From contig NZ_CANMCP010000001.1 of the NCBI RefSeq assembly GCF_947496385.1, positions 496,001 to 560,000 of the forward strand: a DNA stretch of 64,000 nt. Direction: 5' to 3'. Position numbers and translations under genes: made by a program. Below are positions 1 through 64,000 of the stretch, one piece after another. The notes under the pieces were generated by a model. That model did not search any database, had not been told where the DNA came from, and saw only the letters and a program-made list of their open reading frames with translations. How positions within the stretch are numbered: position 1 is the stretch's first letter; the number at the start of each line of letters is the position of its first letter. The stretch is from an uncultured Croceicoccus sp. Its GTDB lineage: Bacteria > Pseudomonadota > Alphaproteobacteria > Sphingomonadales > Sphingomonadaceae.

Positions 1-57
1 CGGACCGGCAAGCGTGCGCGTATCGCGGAACGTCGCGACGACCGCAAGTCGAGCTGA
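1..57 (+). CDS. C-terminal tail of an unidentified upstream gene (partial)
   Basis: Frame 1 is open from the window edge to a TGA at 55-57 and encodes an 18-residue, strongly basic tail (RTGKRARIAERRDDRKSS). A good rho-independent terminator follows 28 bases later, which supports a real gene end. Arg/Lys-rich tails like this are common in RNA-binding proteins, but too little is visible to name the gene. Confidence 0.5.
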   Translation, partial: RTGKRARIAERRDDRKSS

Positions 58-84
58 GCCTCGGCGACAGTATCGCAAGGTTGA

Positions 85-115
85 AGGGCGGCGCCGTAAC
101 GGGGCCGCCCTTTTT
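85..115 (+). terminator. Rho-independent terminator
   Basis: Inverted repeat GGGCGGC (86-92) / GCCGCCC (104-110) followed directly by five T residues (111-115). It closes the partial gene at the window start and separates it from the peptidase gene. Confidence 0.85.
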
Positions 116-225
116 CGTGTGTGCGGCTTATTCGGGGGGTGTCGCAACCGCTCGTCTCCCGGTGGTTGCAATTGTCCGCCGCTTGCGCGAACCATGGCGC
201 AGATGACGATAGGACGATTTTTCCC

Positions 226-2517
226 ATGTTTCGATTTTCCGCAAGCCGCGCCGTCTCGGGTGCGTTTCTGATGGCCGGTTTGATGGCGGGCACCGCGCCT
301 GCGGCCTTCGCACAGATGGCACAGCCGGTCGTGACGGCACCGATGGACGTTCCGGCGGCTGAGCAACGCCCGCTCACGCTCGAGCGCGTATTCGCCAGCC
401 CCGCACTCGACGGTCCGGGGCCGCGTGTGCCGCGGCTGTCGCCCGACGGGCGCTACCTCACCGTCCTGCGCAATCGGGAGGATGACCGCGAGCGTTACGA
501 CCTGTGGGCATTCGACCGTGAGGCGAACGCATGGTCGATGCTGGTCGATTCCGAAAAGCTGGGGTCTGGCCGCGAATTGTCCGAGGCGGAAAAGATGCAG
601 CGCGAGCGCGCCCGCATCGGCAGTTTGAAGGGTATCGTCGCCTATGAATGGTCCGACGATGGGCAGAGCATTCTCGTGCCGCTCGACGGGGATCTGTATC
701 TCGCGCGGCTCGACGGCACGGTTCGGCGCCTGACCGATAGCGAGGCGGGCGAGCTCAACCCGGCGCTCAGCCCGGAGGGGCGGTATCTTTCCTTCGTGCG
801 TGACGGGCGGCTCTTCGTCGGCGATGTCGGGGCCGAGGCGGAGGCCGTGACCCCGCCCGACGAGGCCGAAACGGTCCACTGGGGCGAGGCGGAGTTCGTC
901 GCGCAGGAGGAGATGGGCCGCGATACCGGGTATTGGTGGTCGCCGGATGAACGCCGCATCGCCGTCCTGCGGTTCGACGAGGCGCGCGTCGGCACGGTGC
1001 AGCGCACCGCCATCGGCGCGGGCAGCACCAAGGTTTATGAACAGCGCTATCCCGCCGCGGGCACGCCCAACGTGGAAATCGCGCTCTATGTCATGGATCC
1101 CGATGGCAGCGACCGCGTGCGCGCCGATCTGGGTGAGAACGACGATATCTACATCACCCGCGTCGACTGGGCGCCGGATGGCAGCGCGATCTTCGCACAG
1201 CGGCAGAACCGGGCGCAGACGCGCATGGACATGCTGCGCATCGATCCGGCCACCGGGGCGAGCACGGTCCTGTTCACCGAAAAGGCGGCCGAGGGGCATT
1301 GGCTGAACCAGACGTCGAACTATCGTTTCCTGAAGGACGGGTCGCTGATCTGGTGGTCGGAGCGTGACGGATCCGGCCATCTCTACCGCTTGGCAGATGG
1401 CGCGTGGACGCAGCTCACCGATGGCGACTGGGTCGTGACCGGCCTGCTCGGCGTGGACGAGGCGGCGGGGCGGCTGTGGCTGTCGGGGACGAAGGACGGC
1501 GTGCTCGAAAACCATGTCTACGCGCTCGATTACGCCGGCGGCGGCGCGCCGGTTCGCCTCACCGAGGAAGGCTATTCGCATGGAGCGCGCATGGACAAGG
1601 ATGCGCAGGCGCTCATCGTCACGCGATCCTCGCCCAATCAGCCGCCACAAAGCTATCTCGCCGATAATGCCGGCACGCGCCTGACCTGGCTGGTGGAAAA
1701 CCGCGTCGATGCGGATCATCCCTATGCCCCGTTCGCCGCGAGCCATCGCCCCGCGATCTTCGGCACCATCCCGAACGAAAACGCCACGCCGCTTTATTAC
1801 AAGATGATCCTGCCCGAGATGGAGCAGGGCAAGCGTTACCCCGTGTGGTTCTCCCATTACGGCGGCCCGCATGCGCAGGTCGTGTCTCGGTCGTGGGGCG
1901 GCGCGTTGCAACAGGCGATTGTCGACAAGGGCTATATCTGGTTCGAGATCGACAATCGCGGCAGCGCCAATCGCGGCGTCGATTTCGAAAAGGCGATCTA
2001 CCGCTCGATGGGAAGTGTCGAGGTGCGCGACCAGAAGACGGGCGCCGAGTGGCTGAAAACGCTGGACTATGTCGATCCCGACCGGATCGCGATCGATGGC
2101 TGGTCCTATGGCGGGTACATGACGCTCAAGATGCTGGAGGCGGATCCCGGTTTTTATGCCGCCGGCATATCGGGCGCGCCGGTCACGAAATGGGAGCTTT
2201 ACGACACCCATTACACCGAACGGTACATGGGCGACCCGCGCGAGTTGCCCGATGCGTATGCAGCGGCCAACGCCATCGCCGACGCGGGAAAAATCGCCGA
2301 TCCGCTGCTCCTTATTCACGGGCTGAGCGACGACAATGTCGTGTTCGACAATTCCAGCGCGCTGATCTCCGCCATGCAGGAAGGCGGCGTCCCGTTCGAG
2401 ATGATGCTCTATCCCGGTTACACCCACCGTGTTTCGGGGCCGGTCATATCGGTGCATCGTTATGAAACGGCGCTTCGCTTTCTGGAGGCGAACGGCGTGC
2501 CCGGCGGCGGGCGATAG
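226..2517 (+). CDS. S9 family prolyl oligopeptidase / dipeptidyl peptidase IV-like peptidase
   Basis: Exported serine peptidase of 763 aa that would release N-terminal dipeptides (typically Xaa-Pro) from peptides in the periplasm. The N-terminus (MFRFSASRAVSGAFL...AFAQ) is a signal peptide. Residues about 50-500 are the DPPIV N-terminal beta-propeller and the C-terminal third is an alpha/beta hydrolase. The catalytic triad is visible: Ser627 in GWSYGG, Asp703 in HGLSDDNV and His734 in YTHR. The open frame continues upstream to a GTG at 121, but the ATG at 226 has an AGGACG ribosome-binding site and begins the signal peptide, so I chose it. It stands alone, 82 bases before ilvE. Family assignment is firm; substrate is inferred from the family. 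Confidence 0.93.
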   Translation: MFRFSASRAVSGAFLMAGLMAGTAPAAFAQMAQPVVTAPMDVPAAEQRPLTLERVFASPALDGPGPRVPRLSPDGRYLTVLRNREDDRERYDLWAFDREANAWSMLVDSEKLGSGRELSEAEKMQRERARIGSLKGIVAYEWSDDGQSILVPLDGDLYLARLDGTVRRLTDSEAGELNPALSPEGRYLSFVRDGRLFVGDVGAEAEAVTPPDEAETVHWGEAEFVAQEEMGRDTGYWWSPDERRIAVLRFDEARVGTVQRTAIGAGSTKVYEQRYPAAGTPNVEIALYVMDPDGSDRVRADLGENDDIYITRVDWAPDGSAIFAQRQNRAQTRMDMLRIDPATGASTVLFTEKAAEGHWLNQTSNYRFLKDGSLIWWSERDGSGHLYRLADGAWTQLTDGDWVVTGLLGVDEAAGRLWLSGTKDGVLENHVYALDYAGGGAPVRLTEEGYSHGARMDKDAQALIVTRSSPNQPPQSYLADNAGTRLTWLVENRVDADHPYAPFAASHRPAIFGTIPNENATPLYYKMILPEMEQGKRYPVWFSHYGGPHAQVVSRSWGGALQQAIVDKGYIWFEIDNRGSANRGVDFEKAIYRSMGSVEVRDQKTGAEWLKTLDYVDPDRIAIDGWSYGGYMTLKMLEADPGFYAAGISGAPVTKWELYDTHYTERYMGDPRELPDAYAAANAIADAGKIADPLLLIHGLSDDNVVFDNSSALISAMQEGGVPFEMMLYPGYTHRVSGPVISVHRYETALRFLEANGVPGGGR

Positions 2518-2599
2518 GGCGCCTCGCGGTGCTTGCATGGCATTGCCGCAGCGCCTAATCCCCCGCGCAATATCACGAAGACAGGCAGGATAACGGACC

Positions 2600-3700
2600 A
2601 TGGCGAACAGCGCGCCCACGCTGCAATTCAACGCAATCGCGCACCCCGCGCCCGTGCCCGGCGAAACCCGGGTGGAGGCATTGCGCAATCCCGGCTTCGG
2701 CACGCTGTTCACCGATCACATGGTCACGGTCGATTATACCGAAGGGCGCGGATGGCACGATGCGACCATCGGCCCGCGCCAGCCGATCCCGCTCGACCCC
2801 GCCGCGGCGGTGCTGCATTACGCGCAGGAAATCTTCGAGGGGATGAAAGCCTATCGCGGTCCCGATGGCGGGCTGACCCTGTTCCGGCCGGAGGAGAACG
2901 CGGCGCGTTTCAATCGTTCCGCCGCGCGCATGGCGATGCCGGAGTTGCCGGAGGACCTGTTCCTGTCCGCGGTGCGCGAATTGATCGCGGCCGACAGGGA
3001 CTGGTTTCCGGAGGTCGAGGGCGGCTCGCTCTACCTGCGCCCCTTCATGTTCGCGTCGGAGGCGTTTTTGGGCGTGCGGCCCGCGCGTGAGTACAAGTTC
3101 GTCGTGATCGCCAGCCCCGCCGGCAATTATTTCAAGTCGGGTGCGCCCGCGGTGTCGATCTGGGTATCGCGCGATTATGCCCGCGCGGCGCCGGGCGGCA
3201 CCGGTGCGGCGAAATGCGGCGGCAATTACGCGGCCAGCCTCGTCCCGCAGGCCGAAGCGATCGAGCGCGGCCATGACCAGGTCGTGTTCCTCGACGCAGC
3301 GGAACACAAATGGATCGAGGAGCTGGGCGGGATGAACCTGTTCTTCGTAATGGAGGATGGCAGCGTCGTGACCCCGCCGCTCACCGGCACGATCCTGCCC
3401 GGCATCACCCGCGACAGCCTCATCACCCTGCTCAAGGACGAAGGCCTGCGCCTGCGCGAAGAGAAATACAGCATCGACCAGTGGCGCGAGGATGCGAATT
3501 CGGGCCGGCTCGTCGAATGTTTCGCCTGCGGCACGGCGGCGGTCATCACCGCGGTCGGCAAGGTGGCGGGCCATGATGGCGAGTTCACCATCGGATCGGG
3601 CGCCGCCGGGCAATTGACGCAGAAATTGCGGCGGACGCTGACGGGGATTCAGCGCGGCGAGATCGCCGATCCGCACGGCTGGGTCACGCGGCTGGACTGA
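2600..3700 (+). CDS. ilvE: Branched-chain amino acid aminotransferase
   Basis: PLP-dependent class IV aminotransferase of 366 aa, the usual length for the bacterial 'long' BCAT type. It interconverts leucine, isoleucine and valine with their 2-oxo acids using 2-oxoglutarate. The PLP lysine is probably Lys205 in AAKCGGNYAAS, and the characteristic early segment HYAQEIFEGMKAYR (about 73-86) is present. The start ATG follows a purine-rich stretch (ACAGGCAGGATAA). It converges on the topoisomerase gene with only 12 bases between the stop codons, and no terminator hairpin fits there. Confidence 0.95.
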   Translation: MANSAPTLQFNAIAHPAPVPGETRVEALRNPGFGTLFTDHMVTVDYTEGRGWHDATIGPRQPIPLDPAAAVLHYAQEIFEGMKAYRGPDGGLTLFRPEENAARFNRSAARMAMPELPEDLFLSAVRELIAADRDWFPEVEGGSLYLRPFMFASEAFLGVRPAREYKFVVIASPAGNYFKSGAPAVSIWVSRDYARAAPGGTGAAKCGGNYAASLVPQAEAIERGHDQVVFLDAAEHKWIEELGGMNLFFVMEDGSVVTPPLTGTILPGITRDSLITLLKDEGLRLREEKYSIDQWREDANSGRLVECFACGTAAVITAVGKVAGHDGEFTIGSGAAGQLTQKLRRTLTGIQRGEIADPHGWVTRLD

Positions 3701-3712
3701 CGCCGCGCGGAG

Positions 3713-4750
3713 TCAGGCCGCGGCGAGCAGCTCGGCCGCCTGCGGGCTTTGTTCGAGCAGGGACAGCAGGCCGCGCTCCTCCCGGCTTTGCCAGCGGGTG
3801 CGGCGTGGCAGGCGCAGCGCGTCGCGCCATGCGTCCTGATCCTCGACACGCGCGATGACGGCGGGGTGGATATAGCTGCGCCGCGCGACCGCCGGCGTAT
3901 TGCCGAGCCGGTCCGACACCACGTCGAGCAGATCCTTGATCGCCACGCCTTCCTTTGCCGAGGACAGCGCGGTGAAGGCGAGAACGCTCGCGTGATAGGT
4001 GCGGAAATCCTTTGCGGTGAAATCCTCGCCCATGGTTTCGCGAAGATAGGCGTTCACGTCCGAGGAGGTGACGTGATGCGCATCGCCATCGGCATCGACA
4101 TATTGGAACAGATGCTGCCCCGGCAGATCCTGCACATCCTTCACGAACCGGGCGAGGCTGCGATCGGTCAGCGTGACCTTGCGCAACTTGCCCGACTTGC
4201 CCTTGAATTTCAGGTGGAGCGCGCCCTTCGTCACCTCGACATGGCGGTGGCGCAGCGTGGTCGCGCCGAAACTCTTGTTCGCCTTCGAATAGGCCTCGTT
4301 CCCGATCCGGATGCGGCCGAGGTCGAGCAGGCGAATGACGCTTGCGATGGCGCGCGCGCGGGTGAGCGTGGGGGCGGCGAGGTCATCCTCGACCCGCTTG
4401 CGCACGAGCGGCAGCAGTTTTCCGAACGCGGCGCAGCGGTCGAATTTTTCGCCCTCGCGCGCTTCGCGAAAGGCGGGGTGGTAGCGATATTGCTTGCGCC
4501 CGCGCGCGTCGATCCCGGTGGCGAGGATGTGCCCGTTGCCCGCCGGACAGAACCACGCATCGGTGTAGGCAGGGGGCAGGGCGATGGCATTGAGCCTCGT
4601 AATCTCCCCCTTGTCGCGGATCAGCGTGCCCGACGGATCGTAATACGCCCAACCCTTGCCGCAACGCCGGCGCGTGACGCCGGGGAGGGAATCGTCGACA
4701 TAGACCAGCCGCGATGCCGAACATTCGGCGGGGGATGTGCGTGTTGCCAT
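3713..4750 (-). CDS. DNA topoisomerase IB
   Basis: Eukaryote/poxvirus-type topoisomerase IB of 345 aa, which relaxes supercoils by nicking one strand through a 3'-phosphotyrosine. The bacterial family hallmarks are present: an N-terminal domain with DAWFCPAGNGHILATGIDARGRKQYRYH (quoted in two parts: DAWFCPAGNGHILATG and IDARGRKQYRYHP), the segment GRIRIGNEAY carrying a catalytic Arg, and the nucleophile Tyr293 in VARRSYIHP. Such genes are common, non-essential accessory topoisomerases in Proteobacteria. No operon partner: it converges on ilvE and lies upstream of, and opposite to, the tRNA. Confidence 0.93.
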   Translation of the reverse strand: MATRTSPAECSASRLVYVDDSLPGVTRRRCGKGWAYYDPSGTLIRDKGEITRLNAIALPPAYTDAWFCPAGNGHILATGIDARGRKQYRYHPAFREAREGEKFDRCAAFGKLLPLVRKRVEDDLAAPTLTRARAIASVIRLLDLGRIRIGNEAYSKANKSFGATTLRHRHVEVTKGALHLKFKGKSGKLRKVTLTDRSLARFVKDVQDLPGQHLFQYVDADGDAHHVTSSDVNAYLRETMGEDFTAKDFRTYHASVLAFTALSSAKEGVAIKDLLDVVSDRLGNTPAVARRSYIHPAVIARVEDQDAWRDALRLPRRTRWQSREERGLLSLLEQSPQAAELLAAA

Positions 4751-4887
4751 GGCCGAAAAACCCTTTTCGCCACAGGCGGTTCCGCGCGCGGTGCCGGGAC
4801 GGCGCGCCTATCGCGACGGATCGTGCAATCGGCCCCTTTCATTTGACGTTCGTATGGTTATAAGGCGCCGCGCACACGGATGCATAT

Positions 4888-4962
4888 TGGGGCGTAGCCA
4901 AGCGGTAAGGCACCGGTTTTTGGTACCGGCATGCGCAGGTTCGAATCCTGCCGCCCCAGCCA
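4888..4962 (+). tRNA. tRNA-Gln (UUG)
   Basis: Cloverleaf of 75 bases including an encoded CCA. Acceptor arm TGGGGCG (4888-4894) pairs with CGCCCCA (4952-4958). The anticodon stem CCGGT/ACCGG encloses the loop TTTTGGT, giving anticodon TTG at 4920-4922, and the T arm is GCAGG-TTCGAAT-CCTGC. A TTGACG at 4843 and TATAAG at 4859 lie upstream, but their 10-base spacing is too short for a standard promoter. Confidence 0.97.
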
Positions 4963-4997
4963 CCCGCGCTTTCACGAAACGAACCCGCCGCGACGCC

Positions 4998-5864
4998 CTA
5001 GGGTAGCGCGCAATGCGCAGCCGGCACCCCCGCCACACCCGCATCGAAGGCGAACAGGCTCCCGGCGTCGGGTTGCTCGCGAAGCTGTGTATCGTCGAGC
5101 CCGGTGCGCGCCGTGGTGACATAGGCGGTCGTCCCATCCGCCCCGCCCAGTGCAAGCTTGGTCACGCGCGCGCAGGGAAACCGGATTTCGCGCATCAGCC
5201 GCCCATCGGGATCGTAGCGTCTCACCCCCCATCCATCCCACAGGCACACCCACAGGCATCCCTCGGCATCGAGGGTAACACCGTCGGGGAACCCGTTGCC
5301 TTCCTCGATCTGCACATGGAGCCGGCCATCGACCGGCGCGCCGTCCTCGATCCTGTAGCGGGAGATACGCCCGCGCGGCGAATCGACGTGATACATCGTG
5401 CTGCCATCGGCTGAGATCGCCGGGCCGTTGGGCACCACGATATTGTCGAGATGTTGCCGGACCTCGCCGCGGTCATAGACGAACAACCCGCCCAGAGGCT
5501 CGGTTTCCGGTTCATGCGACATCCCGAACCAGAGCCGCCCATGCGGATCGACCGCCCCGTCGTTGGTCCGCGTATCCTCCCGCACGGGCAGGTCGCACAG
5601 TCGATCGTCGCGCCCCGTCAGCGACAGCAGCCGAAGTTCCCGGTTCGAGCCATAGACGAAGCTGTCCGCCCCCGCGGGATAGATGAAGCTCGGCCGCCCG
5701 GTGCAGGGCAGGTCGCGGCCCGCGCCGCGCTCCAGATCGTACAGGCAGATACGCCCGCCATGGATGTCGACGAAGAGCAGCACCTGTTGCTCCTCGATCC
5801 AGACCGGCCCTTCGCCCAGTATCGTCCCGGCGCGCCAGGCGACCGTCAATCCGCTCTCACTCAT
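4998..5864 (-). CDS. SMP-30/gluconolactonase family sugar lactonase
   Basis: Six-bladed propeller lactonase of 288 aa; in this cluster it would hydrolyse the aldonolactone (arabinono- or xylono-lactone) made by the Gfo/Idh dehydrogenase to the free sugar acid. The divalent-metal ligands of the SMP-30 family are recognisable: Glu in LGEGPVW near the start, Asn in TNDGAVDPHG, Asn in VPNGPAISADG and Asp in FPDGVTLDAEG. The reading frame is open to 6056 and another ATG lies at 5903, but the ATG at 5864 has GGAAGAG eight bases upstream and gives the normal family N-terminus. It is divergent from the dehydratase gene across a short shared promoter region. Confidence 0.9.
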   Translation of the reverse strand: MSESGLTVAWRAGTILGEGPVWIEEQQVLLFVDIHGGRICLYDLERGAGRDLPCTGRPSFIYPAGADSFVYGSNRELRLLSLTGRDDRLCDLPVREDTRTNDGAVDPHGRLWFGMSHEPETEPLGGLFVYDRGEVRQHLDNIVVPNGPAISADGSTMYHVDSPRGRISRYRIEDGAPVDGRLHVQIEEGNGFPDGVTLDAEGCLWVCLWDGWGVRRYDPDGRLMREIRFPCARVTKLALGGADGTTAYVTTARTGLDDTQLREQPDAGSLFAFDAGVAGVPAAHCALP

Positions 5865-5891
5865 CGCGTGCTCTTCCACGATTACGCTCCC

Positions 5892-5938
5892 TTGAAACCT
5901 CATTTGTATGAGTATATAGGCACGGTCAAACGGGTCAA
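5892..5938. promoter_or_regulatory. Divergent promoters and possible GntR operator of the sugar cluster
   Basis: On the minus strand TTGACC (5938-5933), a 16-base spacer and TATACT (5916-5911) form a good promoter for the lactonase gene. On the plus strand TTGAAA (5892-5897), 17 bases and TATAGG (5915-5920) could serve the dehydratase operon. The two overlap around an imperfect inverted repeat TTGTATGAGTATATAG (5904-5919), well placed as an operator for the GntR protein encoded at the end of the cluster. Promoters are read from sequence; operator assignment is inference. Confidence 0.5.
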
Positions 5939-5961
5939 TCGGTGTTGGAAAGGATAGGATC

Positions 5962-7785
5962 ATGACGGCCAACAGGTCGCAAAACGGTGCGGATAACGGC
6001 GGGGATCGCCGGCTGCGCTCTGCCGCGTGGTTCGACAACCCCGACAATATCGACATGACCGCGCTCTATCTGGAGCGGTATCTGAACTTCGGGCTTTCGG
6101 CGGAGGAACTGCGTTCGGGGCGCCCGATCATCGGCATCGCGCAGACAGGCAGCGACCTGTCCCCGTGCAATCGCCATCACCTCGTCCTGGCCGAACGCGT
6201 GCGCGAAGGCATCCGCGAGGCGGGCGGCATCGCCATCGAATTTCCCGTCCACCCGATTCAGGAAACGGGCAAGCGGCCCACGGCGGGGCTGGACCGGAAC
6301 CTCTCCTATCTCGGCCTGGTCGAGGTGCTTTTCGGCTATCCGCTCGACGGGGTGGTGCTCACCATCGGGTGCGACAAGACCACGCCGGCCGCGCTCATGG
6401 CGGCGGCGACGGTCAACATTCCGGCGATCGCGCTGTCCGTCGGGCCGATGCTCAATGGCTGGCACAAGGGCGAGCGCACGGGATCGGGCACCATCGTGTG
6501 GAAAGCGCGCGAAATGTTGAGCCGGGGGGAAATCGACCAGGACGGCTTCGTCCGCCTCGTCGCGTCGAGCGCGCCCTCCACCGGCTATTGCAACACGATG
6601 GGCACGGCCACGACGATGAATTCGCTGACCGAGGCGCTGGGCATGAGCCTGCCGGGGTCGGCCGCCATTCCGGCGCCCTATCGCGACCGGCAGGAAAACG
6701 CCTATCGCACCGGCAAGCGGATCGTCGACATGGTGCGCGAGGATCTCAAGCCCTCGGACCTGCTGACGCGCGATGCGTTTCTCAACGCGATCGTGGCCAA
6801 TACCGCGATCGGCGGGTCGACGAACGCGCCGATCCACCTCGCCGCCATCGCGCGGCACATGGGGGTGGAGCTTTCCCTGCGCGACTGGCACGAATTCGGG
6901 CACGACGTTCCCCTGCTCGTCAACCTGCAGCCCGCCGGCGAATATCTGGGCGAGGATTACTATCGCGCGGGCGGCGTGCCGGCGGTCATGGCGCAGCTGA
7001 TCGAGGCGGGGCTGATCCGCGAGGACGCCAATACGGTCAACGGCAAGACGATCGGCGAAAACTGCCGCGATGTCGCCATCCTCGATACCGAGGTCATCCG
7101 CCCGTTCGACAAGCCCTTGCGGCAGAGCGCGGGTTTCATCGTGCTGACCGGAAACCTCTTCGACAGCGCGATCATGAAGCGCAGCGTCATTTCCGACGAA
7201 TTCCGCCAGCGTTTCCTCGGCAATCCCGACGATCCCGACGCGTTCGAGGCGCCGGTCGTGGTGTTCGACGGGCCGGAGGATTATCACGCGCGGATCGACG
7301 ATCCCGCGCTCGGCATCGATGCGGGGACCGTGCTCGTGATGCGCGGCACGGGGCCGGTCGGATACCCCGGTTCGGCCGAGGTCGTGAACATGCGCGCGCC
7401 GGCCCATCTCCTGCGCGACGGGGTGCAGAGCCTGCCCTGCCTCGGCGACGGGCGGCAATCGGGCACCAGCGGCAGCCCGTCCATCCTCCATACCGCGCCC
7501 GAGGCTGCGGTGGGCGGCGGGCTCGCGCTGCTGAAATCGGGCGATCGGATCCGTATCGATCTGCGGCGGGGCCGCGTCGATGCGCTGTTGCCGGATGAGG
7601 AACTCGCCACCCGCCGTGCGGCGCTGAACGAGGCGGGCGGTTACGCCTATCCCGCGTCACAAACCCCCTGGCAGGACATTCAGCGCGCTCTTGTCGGACA
7701 GATGGACGAGGGCGCCATTCTCGAAGGTGCGGAAAAATTCCAACGCATCGCACAGACGCGCGGTCTCCCGCGCGACAGCCACTGA
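5962..7785 (+). CDS. IlvD/Edd family sugar-acid dehydratase
   Basis: Iron-sulfur dehydratase of 607 aa that would convert a pentonate (L-arabonate or D-xylonate) to the 2-keto-3-deoxy acid. It belongs to the IlvD/Edd family: conserved cysteines for a [2Fe-2S] cluster are visible at Cys69 ([10 protein letters not shown]), Cys137 ([10 protein letters not shown]) and Cys210 ([14 protein letters not shown]). Length matches the pentonate dehydratases, slightly longer than IlvD. The SDLSPCN...HHL motif is typical of the sugar-acid branch rather than dihydroxy-acid dehydratase. The ATG follows AAAGGATAGG. First gene of the plus-strand operon, 26 bases before the aldehyde dehydrogenase. Confidence 0.9.
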
Positions 7786-7811
7786 AAAGCAAACCCAAAA
7801 GGTCATACATC

Positions 7812-9392
7812 ATGTCGAAACTCAACGGTGCCATTCTTGTCGGATCGCGCGAAGAGCGGAGCGAGGAAAGCTTCGGCGCGGTCGATCCGTCCACCGGAAA
7901 ACCCCTCGATCAGCAATATTGCGAAGCCGATGCCGGCCATGTTGACGCGGCCTGCGCACTCGCCACGGAGGCGTTCGCCGCATTCGACGGGTTGAGCCCC
8001 GATGCCCGCGCCGGCTTCCTCGAAACGATCGCGGACAAGATCATGGCGATTGGTGACGAGCTGGTGACGACGGCGATGGCGGAAACCGGCCTGCCGCGCG
8101 CGCGACTGGAGGGCGAGCGTGGGCGCACGTGCAATCAGCTGCGCCTTTTCGCGGCCGAAGTGCGCAGCGGCGAATGGATCGATGCGACCATCGACCCGGC
8201 GCTCCCCGATCGTCAGCCGCCCCGCGTGGACCTGCGCCGTGCCAATCGCGCGGTCGGGCCGGTCGCGGTGTTCGGCGCCTCGAACTTCCCGCTCGCCTTC
8301 TCGGTGGCGGGCGGCGACACCGCCTCTGCGCTGGCGGCGGGCTGTCCCGTGGTGGTGAAGGGGCATCCCGCCCATCCCGGCACGGGCGAACTCGTCGCCC
8401 GCGCGATCCGCGACGCCATTTCCGAAAGCGGCCTTCCGGAGGGCGTGTTCTCCTATCTTCCGGGCCGTTCCAACGCGCTGGGCTCGGCGCTGGTGCGCGA
8501 TCCGCGGATTGCCGCGGTCGGTTTCACCGGCTCGCGCAGCGGCGGGCTCGCCCTGGCCGCGATCGCGGCGGAGCGCGAGGTTCCGATCCCCGTCTATGCC
8601 GAAATGAGCAGCATCAATCCCGTCATCCTCATGCCGCATGCGCTCGCCGATCGCGGCGCCGCGCTGGGTGAGGCGTTTGCCGGTTCGCTCGTCATGGGTG
8701 CGGGGCAGTTCTGCACCAATCCGGGCATCGTGCTGACGCTCGGCGGGGAGGGGTTCGACCCCTTCGTCACCGCGGCGGCAGAGGCGCTGTCCAACGGTTC
8801 GCCGGCCGTCATGCTGACCGGGCAGATCCATGCCGCTTATGACGAGGCGGTCTCCGCGCTCGACGCGCACCCCGCCACGAACCGCGTCGCCAGCGGGGCG
8901 AAGGGCGACGGCGCCAATCTGTGCTCGGCTGCGGTGTTTACCGTTTCGGGCGACGATTTCGTGGCCGATCGCGCGCTTTCGCAGGAAGTTTTCGGCTCCG
9001 CATCGGTCATCGTGCGCTGCCGCGACCTGGCGCAGATGCGCGAGATCCTCGCCAATATGGAAGGGCAGCTCACCATCACCTTCCATTGCGACGAGGCGGA
9101 CGAGGCCGACGCCGCAACGCTTATGCCCGCGGCGCAGGACCGGTGCGGGCGCATCCTGTTCGGCGGCTGGCCGACCGGGGTCGAGGTGTGCCGCGCCATG
9201 GTTCACGGCGGACCGTTCCCCGCGACGACCGACCCGCGCACGACGTCTGTCGGCACGCTTGCCATGATGCGCTTCGTGCGGCCGGTCTGTTATCAGGATA
9301 CGCCGGACAGCCTCCTCCCCGCCGCGCTGCGCCGGGACAATCCGCTTGGCATTGCGCGCCGGGTCGACGGCGTATGGGAAGCACGCGCATGA
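7812..9392 (+). CDS. 2,5-dioxovalerate (alpha-ketoglutaric semialdehyde) dehydrogenase
   Basis: NAD(P)-dependent aldehyde dehydrogenase of 526 aa, expected to oxidise 2-oxoglutarate semialdehyde to 2-oxoglutarate as the last step of the pathway. Catalytic Cys301 lies in GAGQFCTNPG, and general base Glu264 in VYAEMSSINP. The co-factor motif FGASNFPLAFSVAGGDTASAL (about 154-174, given here as FGASNFPLAF) is typical of the KGSADH type. It overlaps the next gene by four bases (ATGA). Sequence class is firm; substrate is inferred from neighbours. Confidence 0.9.
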   Translation: MSKLNGAILVGSREERSEESFGAVDPSTGKPLDQQYCEADAGHVDAACALATEAFAAFDGLSPDARAGFLETIADKIMAIGDELVTTAMAETGLPRARLEGERGRTCNQLRLFAAEVRSGEWIDATIDPALPDRQPPRVDLRRANRAVGPVAVFGASNFPLAFSVAGGDTASALAAGCPVVVKGHPAHPGTGELVARAIRDAISESGLPEGVFSYLPGRSNALGSALVRDPRIAAVGFTGSRSGGLALAAIAAEREVPIPVYAEMSSINPVILMPHALADRGAALGEAFAGSLVMGAGQFCTNPGIVLTLGGEGFDPFVTAAAEALSNGSPAVMLTGQIHAAYDEAVSALDAHPATNRVASGAKGDGANLCSAAVFTVSGDDFVADRALSQEVFGSASVIVRCRDLAQMREILANMEGQLTITFHCDEADEADAATLMPAAQDRCGRILFGGWPTGVEVCRAMVHGGPFPATTDPRTTSVGTLAMMRFVRPVCYQDTPDSLLPAALRRDNPLGIARRVDGVWEARA

Positions 9393-10360
9393 CGACGAGC
9401 CTCGTTCAGTTCGAAAAGGACGGCGCGCGCGGGCTGGCCGTCCTCGACGACGAGGGGGCGCATGTCGTGTCGGGCGTCGCCACGACGCTCGAACTTGCGA
9501 ACGCCTGCCTCGAAGACGGCACATCGCTCGCCGCCGCGGCGCAGGCCCGCCGGGGCGAGGCCATCGACCTCGCCGCCGTGCGCCTGCTCAGCCCCATCGA
9601 CCATCCGGACGACGCGCATCTTCTGGTGAGCGGGACCGGGCTCACCCATCTCGGTTCGGCGGAGGGGCGCGACCGCATGCACAAGGCCGCCGCGGCCGGC
9701 AATGCGACCGACACGATGCGCATGTTCCTCATGGGCCTCGAAGGCGGAAAACCCGAGACGGGCGAGGGGGTGCAGCCCGAATGGTTCTACAAGGGTGACG
9801 GATCCATCATCGCCGCGCCGGGCGAGCCGGTGGTCCAGCCGTCCTTTGCCGGGGACGGCGGCGAGGAACCGGAGATCGCCGGCGTCTACCTCATCGACGG
9901 CGAGGGCCGGCCACGCAGGCTCGGCTTCGCGCTGGGCAACGAGTTTTCGGACCACGTGACCGAGCAGGTGAACTATCTCTGGCTCGCCCATTCGAAGCTG
10001 CGCTCTGCCGCGCTTGGCCCGGAACTGCTGCTCGGCGATCTGCCCGCCCATGTGGAGGGAACGTCCCGCGTGCTTCGCGGGAAGGAAACGCTCTGGGAAA
10101 AGCCGTTTCTTTCGGGGGAGGCGAACATGTCGCACTCCATCGAAAACCTCGAACATCACCATTTCAAATATGCGTCCTTCCGCCGGCCCGGCGATCTCCA
10201 CGTGCATTTCTTCGGCACGGCGACCTTGTCCTTTGCCGACGCGGTGAAAACACGCGAGGACGACATTTTCGAGATCAGCGCCGCCCCGTTCCGGATGCCG
10301 GTGCGCAATCCGCTGCGCCGCGCGGCCGATGACGCGGACAGCCGCGTGGTTCCCCTATGA
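9389..10360 (+). CDS. AraD1-like 2-keto-3-deoxy-pentonate dehydratase (FAH family)
   Basis: Fumarylacetoacetate-hydrolase-fold protein of 323 aa resembling the AraD1 type, which dehydrates 2-keto-3-deoxy-pentonate to 2-oxoglutarate semialdehyde. The C-terminal part contains the acidic metal-site region (IENLEHHHFKYASFRRPGDL lies at about 251-270). The frame is open far upstream inside the aldehyde dehydrogenase gene, but the ATG at 9389 overlaps its stop (ATGA) and gives a full-length family member. It overlaps the Gfo/Idh gene by four bases too, so translation of the three is probably coupled. Specific activity is inferred from cluster context. Confidence 0.82.
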   Translation: MTTSLVQFEKDGARGLAVLDDEGAHVVSGVATTLELANACLEDGTSLAAAAQARRGEAIDLAAVRLLSPIDHPDDAHLLVSGTGLTHLGSAEGRDRMHKAAAAGNATDTMRMFLMGLEGGKPETGEGVQPEWFYKGDGSIIAAPGEPVVQPSFAGDGGEEPEIAGVYLIDGEGRPRRLGFALGNEFSDHVTEQVNYLWLAHSKLRSAALGPELLLGDLPAHVEGTSRVLRGKETLWEKPFLSGEANMSHSIENLEHHHFKYASFRRPGDLHVHFFGTATLSFADAVKTREDDIFEISAAPFRMPVRNPLRRAADDADSRVVPL

Positions 10361-11280
10361 TCCGGCTGGGTCTCGTCGGGCTGGGCAAGATCGCGCGCGA
10401 TCAGCATCTGCCCGCCATCGCGCGCACCGACGGCATCGAACTGGTCGCCGTAGCCAGCCCCCACGCGGTCGCCGACGTCCCGGTGTACCACGATATCGAG
10501 GCCATGCTCGCGAGCGAGACGCAGCTCGACGCCGTCGTCCTCTGTCAGCCGCCGCAATTGCGCTTCGATGCCGCAATGGCCGCTCTGCGCGCGGGCAAGC
10601 ACGTGTTCCTCGAAAAGCCGCCGGGCGTCACCCTGTCGGAGGTGGAGGCGCTTATCCAGAGTGCCGGCACGGCGGACCGCACGCTGTTCGCGGCATGGCA
10701 TTCGCGCGAGGGGGCAGGCGTCGCCAAGGCGCGCGCATGGCTCGCCGATCGAAGCGTGAAGGCGGCGCGGATCGAGTGGAAGGAGGACGTGCGCGTCTGG
10801 CATCCGGGGCAACACTGGATCTGGGAGCCGGGCGGCTTCGGCGTGTTCGATCCGGGTATCAACGCGCTTTCGATACTGACCGCGGTGCTGCCGGAGCCTG
10901 TTCGCGTGACGGGTGCGGTGCTCGACACCCCGGCGAACCGGGCCGCGCCCATCGCGGCAAGGCTCGACATGGCGACGGCGTCGGGTCAGCCGGTCGTGGC
11001 GGAGTTCGACTTTCTCCAGACCGGCCCGCAAAAATGGAACATTGCGGTGGACACCGACGCGGGCGAGCTGATGCTCCGCGAGGGGGGCAACCGGCTGTTC
11101 ATCGACGGTGAGGAAGTCGAAACCGGGGGCGAGCGGGAATATCCTGCGCTCTACGACCGGTTCGTGACACTTGTCCGCGAGGGGCGCAGTGATGTAGATA
11201 TTGCCCCGCTCCGCATCGTGGCGGATGCGTTTCTGTGCGGTCGCGGCCGGACGGTGGACCCTTTTCACGAGGATGGGTGA
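10357..11280 (+). CDS. Gfo/Idh/MocA family sugar 1-dehydrogenase
   Basis: NAD(P)-dependent oxidoreductase of 307 aa that would oxidise a pentose (or D-galactose) at C1 to the lactone. Residues 1-120 are a Rossmann domain starting LGLVGLGKIARDQHLPA, with the family Lys87 in FLEKPPG; the rest is the alpha/beta substrate domain. Length and the WHPGQHWIWEPGGFGVFDPG segment resemble L-arabinose/D-galactose 1-dehydrogenases (AraA/Gal-type). With the lactonase, dehydratase, AraD1 and semialdehyde dehydrogenase it completes a five-enzyme non-phosphorylative route to 2-oxoglutarate. The exact sugar cannot be decided from sequence. Confidence 0.85.
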   Translation: MIRLGLVGLGKIARDQHLPAIARTDGIELVAVASPHAVADVPVYHDIEAMLASETQLDAVVLCQPPQLRFDAAMAALRAGKHVFLEKPPGVTLSEVEALIQSAGTADRTLFAAWHSREGAGVAKARAWLADRSVKAARIEWKEDVRVWHPGQHWIWEPGGFGVFDPGINALSILTAVLPEPVRVTGAVLDTPANRAAPIAARLDMATASGQPVVAEFDFLQTGPQKWNIAVDTDAGELMLREGGNRLFIDGEEVETGGEREYPALYDRFVTLVREGRSDVDIAPLRIVADAFLCGRGRTVDPFHEDG

Positions 11281-11293
11281 GAGTCAGCATCGC

Positions 11294-12001
11294 ATGAGCG
11301 GGCGCCGGGAACGCATGAACCAACTCGTCGCGCGCAAGATCGGGACGGAGATTCTCAAGGGCGAACGCCCGCCCGGCAGCGGTTTCAGGGGGGAGATCGA
11401 GGAGGCGGACGCGTGGGGCGTGTCCCGCACCGTCTATCGCGAGGCGATGCGCTCGCTCATCGCGAAGGGCCTGATCGAGAGTAGGCCGCGCCGCGGCACC
11501 CACGTGCGCGATCCGCATCACTGGAACCTGCTCGATCTCGACATCCTGTCATGGATCCTCTCGGACGAGCCGGATCCGGCGTTCTCGGGCGAAATCTTCG
11601 AATTGCGCGCCATCATCGAGCCGGCCGCCGCGGCCATGGCGGCACAGCGCCGTAGCGATGCCCATCTCGCCCGGATGGAAGACGCACTGAACCAGATGGA
11701 AAGGGCGGGGCTCGCCACGGACGAGGGGCGGCTTGCCGACCGGGCCTTCCACGCGGCGATCTTCGATGCGTCGGGCAATAATTTCTTCATCGCCCTGTCC
11801 GCACCGGTCGAGGCGGCGGTCGGCATGACCACCCGGTTCAAGCAGGAAAATCAGGCCGAACCACGCGATTCCCTCCCCGACCATCAGGCCGTCTTTGCCG
11901 CCATCGCGAAACAGGATGCGGATGCGGCGTCCCGCACGATGGCAAAGCTCGTGACGCTGGCGTGGGACGACATGCGGCTCGCCGTCGGGCCACGCGACTA
12001 G
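11294..12001 (+). CDS. GntR/FadR-family transcriptional regulator
   Basis: Regulator of about 235 aa with an N-terminal winged helix (WGVSRTVYREAMRSLIAKGLI, shown as GVSRTVYREAMRSL, about 35-55; then SRPRRGTHV) and a C-terminal all-helical FCD ligand domain (metal-ligand-like residues in DRAFHAAIFDASGN and DHQAVFAAI). It most likely senses a pathway intermediate and controls the divergent sugar promoters at 5892-5938. Starts at 11273 (overlapping the previous stop), 11294 and 11315 are all possible; 11294 was chosen for its better spacing from GGTGAGAG. Last gene of the cluster. Confidence 0.85.
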   Translation: MSGRRERMNQLVARKIGTEILKGERPPGSGFRGEIEEADAWGVSRTVYREAMRSLIAKGLIESRPRRGTHVRDPHHWNLLDLDILSWILSDEPDPAFSGEIFELRAIIEPAAAAMAAQRRSDAHLARMEDALNQMERAGLATDEGRLADRAFHAAIFDASGNNFFIALSAPVEAAVGMTTRFKQENQAEPRDSLPDHQAVFAAIAKQDADAASRTMAKLVTLAWDDMRLAVGPRD

Positions 12002-12147
12002 ACCCCGCGCCCGGCAGCGGCTCGCCAGCCATTGCGGACGGCGGCATCGGTGTCCTGCCCCTTTTCGTGCACGCTCCGCGGGCAGGGCGTGCGGCCGTCC
12101 GGAACGGGACTGCACCTGCGGCGTCTTCGCATGAAAGGAGACATTTC

Positions 12148-13119
12148 ATGCCCGATACGCCGCTTACCAACGCCGCGCGCGACCTGCCCGAAAATCGCGC
12201 CGTCATGCTGACCCGCATGGGGAAGGATGGCGCGATCGAGGTGCGCGATGCGACCATGCCCGCCCCCCACGACGACGGGATCGTGATCCGTGTCGAGGCG
12301 GCGAGCGTCAATCCCGTGGACTGGAAAATCCGCGATGGGGCGGCGCCGTTCGTCGACGAGGATGACCTGCCCGCGCCGATGGGTCGCGATTGCGCGGGAA
12401 CGATCGCGCTGCTCGGCCCGGCGGCGCACAACATGCTGAGCATCGGGCAAAGAGTGATGGCGCATGTCGGCGGCTTCGAACGCGGCGGGCAGGCCCGCTT
12501 CGTCCGCGTCGACGCGACCGAATTCACGGCCATTCCCGACGGCGTGTCGACGATTGACGCAGGCGCGGTCGGCCTGATCGGGATGACCGCGTGGCAGGGG
12601 CTTTTCGATCATGGCGGGCTGGAGGCGGGGCAGAGCGTGCTCATCCACGGCGGCGCGGGCGGTGTCGGCCATCTCGCGGTGCAGCTTGCGCGGATCAAGG
12701 GGGCGACCGTCTATGCGACCTGCTCCGGCGAGGACGTCGATTTCGTCGAATCGCTCGGCGCGAAGATGGTGATCGATTACGAAGCGCAGGATTTCGAGGA
12801 TGTCGTGAACGACTTGGATCTCGTGTTCGACCTCATCGGCGGAGAGGTGCAGGAACGCTCCCTCGCCGTGATCAGGGACGGCGGCACGCTCATCACGACG
12901 GTCGCGGAGAACGATACGATCGAGGCGCCGCGCGGCATCCGTGTCGAAAGTTACATGGCGAGCCCGGACAACGGGGTGCTCGCCGCGATTCTCGACCATA
13001 TGAAGGATGAGACGCTGCGCGTGGAGGTGGCAAAGACCTTTCCTCTCGACGCGGCGCAGGACGGCTATGTCCATAATCGCGAGGGGCACGACCGTGGGAA
13101 AACCGTGCTGCTCGTATGA
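12148..13119 (+). CDS. Zinc-independent quinone oxidoreductase-like MDR protein
   Basis: Medium-chain dehydrogenase/reductase of 323 aa. The N-terminal GroES-like half contains VEAASVNPVDWKIRDG, and the NADPH-binding half starts with the motif LIHGGAGGVGHLAVQLARI (AGGVG). Zinc-binding cysteines of true alcohol dehydrogenases are absent, so it should reduce quinones or activated double bonds with NADPH. AAAGGAG at 12134-12140 fixes the ATG at 12148. It follows the GntR gene after 146 bases without an obvious terminator; a role in the sugar pathway is not indicated. Confidence 0.88.
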   Translation: MPDTPLTNAARDLPENRAVMLTRMGKDGAIEVRDATMPAPHDDGIVIRVEAASVNPVDWKIRDGAAPFVDEDDLPAPMGRDCAGTIALLGPAAHNMLSIGQRVMAHVGGFERGGQARFVRVDATEFTAIPDGVSTIDAGAVGLIGMTAWQGLFDHGGLEAGQSVLIHGGAGGVGHLAVQLARIKGATVYATCSGEDVDFVESLGAKMVIDYEAQDFEDVVNDLDLVFDLIGGEVQERSLAVIRDGGTLITTVAENDTIEAPRGIRVESYMASPDNGVLAAILDHMKDETLRVEVAKTFPLDAAQDGYVHNREGHDRGKTVLLV

Positions 13120-13224
13120 TACGCGAGCCGCCGCAGAACCCTGCGCGAACCGCATTTCCGGGCAAGCATGCGATAGAATCGATAGGCATGCCGTAAGTCT
13201 TGGTCAACGAACCTGTGTTAATGC

Positions 13225-15168
13225 ATGTTCGTGAAATTCCGGCCATCATTTCCCCGGCGCTATGCCAGACAATTGGGCGCGGTTGCGGCGTTGATCATGA
13301 CGCCGGCAGCCGTTGTCGGGGAGGCCGCCGCCCATTGCATCGGGAGCGATGATCCCGTCATCATCCGGCTGGAGCGGGAAACCGGGCGCGATCCCAAGGC
13401 CGCGGTGGACATGATCGCAAGGCAGATCGCGCGGACCGACCGTGAGGACAGGAACCGGCTGGCCTTGCTCTATCTCGCCAAGTTCAAGGCAACGTACATG
13501 AGCGGGGGCGACGCCTTGCCCCTGCTCGAAAAAGCGCGGCAGGCGGCGAGCGGATTCCCGCCCGATCACGTGGCGAACCTCACGATCCGGCTTGCCGATG
13601 TTCCGTTGATGGACGACAATGCGGCAAAGCTGCGAGCCCTCGCGGCCATCACGCGCGATTACGGTTCGCTGCCGGAGGGAAGCATGGCGCGCACGTGCCG
13701 GGGGCTCAATCTCGCCTTCGAATATGCGATGCGCAACCGCCCGCGCGAGGCGTTCATCCTTGCAACGCAGGCCTATCGCAACAGCGAGGCGCACAAGGAT
13801 ACGATCGCCCGGGCAAGCGCGGCATCCTTTCTCGCCTATCTCGTGTCGACGGGCCGCGATTTCGCCTATGCCAGGGAGTTGCAGACCGAGGCACTCGCCA
13901 TTTTCCTCAAGCTCGGGCAGGCCGATCTCGCCTCCAATGAGCTGGTCCTGCGCGGATATGCGCAGCTTGCGGACGATGAGTGGAAAGGCGCGCTGGACGA
14001 TTTCGATGCCGCCGCCGATCTCTCGCGCCGATACGACAATTCCTATGCGGTCCATTATGCAGAACTTGGATCCTGCATGGCGGCGCTCGACGGGGAGGCT
14101 TTTGAAACGGCGGCCCCGGCGTGCGAAAGTGCGTATGCCGGGTTCGCGCCCGAGGGCGGGCCGAAGGCGTTTGCCGCGGCCGCTTCGCTCGCCGGTCTTC
14201 GCGTTGCGCAGGGTGACCCGCGCGAGGCGATTGCGCTGCTCGATCCGCTGCTTGCCGGCGAACGCGGCGAAAATCAGATCGAGGACTGGATGGTTGCGTT
14301 CAGGACGCGCGCGGATGCGCTCGCATCGGTCGACCGCTACGCCGAGGCTTATGCCGATCTGCAGAAGGTGACCGAACTGTCCGAAGCCTACGTCGAAACC
14401 GAACTCGAGAGCGGGACGACGGCCCTGCGCGCCCGGTTCAAGACGCGCGAGCTCGAGGACAGCCTCGCGGAGGAGCAACGGCGCAGCGAGGCACGACTGC
14501 GGCTTGTCACTGTCGTCGTCCTGGGTGCGATCGTGACCTTTTCTCTCCTTGGCATTCTCGTCTTCGTGCTGGCGCGCCATCGGCGGCAATTCCGCCGGCT
14601 CGCCATGACGGATCCGCTGACCGGTCTTGCCAATCGCCGGGCGACCCTGCGCAAGGCGGAGGACGTGTTTCACAATAATGAAGCAGGGCACGCCGACGCG
14701 TCCTTTGCCCTGCTCGACATCGATCATTTCAAATCGTGCAATGACGAATTCGGCCATGATGCCGGCGATCGGGTCTTGAGCACGTTTGCCAGTATCATCG
14801 AAAGCTGCGTCCGGCCGGGCGATGCGGTGGGACGATGGGGCGGGGAGGAGTTCCTGCTCATCGCCCCGGATGCGAGCGGCAAGGAGCTTGTGCGCATGAT
14901 CGAGCGGGTCCGCCACGAAGCCGAAGCGGAGTATTTCGATTACGCCCCCGGTTTCCGCCTGCGGTTCAGCGCCGGCATCGCCGAGCTGAGCGAGGCGGGC
15001 GGAGAGCCTGACGCTTGCATAAAGCTGGCCGATCGGCGCCTCTATTACGCCAAGGCGCGGGGCCGGAATCAGAGCTGCGCGGAAGGGGACGGCATGTTCG
15101 GCAAGGAAGCGGCGGCAGAGCGAAGCCTGCCGCATGCCGTGGGACGGGCGGCGGGCCTGTCTGCTTGA
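13225..15168 (+). CDS. Membrane diguanylate cyclase with periplasmic TPR-like sensor
   Basis: Predicted c-di-GMP synthase of 647 aa. A signal/anchor segment lies near residues 18-40, then a helical, TPR-like periplasmic region (about 45-400), a coiled-coil-like stretch, one membrane helix (about 425-447) and a cytoplasmic GGDEF domain (about 460-620). The active-site signature is GGEEF (539-543), so catalysis is probably intact, and RPGD (530-533), five residues before it, is a product-inhibition I-site. The ligand sensed by the helical domain is unknown. Start choice is uncertain because no clear ribosome-binding site precedes the ATG at 13225; a GTG lies two codons later. Confidence 0.88.
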   Translation: MFVKFRPSFPRRYARQLGAVAALIMTPAAVVGEAAAHCIGSDDPVIIRLERETGRDPKAAVDMIARQIARTDREDRNRLALLYLAKFKATYMSGGDALPLLEKARQAASGFPPDHVANLTIRLADVPLMDDNAAKLRALAAITRDYGSLPEGSMARTCRGLNLAFEYAMRNRPREAFILATQAYRNSEAHKDTIARASAASFLAYLVSTGRDFAYARELQTEALAIFLKLGQADLASNELVLRGYAQLADDEWKGALDDFDAAADLSRRYDNSYAVHYAELGSCMAALDGEAFETAAPACESAYAGFAPEGGPKAFAAAASLAGLRVAQGDPREAIALLDPLLAGERGENQIEDWMVAFRTRADALASVDRYAEAYADLQKVTELSEAYVETELESGTTALRARFKTRELEDSLAEEQRRSEARLRLVTVVVLGAIVTFSLLGILVFVLARHRRQFRRLAMTDPLTGLANRRATLRKAEDVFHNNEAGHADASFALLDIDHFKSCNDEFGHDAGDRVLSTFASIIESCVRPGDAVGRWGGEEFLLIAPDASGKELVRMIERVRHEAEAEYFDYAPGFRLRFSAGIAELSEAGGEPDACIKLADRRLYYAKARGRNQSCAEGDGMFGKEAAAERSLPHAVGRAAGLSA

Positions 15169-15253
15169 ACCTACTGGCCGCGTGACCTTCGGGGAATCCG
15201 CGCCATGCGCCGCGCGTCGGCGGCCGGGTGTCGTGCAACCGCGCGAGGCTTGA

Positions 15254-15259
15254 TATAAT
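15254..15259 (+). promoter_or_regulatory. Extended -10 element before the thiolase gene
   Basis: A perfect TATAAT preceded by TG (TTGATATAAT, 15250-15259) is an extended -10 element. No good -35 lies 16-18 bases upstream. It is 203 bases before the thiolase ATG and is the only promoter-like signal I see in the 293-base gap 15169-15461, which otherwise holds no convincing gene. Confidence 0.4.
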
Positions 15260-15461
15260 CGCGATCGGGCGTAACGAAATTGCGCAAGCCGCAATGGGCT
15301 CGTGATCATGGCGAAGCGGAGGCGCCCGCAAAGGAATTATTCCTTTTCGCCAAACCCTCGCTATGCCATGCGGCGGTTCGAACGGGGCATTCGCCCCTTG
15401 CGGCCAAAGCGCCGACCAACCCGCCATGTCGCCCTATGTCTACAGAAAGGCACCCGACCTC

Positions 15462-16667
15462 ATGACCCAGGCCTTTATCTGCGATGCCATCCGCACTCCC
15501 GTCGGCAAGCTGAACGGTGCGCTCGCCAGCGTTCGCGCCGACGATCTTGCCGCTCTTCCGCTGCGTGCGCTCGTCCGGCGCAACGAGGCCGTCGACTGGG
15601 CCGGAGTGGACGACGTCATCCTGGGCTGCGCCAATCAGGCGGGTGAGGACAATCGCAACGTCGCGCGCATGGCGGTGCTGCTCTCGGGCATGCCGGAAAG
15701 CGTGCCCGGCGTGACGGTGAACCGGCTCTGCGCCTCTGGTATGAACGCGGTGGGTCTTGCCGCGCAGGCGATCCGTTGCGGCGATGCGCAGATGATCGTG
15801 GCGGGCGGCGCGGAGAGCATGTCGCGCGCACCCTATGTCATGGGCAAGGCGCGAACCGCATTCGACCGGGCGCAGACGATCGAGGATACGACGCTGGGCT
15901 GGCGTTTCGTGAACCCGGCGATGAAGGCGGCCTATGGCGTCGATTCCATGCCGCAGACCGGCGAAAACGTGGCCGACCAATGGGGCGTCACCCGCGAGGA
16001 TCAGGACCGTTTCGCGCTCGCCAGCCAGCACAAGGCCAAGGCCGCCATCGCCGCCGGACGTTTCGCGGTCGAGATCGAGCCGGTCGAAATTCCGCAGCGC
16101 AAGGGTCCGCCGACCGTGTTTGCACAGGACGAGCATCCCCGCGACACTACGCGCGAAGCGCTCGCGGGGTTGAAGCCGGTGGTGCGCGCGGATGGCACGA
16201 TCACCGCGGGCAACGCCTCCGGCCTCAATGACGGGGCGGCGGCGATGATCGTCGCGTCGGAAAAGGCGGCGGCGGCAAATGGCCTGACGCCGCGGGCGCG
16301 CGTGCTGTCCATGGCGGCATCGGGCATCGCGCCGCGCGTCATGGGCGTCGGCCCGGTCGAAGCGGCGCGCAAGGCGCTCGCCCTCGCTGGGGTGGATGTC
16401 GGCGATCTTTCGGTGATCGAACTCAACGAAGCCTTCGCAAGCCAGGCAATCGCCACGCTGCGCGATCTCGGTATCGACCCGCTCGACGATGCGCGGGTCA
16501 ATCCGAACGGCGGCGCCATTGCGCTGGGTCATCCGCTCGGCATGTCAGGCGCACGGATCGCCATGACCGCGGTCGAGGAATTGCAGCGGACCGAAGGCCG
16601 CTACGCGCTGATCTTCATGTGCGTCGGCGTCGGGCAGGGCATGGCAATGATCGTCGAACGCGTCTGA
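15462..16667 (+). CDS. pcaF: 3-oxoadipyl-CoA thiolase-type acetyl-CoA acyltransferase
   Basis: Thiolase of 401 aa, length and sequence close to PcaF/PaaJ, which cleave 3-oxoadipyl-CoA to succinyl-CoA and acetyl-CoA at the end of aromatic (protocatechuate, phenylacetate) breakdown. The nucleophilic Cys is in VNRLCASGMNA, the His in ALGHPLGMSG and the second Cys in FMCVGVGQG. A distinctive PcaF-like insertion, DRAQTIEDTTLGWRFVNPAM, is present. The frame opens at 15363, but the ATG at 15462 follows AGAAAGG and begins the usual MTQAFICDAIRTPVG. No other beta-ketoadipate genes are adjacent, so the in vivo substrate is inferred from similarity only. Confidence 0.85.
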   Translation: MTQAFICDAIRTPVGKLNGALASVRADDLAALPLRALVRRNEAVDWAGVDDVILGCANQAGEDNRNVARMAVLLSGMPESVPGVTVNRLCASGMNAVGLAAQAIRCGDAQMIVAGGAESMSRAPYVMGKARTAFDRAQTIEDTTLGWRFVNPAMKAAYGVDSMPQTGENVADQWGVTREDQDRFALASQHKAKAAIAAGRFAVEIEPVEIPQRKGPPTVFAQDEHPRDTTREALAGLKPVVRADGTITAGNASGLNDGAAAMIVASEKAAAANGLTPRARVLSMAASGIAPRVMGVGPVEAARKALALAGVDVGDLSVIELNEAFASQAIATLRDLGIDPLDDARVNPNGGAIALGHPLGMSGARIAMTAVEELQRTEGRYALIFMCVGVGQGMAMIVERV

Positions 16668-17079
16668 TCACTCTCGCGGTGTGTGCTTGCCCCGCACGGG
16701 GCGGTGCGCATCCACGCTGTCGCCGCACGGCGGATGGCGGGCAATTGTGCACGCGGCTGGCGCCGTGCACGGTTTGTGAACCGATGTCGACCGGCTGCAA
16801 TGCCGGGCCGGCTCGCGACTTTTGCGCAGTGCCCGCATGCCCGCCCTGCCGCCTCCGTTCCGTATCCCGAACATGATCCGCTGACGTTCCTCCCGCACCT
16901 CATCATCATCGAGAACTTCGGGACGTTGCCTTCCCCGCCGCCGGACGGACAAATCCGCGCGGCTTGATCAGTCGTGCCATTCGTGTCGTATATTTCTGCA
17001 TTGTAACAGAGTGTTTCTGGAACAAGGTCGGTTCGGGTCTGTTTGTCTATCGTCTTCGAAACAAAAAGGAAGAACGGTG
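16668..17079. other. 412-base intergenic region before the rhodopsin operon
   Basis: No convincing gene. A small hairpin GCCCC-GCAC-GGGGC (16689-16702) lies just after the thiolase gene but lacks a T run. Near the rhodopsin gene the DNA becomes AT-richer; TTGATC at 16964-16969 and TATATT at 16989-16994 resemble promoter elements but are 19 bases apart, so I do not call a promoter. Confidence 0.4.
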
Positions 17080-17775
17080 ATGAGCACGGATAATCTGCCA
17101 CTATTGATTGGCTTTATCGTCATGAGTGTGAGTTCGCTCGCACTTTACGTGAGTGGGGACAAAGGAAAGACGTTCCGACACCATACCCATTTTCATTCCG
17201 TCGTGCCCTTCATCGCGGCGACTGCCTATCTCGCCATGCTGCTGGGTGTTGGCGTCATCGAGATTGGCGGCGAGACGATTTATCTTGCGCGCTATGCCGA
17301 CTGGACGGTGACGACGCCGATCCTGTTGACGGGCCTCGTGCTGACTGCGCTTCACGAGCATCACCGCTTTTCCGGCTTTGTCGTGTCCGTCGTGATTCTC
17401 GACGTGCTCATGGTGCTGACCGGGTTGCTGTCCGCGCTGGCGCCCGATGCCGGCGCGCGCTGGATCTGGTTCTGGTGGAGCTCGGCGGCATTTGCGGGCG
17501 TGCTGTACCTCCTGTGGAAGCCCGTGCGCGAACGGAGCGAACATTACGGTCAGCCGCTCGATTCCATCTACAAGAAGAACCTTGCCTTCGTGACGGTTGT
17601 CTGGCTCGCCTATCCCATCGTATTCGCGATCGGGCCGCAGGGGCTTCGCATTACCGATACCGTCACGAATGTCTGGATCATCTTGGCGCTCGATATCATT
17701 GCCAAGGTCGTTTACGGTTTCGTTTCGGTCCGCCGGTTCGGCAAGGTCGACGAGACCGCGGTCGATCTCGCGTAA
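17080..17775 (+). CDS. Proton-pumping rhodopsin, DTG type
   Basis: Seven-helix retinal protein of 231 aa. Residues align with bacteriorhodopsin without difficulty: Arg71 (BR R82), proton acceptor Asp74 (D85), Trp75, Thr78 (T89), Asp205 (D212) and retinal Lys209 (K216) in ALDIIAKVVYG. The cytoplasmic donor position (D96) is Gly85, giving the motif D-T-G, and helix B carries His39 at the position of BR T46 (FHSVVP). A DTG motif with a helix-B histidine defines a known proteobacterial proton-pump group in which the His replaces the carboxylic donor (Harris and colleagues). Leu at the PR-105/BR-93 position predicts green absorption. The ATG at 17080 has AAAAAGGAAG upstream. Its TAA overlaps the next ATG by one base. 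Confidence 0.95.
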   Translation: MSTDNLPLLIGFIVMSVSSLALYVSGDKGKTFRHHTHFHSVVPFIAATAYLAMLLGVGVIEIGGETIYLARYADWTVTTPILLTGLVLTALHEHHRFSGFVVSVVILDVLMVLTGLLSALAPDAGARWIWFWWSSAAFAGVLYLLWKPVRERSEHYGQPLDSIYKKNLAFVTVVWLAYPIVFAIGPQGLRITDTVTNVWIILALDIIAKVVYGFVSVRRFGKVDETAVDLA

Positions 17776-18572
17776 TGACGGTGGCGGCGGGCCTCGCCTT
17801 TCTCGCCGTGCTGGTGGCCGGCGTCCCGCACGGAGCCGCCGATGCGCGGTTCGGTTCGGGCGCATGGTCGGCACGATGGGGGCGGCGCGGACCGGCGCTC
17901 TTCGTCCTTGCCTATCTCGGCATTCTGGCCGGGGTGGTGGCGGCCTGGATCGTGGCGCCTGCCGCTGCGCTGCTCGCGCTGTTCATGCTGGGAATCCTGC
18001 ATTTCGGGGAAGAGGAGCGCGGCTGGGCTCGTATCCTGCGCGGTGCATTGCCGGTCATGCTTCCGGCGGTGCTCTGGCCTGGACCGCTGTTCTCGCTTGT
18101 TGACCCGCTCATCGGGGCGGTTCCGGCGGAAGCGCGCGTCGGCGTGCGGATCGATGCGCTTGCGGTGTTGTTCGCGGCATCATGGGCGGCATGGCACAGA
18201 CCGGGCTGGCGCGGGGAGATCGCGATGAACCTCCTGCTCCCGCCGCCGTTCGGTTTCGCGGCCTATTTCGTGCTTCTCCACAGCCTACCGCTGCTGCGAA
18301 GGCAAGCGCAGCGGCGCGGCGTCACGCTGCTGCGGCACGTGCTCGACTATGCTGTATTCAGTGTCGGCGCGATCGCCCTGCTCATCGGTTTCGTGCTGTG
18401 GCAGGGGGCGTATTGGAGCCATCTCCTTCTCGGGCTTTTGATGTTGAGCGTGCCGCATATGACGATGCCGCATCTGACCGCGCGGATGATGGCACGCCCT
18501 CGCCTTCGCGCGGACACATCGGGGCGCCCATGCGTATGGGTGGGAAAGGAGAAAACCACCCATGTCCGATAA
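17775..18572 (+). CDS. blh: Brp/Blh-family beta-carotene 15,15'-dioxygenase
   Basis: Integral membrane enzyme of 265 aa that cleaves beta-carotene into two retinals, supplying the chromophore of the rhodopsin encoded just upstream. Family histidine motifs are visible: VPHGAADARF near the N-terminus, MLGILHFGEEE, FVLLHSLPLL and LSVPHMTMPHL; these His residues bind the catalytic iron. Six or more hydrophobic segments fit the family. The frame is open upstream inside the rhodopsin gene, but the TAATG junction at 17773-17777 marks the start. The last 11 bases overlap the GST gene. Carotenoid synthesis genes are not in the window. Confidence 0.93.
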   Translation: MTVAAGLAFLAVLVAGVPHGAADARFGSGAWSARWGRRGPALFVLAYLGILAGVVAAWIVAPAAALLALFMLGILHFGEEERGWARILRGALPVMLPAVLWPGPLFSLVDPLIGAVPAEARVGVRIDALAVLFAASWAAWHRPGWRGEIAMNLLLPPPFGFAAYFVLLHSLPLLRRQAQRRGVTLLRHVLDYAVFSVGAIALLIGFVLWQGAYWSHLLLGLLMLSVPHMTMPHLTARMMARPRLRADTSGRPCVWVGKEKTTHVR

Positions 18573-19206
18573 TCAGACCACGCTCTACACCATGCCCGGC
18601 ACCTGTTCGCTGGCCGCCAATATCGCCATCGCCTGGATCGATGCGCCGGTTGCGGTGCACAACATGGCCTATGGCGATCACAAGAAGGACGACTATCTCG
18701 CCATCAATCCGAAGGGCAAGGTGCCGGCAATCACCTTTCCCGATGGCGATGTCCTGACGGAACTTTCGGCTATTCTTGCCTGGCTGGGCGCGGCCCATGG
18801 CGGGGAGGGTTATGCCCGCGATACGACGCTCGGCCGGCGCGAGGCCGAGGCATTGTCGTTCATGACGACCGAGGTTCACGCAAGCTACGGCCCGCATTTC
18901 GCGCCGCAGAACTTCGCCCAAAGCGAGGATGCGCAGGAGGAGGTCAAGCAGGCCGCCTACGATACGCTCAAGGATCATTACGCGCGTATGGAGGAGAAGC
19001 TGACGACCGCCGGCGGGACGTGGTATCTTGGCGAGCGGAGCTTTGCGGATGCGTTTCTCTATGTGCTCGTGCGCTGGCTCGATCAGACGCCGATGACACT
19101 TGCGGACTATCCGGCCCTTGCCGCGCATCGCGATCGGATGGAAGTGGACGAGGGTGTGCGAACCGCTCTCGCGCGGCAGGATATGGAACCGATGGGCGCG
19201 GCATAG
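18562..19206 (+). CDS. Glutathione S-transferase family protein
   Basis: Protein of 214 aa with an N-terminal thioredoxin-like GST domain (YTMPGTCSLAANIAIAWI, about 9-26; cis-Pro region NPKGKVPAITFPDG) and a helical C-terminal domain. The LYxxPGTCSLA-type start is typical of bacterial beta-class-like GSTs. It overlaps the blh gene by 11 bases and has AAAGGAG upstream (in GGGAAAGGAGAAAACC), so it is probably co-transcribed with the rhodopsin operon. A role against photo-oxidative products is possible but only suggested by position. Confidence 0.9.
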   Translation: MSDNQTTLYTMPGTCSLAANIAIAWIDAPVAVHNMAYGDHKKDDYLAINPKGKVPAITFPDGDVLTELSAILAWLGAAHGGEGYARDTTLGRREAEALSFMTTEVHASYGPHFAPQNFAQSEDAQEEVKQAAYDTLKDHYARMEEKLTTAGGTWYLGERSFADAFLYVLVRWLDQTPMTLADYPALAAHRDRMEVDEGVRTALARQDMEPMGAA

Positions 19207-19285
19207 GGCCAGGGGTGAAGGGGGCAGGGGCGCGGGCCCGTGCCTCCTTTCCATGGGTTCGGCCACCGCGGCGCGGCCAGCGTGT

Positions 19286-21819
19286 TCAATCCGTGAACGA
19301 CTTCATGAACAGGCGGTCGAGCCGGCTCGGCTTGACAGGCGCGCTGAACAGGTAGCCTTGCAGATGGCTGGCGCCCAGCTTCGCGAGCAATTCGCGTTGA
19401 CGCTGCGTCTCCACGCCTTCTGCCACGACCGACATCGACAATTGCCGGGCCAGCCCCACCACCGCGGTCACTATGGCCTTGGCCGCCTGCGAGCTTTCGA
19501 TTTCGCGGATGAAGGATTTGTCGATCTTGACCGTGTCGAAGCAGAACTTCTGAAAATAGCCGAGCGAGGAATAGCCGATTCCGAAATCGTCGATCGATAT
19601 GCGAATGCCCATGTCCTTCATCCGTTCGAGCTGGGCGAACGCTTCATCCGCGTTCTGCATCACGAGATTTTCGGTAATCTCAAGCTGCAGGCGGTTTGCC
19701 GGAAGGCCGGTTTGGTTCAACGTGTCGGCAATGATCTTCAAAAGCTTGCCGGAATAGAACTGCCGTGGCGACAGGTTCACCGAAACCCTTATTCCGGCGG
19801 GCCAGCCCGTCGCATCGGCACAGGCACGCCGCAGGATATTCTCACCCAGCTCGTCGATAAGGCCGGATCCTCGGCGATGGAGATGAACAGATCGGCCGGG
19901 ATCGGGCCGCGTTCCATGTCGGTCCACCGGGCGAGCGCCTCCACGCCCACGACGGCGCCGGTGTGCACCTCGACGATCGGTTGATAGACGGTTTCGATGC
20001 GGTCGTCGGCGATCGCGTTGCGCAGCTTCGTTTCGAGGCGAAGGCGATCGCGTTGCGCGGTGTCCATGGCATCGTCGAAAAAACACGGCTCGCCGCGACC
20101 GTCGAGCTTTGCCCGGTACATGGCGAGGTCGGCATTCTGACGCAGAGTTTCGATCGTGTTGCCGTCATCGGGATAGATGACGATGCCGATCGACATGCCG
20201 AGATAGGCGGTTACCGCGTCGATCTGGCACGGCGTTTCGAAATCTTCGAACAGGCGCCGGGACAATGTTCGCGCGCGCGTCCGCAGATTGCGACCGGTCA
20301 GCAGGCAGGTGAATTCGTCTCCGCCGACGCGTGCGACGCTCGTCCCATCGTCGGCCATGGCGAGCAACCGCTTGCCGACATGTTCGAGCACGCTATCGCC
20401 GATGGCGTGGCCGAACTGGTCATTGATCGCCTTGAACCTGTCGATATCGACGGACAGCATGGCAAAGGGCGCGTGATTGCCGACCAGCTCCTCGACCTGT
20501 TCAAGGAAGCTCGCCCGGTTGATCAGCCCGGTCAGGCTGTCGAAGCGCGCGAGCCTCCACCGCTCGGCTTCTGACTGCCGCATCTCGGTGAGATCCTCGG
20601 ACAGGCCGAGCAGATACTGACCCGGTCGGTCCGGGCCGTCGATGAGGACGCGGGTGGTCCGGATGTTGACGACGGAGCCATCGTCGCGCTCGAACGCGCT
20701 TTCGCTGCACTCGGGATTGCCGCTCCTGATCGCGCGCAGATCGTTCTGCCTGAAGGCCGGGCCACGCTCGGGGAACAATTCGCTGTCTTCCTTGCCGAGC
20801 ATCGTGCTGGCAGGACGACCGATGAGATTTTCGGCTTCCTTGTTGAGCAACAGATATTGCCGCGTCTCCGCGTCCTTCACGAACAGCATCAGCGGAAGGT
20901 TGGACACCACCGCGTCGAGGAAACGCTTGCTCGCCAGGCGGTCGGCCTGCAGCGCCTTGCGCTCCGAAATATCGCGGACGATCGCGGCGAAACCGCCTTG
21001 TGCCGCGTCACCCCACGGGGCGAGGGACAGCTCCACCGGAAAGACCGAGCCATCGCTCCGCCGCGCCTCCAACTCCACGAACCTGCCGACGAGCCGGGTC
21101 GGCCCACCCCTGGCCGCCCGCTCGAACCGGGCCTGATGCCCGGCCCGCAAATCCTCGGGTATGATGCGCGTCACGTTCTTGCCGAGCGCCTCTTGTGCCG
21201 ACCAGCCGAACAGATTCGCCGCCGCGTCGTTCCAGTAGACGATTTCCGCCTTCCGGTTCGCGGCGAGCACGGCGTCGGGCGTCGACGTCACCACCTTGGC
21301 CGCGATGTCGGCCTCGCGCCGCGATTTTCGCGCTTCGATCAATTCGCTCACGATGGCGGCGAAATGGTGGAGAAGTTCGAACTTGTCCGCGTCGAAATCG
21401 TGCCGCGGACGCCCGTCGATCACGCACAGGCTGCCCACGCAATGGCCCGAGCGAAGGTAAAGCGGCGCGCCGGCATAGAATCGGATATGCGGCGCCCCGG
21501 TCACGAGCGGATTTTTCACGAAGCGCGCGTCGCGATGCGTGTCGCGCACGACCATCCCCTTGCGATGGGCGACGACGTGATCGCAAAACGCGACCTCGCG
21601 CGGGGTTTCCTTCAACGCGATATTATGGCGCGCCTTGAACCATTGCCGATGCTTGTCGATGAGGCTGACCGCGGCGCTGTGCACGCCGAATATGGAAGCA
21701 GTGAGCCGCGTGACGGCGTCGAACTCTTCCTCCTCCTCGGAATCCAGGATGGCGAGTTCGGCAAGAGCGGTAAGCCGTTCTTTCTCGCTCAGCGCGAAGG
21801 GATGGGGAGCTTGCAACAC
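19286..21819 (-). pseudogene. GAF-PAS-PAS-GGDEF-EAL c-di-GMP protein, frameshifted in EAL
   Basis: Would-be bifunctional diguanylate cyclase/phosphodiesterase of about 844 aa: GAF (about 20-165), PAS (about 180-300), PAS (about 305-420), GGDEF (about 425-585, intact RVGGDEF) and EAL. The first frame (21819 to 19789) runs into the EAL domain through GVEALARW, then leaves the family sequence at FISIAED-PALSTSW. The other frame resumes exactly there as GLIDELGENILRRA and carries the rest of the EAL domain to a stop at 19286 (EITENLV, DDFGIGYSSLGY, KIDKSF, AEGVET). One missing base near 19865-19870 explains it. The downstream half shows no other damage, so this is either a very recent mutation or a sequence error. 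No transmembrane segments. Confidence 0.85.
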
Positions 21820-21950
21820 CCCGCTGCGCTAGCGGCGTATCGCTTAACGTCTGGTATACGCCGGCTCCGTCAAAACTGCGCAGGGTTCGGCTCGCATCCC
21901 CGTCATGTGTCACGGCCACGCGAATGCGGCTTGCTCTGTCCTGCTGATTT

Positions 21951-21968
21951 GCGTCATAAATCTGTCTT
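21951..21968 (+). promoter_or_regulatory. Candidate Pho box before the nuclease gene
   Basis: GCGTCAT (21951-21957), AAAT, CTGTCTT (21962-21968) has the 7-4-7 direct-repeat layout of PhoB sites (consensus CTGTCAT-N4-CTGTCAT), with 5 of 7 and 6 of 7 matches. It is 75 bases before the ExeM-like nuclease ATG. A weak -10 (TTACCG-like) lies about 10 bases downstream, as expected when PhoB replaces the -35. A phosphate-starvation role for a secreted DNase fits. Confidence 0.5.
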
Positions 21969-22043
21969 AACATCGGCTTACCGCATTTCGGCATCGGATC
22001 GGCCTTCCCGCCGTCCGCATCGTTTTCCAAGAGGGTCACGGAT

Positions 22044-25000
22044 ATGGTTGCGAACACGTCAGCGCGCGTCTTTTTCAACGAAATTCACTACGACAATGCA
22101 GGCAGCGACATCGGGAAATTCATCGAGATCGCCAATCTCGATTCCGTCGACCTGACGGGGTGGAGCGTGATTCTCTACAACGGATCGAACGGGGCGCCGT
22201 ATGGCACCATCGCGCTTTCGGGGAGCGAGAGCTTCACCACGGTGAACCTGCCGGTCAACGGGCTTCAGAATGGCGCGCCCGACGGGATGGCGCTTGTCGA
22301 TGCGGGCGGCGCGGTGGTCATGTTCCTGTCCTACGAAGGCAGCTTTACCGCGGTGGGCGGCGCGGCCGACGGGATGCAGAGCACCGACATCGGGGTCGCC
22401 GAGGATGGCACCACGCCGGTCGGCTACTCGCTCCAATTGTCGGGCACGGGCACGAGCTACGGCGATTTCATCTGGACCGGCGCGGCACCGGGCACCTCGG
22501 GCGAGGCGAATGCCGGGCAGAGTTTCGCGCAGGACGAGAGCGCGCCCACGGTGTTCTTCAACGAATTCCATTACGACAACGCGGGCAGCGATGTCGGCGA
22601 GGCGATCGAGATCGCGGGCAGTGCAGGCACCGATCTTACCGGGTGGTCCATCGCGCTTTACAACGGCAATGGCGGCGGGGTTTACAACACCATCGCGCTG
22701 TCGGGCACCATCGCGGATGAGGATGACGGGTTCGGCACGCTCGCCTTTGCCGCAACGGGTCTGCAGAACGGCGTGCCCGATGGCTTCGCGCTGGTCTCGC
22801 CCGATGGCACGGTGGTGCAGTTCCTGTCGTACGAAGGCACGTTGACGGCGACGGACGGCCCCGCGGCCGGCATGACCAGCGTCGATGTCGGTGTCGAGGA
22901 AGCGGGCAGCCCGGAGGGATTGTCCCTGCAATTGTCGGGCACGGGGTCGAGCTATGACGACTTTACCTGGACCGGGCCTTTGGACGACAGCTTTGGCACC
23001 GTGAACGGCGGGCAGGATTTCGTCGCGCCCAATCCGGCCGGCAGCCTCTATGTCGACGATGCCTCCGTCGTCGAAGGGGACAGCGGCACGCGCGATCTCA
23101 CCTTTACCGTGCGCCGCACCGGCGGCAGCGATGGCGACATTTCCGTCGATTACGCCGTCGTGCTGGGCGATGATGCGCAATCGGCGGATGCGGCCGATAT
23201 TGCCGGGCCGCTTTCGGGCACGGTCACCTTCGCCGATGGGCAGACGAGCGCGACGATCACCGTCGCGGTAGTGGGCGATACGGTCGCGGAGCCGACCGAA
23301 ACCTTTGCCCTCACGCTTAACGACGCGACGGGCGGCGCCGATATTCGCGGCGGCACCGCCACCGGTACGATCGAGAATGACGATCTGCTCAACCTCCGCA
23401 TCGGGGAAATCCAGGGCGAAGGCCACCGCTCGATCTACGAAGGCAGCGAGGTCGAAACGGGCGGCATCGTCACCGCGGTCGCATCGAACGGTTTCTATAT
23501 GCAGGATCCGGACGGAGACGGTAACGCCGCCACCTCGGACGCCATTTTCGTCTTTACCCGCACGGCGCCTGCTGTCGCGGCGGGCGATGCGGTGCGGGTA
23601 TCGGGCACGGTCACCGAATTCCTGCCCGGCGGCGATGACAGCAGCCTCACCACGACCGAACTGATGGACGTGAACGTCACAGTCGAAAGCAGCGGCAATG
23701 CGTTGCCGCAGGCGGTCGTGATCGGGCCGGACGGGATTTCCCCGCCGACCGAAATCATCGACGACGACGGGATGACCACCTACGATCCGCAGAGCGACGG
23801 CATCGATTTCTGGGAAAGCATGGAGGCGATGCGCGTCACCGTGCAAAGCCCCGTCGCGGTCGACAGCACCAATCGTTTCGGCGAAATCTGGACCGTGGCG
23901 AGCGACGGCGAGGGCACGCTCCTTGCCACCAATGTCGCGGAAAGCGGCCTTGTCACCGTGCGCGGCGGCGAGGGCGGTCTCGGCGTGTTCGACAGCGGGG
24001 CCGGGTCCGATTTCAATCCCGAGCGGATACAGATCGACGGCGGCTACACGCTGAACGGCGTGCGTTTCGATACGCCCGAGGTGGACCCCGGCGCGCGCCT
24101 CGACGATGTGACGGGCATCATCGATTACAGCTTCGGCAATTTCGAATTGCGCCCGACCGAGGCAGTGACGGTCGCGGCTGAGGCCGGAAACACGGCCGAA
24201 ACCTCGATCCTGGAAGGCACGGCGAATCAGTTCACCGTGGCCAATTACAACATCCTCAATTTCGACATCAACGAGGCGGACGGCGATACCGACATTGCCG
24301 ATGGCCGGCTCGATGCGATCGCCTTCGACATTGGCGTGGCGATGAACGCCCCCGACATCGTCGTGCTGGAGGAAGTGCAGGACGATAGCGGTTCGGCCAA
24401 TGACGGCACCGTCACGGCAAGCATGAATCTGCAGGCGATCGCCGATGCGATCTACGCCGAAACGGGCATCGTCTACTCCGTGCTCGACAATCCGTTTGTC
24501 GAGGATGGGCAGACCGGCGGGCAGCCGGGCGGCAATATTCGCGTGGCCTTCCTCTATCGCGAGGACCGGGTCGATCTCGACGAAAGCTCGGTCTTTACCA
24601 TCGACGACGAGGCGTTCGCGCGCGTGCCCCTGGGCGCGACGTTCACCTTCAATAGCGAGGAGGTGACGGTCATCGGCAATCATTTCACCTCGCTCATCGG
24701 GTCGGACACGACATTCTCCGCCAATCAGCCGCCGGAGATGGCGGGCGCGCTTCGCCGTGCGGAACAGGCCGCCGCGCTCAACGCCTATGTCGAGGGGGTT
24801 CTTGCCGAGGATCCCGATGCGAATGTCGTGGTCACCGGCGACTTCAACGATTTCCAGTTCGAGGAAACCCTGCAGATCGTCGCGGGGCAGCTCGACTACG
24901 CCGATGGCGCGATCACGGACGGCAGCGATGTCGAACTCGTCAACCTGACGTGGATGCTCGACCCGGCGGAGCGTTACTCCGCCCTGTTCGAAGGCAATGC

Positions 25001-25721
25001 GCAGCAGATCGACCATATCCTTGCGAGCGAAAACCTGCTCGGCGGGGCGGCGTTCGACATCGTGCATCGCAACATCCCCACCGCGTCGGGCGTGTCGGAC
25101 CACGATCCGGTGCTGGCCCGGTTCAACCTGGGTGAACGCGTGATCGACGGCGGGAATGGCGCCGACATGCTGACCGGGAATGGCGGCAACGATGTCCTGT
25201 TTGGCGGGAATGGCAGCGACGTGCTGATCGCGCTTGGCGGGAACGACAGGCTGTACGGCGGCAATGGTTCGGACACGCTGCTGGGCGGTGCGGGCGATGA
25301 CTGGCTCGAGGGTGGCAATGGCGCCGACGTGCTCGACGGGGGCGATGGCATGGACATGCTGATCGGTGGACGCGGGCCGGATGTGTTCGTGTTGCATGCC
25401 GATGGCACGGCGCAGGACGCGGACATCGTTGCGGATTTCGGCAACGGCCCGGATGCGATACTGATCGAAGGGATGGGCAGCGCACCGATCGCATTCGTGC
25501 AGAACGGCGCGGATACCGAAATCTACGCCGGCGATACGCTGATCGGGACGGTTCTCGATGCGAAGGCCGGCGCGGTCGAGGATGCGACGGCCCCGGCCCC
25601 CGCCGCGTCCTTCAACAGCGCATATGTGGGCGCCGAACCGGTCGCGGTATCCGAAGCCGGCGATTGGCAGGCGGATTACCTGATCCCGATGCATGCGCTG
25701 TCGCAATCGGATCTGGGCTGA
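22044..25721 (+). CDS. ExeM/NucH-type extracellular nuclease with RTX repeats
   Basis: Large predicted secreted DNase of 1225 aa. Order of parts: two homologous lamin-tail-like domains (about 8-150, VFFNEIHYDNAGSD; and 169-320, VFFNEFHYDNAGSD), a Calx-beta domain (about 333-447), an OB-fold-like region (about 450-710), an endonuclease/exonuclease/phosphatase domain (about 729-1025) and glycine-rich Ca-binding nonapeptides (about 1032-1115, repeats such as GGNGADML). EEP catalytic motifs are visible: ANYNILNF, LEEVQD, VTGDFNDFQ and SDHDP. There is no N-terminal signal peptide; RTX repeats and an acidic tail indicate type I secretion, but no transporter genes are nearby. The preceding Pho box suggests use of extracellular DNA as a phosphate source. 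Confidence 0.9.
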   Translation: MVANTSARVFFNEIHYDNAGSDIGKFIEIANLDSVDLTGWSVILYNGSNGAPYGTIALSGSESFTTVNLPVNGLQNGAPDGMALVDAGGAVVMFLSYEGSFTAVGGAADGMQSTDIGVAEDGTTPVGYSLQLSGTGTSYGDFIWTGAAPGTSGEANAGQSFAQDESAPTVFFNEFHYDNAGSDVGEAIEIAGSAGTDLTGWSIALYNGNGGGVYNTIALSGTIADEDDGFGTLAFAATGLQNGVPDGFALVSPDGTVVQFLSYEGTLTATDGPAAGMTSVDVGVEEAGSPEGLSLQLSGTGSSYDDFTWTGPLDDSFGTVNGGQDFVAPNPAGSLYVDDASVVEGDSGTRDLTFTVRRTGGSDGDISVDYAVVLGDDAQSADAADIAGPLSGTVTFADGQTSATITVAVVGDTVAEPTETFALTLNDATGGADIRGGTATGTIENDDLLNLRIGEIQGEGHRSIYEGSEVETGGIVTAVASNGFYMQDPDGDGNAATSDAIFVFTRTAPAVAAGDAVRVSGTVTEFLPGGDDSSLTTTELMDVNVTVESSGNALPQAVVIGPDGISPPTEIIDDDGMTTYDPQSDGIDFWESMEAMRVTVQSPVAVDSTNRFGEIWTVASDGEGTLLATNVAESGLVTVRGGEGGLGVFDSGAGSDFNPERIQIDGGYTLNGVRFDTPEVDPGARLDDVTGIIDYSFGNFELRPTEAVTVAAEAGNTAETSILEGTANQFTVANYNILNFDINEADGDTDIADGRLDAIAFDIGVAMNAPDIVVLEEVQDDSGSANDGTVTASMNLQAIADAIYAETGIVYSVLDNPFVEDGQTGGQPGGNIRVAFLYREDRVDLDESSVFTIDDEAFARVPLGATFTFNSEEVTVIGNHFTSLIGSDTTFSANQPPEMAGALRRAEQAAALNAYVEGVLAEDPDANVVVTGDFNDFQFEETLQIVAGQLDYADGAITDGSDVELVNLTWMLDPAERYSALFEGNAQQIDHILASENLLGGAAFDIVHRNIPTASGVSDHDPVLARFNLGERVIDGGNGADMLTGNGGNDVLFGGNGSDVLIALGGNDRLYGGNGSDTLLGGAGDDWLEGGNGADVLDGGDGMDMLIGGRGPDVFVLHADGTAQDADIVADFGNGPDAILIEGMGSAPIAFVQNGADTEIYAGDTLIGTVLDAKAGAVEDATAPAPAASFNSAYVGAEPVAVSEAGDWQADYLIPMHALSQSDLG

Positions 25722-25729
25722 TGCCGGGG

Positions 25730-25757
25730 CGGGGCGGGCCGTTTGCGGCCTGCCCCG
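25730..25757 (+). terminator. GC-rich hairpin after the nuclease gene
   Basis: Arms 25730-25741 and 25746-25757 pair over 12 positions (one G-T pair) around loop TTTG, nine bases after the nuclease stop. There is no T run, so it may act as a transcript-end stabiliser or a non-canonical terminator. Confidence 0.5.
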
Positions 25758-25940
25758 ACCGTATTGCGTTATCTTGCCAATGCGCGTGGGACCGACGTTG
25801 ATCTAAATCCGGACCAATCTCTCACGGTTTTAGGGTCAAACACGTAACGCGAAAACGATTCCGATTCAGGGGATGCGTTTAAAAATCTTCGTACCGGATC
25901 GGCACAATTTGTGCGCGGTCCCACTGCGAAGGATTAAGTC

Positions 25941-26462
25941 ATGTTCCTGCGTCTTGCCGTGGCTGCGGCCACGATCGTTCTCTATTCCGGATCGCCCGCA
26001 ACTGCACAAAGCTCGGCGACGGCGAATGGTTCCCTGACAATCGTGCAGCCGTTGACGATTACGAAGAATGCGGACCTTCGTTTCGGCAGCATCCTGCGCT
26101 CGACGACGAGTGACGGCACGGTGCAGGTCGACGTTTCGGGCCTGCGTTCGGTAAGCGGCGGGGTGGAAAGCATGGATGCGGGCGACACGCCGCAGGCCGC
26201 CTCGTTTACGATCGCGGGGGAGGGCGGCCACGCCGTCTCCGTCACCATTCCCAGCAGCTTCGTCCTGTCGAACGGGTCCGAAATGCTGACCGTTGCGACC
26301 GCGCATAACCTCTCCGGTTCGCTCAGCGCGCAAACCTTGAGCGGTAGCGCAGGTTCGGCGGGGCAGCTCGACGTGCGCGTCGGCGGGTCGGTCGCGGTCA
26401 GCACGGCGACGGTCGCCGGCCTGTATTCCGGCTCCTTCACCGTTTCCACCGCGTATAACTGA
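25941..26462 (+). CDS. DUF4402 pilus subunit-like protein
   Basis: Exported protein of 173 aa with signal peptide (MFLRLAVAAATIVLYSGSPATAQ) and a beta-rich DUF4402 domain (ITKNADLRFGSI near residue 45; C-terminal strand GLYSGSFTVSTAYN). DUF4402 proteins are small immunoglobulin-like subunits found with chaperone-usher genes, which is exactly the context here. AAGGA precedes the ATG at normal spacing. First gene of a four-gene operon, followed after one base by the chaperone; it is the likely major structural subunit. Confidence 0.85.
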   Translation: MFLRLAVAAATIVLYSGSPATAQSSATANGSLTIVQPLTITKNADLRFGSILRSTTSDGTVQVDVSGLRSVSGGVESMDAGDTPQAASFTIAGEGGHAVSVTIPSSFVLSNGSEMLTVATAHNLSGSLSAQTLSGSAGSAGQLDVRVGGSVAVSTATVAGLYSGSFTVSTAYN

Positions 26463-26463
26463 G

Positions 26464-27288
26464 ATGCGGGGGGTGCGCAGCGCATTGGCGGCGATGCTGT
26501 GCATTGCGATGTTGGCCGGAAGCCCGGCCGCGGCGCAATCCGGCAATGTCAGCCTGTCGCATCACAGGCTGGTCTTTGACGAAGGGACGCGAACCGCGAC
26601 GCTCTATATCGTGAACAGGGGCGATACGGCGGTGACCTATCGCGTCGACATGATCGAGATGGAGATGAACGCCGATGGGGCGATTACCCCGCTCGGCGAC
26701 GAGGTGCCCGACACATCGGCCAGTGCGTTCGTCGATTTCACGCCCCGTCGCATCGCGCTCGCCCCGCGGCAGAGCCAGGCGATCAAGGTCAGGGCGCGCG
26801 TCCCCGCGTCGCCGGGCGAACGGCGCAGCCATCTCGCCATCACCGCACAGCCGGCGGACGATGCCGGCTTCTCTCCCGAAGAGATCGCCCGCGTGAACCC
26901 GAGCTCCATTTCCGTCCGGGTCTCCAGCCTGTTCAGTGTCAGCATCCCGATCATCCTGCGCACCGGGGTCGACGCGGCGGGGGTGACGATCGAATCTCTG
27001 CACATGGTTCGCGCACGACCGCAGGAGCGGCCGGTGCTCGCCTTCGATCTGGTGCGGCAGGGGGATGGTTCGGTGTACGGCGATGTCGAAATCGTTGCCG
27101 GCTCCGGCAAGAACCGCGAGGTGCTTGAATCCATTCGCGGCATCGCCGTCTATCCGGAGATCGCCCGCCGCGCGGTTCGCGTTTCACTTCCCGAGGACTC
27201 GGTGGGTCGCACCGTGCGCGTCGTCTATCGAAACCGGGAAAACGTCGCCGGCAACGAACTGGCGGCAACCGCGCTCAGCCTGCCGTGA
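26464..27288 (+). CDS. PapD-like periplasmic pilus chaperone
   Basis: Periplasmic chaperone of 274 aa with signal peptide (MRGVRSALAAMLCIAMLAGSPAAAQ). The N-terminal Ig-like domain has the pattern LSHHRLVFDEGTRTATLYIVN, shown in short as RLVFDEGTRTATLYIVN, then IALAPRQSQAIKVRAR, typical of PapD/fimbrial chaperones that donate a strand to subunits. The C-terminal domain is less conserved. Its stop overlaps the usher start by four bases (GTGA). It should hold the DUF4402 subunits until delivery to the usher. Confidence 0.87.
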   Translation: MRGVRSALAAMLCIAMLAGSPAAAQSGNVSLSHHRLVFDEGTRTATLYIVNRGDTAVTYRVDMIEMEMNADGAITPLGDEVPDTSASAFVDFTPRRIALAPRQSQAIKVRARVPASPGERRSHLAITAQPADDAGFSPEEIARVNPSSISVRVSSLFSVSIPIILRTGVDAAGVTIESLHMVRARPQERPVLAFDLVRQGDGSVYGDVEIVAGSGKNREVLESIRGIAVYPEIARRAVRVSLPEDSVGRTVRVVYRNRENVAGNELAATALSLP

Positions 27289-29992
27289 GACGGGCGTGGA
27301 TGGCGGGTGGCGGCATGGTCCTCGCCCTCGCCGGAACGCCGGTTCTGGCTCAGCCGGTTTCCGCCACGCCCTTGCCGGCGCCGGCCCCATGCCTTTCGGA
27401 TGACAACCTGCTCTGGCTCGAAGTGCGGGTCGGGACCGAACTGCTGGCCGATACGATGGACGCCTATCGCGCAGGCGACGAAATCTTCATCCCGCTCGGC
27501 CAGCTGGCGCGTCTGCTCGATCTTTCGGTCCGGGTTTCGCCGGACGGGCTTTCGGCCGCGGGTGATCTGAAACCGCCCGCGGCGCCCTTTGCCATCGATC
27601 TTGCCGCGATGACGGCGACCATCGGCACAAATCGGCATCAGCTCGATAGCGGGAGCGTGTGCGCCTTTTCCGGCGATCTGTATCTTGCGACCGAGCTCAT
27701 CGAACGCGTGTTGCCCGTGCGTCTCCGTCTGCGCCCCGATGCGCAGCTGATGGAGATCGACCCGACCGCCCCGCTTCCTGTCATGTTGCGCCGCGCGGTC
27801 GAGGATCGCCGCCGCCATCTCGATCAGAACGAGGCAAAGGGCGTCTATCGCCGGATCGAGGATCCCTATCGCGCGATCACCGCGCCCACGCTCGCCTTTG
27901 CCGCCGGCATGCAAACCGCGCGCGGCTTTGCCGATGCGATGCAATGGGTCAATGTGCAGGCGGCGAGCGACCTTGCCTTTGCCGGGTTTCGCGGGGCTTT
28001 TGCGGCGAACTCGCGGGGTATGCGGACCGCTCGCCTGTTCCTCGAACGGGTGGATGCCGACAATCGCGCACTCGGCCCGCTCGGGGGGCGGCGCGTCGCG
28101 GTGGGCGATGTGAACACGCCCGATGCCCGGCTCGGCGCGCGGAGCGTTCAGGGGCGCGGGCTGTTCTACTCCACCAGCCCCTTGTCGCGCTTCGATTTTT
28201 CCGCGCCTGTCGTGCTGGAGGGGGATCTGCCCGCTGGTGAGGATGTCGAACTTTACGTCAATGGCGTCCTCCGGGCGAGTCTGGCCGATGAGGGGATCGG
28301 ACGCTATCGCTTCGATGGGCTGACGCTGCCGATGGGCGACAATCTGGTGCGCCTCGTATTCTACGGTCCGCAGGGACAGATGCGCGAGGAAGTCCGCCAC
28401 GTACCCCTCGGCGCAGGGCAGTTGCAACCGGGCGAGAGCGTGTTCCAGCTCGGCATCGCGGAGGCGTTCAAGCCGGTCTATGGCTTCGCGCTCGCCAATT
28501 TCATGCAGGCCGAGCAAGGACCGCGCGTCACGCTCGGCCTCGATTACGGGTTGACGTCGGGTTTGACGGTCCATGCCGATGTGATGCGGTATGACCCGTG
28601 GGGTGCGGGCGCGCGGATCGCCGCCGCGGCCGGGGTCAAGACCATCGTCGCAAGGACCGGCCTGGATGCGATTGTCGCCTATGATACGCGCGGCGGCCGG
28701 GCGGCGAGCCTGCTTGCCGCGACACGCCGGGGCAGCTTCGACCTGCGCGCGAGCCATTCGGAATATGCCGGCGGTTTCATCGACGAAACGCGCGGGCCCA
28801 TCGGCCTTGGCCTTGGTGCGCTGCGGCGGTCCAGCGAATTACGGATGGGCGTGGCCGCGCCATTGCCGGGCGGGATGCTGCTGCCGCTGTCGTTCGATCT
28901 TCGCTATGCCGATTACGACACCGACGGTGCGCGTCTCGACGCCAATATACGCGCGGGCGTGACGCTGGGCCGGGCCTATGTCAATCTCCTGCTCAGCCGG
29001 CAACGCCGTGGCGGGCCGATCGCGCTCGACCGGAACGTCGCCGCGGCGGAGGCGATCGTTCCGCTGGCCGGGGCGGTCACGCTGCGGACGGGGCTCACCT
29101 ATCGCATGACCGACGAGGCAGGCGTTGAGCGCGCATTCATCGCCTCGCAATTCCGGAACCGGTTTGGCGAGTTCCAGATCGGCGCATCGCGCTACGACCG
29201 CGGGGTGGCCAGCACGCTTGTGGATATGTCCCATCGTTACCGGATCGCGGGGTGGATATCACGAGCTCTGGCGGGATGGAGCTTGGGAGTGGCGACTGGC
29301 GCGCGTCGCTGCAACTGTCCTTCGTTCTCGCGCCCGGCGGAGCGCGGGGCGGCTATCGCCTTTCGTCGGCGAATGGCGCGATCGGGGGGCGGGGGGCGAT
29401 CGACGCGTTCATCGACGCGAATGGCGACGGACGGCGACAGGATGACGAGGTCGGCGTCAGCGCGCTTCGCGTTCATACTCCCGGGGGGATCGTCACCACC
29501 GATGCGGCCGGTTACGCCATCGCGGAGGCGCTCGGCGATTCGTCGCCCGCCCGGCTGCGCATCGACGCATCGCAGACCGGCCAGCTTTATCTCGGCGGTG
29601 TGCCCGATGCGTTGATGCTGACCCCGCGGCAGGGGCGAACCGTCCCGATACGCATCGCGATGAGCTTCGCCTCCGAGATCGAGATCCCGGTGTTCTTCGC
29701 AACCTCGGATGGCTTTCGCCCGATCGCCGCGATCCTGCTTGGACTTGTGCCGATGGGGGCTGCGGAGGGTGCAGACGGTGCGGGTCCGGTCATCGCGGCG
29801 CGCACGGGGCATGACGGCATTGCCATTTTCGGGGCCGTGCCGCCGGGGCGATACACATTGCAAATCGACCCCGATCAGGCCGCCCGGTTCGGCCTCCGCA
29901 TGGATGAGGTGCCGGTGGTCGAGGTGCCTGCGTCGGGCGGCTACATGCTGCTCGACCGTGCCATTCTCCATGTTCAGGAAGGAACGGTCTGA
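27285..29992 (+). pseudogene. Fimbrial outer-membrane usher-like protein, frameshifted
   Basis: Usher-like outer-membrane protein of about 902 aa if repaired: signal peptide (ends near VLAQ), an N-terminal domain (LELRV-like start LWLEVRVGTELL), a central beta-barrel region with an embedded plug-like part (VEGDLPAGEDVELYVNG, shown as EGDLPAGEDVELYVNG) and a C-terminal part DAFIDANGDGRRQDDEVGV plus a carboxypeptidase-regulatory-like end. The first frame loses sense after SHRYRIAG at about 29250, and the family sequence resumes as VDITSSGGMELGSGDW in another frame through to 29992. Adding one G to the GGGG run at 29249-29252 restores a single frame. Start is a GTG overlapping the chaperone stop. 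Whether the break is real needs read data. Confidence 0.82.
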
Positions 29993-30522
29993 TGTCCCGG
30001 TTTGTGATGTGGCTTCTGCTGCCTGCGGCGCTGGCGCTCGGCTGCGTGTCGTCTGCAAAGGCGCAGATCTCGGTGGTGTTTCAGACCGGCGTCGCGCCGC
30101 AGCTCGGCGAGATCATCGCCGGTACCGTGCCCACGACGTTCCGGATCGCGCCATCGGGGCAGGTCACGCGCGTGTCGGGCGACGCCATCCGGCTCAGCAC
30201 GGCGCCGGTGGCCGCGCCCCGCATGATGATATCGTGCCGCGCGCTCAACCTCTCGAACCTGTGTCTTATCCGCTATGTCCGCATTACCATCGTGCCGCAG
30301 ACGCAGCATGCCGCATCGCGCATCACCATGTTTTATCCGGGGCAACTTTCAGGGGCGAGTTTTCGCAACGGTCCGCCGCCGGGCGGAAGCTCGCTCGATT
30401 TTCAGCTCAATCCGATGGGCGTGGGCGACACGACGCTGAGCCTCGCGATGGATGTGGTGGTGGAGCCGGGCTATACCGGCCCCACGACCTTCGCATACAA
30501 CGTGAGCGTCGCCTTCGATTAA
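29992..30522 (+). CDS. DUF4402-like second pilus subunit
   Basis: Exported protein of 176 aa with signal peptide (MSRFVMWLLLPAALALGCVSSAKAQ, shown as far as MSRFVMWLLLPAALALG). Two Cys (ISCRALNLSNLCLIRY) could form a disulfide. It ends in TTFAYNVSVAFD, a strand resembling the end of the first subunit. Its ATG overlaps the usher stop by one base (TGATG). Position at the end of the operon suggests a minor or tip subunit; the family match is weaker than for the first subunit. Confidence 0.7.
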   Translation: MSRFVMWLLLPAALALGCVSSAKAQISVVFQTGVAPQLGEIIAGTVPTTFRIAPSGQVTRVSGDAIRLSTAPVAAPRMMISCRALNLSNLCLIRYVRITIVPQTQHAASRITMFYPGQLSGASFRNGPPPGGSSLDFQLNPMGVGDTTLSLAMDVVVEPGYTGPTTFAYNVSVAFD

Positions 30523-30529
30523 GACAGGA

Positions 30530-31180
30530 TCAGACGGAGAGCCGGGTGCCGGGCGTATCGCCGGATGCGCGAATGTCGCCGGTATCGCCGGAAAGCCGCC
30601 GCCGGAACAACGACTTTACCAGCCAGCTTTCCAATATGCGGCCCACGACATAGAGCGCCGCGAAGATACCGGCAAAGATATAGGCGGCCGTCGGCTTGGG
30701 ACCCTTGTCCTCTTCCGCGTCGTCGGCGCTCGGCTTTTCGGGCACCGGGGCACCGAGTGCGGCGTCGATGAAATGCTGCGGCAGATCCTCGTCCTCGGCC
30801 TTTTCCTTTTTATCGCTCTCTTCGGCCTTTGCGGCGTTCGCCTCGTACTGCCCGATGAGCACGGTCACCTGTGCGATGGCGAGGAAGAGCAGCGGCGCGA
30901 GGAAGCAATAGAGCAAAGCCCGGCTCTTCATGTTGTAGCGCAGCGCGCGTCCGCCCGGACCCGCCTCGACACGCAGGGTTCCGCCATCGAAGATCGACAG
31001 CTTGTCCTGCGCCTCCTGATCCTTTTTGTGAAAGGTCAGGGTGTCGCCGTCGCGCCGATGCGTGGTGCCCCGCGTCGCGAACAGAGGGTCGAGCCGCGCG
31101 AAGGCCTCATCGGCATCCTGACCGGGGCGGAGCGGCACCGCGCCCCGGATGTGCCAGATGCTGTCGATCATGGATTTCAT
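30530..31180 (-). CDS. Hypothetical membrane protein
   Basis: Protein of 216 aa that I do not recognise. A soluble N-terminal part (about 1-83) is followed by a membrane helix (about 88-110), an acidic, Lys/Glu-rich linker (KAEESDKKEKAEDEDLPQH), a second helix (about 165-188) and a basic C-terminus. Start could be the ATG at 31180 or the one three codons later. It is convergent with the pilus operon with only seven bases between stops, and 53 bases downstream of the fatty acid hydroxylase gene, with which it may be co-transcribed. Confidence 0.75.
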   Translation of the reverse strand: MKSMIDSIWHIRGAVPLRPGQDADEAFARLDPLFATRGTTHRRDGDTLTFHKKDQEAQDKLSIFDGGTLRVEAGPGGRALRYNMKSRALLYCFLAPLLFLAIAQVTVLIGQYEANAAKAEESDKKEKAEDEDLPQHFIDAALGAPVPEKPSADDAEEDKGPKPTAAYIFAGIFAALYVVGRILESWLVKSLFRRRLSGDTGDIRASGDTPGTRLSV

Positions 31181-31233
31181 GGGCGCTTATCCTTTTGCGC
31201 GGAAACGTCGGCGGGACGGGGCGGCGATCGCCC

Positions 31234-32247
31234 TCACTCGGCGGGAACGGCGGTTTCGCGCTGACCGGGGAAGCGCTCGCGAAACGCCTTCCACCCTTCG
31301 GTAAAGGGATAGACCATGGTTTCGCGGATCGACATCGGGCGCCCACCTTCCATGCCGAGCAGTTCCGCCTCGCCGTCGATGGCCGTGCCGAACATGCGGT
31401 CGATGATGATCCAGGTGGCCGAGTAATTGCTCCGGCTCGCTTCGTAATCCTGCGAGTGGTGGACGCTGTGGTGCTCCGTCGTGTTGAAGAGGAAGCGCCA
31501 CCAGTTGGGCGTGTTGAAGCGCACGTTGACATGCTGATAGATCGAGACGGCGATGCCGAGCGACCCGGCCAGCAGCGCGGCGCGCGGCAGGAAGTTGAAG
31601 AACCCGCCAATGCCGAGACCGATCAGGAACAGTTCAATCGGGTTGCCGACCGCGCCCTTGTTGATGTTGAGCTGCGTGATGTAGTGATGCGGCGCATGGG
31701 TCAGCCACAGCGGGAACCAGTTGTGCATGCCGCGATGCATCCAGTACTGCCCGAAATCGAAGATGAACGAGATCAGGAACGCCTGAAGCAGGAGGGGCAG
31801 GCCCATGAACCACAGGAACTTGTCCCATTCGAACACGCCTTGCACAGCCTCGGTCATGAAGTCGGAGCCGAAATAGCTGCCCGCGAGGCTGACGACCGTA
31901 TAGCCGATGCCGACATAGAACAGGTCGGTCGCCGCTTCCTTCCACGTCAGCCGCCAGCTGGTGAACCGCGGGCTCACCCATTCGAGCGCGAGCAGCAGCG
32001 CCTTGAACCCGATGCCGAGGTAGATCGCCGTTTCCGCCGTCGCGAGCGAATTGGGCGCGTAATACCAGAACGCGATGAGCGCGAACAGCATGACCGGCTG
32101 AAACCAGGTGAAGACGAATTGCTTGATCGGCCCGCCCTCGACCCGGGGGAGGTTTTCCCAGCCGATGGTAACCGGCGCCTCGGTGCCGATCATCCTGTTT
32201 CCTACGCGCGTTCCGTTCATGTCATCTACCTTGGTGACTGCATTCAT
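31234..32247 (-). CDS. Sterol desaturase / fatty acid hydroxylase family protein
   Basis: Membrane di-iron oxygenase of about 337 aa with several hydrophobic segments. The histidine boxes of the superfamily are complete: HRGMH, HAPHH and HHSVHH. It would hydroxylate or desaturate a lipid in the inner membrane; in sphingomonads candidates include sphingolipid or fatty-acyl substrates, but nothing here decides. The frame opens with TTG at 32307; ATGs at 32247 and 32220 are better starts (AAGG lies eight bases before 32220), so the true start may be 32220. Confidence 0.88.
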   Translation of the reverse strand: MNAVTKVDDMNGTRVGNRMIGTEAPVTIGWENLPRVEGGPIKQFVFTWFQPVMLFALIAFWYYAPNSLATAETAIYLGIGFKALLLALEWVSPRFTSWRLTWKEAATDLFYVGIGYTVVSLAGSYFGSDFMTEAVQGVFEWDKFLWFMGLPLLLQAFLISFIFDFGQYWMHRGMHNWFPLWLTHAPHHYITQLNINKGAVGNPIELFLIGLGIGGFFNFLPRAALLAGSLGIAVSIYQHVNVRFNTPNWWRFLFNTTEHHSVHHSQDYEASRSNYSATWIIIDRMFGTAIDGEAELLGMEGGRPMSIRETMVYPFTEGWKAFRERFPGQRETAVPAE

Positions 32248-32354
32248 GGTGCCGTTTTCGCGTCCGGGGACAGCGATGCGGCACTGCACAAATGGTAAAG
32301 GGAACAAGAGGGCGCGCGTAAGTGTTCAAATGACGTTTGCCACCGTTGCGCGCG

Positions 32355-33293
32355 CTATCCGGCGAGGATGCGCATGGCATGGGCCGTTGCCGCCGCGCGG
32401 GTTTCGACGCCTAGTTTCGTGAACACCTGCTGCAGATGCTTGTTCACCGTGCGCGGGCTGATTTCGAGGATTTCGCTGATGGTGCGGTTCGATTTTCCGC
32501 GCGTCACCCAGAGCAATACCTCCGCCTCGCGCGGGGTGAGGGCGGCCTGTTTCTGCAGGAGGGCAGCCTCCGCGCCCTCGCGAATCTCGGTCAGGCGGAC
32601 GAGGATTTCGCCGTTCTCTCCGCGTTCGCCGTCACGTGCGCCTTCCATCGTGGCAAGCTCGATCTCGAACGTGTCGAAGGGCGCGCGGATCGAACGGCCC
32701 GGCCCCGCAGGGTCGTGGAGCAAACGTGCGGCGGCGGCCCGCAATCCGTCGGGGAGGCGCGATTGCGCGCTGCTCCAGGCCGGATCGACGAGGAGAAGCA
32801 GGCTCTCGGCCTGCGGCGTGCACCACAGCAATGTGGCCTCGCTGTCGAGCGCGAGCACATGGCGCCCCGCTACGTCGAGCGCGCGCTGCGAACGATGCGA
32901 CATGCGCGCATTGGCGAGATGGACGCGGATGCGCGCCATCAATTCGTCCAGCACGACGGGCTTGCGCACGTAATCGACGCCGCCACTTCCCAGCGCCATG
33001 ATCGCATGTTGCGGTTCGCTCAACCCGGTCATGAAGATGACGGGCAGGTGGGCGAGCGCGGGATCGCGCTTGATCCGGGCCGTCGTCTCGAATCCGTCGA
33101 GCCCCGGCATCACCGCGTCCATCAACACGAGATCGGGCACCGTATGGTCCAGCAGGTCGAGCGCGGCCTCCCCGCTTGTCGCGACGAGCGGCGTCATCCC
33201 CTCCTGATCCAGCATGTCGACCAGAAAGCGCAGCGAGTCCGGCGTATCGTCCACGACCAGGATCCGGTCGCGCCGGGAAAGCTCTTCCGTCAT
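32355..33293 (-). CDS. Response regulator with LuxR-type DNA-binding domain
   Basis: Response regulator of 312 aa. Receiver domain (about 8-125) with acidic pocket VVDDT, phospho-acceptor Asp59 in LVLMDAVMPG, Thr in FMTG and Lys in VRKPV; a middle PAS-like segment (about 135-235); C-terminal LuxR helix-turn-helix (LTPREAEVLLWVTRGKSN, RTISEILEISPRTVNKHLQQ). Its ATG overlaps the stop of the hybrid kinase gene by four bases, so the two form a two-component pair. Targets are unknown; position downstream of the carboxylase operon makes that operon a candidate. Confidence 0.9.
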   Translation of the reverse strand: MTEELSRRDRILVVDDTPDSLRFLVDMLDQEGMTPLVATSGEAALDLLDHTVPDLVLMDAVMPGLDGFETTARIKRDPALAHLPVIFMTGLSEPQHAIMALGSGGVDYVRKPVVLDELMARIRVHLANARMSHRSQRALDVAGRHVLALDSEATLLWCTPQAESLLLLVDPAWSSAQSRLPDGLRAAAARLLHDPAGPGRSIRAPFDTFEIELATMEGARDGERGENGEILVRLTEIREGAEAALLQKQAALTPREAEVLLWVTRGKSNRTISEILEISPRTVNKHLQQVFTKLGVETRAAATAHAMRILAG

Positions 33294-34804
33294 CGCGATG
33301 CCTCTTCGGCAGCGATGCGGGCCAGCGCGGCAAGATCGAACGCATCGAGCGCATCGCGCATCCGGTCGGCCCGCATCGCGGCATCGGGGGCCAGTGCGGC
33401 GAAATCGGCGATCCGCTGTTCGAGCGCACGGACATCGCCGCTCCGTGCAAGACGCGCGATCCGGGACAGGCAGGCCGCGACATCGCCGACCGCCGGCGCC
33501 CCCTCCGCTTCCGGTATCGGGGCGGGCGCTGGCGGCGTCCCGTCCGCATCGGTCCATTCGATGCCAAGCTGCTGCGCCACGAGATCGAGCAGGCTGGTAA
33601 AGTCGAAGGGTTTTAAAAGGAAACCGTCATTCGCGGCCCGGCCATCGCCGCCGCCGTCCCGTTCGTGCGCATTGGCCGACACCATCACGATGCGCATCGC
33701 GTCCCCGTGCTGCGCGCGCAAGATTTCCGCCGTTTCCCACCCGGTGCGGCCCGGCATCGATATGTCGAGCAGGACGAACGCCGGCGGGCGGCGTCCGGCC
33801 ATCGCGATCGCGTCCTCGCCATTGGCCGCAACGGCAATTTCGAAGCCCAGCGGTTCGAGCAGCCCCTCGACCATTTCTGCCTGCTCCGCGTCGTCGTCGA
33901 CGATGAGAATGCGGCGGCGGCCTTCGTTCTGTCCCGCATCGTTATAGCCGGCGATGCGGGCGGTCGGCGCCGGGCCCGCCGGCGGGGAGGGCGGCTGCGA
34001 CAGCATTATGCGCACCGTGAACCGGCTTCCCGCGCCGGGCGTGCTTTCCACCGCGATGTCGCCACCCATCATGTGCACCAGCGCGCGGGTGATCGACAGA
34101 CCGAGCCCCGCCCCCGGCGCGAGGGCGGCGCGCGTTTCGTCGCCACGCTCGAACGGATCGAAAATGCGGGCGCAATCCGCGGGCGCAATGCCGATGCCGG
34201 TATCGCGCACTTCAAAGGTTGCGACATCGCTGCGGTAATGCACCGCCAGCGTCACGGAGCCATCTTTCGTGAATTTGATCGCGTTGGACAACAGGTTGAT
34301 GAGCACCTGGCGCAGCCTCTTCGCATCGCCGCGCACGAATTCGGGCAGCGTGCCCGGCCGTTCGAGGGTGAGCGACAGCCCCCGTGCGCGGGCCTGCGGC
34401 TCGAACATGGCGATCATCTGGTCGAGCAGGGCGGGAAAGCGGATCGCCTCGCGCTGAAGCCGCAGGACGCCGTTCTCCACCTGCGAAAGGTCGAGCAGAC
34501 CCTCGACCAGATTGGTCAGATGCTCGCATGATCGCCGGATGATCTGTGCCGCGCGCATCGCATCGCGCCCCTCCTTGCGCTCCAGCAATTGCGCATGGCC
34601 ATATATTGCATTGAGGGGCGAGCGGATTTCATGGCTGAGGCTGGCGAGGAAGCGGCTCTTCGCCTCGTTCGCGGACTGCGCGCGGCGGGCCTCCTGCGAC
34701 AGCCGGGCGTTTTCCGCCTCGAGCGCGGCCATGCGGCGCGATGGAGCATCATCGCCCGCGCCCCCCGCCGGGTCCGTCTCCCTGGAATGGCCTGTCACCG
34801 TCAT
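33290..34804 (-). CDS. Cytoplasmic hybrid sensor histidine kinase
   Basis: Kinase of 504 aa with no membrane segment and no separate input domain. Short coiled coil (about 25-48), HisKA with His58 in SHEIRSPLNAIYG, HATPase with NAIKF, DTGIG and GLGLS motifs, then a receiver domain (ILIVDDDAEQ, phospho-Asp in VLLDISMPG, Lys in LLKPFDF) and a C-terminal helical stretch that may be an HPt-like remnant, although no phosphotransfer His is evident. It is coupled by overlap to the response regulator gene. The sensed signal must be cytoplasmic or come through a partner protein. Confidence 0.9.
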   Translation of the reverse strand: MTVTGHSRETDPAGGAGDDAPSRRMAALEAENARLSQEARRAQSANEAKSRFLASLSHEIRSPLNAIYGHAQLLERKEGRDAMRAAQIIRRSCEHLTNLVEGLLDLSQVENGVLRLQREAIRFPALLDQMIAMFEPQARARGLSLTLERPGTLPEFVRGDAKRLRQVLINLLSNAIKFTKDGSVTLAVHYRSDVATFEVRDTGIGIAPADCARIFDPFERGDETRAALAPGAGLGLSITRALVHMMGGDIAVESTPGAGSRFTVRIMLSQPPSPPAGPAPTARIAGYNDAGQNEGRRRILIVDDDAEQAEMVEGLLEPLGFEIAVAANGEDAIAMAGRRPPAFVLLDISMPGRTGWETAEILRAQHGDAMRIVMVSANAHERDGGGDGRAANDGFLLKPFDFTSLLDLVAQQLGIEWTDADGTPPAPAPIPEAEGAPAVGDVAACLSRIARLARSGDVRALEQRIADFAALAPDAAMRADRMRDALDAFDLAALARIAAEEASR

Positions 34805-34862
34805 CCCGCCAGCCTTAGCGCCCGCCGGGCAGGAGGCAATCGCGGCTTATGACGCAATGCCG

Positions 34863-34891
34863 GGGCCGCTTGCACGGCGCCGGTGCGGCCC
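34863..34891 (-). terminator. Hairpin between allophanate hydrolase and kinase genes
   Basis: GGGCCGC (34863-34869) pairs with GCGGCCC (34885-34891), and the enclosed bases form a second short stem. No T run on either side. It may attenuate read-through from the carboxylase operon into the kinase/regulator pair. Confidence 0.35.
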
Positions 34892-34917
34892 GCGTGGCTG
34901 GATGACGCCGGCGCCAT

Positions 34918-36684
34918 TCAACCTTGCGCGATAAAGGCGCGCCACCCGTCCAGATGCGTGATATCCTCCGCCCCGTCGAGCGCGCGCGGTTCCGCGACAA
35001 AGCCCTTGACGCTGCTGCCGTCGGAAAGCGTGACCGTACCGATGGCGAGCGGGGCGGGCACCTCGGCGGTGAAGCTGCCGAAATGGGCGACGTCCAGCTC
35101 GTAGATCTCGACCGGGATTTCGGCGCCGTCCGCGCTATACGCAAGGGCGGGCTTGGGGGGCGTGCTGTCGGCCATGGCATAGAGGCGATAGCTCGGCGCG
35201 GTGGTCGTCTCCGCGATGAATTCGGCATCGCGCGAAGTCAGTTGCCAGTGCAGCGGCATGTCCTTCAGATGGGCGCCGACGACGGCCAGTTTCACACGTT
35301 CCACGATAGTCTCCTCGGCAAGGGGCGGGGGCGGCGGCAATTCGGCCGCATCGAGATAGTTCTGCGCCGCGTCGATCAACGCGGCATCCGTATCCGCCGG
35401 CCCGATCAGCGTGATGCCGAAGCCGGTGCGATTGGTGCGCGCACCCGCCGGCACGGCGATCGCCGCCATGTCGAGCAGGTTCACGAAATTGGTATAGAAA
35501 CCCAGATTGCTGTTGAGCGCGACCGGCGCCGCCTCCAGCTCGCGGACCCGGTAAGTGGTGCCCGTGGTCGGAAAGGCGAGCATGTCGACATCGTCCCAAA
35601 GCTCATCGGCATGGCGTTTCAGCTCGGCCAGACGATAGATGCCGTTCCACAATTCGACCGCGCTCATGCCGGTGCCCGCACTCACCACCTCGCGCACGGT
35701 GGGATCGATGGCGTCGGGATCGTCGCGCAGCAATTCGGCGATGGCGGCGGTGCGCTCCGCCACCCACGGCCCGCCGTAAAGCAGGCGCGCCGCCTCCAGC
35801 AATGGCGCAATGTTCAGCTCGACAATCTCGGCATCCCGGCCCAGCGTTGCGAGCGCCCGGTCATAAAGCGTCTCGGACTGTGTATCGCCGAAAAAGGCGC
35901 GCTGGTCCTTGCGCGGGACGCCGATGCGCGACGCCGCGATGCCGCGATGCGCCAGAGGTTTCGACCAGGGATCGCGCGGATCGAAGCCTGCGACCACCGC
36001 ATCGGCGAGTCGGGCATCGGCGGAATCATTGGCAAATACGGTGATGCAATCGATGCTGCGGCACGCGGGCACAAGCCCGTCGGTGCTCCACCGCCCCTTC
36101 GTCGGCTTGAACCCGATCAGGTGATTGAATGCGGCCGGCACACGCCCCGATCCCGCCGTATCCGTGCCGAGCGCGATCGGGACCAGCCCCGCCGCCACGC
36201 AGATGGAGGAGCCGGAACTCGATCCGCCGCTGACATAGTCGGGATTATAGGCATTGCGCGGAATGCCATACGGGCTGCGCACGCCGACGAGGCCGGTCGC
36301 GAACTGATCGAGATTGGTCTTGCCCACGCAGATCGCACCGGCCTGTTCGAGCCGGGCCACGACCGTCGCGGACCGTTCGGGACGATAGGCGAAGGCGGGA
36401 CATGCCGCGGTCGTCTCCAAGCCGGCGACGTCGATATTGTCCTTTACCGCAAAGGGCACGCCGGCAAGTGGCAGGCTCTCCCCATCCGCGATGCGGGCGT
36501 CGATCCGCCGGGCCGCCTCGCGCAGGGTGTCGGGCGACGCGCGCGAAATCCAGATGGCCGGCTGCACAGCATCGTAGCGTTCGATGCGGGCGATCGCCTC
36601 CTCCATGATCGCGGCGGCGCTGCTCCTGCCGGTGGCGACGGCGTCGGCGATTTCGGTGGCGCTGCGCAGATTTGTCATGCTCAT
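34918..36684 (-). CDS. atzF: Allophanate hydrolase
   Basis: Amidase-signature enzyme of 588 aa that hydrolyses allophanate to ammonia and CO2, the last step of ATP-dependent urea or guanidine breakdown. Catalytic Lys81 (PFAVKDNID), the cis-Ser region SGGSSSGSS (about 152-160) and nucleophile Ser179 (TDTAGSGRVPA) are visible. The C-terminal 130 residues match the extra domain of AtzF-type hydrolases (LPLHWQLTSRDAEF). The frame is open further upstream, but ATG 36684 has GGGAGG and overlaps the carboxylase stop (ATGA), fixing the start. Confidence 0.94.
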   Translation of the reverse strand: MSMTNLRSATEIADAVATGRSSAAAIMEEAIARIERYDAVQPAIWISRASPDTLREAARRIDARIADGESLPLAGVPFAVKDNIDVAGLETTAACPAFAYRPERSATVVARLEQAGAICVGKTNLDQFATGLVGVRSPYGIPRNAYNPDYVSGGSSSGSSICVAAGLVPIALGTDTAGSGRVPAAFNHLIGFKPTKGRWSTDGLVPACRSIDCITVFANDSADARLADAVVAGFDPRDPWSKPLAHRGIAASRIGVPRKDQRAFFGDTQSETLYDRALATLGRDAEIVELNIAPLLEAARLLYGGPWVAERTAAIAELLRDDPDAIDPTVREVVSAGTGMSAVELWNGIYRLAELKRHADELWDDVDMLAFPTTGTTYRVRELEAAPVALNSNLGFYTNFVNLLDMAAIAVPAGARTNRTGFGITLIGPADTDAALIDAAQNYLDAAELPPPPPLAEETIVERVKLAVVGAHLKDMPLHWQLTSRDAEFIAETTTAPSYRLYAMADSTPPKPALAYSADGAEIPVEIYELDVAHFGSFTAEVPAPLAIGTVTLSDGSSVKGFVAEPRALDGAEDITHLDGWRAFIAQG

Positions 36685-39600
36685 GCCTCCCGCCGCAGGG
36701 CGACCATCGGCGCGCCGGGGGTGAGCGCCTGGCGCTCCTCGGCATAGATGGCCGCGATCGTGCCGCTCGCCGGGCTTTCGAACGGGCATTCCATCTTCAT
36801 GGATTCGATGATGGCGATGATCTGCCCCTCGGTCACGCTGTCTCCCGGCGCCACATTCATCTTCCACACGCTCCCGCCAAAGGGCGCCTCGATCAGCTCG
36901 GCCCCGTCGGGAACCTCGATGGCCGGGGCCGCAGCGCCGAGCCCGACCTCATCCTCGATGAGATCGCTCACCCGGTCGAATTCGCCGGAGCGTTCCCATT
37001 CGGCGCGCTCTGTATCGAAGGCGGCCTGTCGGGTTTTCTCGAACGCGGCGATGGATTCGGCATGTTCGGCAAGGAAAGCGCGATAATCGGCGAGGCGGAA
37101 CTCCGAATGCTCGACCTCGATCGCGCGGCGTCCGTTGGGAAAATCGCGGCGCCATTCGGCAAGCTCGTGGGCATCCACCTTGAAGAAGCGGATCTGATCG
37201 AAAAAGCGCAGCAGCCACGGCTTTCCATCGACGAAGGCGCCGGTCTGCCTGTGGGTGTTCCACACCTGGATCGTGCGGCCGAAAAGCTGGTATCCGCCCG
37301 GTCCTTCCATGCCGTAGATGCACATGTAGGCCCCGCCGATTCCCACCACATTGGGCGGGGTCCACGTGCGCGCCGGATTATACTTCGTCGTGACCAGCCT
37401 TTGCCGCGGGTCGACGGGCGTCGCGACCGGCGCGCCGAGGTACACATCGCCCAGCCCCATGACGAGATAGCTCGCATCGAAGATCAGCTTCTCCACCGCG
37501 TCGGCATCGGGTAGGCCGTTGATGCGGCGGATGAACTCGATATTGTCCGGGCACCACGGTGCATCGTCGCGGACCGCGCCCATGTATTTCTCGATCGTTT
37601 CCTCGATCGCCGGGTCGCGCCAGCTCAGCGGGAGATGCACGATGCGCGAGGGCACGGTGAAATCCTCAAGATCGCCCAATGCTTCTTCCGCCGCGATGAG
37701 CGCGTCGAGCGCGCCCTTCTGATCCAGAGAATGCCCGTCGAAATGCAGTTGCAGCGAGCGGATGCCGGGCACGATGTCGATCACGCCAGGCAGGGCGCGC
37801 CGTTCGAGTTCCTCCATCAGGGCGTGCACGCGAATGCGCAATTCGATGTCGAGCACGATGTCCCCGTATTCGACGAGGATATTGCGGTCGCCCTGCTGTC
37901 GATAGACGGTGCGCGGGCGGTGCCCCTGCGCCTCGATCATGCCGAGAACGGGGGAGAGCGCGGCAAGGTCGGAGCCCGCATCGGGCGTATCGTCGTGCGA
38001 CAGGGGCAGGCGGTCGGCCTGTGCCGCATCCTCCACTGTGACGGGGACGAAGCGGACGGTATCGTCGGGCGAAAGCTGTCCGATCTTCCATCTGTCCGCT
38101 GCGATCACCGTGAACGGACAGACGAACCCGCCGAGCGAAGGGCCGTCCGGTCCCAGGATGATCGGCATGTCGCCGGTGAAATCGACCGCGCCGATGGCAT
38201 AGGGATTGTCGTGAATGTTCGACGGGTGCAGCCCGGCCTCGCCGCCGTCCTTGCGCGCCCATTCAGGTTTCGGCCCGACGAGCCGCACCCCGGTCCGGTT
38301 GCTGTTGTAATGCACCTGCCAGCGGGCATCGGCGATCTGCGCGATGTCGGCCTCGGTAAAGAAATCCGGCGCGCCGTGCGGCCCGTAAAGCACGCGCAGC
38401 GCCCATTGCGTGCCGAACGCGGGTTCGCCCGTCAGCGGACAGGGCGCGGCGGTTTCGCCACGTTCGAGATGCAGCGTATCGCCCGCAAGCAATTGCCGCG
38501 CGGCATGCCCGCCGAACTGTCCCAGCGCAAAGGTGCTGCGGCTGCCGAGATAGGACGCAATGTCGAGCCCGCCGGCGAACAGGACATAGCCGCGCACGCC
38601 GCCGCCACTCACCCGGCCAAGCGCGAGCGTCTGCCCGGCCGCGATGTCGAGCACGGTGCCCCTCGGCGCCGGTTCGCCATCCAGCGTGGCGCCGAAATCC
38701 GCGCCCATGAGACAGATTCGCGCATCCGCATTGAAGAGCAGCGTCGGCCCGCTCGCCGTCATTTCGAGGCCCGCCGTACCCTCCGCATTGCCGAGCATCA
38801 GATTGCCGAGCCGGAACGAACGGTCGTCCATCGGGCCGGAGGGCGGCACGCCGACGGACCAGTATCCCTCGCGGCCGGGCCAGTCCTGTACCGTCGTCGC
38901 GGTGCCGCCGCTGATCACGCGGATGCTCGCCGGGCGGTAGTCGATGGTTTCAAGCAGCTTGGTCGAGACCGTCCCTCGGCCAAAATCCCCGTCGCGCAAT
39001 ACGTCGCGCAACCATCGCAGATTCGTCTCGATCCCGTCGATGCGCGTGTCGTCGAGCGCGTCCTGCATCGCGCCGATCGCGGCCTCGCGCGTGTCGGCGT
39101 GGACGATCATCTTGGCCAGCATGGGATCGTACCATGCGCTGATCTCGCTCCCCGCCATGCACCAGCGTTCGACGCGCACGTCGTCCGGAAACTCCACGGC
39201 GGTCAGCGTGCCGACCGTGGGCCGGTAATCCATCGCGGGATCCTCGGCATAGAGGCGCACCTGTATCGCGTGGCCCTTCGCCACCGGGGCGTCGGCGTCC
39301 ATGAACGCGAAATCGCCCTGTGCGCCCCGGATCATCCATTCGACGATGTCGATGCCCATGACCTCTTCGGTGACGCCGTGCTCCACCTGAAGCCGGGTGT
39401 TCATTTCGAGGAAGAAGAACTCCTCCCGCTCCGCATCGAACAGGAATTCCACCGTGCCGGCCGAAAGATAATGCGCCGCCTCACCCAGCCGGACCGCCGC
39501 ACCGATCAGCTCCGCACGCTTGGCATCCGACAGGCACGGGGCGGGCGCTTCCTCCACCACTTTCTGATTGCGACGCTGGAGCGAGCAGTCCCGTTCGCCC

Positions 39601-40271
39601 AATGGCGTAATGCGACCGGCGCCATCGCCGAAGATCTGCACCTCGATATGGCGCGCACGCCCGATATACCGTTCGAGGAACACGCCCGCGTCGCCGAAAT
39701 TGCCCTGGCCGAGCCGCGCCACCGCGTCGAACCCGTCGCGCACCGCGGCCTCGTCCTCGCAAATGCGCATGCCGATGCCGCCGCCGCCCGCGGTCGCCTT
39801 CACGATCACGGGAAAGCCGATGTCGCGCGCGGCCCCGGCCGCTTCCTCGCGGTCGGTGAGCAGGCCGGTGCCGGGGGCAAGCGGGACGCCGTGGCGCGCG
39901 GCAAGATCGCGGGCGCTATGCTTCAGGCCGAAAGTGCGGATGTCGTCCGCCGTCGGCCCGATAAACACGATCCCCGCCTCCTTGCACGCCTCGGCGAATT
40001 CGGTGCTTTCGGCGAGAAAGCCATAGCCGGGGTGGATCGCCCCCGCGCCGCTCTCGCGCGCGGCATCGAGGATCGAAGGGATGGAAAGATAGCTTTGCGA
40101 TGCCGTCGCCGGACCGATGCAGATGGCATGGTCGGCCTGCGAGACATGGAGCGAACCTGCATCCGCCTCGGAATAGACCGCGACGGAGCGCAGCCCCATG
40201 CGGCGGAGCGTGCGAATGATCCGCGTTGCGATAGCGCCCCGGTTGGCGACGAGGACCGTATCGAAGCTCAT
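36681..40271 (-). CDS. Urea/guanidine carboxylase (biotin-dependent)
   Basis: Multidomain carboxylase of 1196 aa: biotin carboxylase (about 1-450, ATP-grasp loop KATAGGGGIGMRI), carboxyltransferase halves (about 470-780 and 790-1080) and a C-terminal biotinyl domain with Lys1159 in ESMKMEC. It carboxylates urea to allophanate or guanidine to carboxyguanidine. Because two DUF1989 proteins, recently shown to form carboxyguanidine deiminase, are encoded just upstream and an ABC importer is present, guanidine is the better-supported substrate. The segment GAVDFTGDMPII has Asp where the yeast urea amidolyase, as I remember it, has Asn; this may be the residue reported to separate the two activities and should be aligned. 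ATGA overlaps on both sides. Confidence 0.92.
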   Translation of the reverse strand: MSFDTVLVANRGAIATRIIRTLRRMGLRSVAVYSEADAGSLHVSQADHAICIGPATASQSYLSIPSILDAARESGAGAIHPGYGFLAESTEFAEACKEAGIVFIGPTADDIRTFGLKHSARDLAARHGVPLAPGTGLLTDREEAAGAARDIGFPVIVKATAGGGGIGMRICEDEAAVRDGFDAVARLGQGNFGDAGVFLERYIGRARHIEVQIFGDGAGRITPLGERDCSLQRRNQKVVEEAPAPCLSDAKRAELIGAAVRLGEAAHYLSAGTVEFLFDAEREEFFFLEMNTRLQVEHGVTEEVMGIDIVEWMIRGAQGDFAFMDADAPVAKGHAIQVRLYAEDPAMDYRPTVGTLTAVEFPDDVRVERWCMAGSEISAWYDPMLAKMIVHADTREAAIGAMQDALDDTRIDGIETNLRWLRDVLRDGDFGRGTVSTKLLETIDYRPASIRVISGGTATTVQDWPGREGYWSVGVPPSGPMDDRSFRLGNLMLGNAEGTAGLEMTASGPTLLFNADARICLMGADFGATLDGEPAPRGTVLDIAAGQTLALGRVSGGGVRGYVLFAGGLDIASYLGSRSTFALGQFGGHAARQLLAGDTLHLERGETAAPCPLTGEPAFGTQWALRVLYGPHGAPDFFTEADIAQIADARWQVHYNSNRTGVRLVGPKPEWARKDGGEAGLHPSNIHDNPYAIGAVDFTGDMPIILGPDGPSLGGFVCPFTVIAADRWKIGQLSPDDTVRFVPVTVEDAAQADRLPLSHDDTPDAGSDLAALSPVLGMIEAQGHRPRTVYRQQGDRNILVEYGDIVLDIELRIRVHALMEELERRALPGVIDIVPGIRSLQLHFDGHSLDQKGALDALIAAEEALGDLEDFTVPSRIVHLPLSWRDPAIEETIEKYMGAVRDDAPWCPDNIEFIRRINGLPDADAVEKLIFDASYLVMGLGDVYLGAPVATPVDPRQRLVTTKYNPARTWTPPNVVGIGGAYMCIYGMEGPGGYQLFGRTIQVWNTHRQTGAFVDGKPWLLRFFDQIRFFKVDAHELAEWRRDFPNGRRAIEVEHSEFRLADYRAFLAEHAESIAAFEKTRQAAFDTERAEWERSGEFDRVSDLIEDEVGLGAAAPAIEVPDGAELIEAPFGGSVWKMNVAPGDSVTEGQIIAIIESMKMECPFESPASGTIAAIYAEERQALTPGAPMVALRREA

Positions 40272-40903
40272 GCCGAAACGATCATGCGGACGGGGGTGGG
40301 GTTGAACGCGTTGCACGGATTGTTGATCTGCGGACAATTGGACACGACCACGATCACGTCCATTTCGGCATGGAGATCGACGGTGAGGCCCGGTGCGGAG
40401 ATGCCGTCCACGATGCCGAGCGAGCCGTCATCCTCCACCGGCACGTTCATGAAGAAATTGATGTTGGACACCATGTCGCGCTTCCCCCGCCGTTCGGTGA
40501 GGTTCGCCTCCAGGAAATTTTCGACGCAGGCGTGTTGCGACTTCGTATGATGACCGTATCGCAAGGTATTGGATTCGCACGAACATGCGCCGCCGATGGT
40601 GTCGTGATATTCGACCGAGGTATCGGTGATCGTCATCATCGGGCGCCCTTCGTTCGAGCGCAGCACGGTGCCCTTGCGCAGGAACAGATTGCCCTGCGCG
40701 GCGACGGTGTCCTGCGCGCTGTAACGTTCGGCATCGTCCGCTTCGCTATAGAGCAGGAAATCGACGGCCTGGTTGCCCTCCACATCGACGATGCGCAGCG
40801 TCTGCCCGGCCTTCACATGGTGGAGCCAGGGTGCGCGGGCGGCGACGATTTCGTCATGCACGATCGGGCCGGGGAGGCCGGCAACATTCGGGTCGTTGCT
40901 CAT
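40268..40903 (-). CDS. DUF1989 protein (urea carboxylase-associated; carboxyguanidine deiminase subunit)
   Basis: Protein of 211 aa of the DUF1989 family ('urea carboxylase-associated protein'). Pairs of these proteins have been shown to form carboxyguanidine deiminase (CgdAB), converting carboxyguanidine to allophanate plus ammonia. Potential metal or active-site residues include the cluster CSCESNTLRYGHH (written ACSCESNTLRYGHH) and the C-terminal NCPQINNPCN. RBS GAAGGA precedes the ATG. It overlaps the carboxylase start by ATGA and follows its longer paralogue after 30 bases. Which of the two corresponds to CgdA or CgdB I cannot tell. Confidence 0.88.
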   Translation of the reverse strand: MSNDPNVAGLPGPIVHDEIVAARAPWLHHVKAGQTLRIVDVEGNQAVDFLLYSEADDAERYSAQDTVAAQGNLFLRKGTVLRSNEGRPMMTITDTSVEYHDTIGGACSCESNTLRYGHHTKSQHACVENFLEANLTERRGKRDMVSNINFFMNVPVEDDGSLGIVDGISAPGLTVDLHAEMDVIVVVSNCPQINNPCNAFNPTPVRMIVSA

Positions 40904-40933
40904 GTCGGCAAGTCCTTCTATCAGCAGCGCCGT

Positions 40934-41758
40934 TCAGCGGCGGTAGTAGTCTTCGACGTTCTGAAACGCGCGCAAGCCTTCGGGCGTGGCGTTGCGCACC
41001 GGGTCGTCGGCCGGGGCGGGGGCGCCGCGCCATGCCGTCGCACGCAGCGGGGTCACGCTCCATTCCGCGCGCGGGTCGAGCACGTGGGGGCAATTGGCGA
41101 GCACGACGATCACGTCCATCTCGGCGCGCATCACGATTTCGCGGCCTTTCTCGAACGGGCCGACCTGCGGGGTAATGGTCCCGTCCTTCCCGATCCGCGT
41201 GCCCTTGAACAGGTTCACGCACGGGTGCACGTCGCGCCGCGTCAGCCCGTGCTTGGCCGAGCCGAGGATGAGCCGGTCGCGCCCGTTGGGGGTGGGGCCG
41301 CTGTTGCGCCCCTCGCCATATTTCGCCGCGTTGGTGGCCGCGTTCGACGTGCCGCAAAACGTGTCATGCGTGCCGGCGCCGTCCTCGATCACGCTCATCA
41401 GCACGCGGCCCATGTCGGACAGGAGCAGCCGTCCGATCGCGAGATAGGCGTTCCACTGCACCTTTACCGTATCGGCGACGTTCAGCCGCTCCGTCGGCAT
41501 GTCCGCATTGTAGAGCAGCATCGAGGCACAGGCATCGCCGCCAATATCGACGAGCCGCAGTCGCGTCCCGCGTTTCAGCACGCGGGTCGCATAGCCGCCC
41601 GCCGCGATCGTTTCCTCCCACACCAGGTCGCCTGTATCGACACCATCGGGCAGGTCGTCGGCGACGGGCGGGATGATCGGCATGGCCTCCGCGACGGTTC
41701 CGGCCATGGCGCGCGCATGGTCGCGCGCGGCCATCGGGTTGGCGAGATTGGTTGTCAT
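40934..41758 (-). CDS. DUF1989 protein, longer paralogue (carboxyguanidine deiminase subunit)
   Basis: Protein of 274 aa, homologous to the shorter DUF1989 protein downstream (shared pattern GTRLRLVDIGGDACASMLLYN, seen here as LRLVDIGGDACASMLLYN; also FCGTSNAATNAAKYGEG and VLANCPHVLDP). Expected second subunit of carboxyguanidine deiminase. The frame continues upstream to 41926, but the ATG at 41758 overlaps the stop of the regulator gene by ATGA and gives the usual MTTNLANP start. Its place between the regulator and the carboxylase supports one operon. Confidence 0.87.
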   Translation of the reverse strand: MTTNLANPMAARDHARAMAGTVAEAMPIIPPVADDLPDGVDTGDLVWEETIAAGGYATRVLKRGTRLRLVDIGGDACASMLLYNADMPTERLNVADTVKVQWNAYLAIGRLLLSDMGRVLMSVIEDGAGTHDTFCGTSNAATNAAKYGEGRNSGPTPNGRDRLILGSAKHGLTRRDVHPCVNLFKGTRIGKDGTITPQVGPFEKGREIVMRAEMDVIVVLANCPHVLDPRAEWSVTPLRATAWRGAPAPADDPVRNATPEGLRAFQNVEDYYRR

Positions 41759-42282
41759 ACCTTCGCGTCCTTGTTTTTTGCCTTGCGTCCTTTGGCGGCG
41801 GGCTCCGGCGCATCGGCGGATGCGGCCCATTCCGGCGTGTCCAGTTCGTGCAAGGGGGGGAGCAGGGCGGTTGTCGTCACCAGCTGAAGCTGATTGATGC
41901 CGCGAATGCTGCGCAAGGCATCGCACAGCTCTTCGAGCCGCATCGCCGGCCCCTGCACGAGCAACACCTCCAGCGACTGATCATCCTCGAGGAAGACATG
42001 CTGCGAGGAGATGACTTCCTTCAGGTAATCCGCCTGCGTCTCGGCGAGCTGTTGCCGCACGCGCCCGCGATTGCCGCGATAGACGAGGGTGATCGTCCCC
42101 GCGAGCATGTCGTCCGGGCGGAACTGCGCCTCATGCTCCGCGAGCGCGTGGCGGATCAGCTCGGCGATAAGCTGCGAGCGGGAGGGAAGCCCGCGCTCCT
42201 CCACCATCATGTCGAGCTGACGGAACAATTCGGCGGGCAGGCTCATGCTCAGACGCGCCAGATTGTTGGAATCGGAACTCAT
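41755..42282 (-). CDS. NikR-like ribbon-helix-helix regulator lacking nickel ligands
   Basis: Regulator of 175 aa: ribbon-helix-helix DNA-binding domain (LARLSMSLPAELFRQLD, PSRSQLIAELIRHAL) and a NikR-type ACT-like C-terminal domain (MLAGTITLVYRG, VISSQHVFLEDDQSLEVLLV), plus a basic tail (GRKAKNKDAKV). Aligned with E. coli NikR, ligand His76 is Ala84, His87 is kept as His95, His89 is Phe97 and Cys95 is Ser103, so the high-affinity nickel site is missing. It probably binds another effector, perhaps guanidine/urea or a derivative. The inverted repeat at 42300-42325, 17 bases upstream of its ATG, is the likely operator, with copies at 45098 and 48459. Confidence 0.87.
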   Translation of the reverse strand: MSSDSNNLARLSMSLPAELFRQLDMMVEERGLPSRSQLIAELIRHALAEHEAQFRPDDMLAGTITLVYRGNRGRVRQQLAETQADYLKEVISSQHVFLEDDQSLEVLLVQGPAMRLEELCDALRSIRGINQLQLVTTTALLPPLHELDTPEWAASADAPEPAAKGRKAKNKDAKV

Positions 42283-42294
42283 GCGACCTCTTTC

Positions 42295-43113
42295 TCAATT
42301 ATTACGTTTATTGTCAATCGTAATACTGTTGGTGTCATCGGCCCGAAGGTTCGCCCGGTCATCGCTGCGATCTTCCAGCGCCGCCGGATCCTTCTTCGAC
42401 AGCTCCAGGTCGTAGACCGCCGTGGCGCCGAAACGGTGCGGCGCGTGCGGATCGTGGCGGCGCTTGTCGAGCGTGAGAACCCGCGTGCCGAGCGTGAACG
42501 CTTCCTTCAGATCATGGGTGACCATGATCACGGTCAGCGCATATTCGTTCCACAGCCGGGTGATGAGCGCATGCATATCCGCGCGGATACCGGGGTCGAG
42601 CGCGCCGAACGGTTCGTCCAGCAACAGGATCCGCGGCCGCTTGATGAGCGCCTGCGCAATGGCGAGCCGCTGCTGCATCCCGCCCGACATTTCCGCGGGG
42701 TAGAGGTGCATCGCATCCTTGAGCCCCACGGCGTCGAGCATCTCCTCCGCCTGCTCACGCGCGGCCCGCTTGCCCGCACCGAACAGACGGGCGGCAAAGG
42801 GGGCCTGCGCACATTCGAGGCCGAACATCACATTGCCCAGCGCGGACAGATGCGCGAACACCGAATAGCGTTGAAACACGACCCCGCGATCCGGCCCGCA
42901 TTCGGGGGGAAGCGTCTCCCCGTCGAGGAGGATGGACCCCCGCGTCGGTGCCTCCTGTCCCAGGATCACGCGCAGCAGGCTGCTCTTGCCCGCGCCCGAG
43001 GGGCCGATGATCGATACGAAGGACCGGTCCGCAATGTCGAGCGAGACATTCTCCAGCACGATCTTGTCGCCATATTCGACCCAGATATTGCGGAGGCTCA
43101 GCAGCGCGCTCAA
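42295..43113 (-). CDS. ABC transporter ATP-binding protein (nitrate/taurine/guanidine type)
   Basis: ATPase of 272 aa: Walker A GPSGAGKS, Q-loop VFQRYSVF, signature MSGGMQQRLAIAQAL, Walker B ILLLDEPFGALD and H-loop VTHD. It energises import by the permease encoded upstream. No ATG fits; a TTG at 43113 overlaps the permease stop as TTGA and follows GGAGCAGGA, giving MSALLSLRNIWVEYGDK, so I chose it. The C-terminus has a 40-residue extension (KKDPAALEDRSDDRANLRAD) whose final codons contain operator A, an unusual overlap of coding and regulatory sequence. Confidence 0.9.
   Translation of the reverse strand: MSALLSLRNIWVEYGDKIVLENVSLDIADRSFVSIIGPSGAGKSSLLRVILGQEAPTRGSILLDGETLPPECGPDRGVVFQRYSVFAHLSALGNVMFGLECAQAPFAARLFGAGKRAAREQAEEMLDAVGLKDAMHLYPAEMSGGMQQRLAIAQALIKRPRILLLDEPFGALDPGIRADMHALITRLWNEYALTVIMVTHDLKEAFTLGTRVLTLDKRRHDPHAPHRFGATAVYDLELSKKDPAALEDRSDDRANLRADDTNSITIDNKRNN
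42300..42325. promoter_or_regulatory. Operator copy A (TATTAC-N14-GTAATA)
   Basis: Perfect inverted repeat TATTAC (42300-42305), 14 bases, GTAATA (42320-42325). It lies inside the last codons of the ABC ATPase gene (encoding SITIDNKRN) and just before the regulator ATG. On the minus strand TTGACA sits two bases into the spacer, as in the other copies, but no -10 follows at normal distance. Same architecture as NikR sites (two spaced half-sites). Confidence 0.65.
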
Positions 43114-43925
43114 TATCCTGCTCCATGGGCCCAGGGGAACATGCGGCGGCTCGCCTGCGTGAGCAGCAGGTCCATCGTCACGGCGAGCAGCGCAATCCAC
43201 GCCACATAGGGCAGGATGATGTCCATCGACAGGTAGCGCCGCACCAGAAAGATGCGATAGCCAAGCCCCACGTCCGCCGCGATCGCCTCCGCGGAAATCA
43301 GGAACACCCATGCCGGGCCGAGCGAGAGCCGCACCGCATGGATGAGCCGGGGCATCGCCTGCGGGAGAGCGACCCGGATCATCACCTGCCAGCTATTGGC
43401 GCCCAGTGTCTGTGCCTTGATGATCTGTTCGCGGGGCAGGGCGGCGATATGGGCGGCGATGTCACGGATCATGAACGGCGCGATGCCGATGACGATGAGC
43501 GCAACCTTCGCCGTTTCGCCCAGCCCGAACGCGATGAACAACACCGGCAGCAGCGCGATCGGGGGAATGACGGCAATGCCGGTCACCAGCGGCCCGAACG
43601 TCGCGCGCACCGTCGGCAATATGCCCAGCACCAGCCCGGCCAGAAGCGCCGAAGCGGTCGAAATCAACAGCCCGATGGCGAGCCGCGTCAGGCTGGCGAA
43701 GGTATCGTCCCAGAACAGGCGCCCGCCCGAAAGCGGATCGCGTTCGAGGATCAGCGCCGCCATCGCATCGACCATCTGCCCCGGCAGCGGCAGGATCTTG
43801 TCCGCCGGGTTGATCGCGTGCCGGTCCGCGGCGAGGAGCAGGTAGAGCAGCAACAGCAGCGCGATCGGCAATGCGCCCATCATGATGGCGTGACCCCGCC
43901 CAAGCCTGCGGTTGACCCATCGCAT
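43110..43925 (-). CDS. ABC transporter permease
   Basis: Inner-membrane permease of 271 aa with about six helices and the BPD-transport signature EQIIKAQTLGANSWQVMIRV (EAA-loop). It belongs to the TauC/NrtB/SsuC-like class, which carries small molecules such as taurine, nitrate, thiamin precursors or guanidine. Starts 30 bases after the binding-protein gene; its stop overlaps the ATPase start. Substrate inferred from operon context. Confidence 0.9.
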   Translation of the reverse strand: MRWVNRRLGRGHAIMMGALPIALLLLLYLLLAADRHAINPADKILPLPGQMVDAMAALILERDPLSGGRLFWDDTFASLTRLAIGLLISTASALLAGLVLGILPTVRATFGPLVTGIAVIPPIALLPVLFIAFGLGETAKVALIVIGIAPFMIRDIAAHIAALPREQIIKAQTLGANSWQVMIRVALPQAMPRLIHAVRLSLGPAWVFLISAEAIAADVGLGYRIFLVRRYLSMDIILPYVAWIALLAVTMDLLLTQASRRMFPWAHGAGY

Positions 43926-43955
43926 CAGCGGCGGCCCCCCGTTATGCCCGCACGA

Positions 43956-45038
43956 TCAAAGCGCATTGTCGGCCGCCATCTGCATGAAGCTGTCGTCGAA
44001 ACGCAGCGTCACGTTCTGCGCATTGCCGAGCGTCTTGCCGCCGGGGAATGCCATGCCGACCGCATCCGCGGAACGCGCGCCCTGACCGAACAGGCCCTGA
44101 GAAAAGCTGAAATCGCGCACGCGCCGCATCGTTTCGACCAGCGCCGGCGAACGCGCCGCGGCGACGCCGGCCTGCGGCGTGTCATAGAGGAACGTCGTGG
44201 CGAGCTGTCCTTCGAACACCTCCGGCGTGGTGCCGGCCATCTTGGCCATGGCGTCGCGGGCGGCCTTGCCCTCTGCGTCCTGCCGCTTCATCAGGGCCAT
44301 CGTCTCGTACCAGATCCCGGCCAACGCCTTGCCCAAATTCGGATTGGATTTCAGCGTGGCCGTATCGACCACCAGCAGGTCGAGAATCTCGCCCGGAATA
44401 TCGGACGAGCTGAACACCATATTGGTGCCCGGCGTGTCCTTCATCGTGGAAAGCTGCGGGTTCCAGGCCACGGCGGCCTTGATCTCGGGCGCGGTGAAGG
44501 CGCCGGCGATGTCCGCATCCGCCGTGTTGATCGTGTTGACCGCGGTCATCGGCAGGCCCGCCGTTTCCAGCCCGCGCGCCAGCAGGTAATGCGATACCGA
44601 CAATTCGACGAGATGCACGTCCTTGCCCCGGATCGCGCCGAGCCGGTCATTGCCCTTGAGCAATATGCCGTCGTTTCCGTTCGAATAATCGCCGATGATG
44701 ACGGCGGTCGTATCCTTGCCTCCCGCGGCGGGAATGGTGAGCGCGTCCATGTTCGCGACCGTCACGCCGTCGAGCTTTCCGGCGGTGTACTGGTTCACCG
44801 ATTCCACGTAATCGTTCACCTGCACGAATTCGATGTCGAGGCCGTATTTGTCGGCCCATTTGTCGACGATCCCGGCCTGCTGGGCATAGGGCCAGGGCAT
44901 CCACCCGGCATAGATCGACCAGCCAATGTCGAAATCGGTGCGCGGACCGGCGGGCTCTTCCGGCGACGAACACGAGGCCAGCACGAGTGCACCGGCAATT
45001 GCGGCGATGTTCCCCGCGGTGCGGATACGGTTGATCAT
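43956..45038 (-). CDS. ABC transporter substrate-binding lipoprotein
   Basis: Lipoprotein of 360 aa of the NMT1/TauA-like periplasmic binding family. Lipobox LASC gives lipidated Cys23. The mature part begins TDFDIGWSIYAGWMPWPYA, and contains a domain typical of binding proteins for small nitrogen compounds (AWNPQLSTMKDTPG). The ATG at 45038 has GAAAGGAGACGAATC directly upstream; the open frame beyond it is non-coding. First gene of the eight-gene operon (binding protein, permease, ATPase, regulator, two DUF1989, carboxylase, allophanate hydrolase). Confidence 0.9.
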   Translation of the reverse strand: MINRIRTAGNIAAIAGALVLASCSSPEEPAGPRTDFDIGWSIYAGWMPWPYAQQAGIVDKWADKYGLDIEFVQVNDYVESVNQYTAGKLDGVTVANMDALTIPAAGGKDTTAVIIGDYSNGNDGILLKGNDRLGAIRGKDVHLVELSVSHYLLARGLETAGLPMTAVNTINTADADIAGAFTAPEIKAAVAWNPQLSTMKDTPGTNMVFSSSDIPGEILDLLVVDTATLKSNPNLGKALAGIWYETMALMKRQDAEGKAARDAMAKMAGTTPEVFEGQLATTFLYDTPQAGVAAARSPALVETMRRVRDFSFSQGLFGQGARSADAVGMAFPGGKTLGNAQNVTLRFDDSFMQMAADNAL

Positions 45039-45097
45039 GATTCGTCTCCTTTCGCGCTTGCAGCATTGCGCGATCCTGACGTCTTGTCCATGCCAAA

Positions 45098-45133
45098 TAT
45101 TACTATTGATCGTATTCGTAATATCGGTATAGT
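45098..45133 (+). promoter_or_regulatory. Operator copy B overlapping a plus-strand promoter
   Basis: Perfect inverted repeat TATTAC (45098-45103), 14 bases, GTAATA (45118-45123), extendable to seven bases per arm. Overlapping it on the plus strand, TTGATC (45106-45111), 16 bases, TATAGT (45128-45133) is a good promoter toward the metallo-beta-lactamase genes. The site sits in the 209-base divergent region between the ABC binding-protein gene and these genes, so bound regulator should repress the rightward promoter and may affect the leftward one. Confidence 0.7.
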
Positions 45134-45247
45134 CCTCGTCACATGCGGCGCCTTGGCAAGAGAGCGCCGCGTGCGATGTCCGGGGAGGGGGCGTCTGAAA
45201 ACGGCATGCGTTCAACGCCGCCCACGCGGCGGTTCGAAAGGATGACG

Positions 45248-46336
45248 ATGCCCCAGACCGATGCGGCAAAGCCGATCACGACGACCATCGTGGAATCGAC
45301 CGCGACACGCGCCTATCCCAATGGCAATCCCAATCTTCCCTACAACCGCGCGGCGGTGCGCAACACCGACAGCGCGGTCCCGCGCCCGCCCCGCGCGCCA
45401 GTCATGCACGATTACGCTTGCGACGGGCCGGCCCCGGGACAGATCGCGTTTCGCTGGATCCACGGCTCCAATATCGCCGCGAAGAATCAGGATCCGCGGG
45501 TTCATGTCCTGCAATATAACGAGGACAGCTTCATCCTGCGGCAGAATGTCTGCGTCCATTGGGAGGCGCCGTTCACCTATCTGCTCTTCGGCAATGCCGG
45601 CGCGCTGCTCATCGATACCGGCGCGACCGCCAACCCGGCGCATTATCCGCTGCGCAAGACCGTCGATGCCGTGATCGAACGCTGGGCGCAGGCGCGCGGG
45701 CGGCGGCGGGTGCCGCTCACCATTGCGCTGACCTCGGGTGAGGATGTCGCGCAGAACCAGGGCCTGAAACAATTCGCCGGGCGCGCCGATACGACGATCG
45801 TCCCGCCGCCCTTCGCCGCGATGAAGGGGCATTACGGCCTCGCCGAAAACTGGCCCGGCGGGACGGGGGCGATCGACCTCGGCGACCGGGTCATCACCGT
45901 CCTGCCGACGCCCGGCGCGCATCGCGACGGGGTCAGCTTCTACGATCCCTATACCGATTTCCTGTTTACCGGCGACCTTCTTTATCCCGGCAAGATCAAC
46001 ATCGGCAACGATCGCGATTTTGTCGCCTCGCTCGAACGGCTGTCCGCGTTTGCCGGCAGTCAGCCGGTGAAATGGGTGATGGGCGGCCATGTCGAGATGA
46101 TGTTCGTGCCCGGCCGCTATTACCCGCGCTTCGCCACGTTCAAGCCGTATGAGCGCGTCTTGCAGATGGAGCCCGCGCTCATTGACGAGGCGCTGACCCA
46201 TGCGCGGGCGGTGCAGGGGCGGGACACCATGTTGATCCGGCCCGACTTCGTGCTGATGAACGGGGTCAGCCCGGATCAGCGCACGTCCGACTGGCCCGAG
46301 GGCGTGCCGAAGATCAATCCGCCGCACCCGTTCTGA
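45248..46336 (+). CDS. Metallo-beta-lactamase-fold protein with degenerate metal motif
   Basis: Protein of 362 aa with an MBL-fold region from about residue 75: GNAGALLIDTGAT, then PTPGAHRDGVSFYD, FLFTGDLLYPG and VMGGHVEMMF. The hallmark HxHxDH is replaced by SGEDVAQN after TIALT, so a standard two-zinc site is unlikely even though the later His (AHRDG), Asp (TGDLL) and His (GGHVE) remain. No signal peptide is visible. GAAAGG six bases before ATG 45248 fixes the start. It is a paralogue of the next protein (shared WIHGS/WICGS, HWYNE/LQYNE, ILRQN, YEAPF/WEAPF patterns). Function unknown; co-regulated with the transporter operon through operator B by inference. Confidence 0.8.
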   Translation: MPQTDAAKPITTTIVESTATRAYPNGNPNLPYNRAAVRNTDSAVPRPPRAPVMHDYACDGPAPGQIAFRWIHGSNIAAKNQDPRVHVLQYNEDSFILRQNVCVHWEAPFTYLLFGNAGALLIDTGATANPAHYPLRKTVDAVIERWAQARGRRRVPLTIALTSGEDVAQNQGLKQFAGRADTTIVPPPFAAMKGHYGLAENWPGGTGAIDLGDRVITVLPTPGAHRDGVSFYDPYTDFLFTGDLLYPGKINIGNDRDFVASLERLSAFAGSQPVKWVMGGHVEMMFVPGRYYPRFATFKPYERVLQMEPALIDEALTHARAVQGRDTMLIRPDFVLMNGVSPDQRTSDWPEGVPKINPPHPF

Positions 46337-46366
46337 ACGCTCCTATCCGAACGAAAGGATCCGCCG

Positions 46367-47368
46367 ATGGATCGTCGCACCTTCCTTGCCTACAACGCCG
46401 CGGCGGCCGTGCCGCTCACCCTCGCGGCAAAGGCCTATGGCAAAACCGTTTCCCACGACGGCCCGCCGGTGGATTTCACCGTCGACGGCCCCGCACCGGG
46501 CGCATTTCCCGACCGCTGGATCTGCGGATCGCCGTCGGCGATGGACAACACCGACCCGCCGATCCAGGTGCACTGGTATAACGAGCACACCGCGATCCTG
46601 CGGCAGAACAAGGCCTATAGCTACGAAGCGCCGTTCGCCCCGCTCTATTTCGGGAACGACCGGGTGCTGCTGCTCGACGAGGGCTACGTACAGCTTCGCA
46701 ACGATTGCGATTACCGCGCCGTCGTCGACGATTGCATCGAAGAATGGTGCCGCCGCAACGGCCGCAATCCGGCCGCGATGGAACTGCTCGTCGCGTTCAG
46801 CCATCTGGACGCCGACCATTATGCCGCGGTCAATCAGTTCGCCGACCGCCCGAATACGCGATACATGGGCCTCACCCACGAAGAGATGCTGGGCTTCTGG
46901 GGCATGACCAATTTTCCCGAAGAGCGCGTGACGCTCGATCTCGGCGGGCGGGAGATCCTTATCTGGGGCTCGCCCGGCCACGTGATTTCGGAATTCGCCT
47001 ATTACGACAGCTACACGCAGATCCTCTATACCGGCGACATGTTCTATCGCGGGCGCTGCTACATCAGCTTCTGGCAGCCGTGGTTCGACAGCATGAAGCG
47101 GCTGATCGATTTTTGCGACACCCACCCGGTCGCGCATGTGATGGGTTGCCATGTCGAGATGAGCGAGACGGGCGAGGATTACCCTTATGGCCTGACCTAC
47201 CAACCGAACGAGGCGCCGGTGCAGATGACCGTCGCGCAGCTTCGCGAAACCTACGAATATGCGAAGGGCATTACCGAGCCGGGCATCTATTTCACCGGCA
47301 CGGTCTACCTGTGCAACCAGTCGCGCAGCACGACGACCATCGACCGCTACCCCTATCGCTACGAATGA
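46367..47368 (+). CDS. Metallo-beta-lactamase-fold hydrolase, Tat-exported
   Basis: Protein of 333 aa with a twin-arginine-type leader (MDRRTFLAYNAAAAVPLTLA), so probably periplasmic. MBL-fold motifs: RVLLLDEG, the metal motif SHLDADHY (HxDxDH in place of HxHxDH), SPGHVISEFAYYD, LYTGDMFYRG and VMGCHVEMSE. Most metal ligands are kept, so this paralogue is the likely catalytic one of the pair. It starts 30 bases after its degenerate paralogue and ends 31 bases before the propeller gene. Substrate unknown; a hydrolysis that releases a guanidine- or urea-type compound is a hypothesis from context only. Confidence 0.83.
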   Translation: MDRRTFLAYNAAAAVPLTLAAKAYGKTVSHDGPPVDFTVDGPAPGAFPDRWICGSPSAMDNTDPPIQVHWYNEHTAILRQNKAYSYEAPFAPLYFGNDRVLLLDEGYVQLRNDCDYRAVVDDCIEEWCRRNGRNPAAMELLVAFSHLDADHYAAVNQFADRPNTRYMGLTHEEMLGFWGMTNFPEERVTLDLGGREILIWGSPGHVISEFAYYDSYTQILYTGDMFYRGRCYISFWQPWFDSMKRLIDFCDTHPVAHVMGCHVEMSETGEDYPYGLTYQPNEAPVQMTVAQLRETYEYAKGITEPGIYFTGTVYLCNQSRSTTTIDRYPYRYE

Positions 47369-47399
47369 TGCGCAATTGCGCGAGCTCAGGAGACTTCCC

Positions 47400-48335
47400 A
47401 TGAAACGCACCATCGTAACCGCCGCCCTGTTCGCCGCGACGACAGGATGCGTAACGACAGGCGCGCCCGGCCCGGACGCCGCACCGGCTTTGGTCGAGCG
47501 GGAATTGAGCGTGCCCGGCTTTGCCGATTTCCTCGCCGTCGATGGCGATACGGTCTGGGTCACGAATGACGGGCGGGTCGAGCAATGGTCGCGCGAGGAA
47601 AAGCTCGCCAGCGTGACCGTGCCGCGCCCGTGTGGGACGATGGCGGTGGCGGCGGGATCGCTCTGGGTCGCGAATTGCCCCGATGCCAATCTCTATCGCA
47701 TCGACACCGAAACCGCGACGGTGGAGCAGATGATCGCCACCGGCATCGCCAATCCCAAGGGCGAAACGAATGTCGTTGCCGGCGCTGGGTCCGTCTGGGT
47801 GCCGAGCGCGGCAAGCGGCGAAATCGCGCGGCTCGATCCCGAGACGGGCGCGATCGTCGCCCGCATTCCGGTCAATCCCGGCACGTTCTTCCTCGCCTAC
47901 GGGCATGATGCGCTCTGGGCGGTGAGCAGCGACGCCCGCACCTTGCAGAAGATCGACCCCGACAGCAACGCGGTCGTCGGCACGGTCGCGCTCGGGCTTC
48001 AGCCCGGCTTCCTCGCCGCGGGGGAGGGGGCCGTCTGGGTGCAGGAACAGGGCGATGGCACGGTGGCGCGCATCGATCCCGCAACGCTCGCCATCACCGA
48101 CAGGGTGAAGGTCGGCGAGACGCTGGCCTATGGCGATATCGACGTCGGCGGGGGGATGGTCTGGCTCCGCACGACGGAGGACCAGGTGTTTGCCGTCATC
48201 GATCCGGCGACCATGGATGTGACCGCCCGCCTTGGCGAACCGGCGGGCAGCGGGGCGATCCGCTACACCCCCGATGGCGTGTGGACCAGCGCCCACGACA
48301 ATCAGACGCTTTCCTGGTGGAGCAGGCCGGACTGA
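47400..48335 (+). CDS. YncE/YVTN-type beta-propeller lipoprotein
   Basis: Protein of 311 aa with a lipoprotein-like leader (MKRTIVTAALFAATTGC; Cys17) and seven or so repeating blades (AVAAGSLWVANC, VVAGAGSVWVPSA, YGHDALWAVSSD, AAGEGAVWVQEQ, DVGGGMVWLRTT). Such propellers bind rather than catalyse in most cases. The ATG at 47400 follows CTCAGGAGACTTCCC. Third gene of the rightward unit after the two MBL-fold proteins; it may organise or bind the same periplasmic substrate. Confidence 0.82.
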   Translation: MKRTIVTAALFAATTGCVTTGAPGPDAAPALVERELSVPGFADFLAVDGDTVWVTNDGRVEQWSREEKLASVTVPRPCGTMAVAAGSLWVANCPDANLYRIDTETATVEQMIATGIANPKGETNVVAGAGSVWVPSAASGEIARLDPETGAIVARIPVNPGTFFLAYGHDALWAVSSDARTLQKIDPDSNAVVGTVALGLQPGFLAAGEGAVWVQEQGDGTVARIDPATLAITDRVKVGETLAYGDIDVGGGMVWLRTTEDQVFAVIDPATMDVTARLGEPAGSGAIRYTPDGVWTSAHDNQTLSWWSRPD

Positions 48336-48458
48336 GCTTCCGCGCAATACAGTTCCAGACGCGACGCGCTTTGCAATTCTGTCGGGTAACTGCCGGTTTT
48401 GCATCGGTTAATGTCGCGCCGGGCCTTCGAAACATTCGTTAACGCGCATTTCATAAAT

Positions 48459-48494
48459 TAATACGCTTGACGCATTTCGTAATATCTGTAGCGT
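48459..48494 (+). promoter_or_regulatory. Operator copy C overlapping the TonB-receptor promoter
   Basis: TAATAC (48459-48464), 14 bases, GTAATA (48479-48484): one mismatch from the other two copies. As in copies A and B a -35 starts two bases into the spacer: TTGACG (48467-48472), then 16 bases and TAGCGT (48489-48494). It lies in the 555-base gap 48336-48890, about 400 bases before the TonB receptor ATG. Confidence 0.65.
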
Positions 48495-48544
48495 ATCGAG
48501 AGACGCCGCAAGAGCGTCTGACCGAGAGCGAGAGGATCCACCCG

Positions 48545-48562
48545 GCCGGGCATATGCCCGGC
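48545..48562 (+). repeat. Perfect 18-base palindrome in the TonB-receptor leader
   Basis: GCCGGGCATATGCCCGGC is fully self-complementary. It lies 50 bases after the promoter at operator C and just before the ribosome-binding site of the small reading frame at 48581. It could be a hairpin in the leader RNA or a separate protein-binding site. Confidence 0.5.
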
Positions 48563-48580
48563 TTGATACGGAGGTTTCTC

Positions 48581-48787
48581 GTGCATCTGCCCGATCAGAA
48601 AAATTCCGCATCCCTTGCCCATCCCCGCGCCGCCGGGCTGTTCGCGCCCGCCGCGCGGCGGGAGGACCGGCGCGGCCATCGTCCGCCGTCTGCACCCGCT
48701 TGGCTGCGGTCTGCCGCCGGGCTGATGCGGGCGGCGCGAAAGGCGGCACGTGCCCTGTTCCGGGCGCGCGTTGCGGCACGCGGATGA
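48581..48787 (+). CDS. Possible small Arg/Ala-rich protein in the leader
   Basis: GTG start with an excellent ACGGAGG six bases upstream encodes 68 aa, very rich in Arg and Ala (tail LMRAARKAARALFRARVAARG is positively charged). It lies between operator/promoter C and the TonB receptor and is the only plausible gene in that 555-base gap. No family recognised; the length and composition could also arise by chance in GC-rich DNA. Confidence 0.3.
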   Translation: MHLPDQKNSASLAHPRAAGLFAPAARREDRRGHRPPSAPAWLRSAAGLMRAARKAARALFRARVAARG

Positions 48788-48890
48788 CGACCGGCCGCCT
48801 TGCCATGACGGAACGCGGGGCGGTCCCTTTCTACACCAATCATCGACGCGCGATCGCGCGCGGGGTCTTACACCTGACAGGGGGAAAACC

Positions 48891-51323
48891 ATGACCAAAC
48901 GCCAGACCTTCAGATCCACCCTTCTTTCGGCAACCGTGCTCGCCATGGCGGGCCATGCCGCCCACGCCTCGGCACAGGATGCAAACGCGGGCACGATGAT
49001 CAACGAACCGGCGGGCGATACCTATGCCGACACGATCGACGGCGCGATCGTCGTGACCGGCACCCGGCGCAGCACCACGATCCAGGACACGCCGATCAAT
49101 ATCTCGGCCATCGATGCGGAGGAGCTCGCCAGCAAGCAGATCGAGGATGTCCGCGACATCGCCGATTTCACGCCCGGCATGACCATTTCGGACACCGGGC
49201 CGGGGTCGACGGGTTCGATCGTGCTGCGCGGGCTGAATGCGTCGGGGGTCGACGATTTCGGTGCGGGTTACGACGATTCGCTCGGCATCTATCTCGGCGA
49301 AGTGCCGCTGTTCTACGATTTCAAGCTGATCGATATCGACCGGGTCGAAACCCTGCTCGGCCCGCAGGGCACGTTGTACGGTCTGGGCACGCTGGCCGGT
49401 GCCATCCGCTATATTCCCAACCGCCCCGATGTCACCGGTTTCGAGGGCGAGTTCCACGGTCGCGCCTACGCCAAGAGCCACAGCGACGATTTCGGTTATC
49501 AGGCCGACGGGATGGTCAATATTCCCATCGTGCGCGATCATGTCGCGTTCCGTTCGGCGACCGGTTACTATTTCGATCCCGGCTTCATCGATTATCCGCT
49601 GCTCGTGCAGGAGCCGGGCGTGTCATTGCCGCAGCCCGACGGGCCCGATGGCGTCACGCAGGAAGGCTTTGCCGAAAACCTGCGCCGTGCGGAGGATCTG
49701 AACTTCGAGCGGACGTTCACCACGCGCAACCAGCTTCTGTTCCAGACGACCGAGGATCTGAAACTCATCCTCACCTACGCCTATCAGAAGACGGACACCG
49801 ATGGCGCGCAGGCGAACAGCTTCGGCGTGCTGGGCACCGGGCGTTATGAAAACGCGAGCCGCTTTATCGAGCCGATCTCCCGCAATGCGCATCTGGCGAG
49901 TGCGGAGGTCAATGCGAATATCGGCGATTTCGTCGATATCGTCGCGACCGGCGCCTATACCGAGGTGAATTTCGAAGGGCAGGCCGATGTGACCGATCTG
50001 CTGCTCGACCTCGATTACGATTACGAATTGTTTCCTGCCTTCGCCGGCTACACCGAATCGATCAATCAGCGGAAGCAGAAGAACGCCGAAATCCGCTTCG
50101 TCTCCAGCCACGGCGGTCCCTTGAGCTGGGTGCTCGGCGGGTTCTTCAAAGAAAACAAGTATCAGAGCGATTATGCCGAACGCGTTCCCAACCATCCATG
50201 GGTCGGCCCGGACAATCCCGAGGCGCTCGAATATGTGAGCTACATCACCTCCGAGGTCACGGAAAAGGCGATCTTCGGCGAGGCAACGTTCGAAATCACG
50301 CCGGAATTTCAGGTCACCGCCGGCACGCGCTATTTCGATTACGAGTCGGAAATTTCGGGTGCGGCCGCGCTCCCGCTGCTCGGCGATCCGCTCAGCCCTT
50401 ACGACCTGCCGGCCAATGGCGGGCAGGCCGGACAGGACGGCTGGGTCTGGAAATTCAACAGCAGCTACGAATTCACGCCCGACCTCATGGTCTACGGCAC
50501 CTATAGCAAGGGCTATCGCATCGGCGGGCCGAACCGCGTCGCGCCGTGCCCCGCCGATATTCAACCCGGACAGCAGATCATTTGCGCGCTTCCGGACGAG
50601 CTGCAATACGGCCCGGACACGACGAAGAACCTCGAACTGGGCGTTCGCACGCAATTGTTCGACCGGATGCTGTCGCTCAATTTCAACGTGTTCCAGATCA
50701 AGTGGGACGGCATCCAGGTGGATTCGGCCACGCTCTATGGCGCGACCGGCATCACGGTGAACGGGGGCCAGGCCAAGTCCGAAGGGTTCGAAGCCTCGTT
50801 TCAGCTTCGCCCGGTGCGCGGCCTGTCGATCCAGGGGAATTATTCCTACACCGATGCGCGTCTGACAGAGGATATTCCCGGCATCCTGACCATTCGCGAG
50901 ACGCCGGGCGATTATTCGAACCGTTTCGTACAGCTCGATGCGATGGACGGCGACCGGCTGCCCGGCTCGGCTAAGAATGCGGGCAGCATCGGCGCCACCT
51001 ATGTGCAGCCCCTGACGAATGGCGATCTCATCGCGAACTGGACCACGGTATATCGCGGCGACGTGGTGTCGCGGCTGGGATGGGAGCGGGCCTATGGCGA
51101 GCTGATCCCGAGCTATGTCACGCATCGCGCCCGGCTGACCTACGATACCGACAAGTTCAGCATCGGCCTGTTCGCGAACAATATTTTCGACAAATATGCC
51201 ATCGTGTCGGTCGCGAACGACCGGTCGCGCATCGGGATCAACGACGGCGTCGCCGTGCGCTATTACCGCCAGGTCGTGCTCAATCCCCGGACCGTCGGGA
51301 TCGAGGGCCGGGTGAAGTTCTGA
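48891..51323 (+). CDS. TonB-dependent outer-membrane receptor
   Basis: Receptor of 810 aa. Signal peptide (MTKRQTFRSTLLSATVLAMA..., cleaved near ASAQ), TonB-box-like DGAIVVTGTRR, plug domain (about 55-170, with TPGMTISDTGPGSTGSIVLR-type sequence and VETLLGPQGTLYG) and a 22-strand barrel ending in VGIEGRVKF with terminal Phe. AGGGGGA precedes the ATG. It resembles the broad sphingomonad receptor families for organic substrates rather than a siderophore receptor, but specificity cannot be read directly. Operator C places it under the same predicted regulator as the ABC/carboxylase operon, suggesting uptake of the same compound or its larger precursor. Confidence 0.9.
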   Translation: MTKRQTFRSTLLSATVLAMAGHAAHASAQDANAGTMINEPAGDTYADTIDGAIVVTGTRRSTTIQDTPINISAIDAEELASKQIEDVRDIADFTPGMTISDTGPGSTGSIVLRGLNASGVDDFGAGYDDSLGIYLGEVPLFYDFKLIDIDRVETLLGPQGTLYGLGTLAGAIRYIPNRPDVTGFEGEFHGRAYAKSHSDDFGYQADGMVNIPIVRDHVAFRSATGYYFDPGFIDYPLLVQEPGVSLPQPDGPDGVTQEGFAENLRRAEDLNFERTFTTRNQLLFQTTEDLKLILTYAYQKTDTDGAQANSFGVLGTGRYENASRFIEPISRNAHLASAEVNANIGDFVDIVATGAYTEVNFEGQADVTDLLLDLDYDYELFPAFAGYTESINQRKQKNAEIRFVSSHGGPLSWVLGGFFKENKYQSDYAERVPNHPWVGPDNPEALEYVSYITSEVTEKAIFGEATFEITPEFQVTAGTRYFDYESEISGAAALPLLGDPLSPYDLPANGGQAGQDGWVWKFNSSYEFTPDLMVYGTYSKGYRIGGPNRVAPCPADIQPGQQIICALPDELQYGPDTTKNLELGVRTQLFDRMLSLNFNVFQIKWDGIQVDSATLYGATGITVNGGQAKSEGFEASFQLRPVRGLSIQGNYSYTDARLTEDIPGILTIRETPGDYSNRFVQLDAMDGDRLPGSAKNAGSIGATYVQPLTNGDLIANWTTVYRGDVVSRLGWERAYGELIPSYVTHRARLTYDTDKFSIGLFANNIFDKYAIVSVANDRSRIGINDGVAVRYYRQVVLNPRTVGIEGRVKF

Positions 51324-51330
51324 TCCGTAT

Positions 51331-51364
51331 GGGCGGGGCGGCGCGTCGGGCGCCGGTCCCGCCC
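51331..51364. terminator. Bidirectional hairpin between convergent genes
   Basis: GGGCGGG (51331-51337) pairs with CCCGCCC (51358-51364), and an inner GGCGC/GCGCC stem extends it. It sits in the 42-base gap between the TonB receptor stop and the sulfotransferase stop. No clear T run. Confidence 0.5.
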
Positions 51365-51365
51365 G

Positions 51366-52928
51366 TCAACCGGTTTCGATCCCCTGGTCCTCGAACCAGC
51401 GGCGGACCGGTTCCAGGGCGTCGGCATGGGTCCGCCATTTACCCATGCCGTCGCTATTGATCGGGCGGCGGACCTGCGCCGCGCTGGGCGTCGCGACGGC
51501 GGCCTTGTTCTCGTGAAAGGACAGGCATGCCGCGTCCCACTCCAGCCTGCAAAACGACAGCAGCTCCCGCGTTCTGGCTTCCTGCGCCGTCACCAGCGCC
51601 TCATACGACAATTGCAGGACACGGCCGGGAAAGACGCGATCCCAGAACCGCATGAGCCTGTCGAACCGCGCATAATAGCGTGCCGTCGCCATCAGGTCGT
51701 AGGAATAGGCGTAATAGGGCGAGCGGCTGGCGAACAGATTCTTGAAATTGCTCCACACCGTGTCCATCGGATTGCGGCGCAGGCACACGATCGGCGCGTC
51801 GGGGAAACTGCGCGCGATATGCCCGATATACAGGAAATTGGCGGGCAGCTTGTCGACGAAGCGCCGCGTGTCGTCCATCCGGTGGTGCTGCGCCTGTGCC
51901 ATGTAATGGCTGGCGAGTTGCGCGGGGTCGATATGCCGGCTCGCGCGGATGGTTTCGGGATCGATGATGACGCGCGACGCCGTCTGGCTCAACCGTTTTA
52001 CGCCGAGCGGCATCGCCTGTAACTCCCCGGCGGAAACGACGTCGGGATGCGACGACAGGATCCGGTCGACCAAAGTCGTGCCGGTCCGCGGCATGCCCAC
52101 GACGAAGAGGGGCGCGCGGCTCCCCATCGGCTGTCCCGCGCCATGGCCGCCGTCATCGGCAAAGCATTGTTCGATCGCGTCGAAGATCGCGGCGTCCTGC
52201 GCGAAATCGTAACGGATATTGCGCGCGTGCCGGGCATTGGCATCGGCCAAATGGCGAAACGCTTCGACCTCGCCGAGATCCTCCAGCTCCTTTGCCAAGG
52301 CGTAGCGGATGCGCAGGGCGTCGTCCTCGCTTCGCGCCGCGCCCAATGCGGTTTTCAGCCGATCGACATGGTTGTCGCTGCGCGTCTGCCGCGACAGAAT
52401 GGCGAGTGCGTAATGCGTGCGGCCATTTTCAGGGTCGATTCCGAGGACGTATTCGTAATGGACGCGCGCATCCTCGACCGCACCTGTAAAGCCGAGCGCG
52501 GCGGCCAGGTTGTAGCGATAGTCGAGATTGTCGGGTTCCGCCTCCACCGCGGCGGTGAAAGGTGCGATCGCGCGCGCATGATCGCCCAGCCTGACGAGCA
52601 CGCAACCGATCGTGTCGAAGGTGCGCGCATCGCGTGGGTTGAGGTCCAGCGCGCGCCGGGCCATGGCCGCGGCGTCGCCATCGCGGCGCATCAGGATGAG
52701 CAGGCGGGCAAGCTGCGCGCAATGTTCGGGATCGTCGCCCCGTGCGACGGCGGATTCGAGCAGGGGCACCGCCTTCGCGATCCGGCCCGCTTCCGCAGCG
52801 GCAATGCCAAGCAGGAAATAGCCGTCCGCATCGTCCGGCCTGTCCGCGATCAACGCATCGGCCGCGCGCGACGCCGCCGCAAGATCGCCCCGCGCAAGTG
52901 CGTTCCGCGCCTCCGACGCGAGAGTCAC
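51366..52928 (-). CDS. TPR-containing sulfotransferase
   Basis: Protein of 520 aa. The N-terminal half (about 1-200) consists of tetratricopeptide repeats (for example DGYFLLGIAAAEAGRIAKA and ARTFDTIGCVLVRLGDHARA). The C-terminal half is a PAPS-dependent sulfotransferase domain: 5'-phosphosulfate loop FVVGMPRTGTTLVDRILSSH and the 3'-phosphate segment RRNPMDTVWSNFKNLF. This combination is common in sphingomonads and their relatives; acceptor unknown. Single gene with its own terminator region. Confidence 0.9.
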   Translation of the reverse strand: MTLASEARNALARGDLAAASRAADALIADRPDDADGYFLLGIAAAEAGRIAKAVPLLESAVARGDDPEHCAQLARLLILMRRDGDAAAMARRALDLNPRDARTFDTIGCVLVRLGDHARAIAPFTAAVEAEPDNLDYRYNLAAALGFTGAVEDARVHYEYVLGIDPENGRTHYALAILSRQTRSDNHVDRLKTALGAARSEDDALRIRYALAKELEDLGEVEAFRHLADANARHARNIRYDFAQDAAIFDAIEQCFADDGGHGAGQPMGSRAPLFVVGMPRTGTTLVDRILSSHPDVVSAGELQAMPLGVKRLSQTASRVIIDPETIRASRHIDPAQLASHYMAQAQHHRMDDTRRFVDKLPANFLYIGHIARSFPDAPIVCLRRNPMDTVWSNFKNLFASRSPYYAYSYDLMATARYYARFDRLMRFWDRVFPGRVLQLSYEALVTAQEARTRELLSFCRLEWDAACLSFHENKAAVATPSAAQVRRPINSDGMGKWRTHADALEPVRRWFEDQGIETG

Positions 52929-53007
52929 GAGGCGCGCCGCCCTTGCCAGGGACCGATCAATGCCATGCCGCCCATCGGGATCACGCGCCCCGACGCGCGG
53001 CCATGAA

Positions 53008-53331
53008 TCAGTCGCGCAGAGCCAGAACGGTGGATGTCGAGCGTGCGGCCATACGCTGCTCGATCTGATTGCGAATGTCCTGCTTTACCGCGACCCGGCA
53101 TTCTTCGGCCTGTGCGTGAAGTTTCAGGTGGACACGGTCCAGCCCCTCTCCGCAAACGGCATTGGCGGCCGCGTCCATACGGATCGCTAGGCTGCGCTGT
53201 CCCTCTACGGTCGACAGGTTGATCCCGTCGAGATGCAAGGTCGCGCTTTCCTGAACGAACGGATCGGCCATTGCCGTCGATGCGGTACCGGCCAGCGCGC
53301 ACGCGGCCATGACCATGAGGCCTTTTTTCAT
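53008..53331 (-). CDS. UrcA family protein
   Basis: Exported protein of about 107 aa with signal peptide (MKKGLMVMAACALAGTASTAMA) and the UrcA pattern: DGINLSTVEGQRSLAIRMDAAANAVCG with a second Cys in ECRVAVKQDI (sequence shown as STVEGQRSLAIRMDAAANAV). Two Cys could form a disulfide. UrcA proteins are typical of Sphingomonadales/Caulobacterales; function unknown. AGGAG lies six bases before ATG 53331 and three before ATG 53334, so I prefer 53331. Confidence 0.82.
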   Translation of the reverse strand: MKKGLMVMAACALAGTASTAMADPFVQESATLHLDGINLSTVEGQRSLAIRMDAAANAVCGEGLDRVHLKLHAQAEECRVAVKQDIRNQIEQRMAARSTSTVLALRD

Positions 53332-53444
53332 CATACTCTCCTGCAAACATCAAAACGCCGCTCTTCGGCGGATGGCAGGAATATAGGGTGCCGCGCCGCC
53401 ATTGGCAACACGCAGCCCGCGGCCATGAAACGCAAGGGGCATGG

Positions 53445-53870
53445 TTATCGTACGCGAACCCTCAACGTGTCGAGGTCGGTCGTGTCGCCGAGCACGCCGA
53501 TGGGCAGGTCGACGATGGCCACGTCCTTCGTGCTGCGGTCCGGGGCATGGAGCGATACCGCGATCGTGCGCGCCGGTCCGTCCGACCATTCGCGCAGCGT
53601 GTCTAGCGACAGCCGCAGTTTCCATCCCTTGCCGCCCTCGACGAACACGGGGCGCCCGTTCACCTTCACGATTGCTGCCGGATCGTCACGGCGCCCGGAC
53701 ACCATGAGGCAGCTCGCCTCGCCGCAGCGGACGAGCCGCGTGACCGGATCGTCATCGCCGAAAGCCTGCGTCGGCACGGCGCCGGCCGTGGCCATCGCGA
53801 ACAGCGCGGCGGCGATGCGGCCGTGCCGGGGCGCGATGCGGGGGAGGGGGCGTGACAGGATGCGATCCAT
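53445..53870 (-). CDS. Hypothetical exported protein
   Basis: Protein of 141 aa that I do not recognise. A long signal peptide (basic start, then IAAALFAMATAGAVPTQAFG) is followed by a small beta-rich domain with two Cys (LVRCGEASCLMV) that may be disulfide-linked. No clear ribosome-binding site decides between the ATG at 53870 and later starts. It is upstream of and in the same direction as the UrcA gene, separated by 113 bases. Confidence 0.65.
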   Translation of the reverse strand: MDRILSRPLPRIAPRHGRIAAALFAMATAGAVPTQAFGDDDPVTRLVRCGEASCLMVSGRRDDPAAIVKVNGRPVFVEGGKGWKLRLSLDTLREWSDGPARTIAVSLHAPDRSTKDVAIVDLPIGVLGDTTDLDTLRVRVR

Positions 53871-54019
53871 GAAGAAATCTCCTTCCGCCGCGCCGTATCT
53901 GGCTGCGGCGGCGATTGAATCTCTCCCACGCGCTTGTCGTTCTTATGGGCTACAGCTTACCTGTATTACCACCCTCGTCAATGGTATTATCCAAATGGCG
54001 GGCGGGGGCGTCCCGCGCG

Positions 54020-54853
54020 TCACCGGATGACGCCGGTCTGATAATCGCGGATCGCCTGCGATATTTCCTCGCGCGTGTTCATGACGAAGGGGCCATGTGC
54101 GACGACCGGCTCGCCGATGGGATCGGCATGGCCATAGAGGATCAGGCACCCGTCGGCGCTTTCGACCTCGACCGTGTCCCCATCGCTTATCCGGGCGAGG
54201 GTGTATTCGGGAACCACCTCGCCGCCGACGGTCGCCGCGCCGCGCACGGTATAGAACAGCACGTTCCGGCCGGCAGGCGCGGGGAAAGTAGCGCGCGTGC
54301 CCGGCTCCATCTCCACCGTCCCGACCACCACCCCGGTCAGTGATTGAACCGGCGCACCGTCCGGCCCCGATACGGGCCGCCATGTCACCCCCGGCGCCAT
54401 CGCGATGTCGGGAATATCCGCCGCGTCCGCGCCGATATAGCCCGGCTCCGTCATCTTCAGCCGGGCGGGCAGGTTGACCCACAATTGCAGGAATTCGACC
54501 GGGCCGCCGCTCTTCTTGAAGCTTTCGGGCGAAAGCTCGGCATGAACGAGACCGCGCCCGGCGGTCATCCATTGCGTGCCGCCGGCCTCGACGATGCTTT
54601 CCCCGGTCGCGCTGTCGCTGTGGGCGAGGCTGCCGGTGATGATGAAGGTCACCGTTTCGAACCCGCGATGGGGATGCGGACCGAAGGGCAGGCCATTGCT
54701 GTTCGGCGGGTAGGTCTGCGGGCCGTGGTGGTTGAGAAACAGGAACGGATCGACCTGCGGCAGGCCGGGGCCGGGCACCGGGCAGCGCGTGACGAGATCG
54801 CCGATATCATCCTGCATCGCGGTGTGGAGCGAGAGGAGGCGCCGCGCGGTCAT
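54020..54853 (-). CDS. Pirin family protein
   Basis: Bicupin protein of 277 aa. The pirin metal ligands are present: two His in FGPHPHRGFETVT and His/Glu in GRGLVHAELSPE. Bacterial pirins are reported as quercetinase-like enzymes or regulators of metabolism; which applies here is unknown. The frame extends upstream but the ATG at 54853 starts the family (MTARRLLSLHTAMQDDIG). Divergent from the glycerol kinase gene. Confidence 0.9.
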   Translation of the reverse strand: MTARRLLSLHTAMQDDIGDLVTRCPVPGPGLPQVDPFLFLNHHGPQTYPPNSNGLPFGPHPHRGFETVTFIITGSLAHSDSATGESIVEAGGTQWMTAGRGLVHAELSPESFKKSGGPVEFLQLWVNLPARLKMTEPGYIGADAADIPDIAMAPGVTWRPVSGPDGAPVQSLTGVVVGTVEMEPGTRATFPAPAGRNVLFYTVRGAATVGGEVVPEYTLARISDGDTVEVESADGCLILYGHADPIGEPVVAHGPFVMNTREEISQAIRDYQTGVIR

Positions 54854-55010
54854 GCGTGCCTCGCGGGGAAGGGGCTTGCGGAAAGGGCGGTGCGCTGCAT
54901 CGTGGATCTCGGCTGTTTGCAAAGTTTGGAAGAGGACGTCCCATCTGGTCGCTCGCCCATGGTTTTCCAAGGTGGGGGGGCGGAGAAATGGCCACGAACC
55001 GCTTGCCCGC

Positions 55011-56552
55011 ATGCGCCCGCGCCGCCATCCTGCGCCAAGGGGAGACGGCACAATCGCAAACGATCATATCCTGGCCATCGATCAGGGCACGACATCCACC
55101 CGCAGCATCGTGTTCGACGCACGCGGCCATGCGGTCGCATCGGCGCAGGTGGAGCATATTCAGCATTACCCCGGCCGCGACAGGGTCGAGCACGATGCGA
55201 TGGAAATCTGGAAGAACGCGCTCGACACCGCGCGCCAGGCGTTGGCGGCGAGTAGGCTTTGCGCCGAGGACATCGCCGCGATCGGCATCGCCAATCAACG
55301 CGAGACCAGCGTGGTGTGGGACCGCGACACGGGAGAACCGATCCACAACGCCATCGTGTGGCAGGACCGGCGCAGCGCCGCCGCCTGCGCACATATGGTC
55401 AAGGACGGACATGGGGCGTGCGTCACCGCGCGCACCGGCCTGCTCATCCACCCTTATTTCAGTGCGACGAAGATCGCCTGGATCCTCGACAATGTCGCCG
55501 GCGCGCGGGAGAGGGCCGAACGCGGCAAGCTGTGCGCAGGCACGATGGACAGTTTCATCCTGTGGCACCTCACCGGCGGGACGGTGCACAAGACCGACAT
55601 CACCAATGCATCGCGCACCATGCTGTTCGACATTCACCGCCAATGCTGGGACGCGGAGCTTTGCCGGATGTTCCGGATACCGATGGCGATATTGCCGGCG
55701 GTCCACGACAATGACCATGCATTCGGCACCACCGCGCCCGGCCTGTTCGAACGGTCCATCCCAATCGCCGGCATGGCGGGGGATCAGCAGGCCGCACTCA
55801 TCGGGCAAACCTGCTTCGAGGCGGGTTCGGTCAAGGCGACCTACGGCACCGGGTGCTTCATGTTGCTGCACACGGGCGATACGCCGGTGACGTCGGGCCA
55901 TCGCCTGCTGACCACGCCGGCGTATCGCATTGCGGGGCGGACCGCCTATGCGCTGGAGGGATCGATCTTCGCGGCGGGTGCGGCGGTGAAATGGCTGCGC
56001 GACGGGGTCGGGCTGATCGAGCGGGCGGGCGATACGCAGGCGCTGGCGCAAAGCGTGCCCGACAGTCACGGGGTTTACATGGTTCCGGCCTTTGCCGGGC
56101 TGGGCGCGCCGCACTGGGACGCGGGCGCGCGGGGGGCGATCTATGGCCTCACGCTCGACACCCGGCCCGCGCATCTGGCGCGTGCCACGCTGGAGGCCGT
56201 GGCGTATCAGACGCTCGATCTCATCACCGCGATGCGCGACGATGGCGGCACGATGCCGCGTGTGCTGCGCATCGACGGGGGGATGGCGGCGAACGACTGG
56301 CTGTGTCAGTTCATCGCCGACGTTGCGGATGTTCCCGTGGACCGGCCGGACGATCTGGAAACGACGGCGCTGGGTGCGGCGTTTCTGGCCGGGCTGGGCG
56401 TGGGGCTGTGGCCCGATCTCGCCTCGCTCGCCCATGTGCGGCGGCGCGAGCGTGCGTTTCAGCCGAACATGAAGGCCGACTTGCGCGCCGCCCGCATCGA
56501 GGGCTGGCACGATGCGGTGGCACGCACGCGATCGCGGCAGGCCGGAACGTAA
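55011..56552 (+). CDS. glpK: Glycerol kinase
   Basis: FGGY-family kinase phosphorylating glycerol to glycerol 3-phosphate with ATP. Motifs: ILAIDQGTTSTRSIVFDA near the start, GMAGDQQAALIGQ, YGTGCFMLLHTG and GLGAPHWDAGARG. From the first in-frame ATG (55011) it has 513 aa, but the family start is about 14 residues later. There GGGGAGACGGCACA ends exactly at an ATC (55053) followed by ANDHILAIDQ, giving 499 aa, the usual GlpK length. ATC may be the real, rare start codon or a mutated ATG. No glycerol transporter or dehydrogenase genes are adjacent. Confidence 0.9.
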   Translation: MRPRRHPAPRGDGTIANDHILAIDQGTTSTRSIVFDARGHAVASAQVEHIQHYPGRDRVEHDAMEIWKNALDTARQALAASRLCAEDIAAIGIANQRETSVVWDRDTGEPIHNAIVWQDRRSAAACAHMVKDGHGACVTARTGLLIHPYFSATKIAWILDNVAGARERAERGKLCAGTMDSFILWHLTGGTVHKTDITNASRTMLFDIHRQCWDAELCRMFRIPMAILPAVHDNDHAFGTTAPGLFERSIPIAGMAGDQQAALIGQTCFEAGSVKATYGTGCFMLLHTGDTPVTSGHRLLTTPAYRIAGRTAYALEGSIFAAGAAVKWLRDGVGLIERAGDTQALAQSVPDSHGVYMVPAFAGLGAPHWDAGARGAIYGLTLDTRPAHLARATLEAVAYQTLDLITAMRDDGGTMPRVLRIDGGMAANDWLCQFIADVADVPVDRPDDLETTALGAAFLAGLGVGLWPDLASLAHVRRRERAFQPNMKADLRAARIEGWHDAVARTRSRQAGT

Positions 56553-56568
56553 GGCCGAGACGTAACAA

Positions 56569-56599
56569 GGGCGCGCGGAGCGAATGGCTCCGCGCGCCC
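56569..56599. terminator. Perfect hairpin between glpK and acyl-CoA dehydrogenase
   Basis: Thirteen-base arms 56569-56581 and 56587-56599 (GGGCGCGCGGAGC and complement) with a five-base loop, between two convergent genes. No T run, but position and strength suggest a shared transcription end. Confidence 0.6.
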
Positions 56600-56657
56600 G
56601 CGACGCGAAGGTCAGGGGCCTCCGCGCCGAATGACAGGCACCGTCAGACAGCCGCGT

Positions 56658-58454
56658 TCAGAACGCGTCGGCCTGCATCGCCATCATGGAATCCTTGCCG
56701 CTCTTGATGGCGAGGAATTTCGCCGTCACCTCGGGCAGGACGCGGTCCATGAAGAAGCGCGCGCTATTGAGCTTGTTCTTGTAGAACTCCGCATCGCCCG
56801 TTGCCTCGGCGAGCCGTTCGGTCGCGATCTTCGCCGATTTGAGGAAGCAATAGCCCATGCCGACAAGGCCCAGCATGCGAAGGTAATCGGTCGCCGCGGC
56901 GCCTGCTTCCTCTGGATCCTTCATGCCCTTTTGCGCAATGGTGCCGGTGGTGAGCTGCAACGCGCCGAACGCCTGCTGCATCCCGCCGACCATCCCGGCC
57001 AGAAGCTTGTCATCCGTGCCGGCCATATCCTCCAGAAGGTTGGACACCGCATGGAAGAACGGGCGCATGTTGCGGCCCATCCGGTCCGGCATCTTGCGCC
57101 CGACGAGGTCGAGAGCCTGAATGCCGTTGGTGCCTTCGTAGATCTGCGCAATGCGGGCGTCGCGCACGAATTGCTCCACGCCCGATTCCACGATGTAGCC
57201 GTGCCCGCCATAGGTCTGAATGCCCATGTTGGCCGCATCGAAGGCAAGGTCGGTGAACAGCGCCTTCACCACCGGCGTCATCAGCGCGACGAAATCGGTC
57301 GCGCGGGCCTTCACCTCCGGATCGTCGGCATGCTCGCTCGCGTCGAGCGCACGCGACGTCCATTGACCCAGCGCGCGGCACCCTTCGGCATAGACGCGCA
57401 TGGTCATCAGCATGCGGCGCACGTCGGGATGCACGATGATGGGGTCGGCGGCCTGATCGGGGTTCTTCGCACCCGAAAGGCTGCGGCCCTGAATGCGGTC
57501 CTTCGCGTAGTAGACCGCGGACTGATACGCGATTTCATTGATGCCGAGCCCCTGGATACCGACCGAGAGCCGTTCCTGGTTCATCATGGTGAACATCGCG
57601 GCCAGCCCCTTGTTCGGCTTGCCCACGAGCCAGCCCTTCGACCCGTCGAAATTCAGCTGACAGGTGGCGGACGCCTTGAGGCCCATCTTGTGCTCGATCG
57701 CGGAGACGGACACGCCATTGGACGGCCCGATGCGGTTTTCCTCGTCGACCTGGTATTTCGGCACGAGGAACAGGCTGATGCCCTTCACGCCCTTCGGCGC
57801 ATCGGGCAGGCGGGCCAGCACGAGATGGATGATATTGTCGGTGAGGTCGTGATCGCCGGACGAGATGAATATCTTCGCCCCGGTGACGTTGTAGCTGCCG
57901 TCCTCGTTCGGTTCCGCCTTCGTGCGCAGCATGCCGAGGTCGGTGCCGCAATGCGATTCCGTCAGACACATCGTGCCCGACCATTCGCCGCTCACCATCT
58001 TGGGCAGATATTTCTGCTTCAGCGTGTCGGAGCCGTGCGCCTCCAGCGCGGTGGTCGCGCCGTGGGTGAGGCCGGGATACAGGCTGAACGACAGGTTGGT
58101 CGCGCAGATCATCTCCTCGACCAGCTTGTTGATCCGTTCGGGAAGGCCCTGTCCGCCCCACTCGGGGTCGGAGGCGAGCGCGGCCCATCCGGCCTCGACG
58201 AACTGATCGTAGGCGTCCTTGAACCCCTTGGGCGTGCGGACCACCCCGTTTTCGAGCGTGCAACCTTCGTGGTCGCCGCTGGCGTTGAGGGGGAGGAGGA
58301 TGTCGCGCGTTGTCTTCGCCGCCTCGTCGAGGATGGCGTTCAGCAGGTCATCGTCGAAATCGGCATGCTTGGCGATCCCGCCGAAACCGTCGTCGGTGAA
58401 CAATTCGTGCAACACGAAACGCATGTCGCGAAGGGGTGCTTCATAAGTCTGCAT
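56658..58454 (-). CDS. Acyl-CoA dehydrogenase (FadE-like)
   Basis: FAD-dependent dehydrogenase of 598 aa, longer than classical ACADs because of a C-terminal extension domain (from about 470) found in the bacterial fatty-acid type. Conserved segments: MCLTESHCGTDLGMLRT (FAD/substrate region), ITGAKIFIS-like NVTGAKIFISSGDHD, QTYGGHGYIVESGVEQFVRD and RIAQIYEGTNGIQALDL (the catalytic Glu is the E of YEGTN in this clade or nearby). It starts 10 bases after the FadB-like stop. Third gene of the beta-oxidation operon. Confidence 0.92.
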   Translation of the reverse strand: MQTYEAPLRDMRFVLHELFTDDGFGGIAKHADFDDDLLNAILDEAAKTTRDILLPLNASGDHEGCTLENGVVRTPKGFKDAYDQFVEAGWAALASDPEWGGQGLPERINKLVEEMICATNLSFSLYPGLTHGATTALEAHGSDTLKQKYLPKMVSGEWSGTMCLTESHCGTDLGMLRTKAEPNEDGSYNVTGAKIFISSGDHDLTDNIIHLVLARLPDAPKGVKGISLFLVPKYQVDEENRIGPSNGVSVSAIEHKMGLKASATCQLNFDGSKGWLVGKPNKGLAAMFTMMNQERLSVGIQGLGINEIAYQSAVYYAKDRIQGRSLSGAKNPDQAADPIIVHPDVRRMLMTMRVYAEGCRALGQWTSRALDASEHADDPEVKARATDFVALMTPVVKALFTDLAFDAANMGIQTYGGHGYIVESGVEQFVRDARIAQIYEGTNGIQALDLVGRKMPDRMGRNMRPFFHAVSNLLEDMAGTDDKLLAGMVGGMQQAFGALQLTTGTIAQKGMKDPEEAGAAATDYLRMLGLVGMGYCFLKSAKIATERLAEATGDAEFYKNKLNSARFFMDRVLPEVTAKFLAIKSGKDSMMAMQADAF

Positions 58455-58464
58455 GGTCGTTTCC

Positions 58465-60788
58465 TTAGTTGCGCAGGGGCTTGCCGGTTTCGAGCATATG
58501 CTCGACCCGGGCCTGCGTGCGGGGGTCGCGCACGCATTCCATGAATGCCTCGCGCTCCAGCTTGAGCAGCTGGTCTTCGCTGACCTCGTCCTGCATGTCG
58601 GTGTCGCCCCCGGTCAGCACGTGGGCTAGCCGCTTGGCCACGACCGTATCGTAATCGGTCGCAACGCCTTTCTTGTGAAAATCGCTGACGGCGAGATCCA
58701 CCGCCGCGCGGCCGGTATCGCCCGGCAGGCGATACACCGGCTTCTCCGGCGGGGTGTAGCCATCGACAAGCGACAAGGCTTTCGCCTTCGCATCGGCGAG
58801 CAGGCGGTCCCTGTTCATGGTGATGACGTCGTCGGGGCGCAGGAACGCCATTTCCTTCGCCTGCGCCGCCGATTTGGCGACCTGCGCGGTGGAAATCGTC
58901 TCGAACGCCTTGGACAGGGCGGGCATCGGGCCGCGCGGCATTTTCGGGCTGTTCATCAGGCGGGAGAGATATTCGCCATTGCCGCCCCATCCGGGGACCA
59001 GCCCGACGCCGCATTCGACAAGCCCGGTATAGGTTTCGGCATGTGCCTGCACCGCGTCGGAATGCATCAGGATCTCGCACCCGCCGCCAAGCGCCAGCCC
59101 GGCCGGCGCCGACACCACGGGGAAGGGCGCGTATTTCAGCGCCTTGTACGCATCCTGTCCGGCGCGGATCAGCTTGTCGATCTCGCTCCACGCCGCGATA
59201 TTCACCGCGAACATGGCAAGGCCGAGATTGGCGCCGACGGAAAAATTGCTGCCTTCGTTATAGATGACGAGCGCCTTGCGCCCATCGCGGACCATGCCGA
59301 TGGCCTTGCCGATCATCTTCATGACCTGTTCGTCCAGCGCGTTCATCTTCGCTGTAAATTCGAGCGCGAGAACACCGTCGCCAATGTCCCAGATCGCCGC
59401 CGAACCGTTCTTGGCCAGCGGTTTGGAGGCAAGCTTGATATCTTCAAGCAGGAGCACGCCCTCGGGCCGCACGATGTCGCGATATTCGCCCTCGGCCGTC
59501 AGATATTGCCGCTTGCCATCCTCGATCCGGTAGAACGGACGGTCGCCCGCCACGTCGAGGATTTTGGGCACGTCGCGCCCTTCCTCGCGCAGGCGTTTCG
59601 CGAGATAGCCGGGGCCGAGCCGGTCGATCAGTTCGAACGGACCGTGCTTCCAGTTATATCCGAGCTTCATCGCATCGTCGATCGCGACGACATTGTCCGC
59701 GGCCTCGCCCACCAGCATGGCGGAATAGGACAGCACGTGGCCCAGCAATTCCCACGCATAGCGCCCGATCTTCCCGTCGAGCGAGACGAGCGCGGTGAGG
59801 TCCTTCTGCGCATGCTTCGGCACGCTGGCGGGACGCGCGGCGCGATATTCGCCGCTTTCCAGATCGATGGCGTATTTCTCACGGCCCCCGCCCGTCGCCT
59901 TTTTCAGCGTGTAGAAACCGCCCTTGCCCTTGCGGCCGGTAAAGCCGTCGGCGATCATCTTCTCGATCAGCGGCATGTCGCGCACCGTGTCGAAATAGGG
60001 GTCGCCTTGCGGAAGCGTGCTCGACAGGCTTTGCGACAGCAGCGGCATCAGGTCGATGCCGATGAGGTCGAGCAGGCCGAAAATGCCGGTCTTGGGCACG
60101 CCCATCGGGCGGCCGCCGATGGCGTCGGCTTCCTCCACCGTGATGCCCTGATCCATCGCGGCATTCACGGCGAGCGCGAGCCAGTAGGTGCCGATGCGAT
60201 TGGCGATGAAGCCGGGCGTGTCCTTTGCCGCGACGACGGTCTTGCCCATCTTGCGGTCGAGGAAATCGGACACCTTGTCGGCGGTGGCGGCGTCGGTCGC
60301 CTTGCCGCGCACGACCTCCACCAGCCGCATGTAGCGCGGCGGGTTGAAGAAATGGGTGATGAGGAAATCGCGGCGGAACTGCTCGTCCATGCCATCGACC
60401 AGGTTTTCCAGCGGAATGGTCGAGGTGTTGGACGACACCGCGGTCCCGGCCTTTTTCACCCCGGCGATCCTGGCATAGAGCTTCTGCTTGATGTCGAGCC
60501 GTTCGACGATCGCCTCCACGACCCAGTCGCACTCGGCGATCCGGTCGAGGTGGTCGTCGATATTGCCGGTCTCGACCAGCTTTGCCGCCGATTTCGTCAT
60601 GAACGGAGCGGGGTCGGCCTTGAGCATCTTTGCCACCGCACCCTCGGCAATGGCGTTGCGATTGGCCTCGCCGTCCTTCACGATGTCGAGCAGGAGCACC
60701 GGCACGCCCGCATTGGCGATTTGCGCCGCGATCCCCGCGCCCATGGTGCCCGCGCCGATGACACAGACCTTGTTGATTTGTTCAGCCA

Positions 60789-60792
<4 letters not shown>
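58465..60792 (-). CDS. 3-hydroxyacyl-CoA dehydrogenase / enoyl-CoA hydratase fusion
   Basis: Bifunctional beta-oxidation enzyme of 775 aa. NAD-binding 3-hydroxyacyl-CoA dehydrogenase comes first (VCVIGAGTMGAGIAAQIANA; HFFNPPRYMRLVEVV), followed by its C-terminal repeats, then the crotonase domain (about 490-700; PVVSAPAGLALGGGCEI and GLVECGVGLVPGWGGN). This order is the reverse of E. coli FadB and like Bacillus FadN. The open frame extends upstream into the thiolase gene; ATG 60792 overlaps the thiolase stop (ATGA). Confidence 0.93.
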
Positions 60793-61925
<1,133 letters not shown>

Positions 61926-62005
61926 TGCATTTCCTCTCTTTGATCCGAACTCGTGGCACACGGGTCGGCGGGGTTTCTCCGCTTGCTAACCAATGCGTCG
62001 TATGC

Positions 62006-62020
62006 TTACCCTATAGGTAA
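62006..62020. promoter_or_regulatory. Palindrome between beta-oxidation operon and merR gene
   Basis: TTACC-CTATA-GGTAA is a perfect 5-5-5 inverted repeat in the divergent region, of the kind bound by MerR-family dimers. TTGCTA lies at 61984-61989 in the plus orientation, and the palindrome follows it at roughly -10 distance. Likely operator of the adjacent regulator; inference. Confidence 0.5.
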
Positions 62021-62167
62021 ACCATCAGGGCAGGGTTTTTCAACCCCCCACTTTTACGGAGAATGGCCATCGTAAAACACGCCTTTCCAAACGGCTCGCG
62101 ACCCTGCAACAAGGCAACGGACGGGATCGGACGCGGGTTCCGGTATGCGGGAGAGGGGAACGAAAGC

Positions 62168-62554
62168 TTGGCCGACACCAATCCACTGCGCGGCATTCAG
62201 GATGTCGCCGACAGTCTGGGCGTGACGACGCGCACGCTGCGCTTTTACGAGGACAAGGGGCTGGTGCAGCCGGTCCGCGTCGGGGGCACGCGCGTGTATG
62301 CCCGCCGCGATGTCGCGCGCCTGCAACTGATCCTGCGGGGCAAGCGGCTGGGTTTCTCGCTCCGGGAGATCGAGGAATTTCTCGATCTGTACGACGCCGA
62401 TCCGCAACATGTCGAACAGATGCGCCGGCTCGCCGAACGCTGCGCCGAAAGGGTCGAGGAGCTCGAGGCGCAGCGCGTCGCACTCGATCAGACGCTGCGC
62501 GAACTGAAGGAAATGGAGAAGCAGGCCCGCGCCCGCATACCCGAGGGGGAGTGA
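62168..62554 (+). CDS. MerR-family transcriptional regulator
   Basis: Regulator of about 128 aa: winged helix at the N-terminus (IQDVADSLGVTTRTLRFYED, then KGLVQPVRVGGTRVYARRDV), LQLILRGKRLGFSLREIEEF and a C-terminal dimerisation coiled coil (AERCAERVEELEAQRVALDQ). No metal-binding Cys set, so an organic effector such as acyl-CoA is likely. An ATG at 62063 would add 35 residues unlike MerR proteins and has poor spacing; the TTG at 62168 has GAGAGGGG nine bases upstream, so I chose it. Divergent from the beta-oxidation operon and presumably its regulator. Confidence 0.85.
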   Translation: MADTNPLRGIQDVADSLGVTTRTLRFYEDKGLVQPVRVGGTRVYARRDVARLQLILRGKRLGFSLREIEEFLDLYDADPQHVEQMRRLAERCAERVEELEAQRVALDQTLRELKEMEKQARARIPEGE

Positions 62555-62564
62555 CGCCCGCGGT

Positions 62565-63431
62565 TCACGTAGTCCGCCGTCCATGCTTCGTATCGGTGGG
62601 GCGGCCCATAACCAGCTCGCTCTCCAGATAGGCGACGAGCGCGGCGTAATAATCGTTGAGGAAAGCGGCGTCGTCCTCGCCATCGTCGGGGATTTCCGCC
62701 TTGGCCCGGATGGTGGCGGCGACGCGCGAAATGCTGTCCTCCCGCCCCTGGCGCAGCACTTTTTCGAGCGTCTGCAATTCATATATCCCGTAAAGCCGGA
62801 GCGCGCGTTCGTCGAAATGGCGCCGTGGCCCGGCATCCTGCGTCGCGGCGAGATCGGGCAGCAGCCGGGCCTCGGGCACATGCACCACCCATGTCCCGGC
62901 GAGCAGGTCGCCGATCCGCATCCGGTCGCGATTGAGCAGCGGGAAAAACAGGAAAAGCCCGCTCCACGCGAGGCCAAGCAGGCCGATCAGCGCGTCGAGA
63001 TCGCTCGTCGCGGCCTCCACCGCCAAAAATTGCAGGGGGAGAAACACCTCGATCTCGCGCATGGCATTGCGCACGACGACCGCCCCGCCGGTGAGCCGGG
63101 CACCGTCGCGCGCCACCACGCGCAGCTTCATCAGCCGTTTGCCCGGCGTCGCGCCGCGCTGACCGCTCTCGAACCCGATGAACCAGAAATTGCGGAGCAG
63201 GAAGAACCCGATCAGCCAGATGATCGCCGCCGCTTCGCCGCCGCCGCCCGACAACACCGCCGAGGCCAGGATCGTCAGGGTGATGAGCGCCACCACGATG
63301 ATCGCGGCATCGATGGCAAAGGCGATCGCACGCTCCGACCCGCCCGCGAGCCGCAGGCGCAGGTTCACCCCCTCCGGCGTGACGAAATCGCGGGTGCGCG
63401 AGCGATGGCGATGGGGGCGGGTCAGGCTCAT
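62565..63431 (-). CDS. RDD family membrane protein
   Basis: Protein of 288 aa with an RDD domain: Arg/Asp-rich entries GGSERAIAFAIDAAIIV and QRGATPGKRLMKLRVVARDG, three or four membrane helices and NRDRMRIGDLLAGTWVV. A soluble C-terminal tail follows (about 195-288). Its start overlaps the SpoIIM gene stop by ATGA. RDD and SpoIIM genes occur together with DUF58 and MoxR genes in many Proteobacteria, a set of unknown function linked to envelope or stress; those partners would lie beyond the window. Confidence 0.9.
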   Translation of the reverse strand: MSLTRPHRHRSRTRDFVTPEGVNLRLRLAGGSERAIAFAIDAAIIVVALITLTILASAVLSGGGGEAAAIIWLIGFFLLRNFWFIGFESGQRGATPGKRLMKLRVVARDGARLTGGAVVVRNAMREIEVFLPLQFLAVEAATSDLDALIGLLGLAWSGLFLFFPLLNRDRMRIGDLLAGTWVVHVPEARLLPDLAATQDAGPRRHFDERALRLYGIYELQTLEKVLRQGREDSISRVAATIRAKAEIPDDGEDDAAFLNDYYAALVAYLESELVMGRPTDTKHGRRTT

Positions 63432-64000
63432 CGCCGTTCGGCGTCCCCACGCCGCCAGAGGTAGAAATAGCCCGTCCAGAGCAGCAGCATCCCCGCCGCA
63501 ATGGCATAGCGCGCGCCATCTGCGGTCACGAGCTGCCGCCCGATCCCTTCGAGCGCGCCGGCCACGATGAGCATGATGACCACCCCGCCCATGACCGGCC
63601 CGGCGGTGCGTCCGGCCACAACCGCGGCATCCATACGCCGCATCCCGCCGGGAAAGGCGATCGCGCGCCCGATGCGGAACCCCGCCGCCCCGGCAAGCAG
63701 AATCGCGAACAGCTCGGTCGTGCCATGGATCATCAGCCAGCCGGTCAGCTCGAACGCCAGCCCCGCCTTTGCATAGACGGCATAGAACGCGCCGAGGATC
63801 ATCCCGTTATAAAGCAGCAGCAAGGCCGTCGGCGCACCGAAGGCGAAGCCAAGCGCGAAGCAGAACAGCGCCACCTGCGAATTATGGGTGAGGAGATAGG
63901 CGGCGAACACGCTCAACCCGTCCTGCTGCCGGGTGTAGAGCGCGGCGCGCAGCACCTCGGCCGAGGCGCCGGGATTGCGCCCTCCCGCAAGCCCTTCGGG
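63428..64000 (-). CDS. SpoIIM-family (stage II sporulation protein M-like) membrane protein, partial
   Basis: The frame is open to the window edge, so the N-terminus is missing; about 190 residues are visible. Several membrane helices (for example VALFCFALGFAFGAPTALLL, LFAILLAGAAGFRIGRAIAF), and the HGTTELFAIL segment typical of the SpoIIM/DUF95 family, whose His-Gly...Glu is conserved. Not related to sporulation in this organism. Overlaps the RDD gene by ATGA. Confidence 0.85.
   Translation of the reverse strand, partial: PEGLAGGRNPGASAEVLRAALYTRQQDGLSVFAAYLLTHNSQVALFCFALGFAFGAPTALLLLYNGMILGAFYAVYAKAGLAFELTGWLMIHGTTELFAILLAGAAGFRIGRAIAFPGGMRRMDAAVVAGRTAGPVMGGVVIMLIVAGALEGIGRQLVTADGARYAIAAGMLLLWTGYFYLWRRGDAERR

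Follow-up and report, generated by a model that had tools for sequence, protein, structure and literature searches.

The window analysed here, a 64-kb stretch of DNA, contains a predicted guanidine carboxylase operon, a gene for a NikR-like regulator and four copies of an inverted repeat, TATTAC-N14-GTAATA, at one mismatch or fewer. These features and the neighbouring genes are as follows.

34918-36684, minus strand: allophanate hydrolase (start approximate; TIGR02713, 734 bits, above cut-off)
36681-40271, minus strand: predicted guanidine carboxylase, "urea carboxylase" in the family model (TIGR02712, 1743 bits; Asp at both diagnostic positions)
40268-40903, minus strand: UAAP2, DUF1989, predicted carboxyguanidine deiminase subunit (TIGR03424, 334 bits, cut-off 285; PF09347, 212 bits)
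40934-41758, minus strand: UAAP1, DUF1989, predicted carboxyguanidine deiminase subunit (TIGR03425, 312 bits, cut-off 206; PF09347, 182 bits)
41755-42282, minus strand: NikR-like regulator, RHH_1 plus NikR_C, 175 aa (Pfam NikR_C 73.8 bits, RHH_1 26.1 bits)
42295-43128, minus strand: ABC ATPase (start codon tentative; Pfam ABC_tran)
42300-42325, minus strand: putative operator A, TATTAC-N14-GTAATA, inside the ABC ATPase ORF at its 3' end; the regulator start codon follows after 18 bp
43110-43925, minus strand: ABC permease (Pfam BPD_transp_1)
43956-45038, minus strand: ABC transporter binding lipoprotein of the "putative urea ABC transporter" family (TIGR03427, 526 bits, cut-off 334)
45098-45123, no strand assigned: putative operator B, in the gap separating the divergent genes for the ABC binding protein (minus) and MBL1 (plus)
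45242-46336, plus strand: MBL-fold protein 1 (MBL1), HxHxDH not recognisable by eye (Pfam Lactamase_B, 42 bits)
46367-47368, plus strand: MBL-fold protein 2, Tat-like signal (by eye), motif HLDADH (Pfam Lactamase_B, 27.7 bits)
47400-48335, plus strand: beta-propeller lipoprotein (Pfam DUF6923 above cut-off, Vgb_lyase below)
48459-48484, plus strand: putative operator C (one mismatch), preceding the TonB receptor gene and including a -35-like TTGACG
48891-51323, plus strand: TonB-dependent receptor (Pfam TonB_dep_Rec_b-barrel and Plug, searched on 48873-51323)
51366-52928, minus strand: TPR/sulfotransferase-like protein, encoded at the end of the D operon (partial NCBIfam matches, below cut-offs; gene order kept in relatives)
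53008-53346, minus strand: UrcA family protein (TIGR04433, 69 bits, cut-off 25)
53445-53870, minus strand: 141-aa exported-looking protein, first gene after operator D, a position it also holds in six other genomes
53964-53989, minus strand: putative operator D, one mismatch, upstream of a three-gene operon

The 141-aa protein has no Pfam or NCBIfam match, and MBL-fold protein 2 has no solved (PDB) relative by sequence at E 0.001.

The regulator is present in 18 of 148 relatives, and each of these 18 also has the carboxylase; nine of their loci also appear, as identical sequences, in a set of 80 regulator loci that was compared as well. Guanidine carboxylases are recognized by Asp at K. lactis positions 1330 and 1584 (PMC11410670). 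The 1196-aa enzyme of the window follows this rule with D697 and D942, and both Asp are found in 17/18 and 78/80 loci, the remaining three sequences not covering these positions. With both PF09347 deiminase subunits and an allophanate hydrolase alongside, the diagnostic residues identify a guanidine carboxylase operon, its activity being predicted. A preliminary description of this DNA had linked a carboxylase/ABC operon to the regulon of the adjoining regulator; that link stands, with the refinement that the carboxylase belongs, by these residues, to guanidine use.

The same description listed three copies of the repeat. All are present where it placed them, A and B exact and C with one mismatch, but the set was incomplete as D had been overlooked. 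A first-order Markov model of the window yielded on average 0.003 copies, and never more than 1, in 300 simulations. A whole-genome scan, which had been proposed as a check, found the motif rare elsewhere: the rest of the 3.34 Mb draft genome (55 contigs) holds one further copy at one mismatch or fewer, and the reversed control pattern occurs once over the 3.34 Mb. The further copy, on the 6.9 kb contig C29, lies within a flippase-like ORF (by eye) beside transposase-like ORFs and looks like chance rather than a regulon member. At two mismatches the genome scan gave no excess that would indicate more members outside the window (19 sites, control 38). A symmetric two-mismatch site, TTTTAC-N14-GTAAAA, is found at 62052-62077.

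Across relatives, the motif is conserved with the regulator throughout the sphingomonads, as a scan near regulator homologues (also proposed earlier) revealed. The 80 regulator loci contain 223 copies with a 14-bp spacer and one mismatch or fewer, at least one in every locus, while other spacers from 8 to 20 give 0 to 7 copies each. In the first 40 loci 124 copies were counted, where 30 permuted half-sites gave 0.6 on average and 8 at most; these permutations, the Markov simulations and the genome scan rule out a chance origin of the motif in the window. Of 16 same-family genomes that carry the regulator, 15 have exact sites; of 16 genomes lacking it, none has. In related loci the sites precede the ABC transporter, the regulator, MBL or propeller genes and the TonB receptor. 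A site lies about 60-80 bp upstream of the binding-protein gene in 78/80 loci; contig ends truncate the remaining two. Among the 100 regulator copies of these loci, 61 are preceded by a site at no more than 60 bp, and for 39 of these the distance is exactly 18 bp. Two regulator copies are present in 20 of the loci, where the second has a site within 60 bp in 19/20 and the first within 300 bp in 15/20; 18 of the 60 single-copy genes have none within 300 bp. An equivalent of site D, at one mismatch or fewer, precedes the same gene in G002, G005, G007, G009, G012 and G081 and was not seen in G006 or G011, in a comparison confined to genomes with a previously listed site and thus not a blind count of conservation. 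The regulon proposed earlier for the adjoining ribbon-helix-helix regulator is therefore conserved and tied to that regulator, but was incomplete, a fourth operon belonging to it in this genome and several relatives.

Promoter elements overlie some of these sites. As had been described for A, B and C, a -35-like TTGA starts two bases into the spacer, and D makes this four of four window copies, when each is followed in the direction of its gene (the minus strand for A and D, the MBL1 side for B and the TonB receptor side for C). A TAnnnT lies 16 bp beyond TTGA in B and C, as claimed, and also in D. Site A, described as just before the regulator gene, is indeed 18 bp from the start codon, but it falls within the ABC ATPase ORF and has no -10 at 16-18 bp. 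Among loci with a receptor-assigned site, TTG occupies spacer positions 3-5 in 50/50, with a -10-like TAnnnT at 16-18 bp in 49; for MBL1 sites the figures are 31/31 and 29. A -35 inside the operator at the receptor and MBL1 promoters is as expected for a repressor. However, TTGA is found in 0/78 operators at the transporter promoter, a -10 in 0/57 of the regulator's own sites and a -10 in only 4/18 propeller-gene sites. As the transporter, regulator and propeller sites mostly lack these elements, cover of the -35 explains two kinds of promoter only.

The regulator shares the RHH_1 plus NikR_C architecture of the NikRs of E. coli, Helicobacter pylori and Pyrococcus horikoshii, and both Pfam domains score above their cut-offs. 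NikRs are its nearest solved relatives in a sequence search and its predicted fold matches theirs, the C-terminal domain superposing on HpNikR to within 1.5 A over 81 columns, with a TM of 0.9 (normalised to the target). The model is of one chain at modest confidence (pLDDT 72.4, pTM 0.48), and no ligand pocket is claimed from it for that reason. The NCBIfam NikR equivalog cut-offs are missed (NF003381, 97.7 against 105; NF002815, 62.6 against 83; TIGR02793, 56.9 against 175). At the nickel-ligand positions the window regulator has A84/H95/F97/S103, so that H95 alone is kept. Three of four ligands are replaced in 100/100 regulator copies of the 80 loci (86 xHFS, 14 xHVS), the 18 relatives' loci also have xHFS, and ordinary NikRs used as controls have HHHC in 10/10. 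By sequence, then, this is predicted to be a NikR-fold regulator from which the nickel site has been lost.

Two spaced half-sites containing TTAC are likewise a NikR trait, sites of the form GTGTTAC-N13/14-GTAACAC having been predicted for delta-proteobacterial NikRs in the available text of PMC545781. The earlier suggestion of a NikR-like protein with a NikR style of binding thus holds for the fold and for two half-sites about 14 bp apart, but not for any tie to nickel: with three of four ligands replaced in every copy examined but a distant homologue in G428, where two are lost, nothing connects the regulator to that metal. Linkage to guanidine genes and equivalog scores below cut-off further set it apart from NikR.

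In the absence of a nickel site, what is sensed? Guanidine-I riboswitch operons contain the same transporter, deiminase, carboxylase and hydrolase genes as the window, which has a predicted DNA-binding protein in place of an RNA sensor. Rfam searches found no guanidine-I, -II or -III aptamer in the window or genome G000, and guanidine-I was found in 0/20 regulator genomes. In a class sample of 385 genomes, 26 match the carboxylase query; all 18 guanidine-carboxylase genomes without the regulator have a guanidine-I riboswitch (17 over the family cut-off), a count that leaves out G228, G342, G434 and G512, whose matches are partial (about 300 residues, E 1e-65 to 1e-62). G382 has neither riboswitch nor regulator and is counted as having a urea carboxylase because Asn stands at 1330 of its enzyme and UAAP genes are missing nearby. 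The G321 riboswitch immediately precedes the binding-protein gene, the place the operator takes in the window. Because the sphingomonad carboxylases fall into a single clade, the riboswitch contrast mostly reflects one evolutionary event and the 20 regulator genomes do not count as independent cases; the riboswitch seems to have been swapped for the regulator about once in Sphingomonadales. In G428 a regulator homologue coexists with a guanidine-II riboswitch, which lies before UAAP1. Three sphingomonads with guanidine carboxylase have no regulator and no Rfam match in the 20-kb locus searched, so riboswitch absence does not by itself require this regulator. In G041, G042 and G073 a LysR-type gene (by NCBIfam match in G041, by eye in the others) stands before the binding-protein gene, in the regulator's place; these share the enzyme clade and core genes of the window but have no operator at one mismatch or fewer in their 20-kb loci.

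A signal that marks four gene groups around a guanidine-breakdown operon and travels with a NikR relative short of most of its nickel site suggests a protein switch in the role that RNA switches have in related bacteria. Our main reading, to which we give a probability of about 0.62, is that a NikR-fold repressor has taken the place of the guanidine riboswitch and that its ligand, the part that we infer, is probably guanidine or a near derivative. In NikR the tetramer comprises two ribbon-helix-helix dimers that take one half-site each. The four repeats would be operators of the regulator encoded beside them, each dimer of its tetramer sitting on one half-site, and direct binding is highly probable. 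The bound protein would cover the promoters of the operons for the guanidine ABC transporter, the MBL/propeller proteins, the TonB receptor and the UrcA protein and exclude RNA polymerase; repression is probably the main mode. The rebuilt nickel pocket would answer to guanidine or a close derivative, a good though less secure bet as effector, by releasing the DNA, and guanidine would then be imported and broken down via carboxyguanidine and allophanate to ammonia. A bolder form, in which the factor senses free guanidine, the change from His-His-His-Cys to x-His-Phe-Ser having made a pocket that holds guanidinium, and has taken over the whole riboswitch job, is tentative and has slightly less than an even chance. 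It counts against the main reading that no role in guanidine use is known for the MBL, propeller, UrcA and sulfotransferase-like genes.

The regulated genes of obscure role (the MBL pair, the propeller gene and the receptor gene) suggest a substrate other than free guanidine, and the regulon and operators could stay as described with another effector, be it methylguanidine or another guanidino compound entering via the TonB receptor, or cellular nitrogen status. The Val that replaces Phe in the old nickel pocket of 14 copies in two-copy loci could mean two effectors, and the G428 homologue adjoins a different ABC transporter, a creatininase-like gene and a type III glutamine synthetase gene. 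However, the linked degradation genes are those for free guanidine, and the operator stands before the binding-protein gene where G321 has its riboswitch; we consider such an effector rather unlikely.

Nickel itself might still be the signal if the protein repressed a nickel-free nitrogen pathway at plentiful nickel and so favoured nickel enzymes, an isozyme switch of a type proposed for hydrogenases in the available text of PMC545781. The NikR fold and sequence, the NikR-like operator and the retained H95 are in keeping with this, but with three of four ligands gone from every copy in the 80 loci and the window protein below the equivalog cut-offs we rate it as highly improbable. More improbable still is binding by a factor encoded elsewhere, the adjoining regulator being coincidental: the sites co-occur with the regulator, and a one-mismatch site lies between the G428 homologue and its transporter. 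In G131, of another family, the half-site before both regulator copies is TGTTAC and ribbon residue Ser12, which we take to contact DNA, has become Gly.

No published link between NikR and guanidine carboxylase or urea carboxylase was found in the open-access literature, and the available text of PMC2667541 does not connect NikR with urea carboxylase. As given in the available text of a 2025 review (PMC12186494), riboswitches are the only known guanidine receptors besides transporters and enzymes, and guanidine-binding transcription factors may yet be found. The regulator described here is a concrete candidate for a guanidine-responsive factor, with a 26-bp operator and target genes, in a group of which many species are in culture. 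If the main reading is true, it would offer a natural example in which a protein regulator has taken a riboswitch's place and a metal-sensing domain has been adapted to a different ligand, and the two MBL-fold proteins, the propeller lipoprotein and the TonB receptor would become candidates for outer-membrane or periplasmic steps in the use of guanidine or guanidino compounds.

The minus-strand operon of the window comprises, in order, an ABC binding lipoprotein (TIGR03427), permease, ATPase, NikR-like regulator, UAAP1, UAAP2, carboxylase (TIGR02712) and allophanate hydrolase, and the plus strand encodes two MBL-fold proteins, a propeller lipoprotein and a TonB receptor. The preliminary description had placed three copies of the inverted repeat TATTAC-N14-GTAATA among these genes. 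A pattern scan of the window reproduced their positions and mismatch count, but the set was incomplete, a fourth copy (site D) having been overlooked:

41755-42282 (-), NikR-like regulator
42300-42325, site A, exact match
45098-45123, site B, exact match
45242-46336 (+), MBL1
46367-47368 (+), MBL2
48459-48484, site C, one mismatch
53964-53989, site D, one mismatch

Site D precedes three genes, for a 141-aa orphan, a UrcA protein and a TPR/sulfotransferase-like protein, and this operon converges on the TonB receptor gene. MBL1 retains its fold match, with no HxHxDH motif recognised by eye, and the metal motif of MBL2 reads HLDADH; they may pair a degenerate protein with a catalytic one.

In 300 simulations under a first-order Markov model of the window, copies with at most one mismatch averaged 0.003 and never exceeded 1, compared with the four observed. 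As the regulon proposal implied, the motif is not frequent elsewhere: at the same threshold the 3.34 Mb genome outside the window holds a single further copy, on a 6.9 kb contig, within an ORF that reads as flippase-like. At two mismatches the genome yields 19 copies, fewer than the 38 of the reversed control, and further regulon members therefore cannot be claimed at this level. A symmetric site of this kind, TTTTAC-N14-GTAAAA at 62052-62077, overlaps the start of an ORF read as MerR-like.

The sites are conserved together with the regulator. This protein is present in 18/148 relatives (the window's own genome counted) and the carboxylase in 21/148, including all 18 with the regulator. The motif was scanned in 33 genomes, 17 with the regulator, of which the seventeenth (G131) belongs to another family, and 16 without; among the matches listed, exact copies occur in 15/16 same-family genomes with the regulator (the fifteenth, G034, read separately from the main listing) versus 0/16 without. 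A counterpart of site D, at up to one mismatch, precedes the same gene in G002, G005, G007, G009, G012 and G081, and among the matches listed G006 and G011 have three sites each, none at this position. A wider set consisted of the best 80 of 275 relatives from a scan of named species genomes, all sphingomonads by title with the exception of one MAG; it is not independent of the loci of the 18 relatives, because nine of the latter are identical to members of the 80 over the regulator region. Within the 80, L072 and L073 also share this region (~500 bp); L073, a MAG contig labelled as Candidatus Poribacteria, is thus identical here to the Croceicoccus MAG L072 and is probably misbinned.

These 80 loci contain 223 copies at spacer 14, versus 0 to 7 at every other spacer from 8 to 20, and the first 40 loci contain 124 copies, where 30 permuted half-sites average 0.6 (largest 8). 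In 78/80 loci the binding-protein gene has a copy about 60-80 bp upstream, and the other two loci are cut by contig ends. Other assignments were to the receptor (50 loci), MBL1 (31), the propeller gene (18) and the regulator (60), with 14/223 copies assigned to no gene; 19 copies at first attributed to UAAP1 in fact precede a second regulator gene. Among 100 regulator copies, 76 have a site within 300 bp and 61 within 60 bp upstream, the distance being exactly 18 bp for 39 of the 61; 18/60 single-copy regulator genes have none within 300 bp.

Promoter elements were scored with each site read towards its gene. Spacer positions 3-5 read TTG in 50/50 receptor and 31/31 MBL1 sites, and TAnnnT follows at 16-18 bp in 49/50 and 29/31, respectively; the operator thus covers the -35 element, which fits a repressor. 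Propeller-gene sites have TTG in 16/18 and TAnnnT in only 4/18, the regulator's own site has TTG in 43/57 and TAnnnT in 0/57, and TTGA lies within the operator in 0/78 binding-protein gene sites. Sites at these three genes may act differently from those at the receptor and MBL1.

The nearest solved relatives of the regulator are NikRs (P. horikoshii, E 7e-25), and its AlphaFold2 model (modest overall confidence, pLDDT 72.4) agrees with the C-terminal domains of NikRs to about 1.5 Å and TM 0.9. The protein belongs to the NikR fold family. Could it also be a nickel sensor? The four nickel-ligand places align to A84, H95, F97 and S103, and three ligands are lost in 100/100 copies of the 80 loci (86 xHFS, 14 xHVS) and all regulators in the loci of the 18 relatives are xHFS; ordinary NikRs from the same searches, taken as a control, keep HHHC in 10/10. 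Since the ligand test fails, the name NikR, taken to mean a nickel-responsive regulator, should not be applied to this protein. A homologue in G428 keeps two of the four ligands (RHHT) and, because it passes two NikR equivalog cut-offs (113.1 vs 105 and 84.7 vs 83), may be annotated as nickel-responsive by databases.

Two regulator copies are present in 20/80 loci (L074, L080-L083 and 15 more). None of the 14 xHVS copies is the best copy of its locus, and because these 14 of 100 copies carry Val where the others have Phe, at position 97 of the former nickel site, paralogues may answer to different signals. Ribbon residues contact DNA in NikR structures. Sites before both regulator copies of G131 read TGTTAC-N14-GTAACA, and both copies have Gly at the ribbon position of Ser12 in the window protein, a suggestive association from one genome.

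PMC11410670 uses residues 1330 and 1584 to define guanidine carboxylase and PF09347 to define the deiminase. The window carboxylase has Asp in place of Asn1330 of the K. lactis urea enzyme and also at 1584, and UAAP1 and UAAP2, the predicted carboxyguanidine deiminase subunits, both match PF09347. Both Asp residues are present in 17/18 relatives' loci and 78/80 of the wider set, with one or both places not covered in the remaining three (one and two loci, respectively). Across the 21 carboxylases of loci L209-L226 and L249-L251, the 18 with Asp at the first place are all accompanied by UAAP1 and UAAP2, and the three with Asn by neither. Residues, deiminase subunits and their co-occurrence identify this, at the sequence level, as a guanidine operon.

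What accompanies the carboxylase where the regulator is missing? In a class sample, 26/385 genomes had a carboxylase match, leaving 19 after removal of four partial matches and three genomes with the regulator. The guanidine-I riboswitch RF00442 was found in 18/19 (17 above the family cut-off), all with the Asp enzyme, versus 0/20 genomes with the regulator, counts that are not independent because riboswitch loss and regulator gain may have been a single event in sphingomonads, whose enzymes form one supported clade in a tree of 39 carboxylases. In the exception, G382, the enzyme has Asn and deiminase genes are missing from the surroundings; among the 19, G189 and G411 carry an ordinary NikR elsewhere in the genome. 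RF01763 was likewise found in 0/20 regulator genomes and the guanidine-II riboswitch RF01068 in one, G428, before UAAP1; here the regulator homologue and a site adjoin another ABC transporter of the cluster, and the carboxylase groups among the riboswitch cases. This cluster (L209) has the homologue at 4494-4958 and the riboswitch at 11530-11579, and also encodes creatininase-like and type III glutamine synthetase proteins. Three sphingomonads with the guanidine operon but without the regulator, nested within the sphingomonad clade, have a LysR-type gene directly before the ABC binding-protein gene, and their 20-kb loci yielded neither an Rfam match nor a site at up to one mismatch:

L249:2663-3601, LysR-type gene
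L250:16782-17780, LysR-type gene
L251:2140-3192, LysR-type gene

A 2025 review describes a guanidine-binding regulator protein as not known (PMC12186494), and a search of open-access papers found none linked to NikR. The best-supported account is that a NikR-fold repressor would sit on the two half-sites of each operator and be freed from DNA by the pathway substrate or a near derivative. The predicted binding is very likely, and the layout of the receptor and MBL1 promoters is directly in line with repression; we infer the effector from gene content and the exchange with the riboswitch. The place held by a guanidine riboswitch in other alphaproteobacteria would here be taken by an operator-bound, repressor-like regulator.
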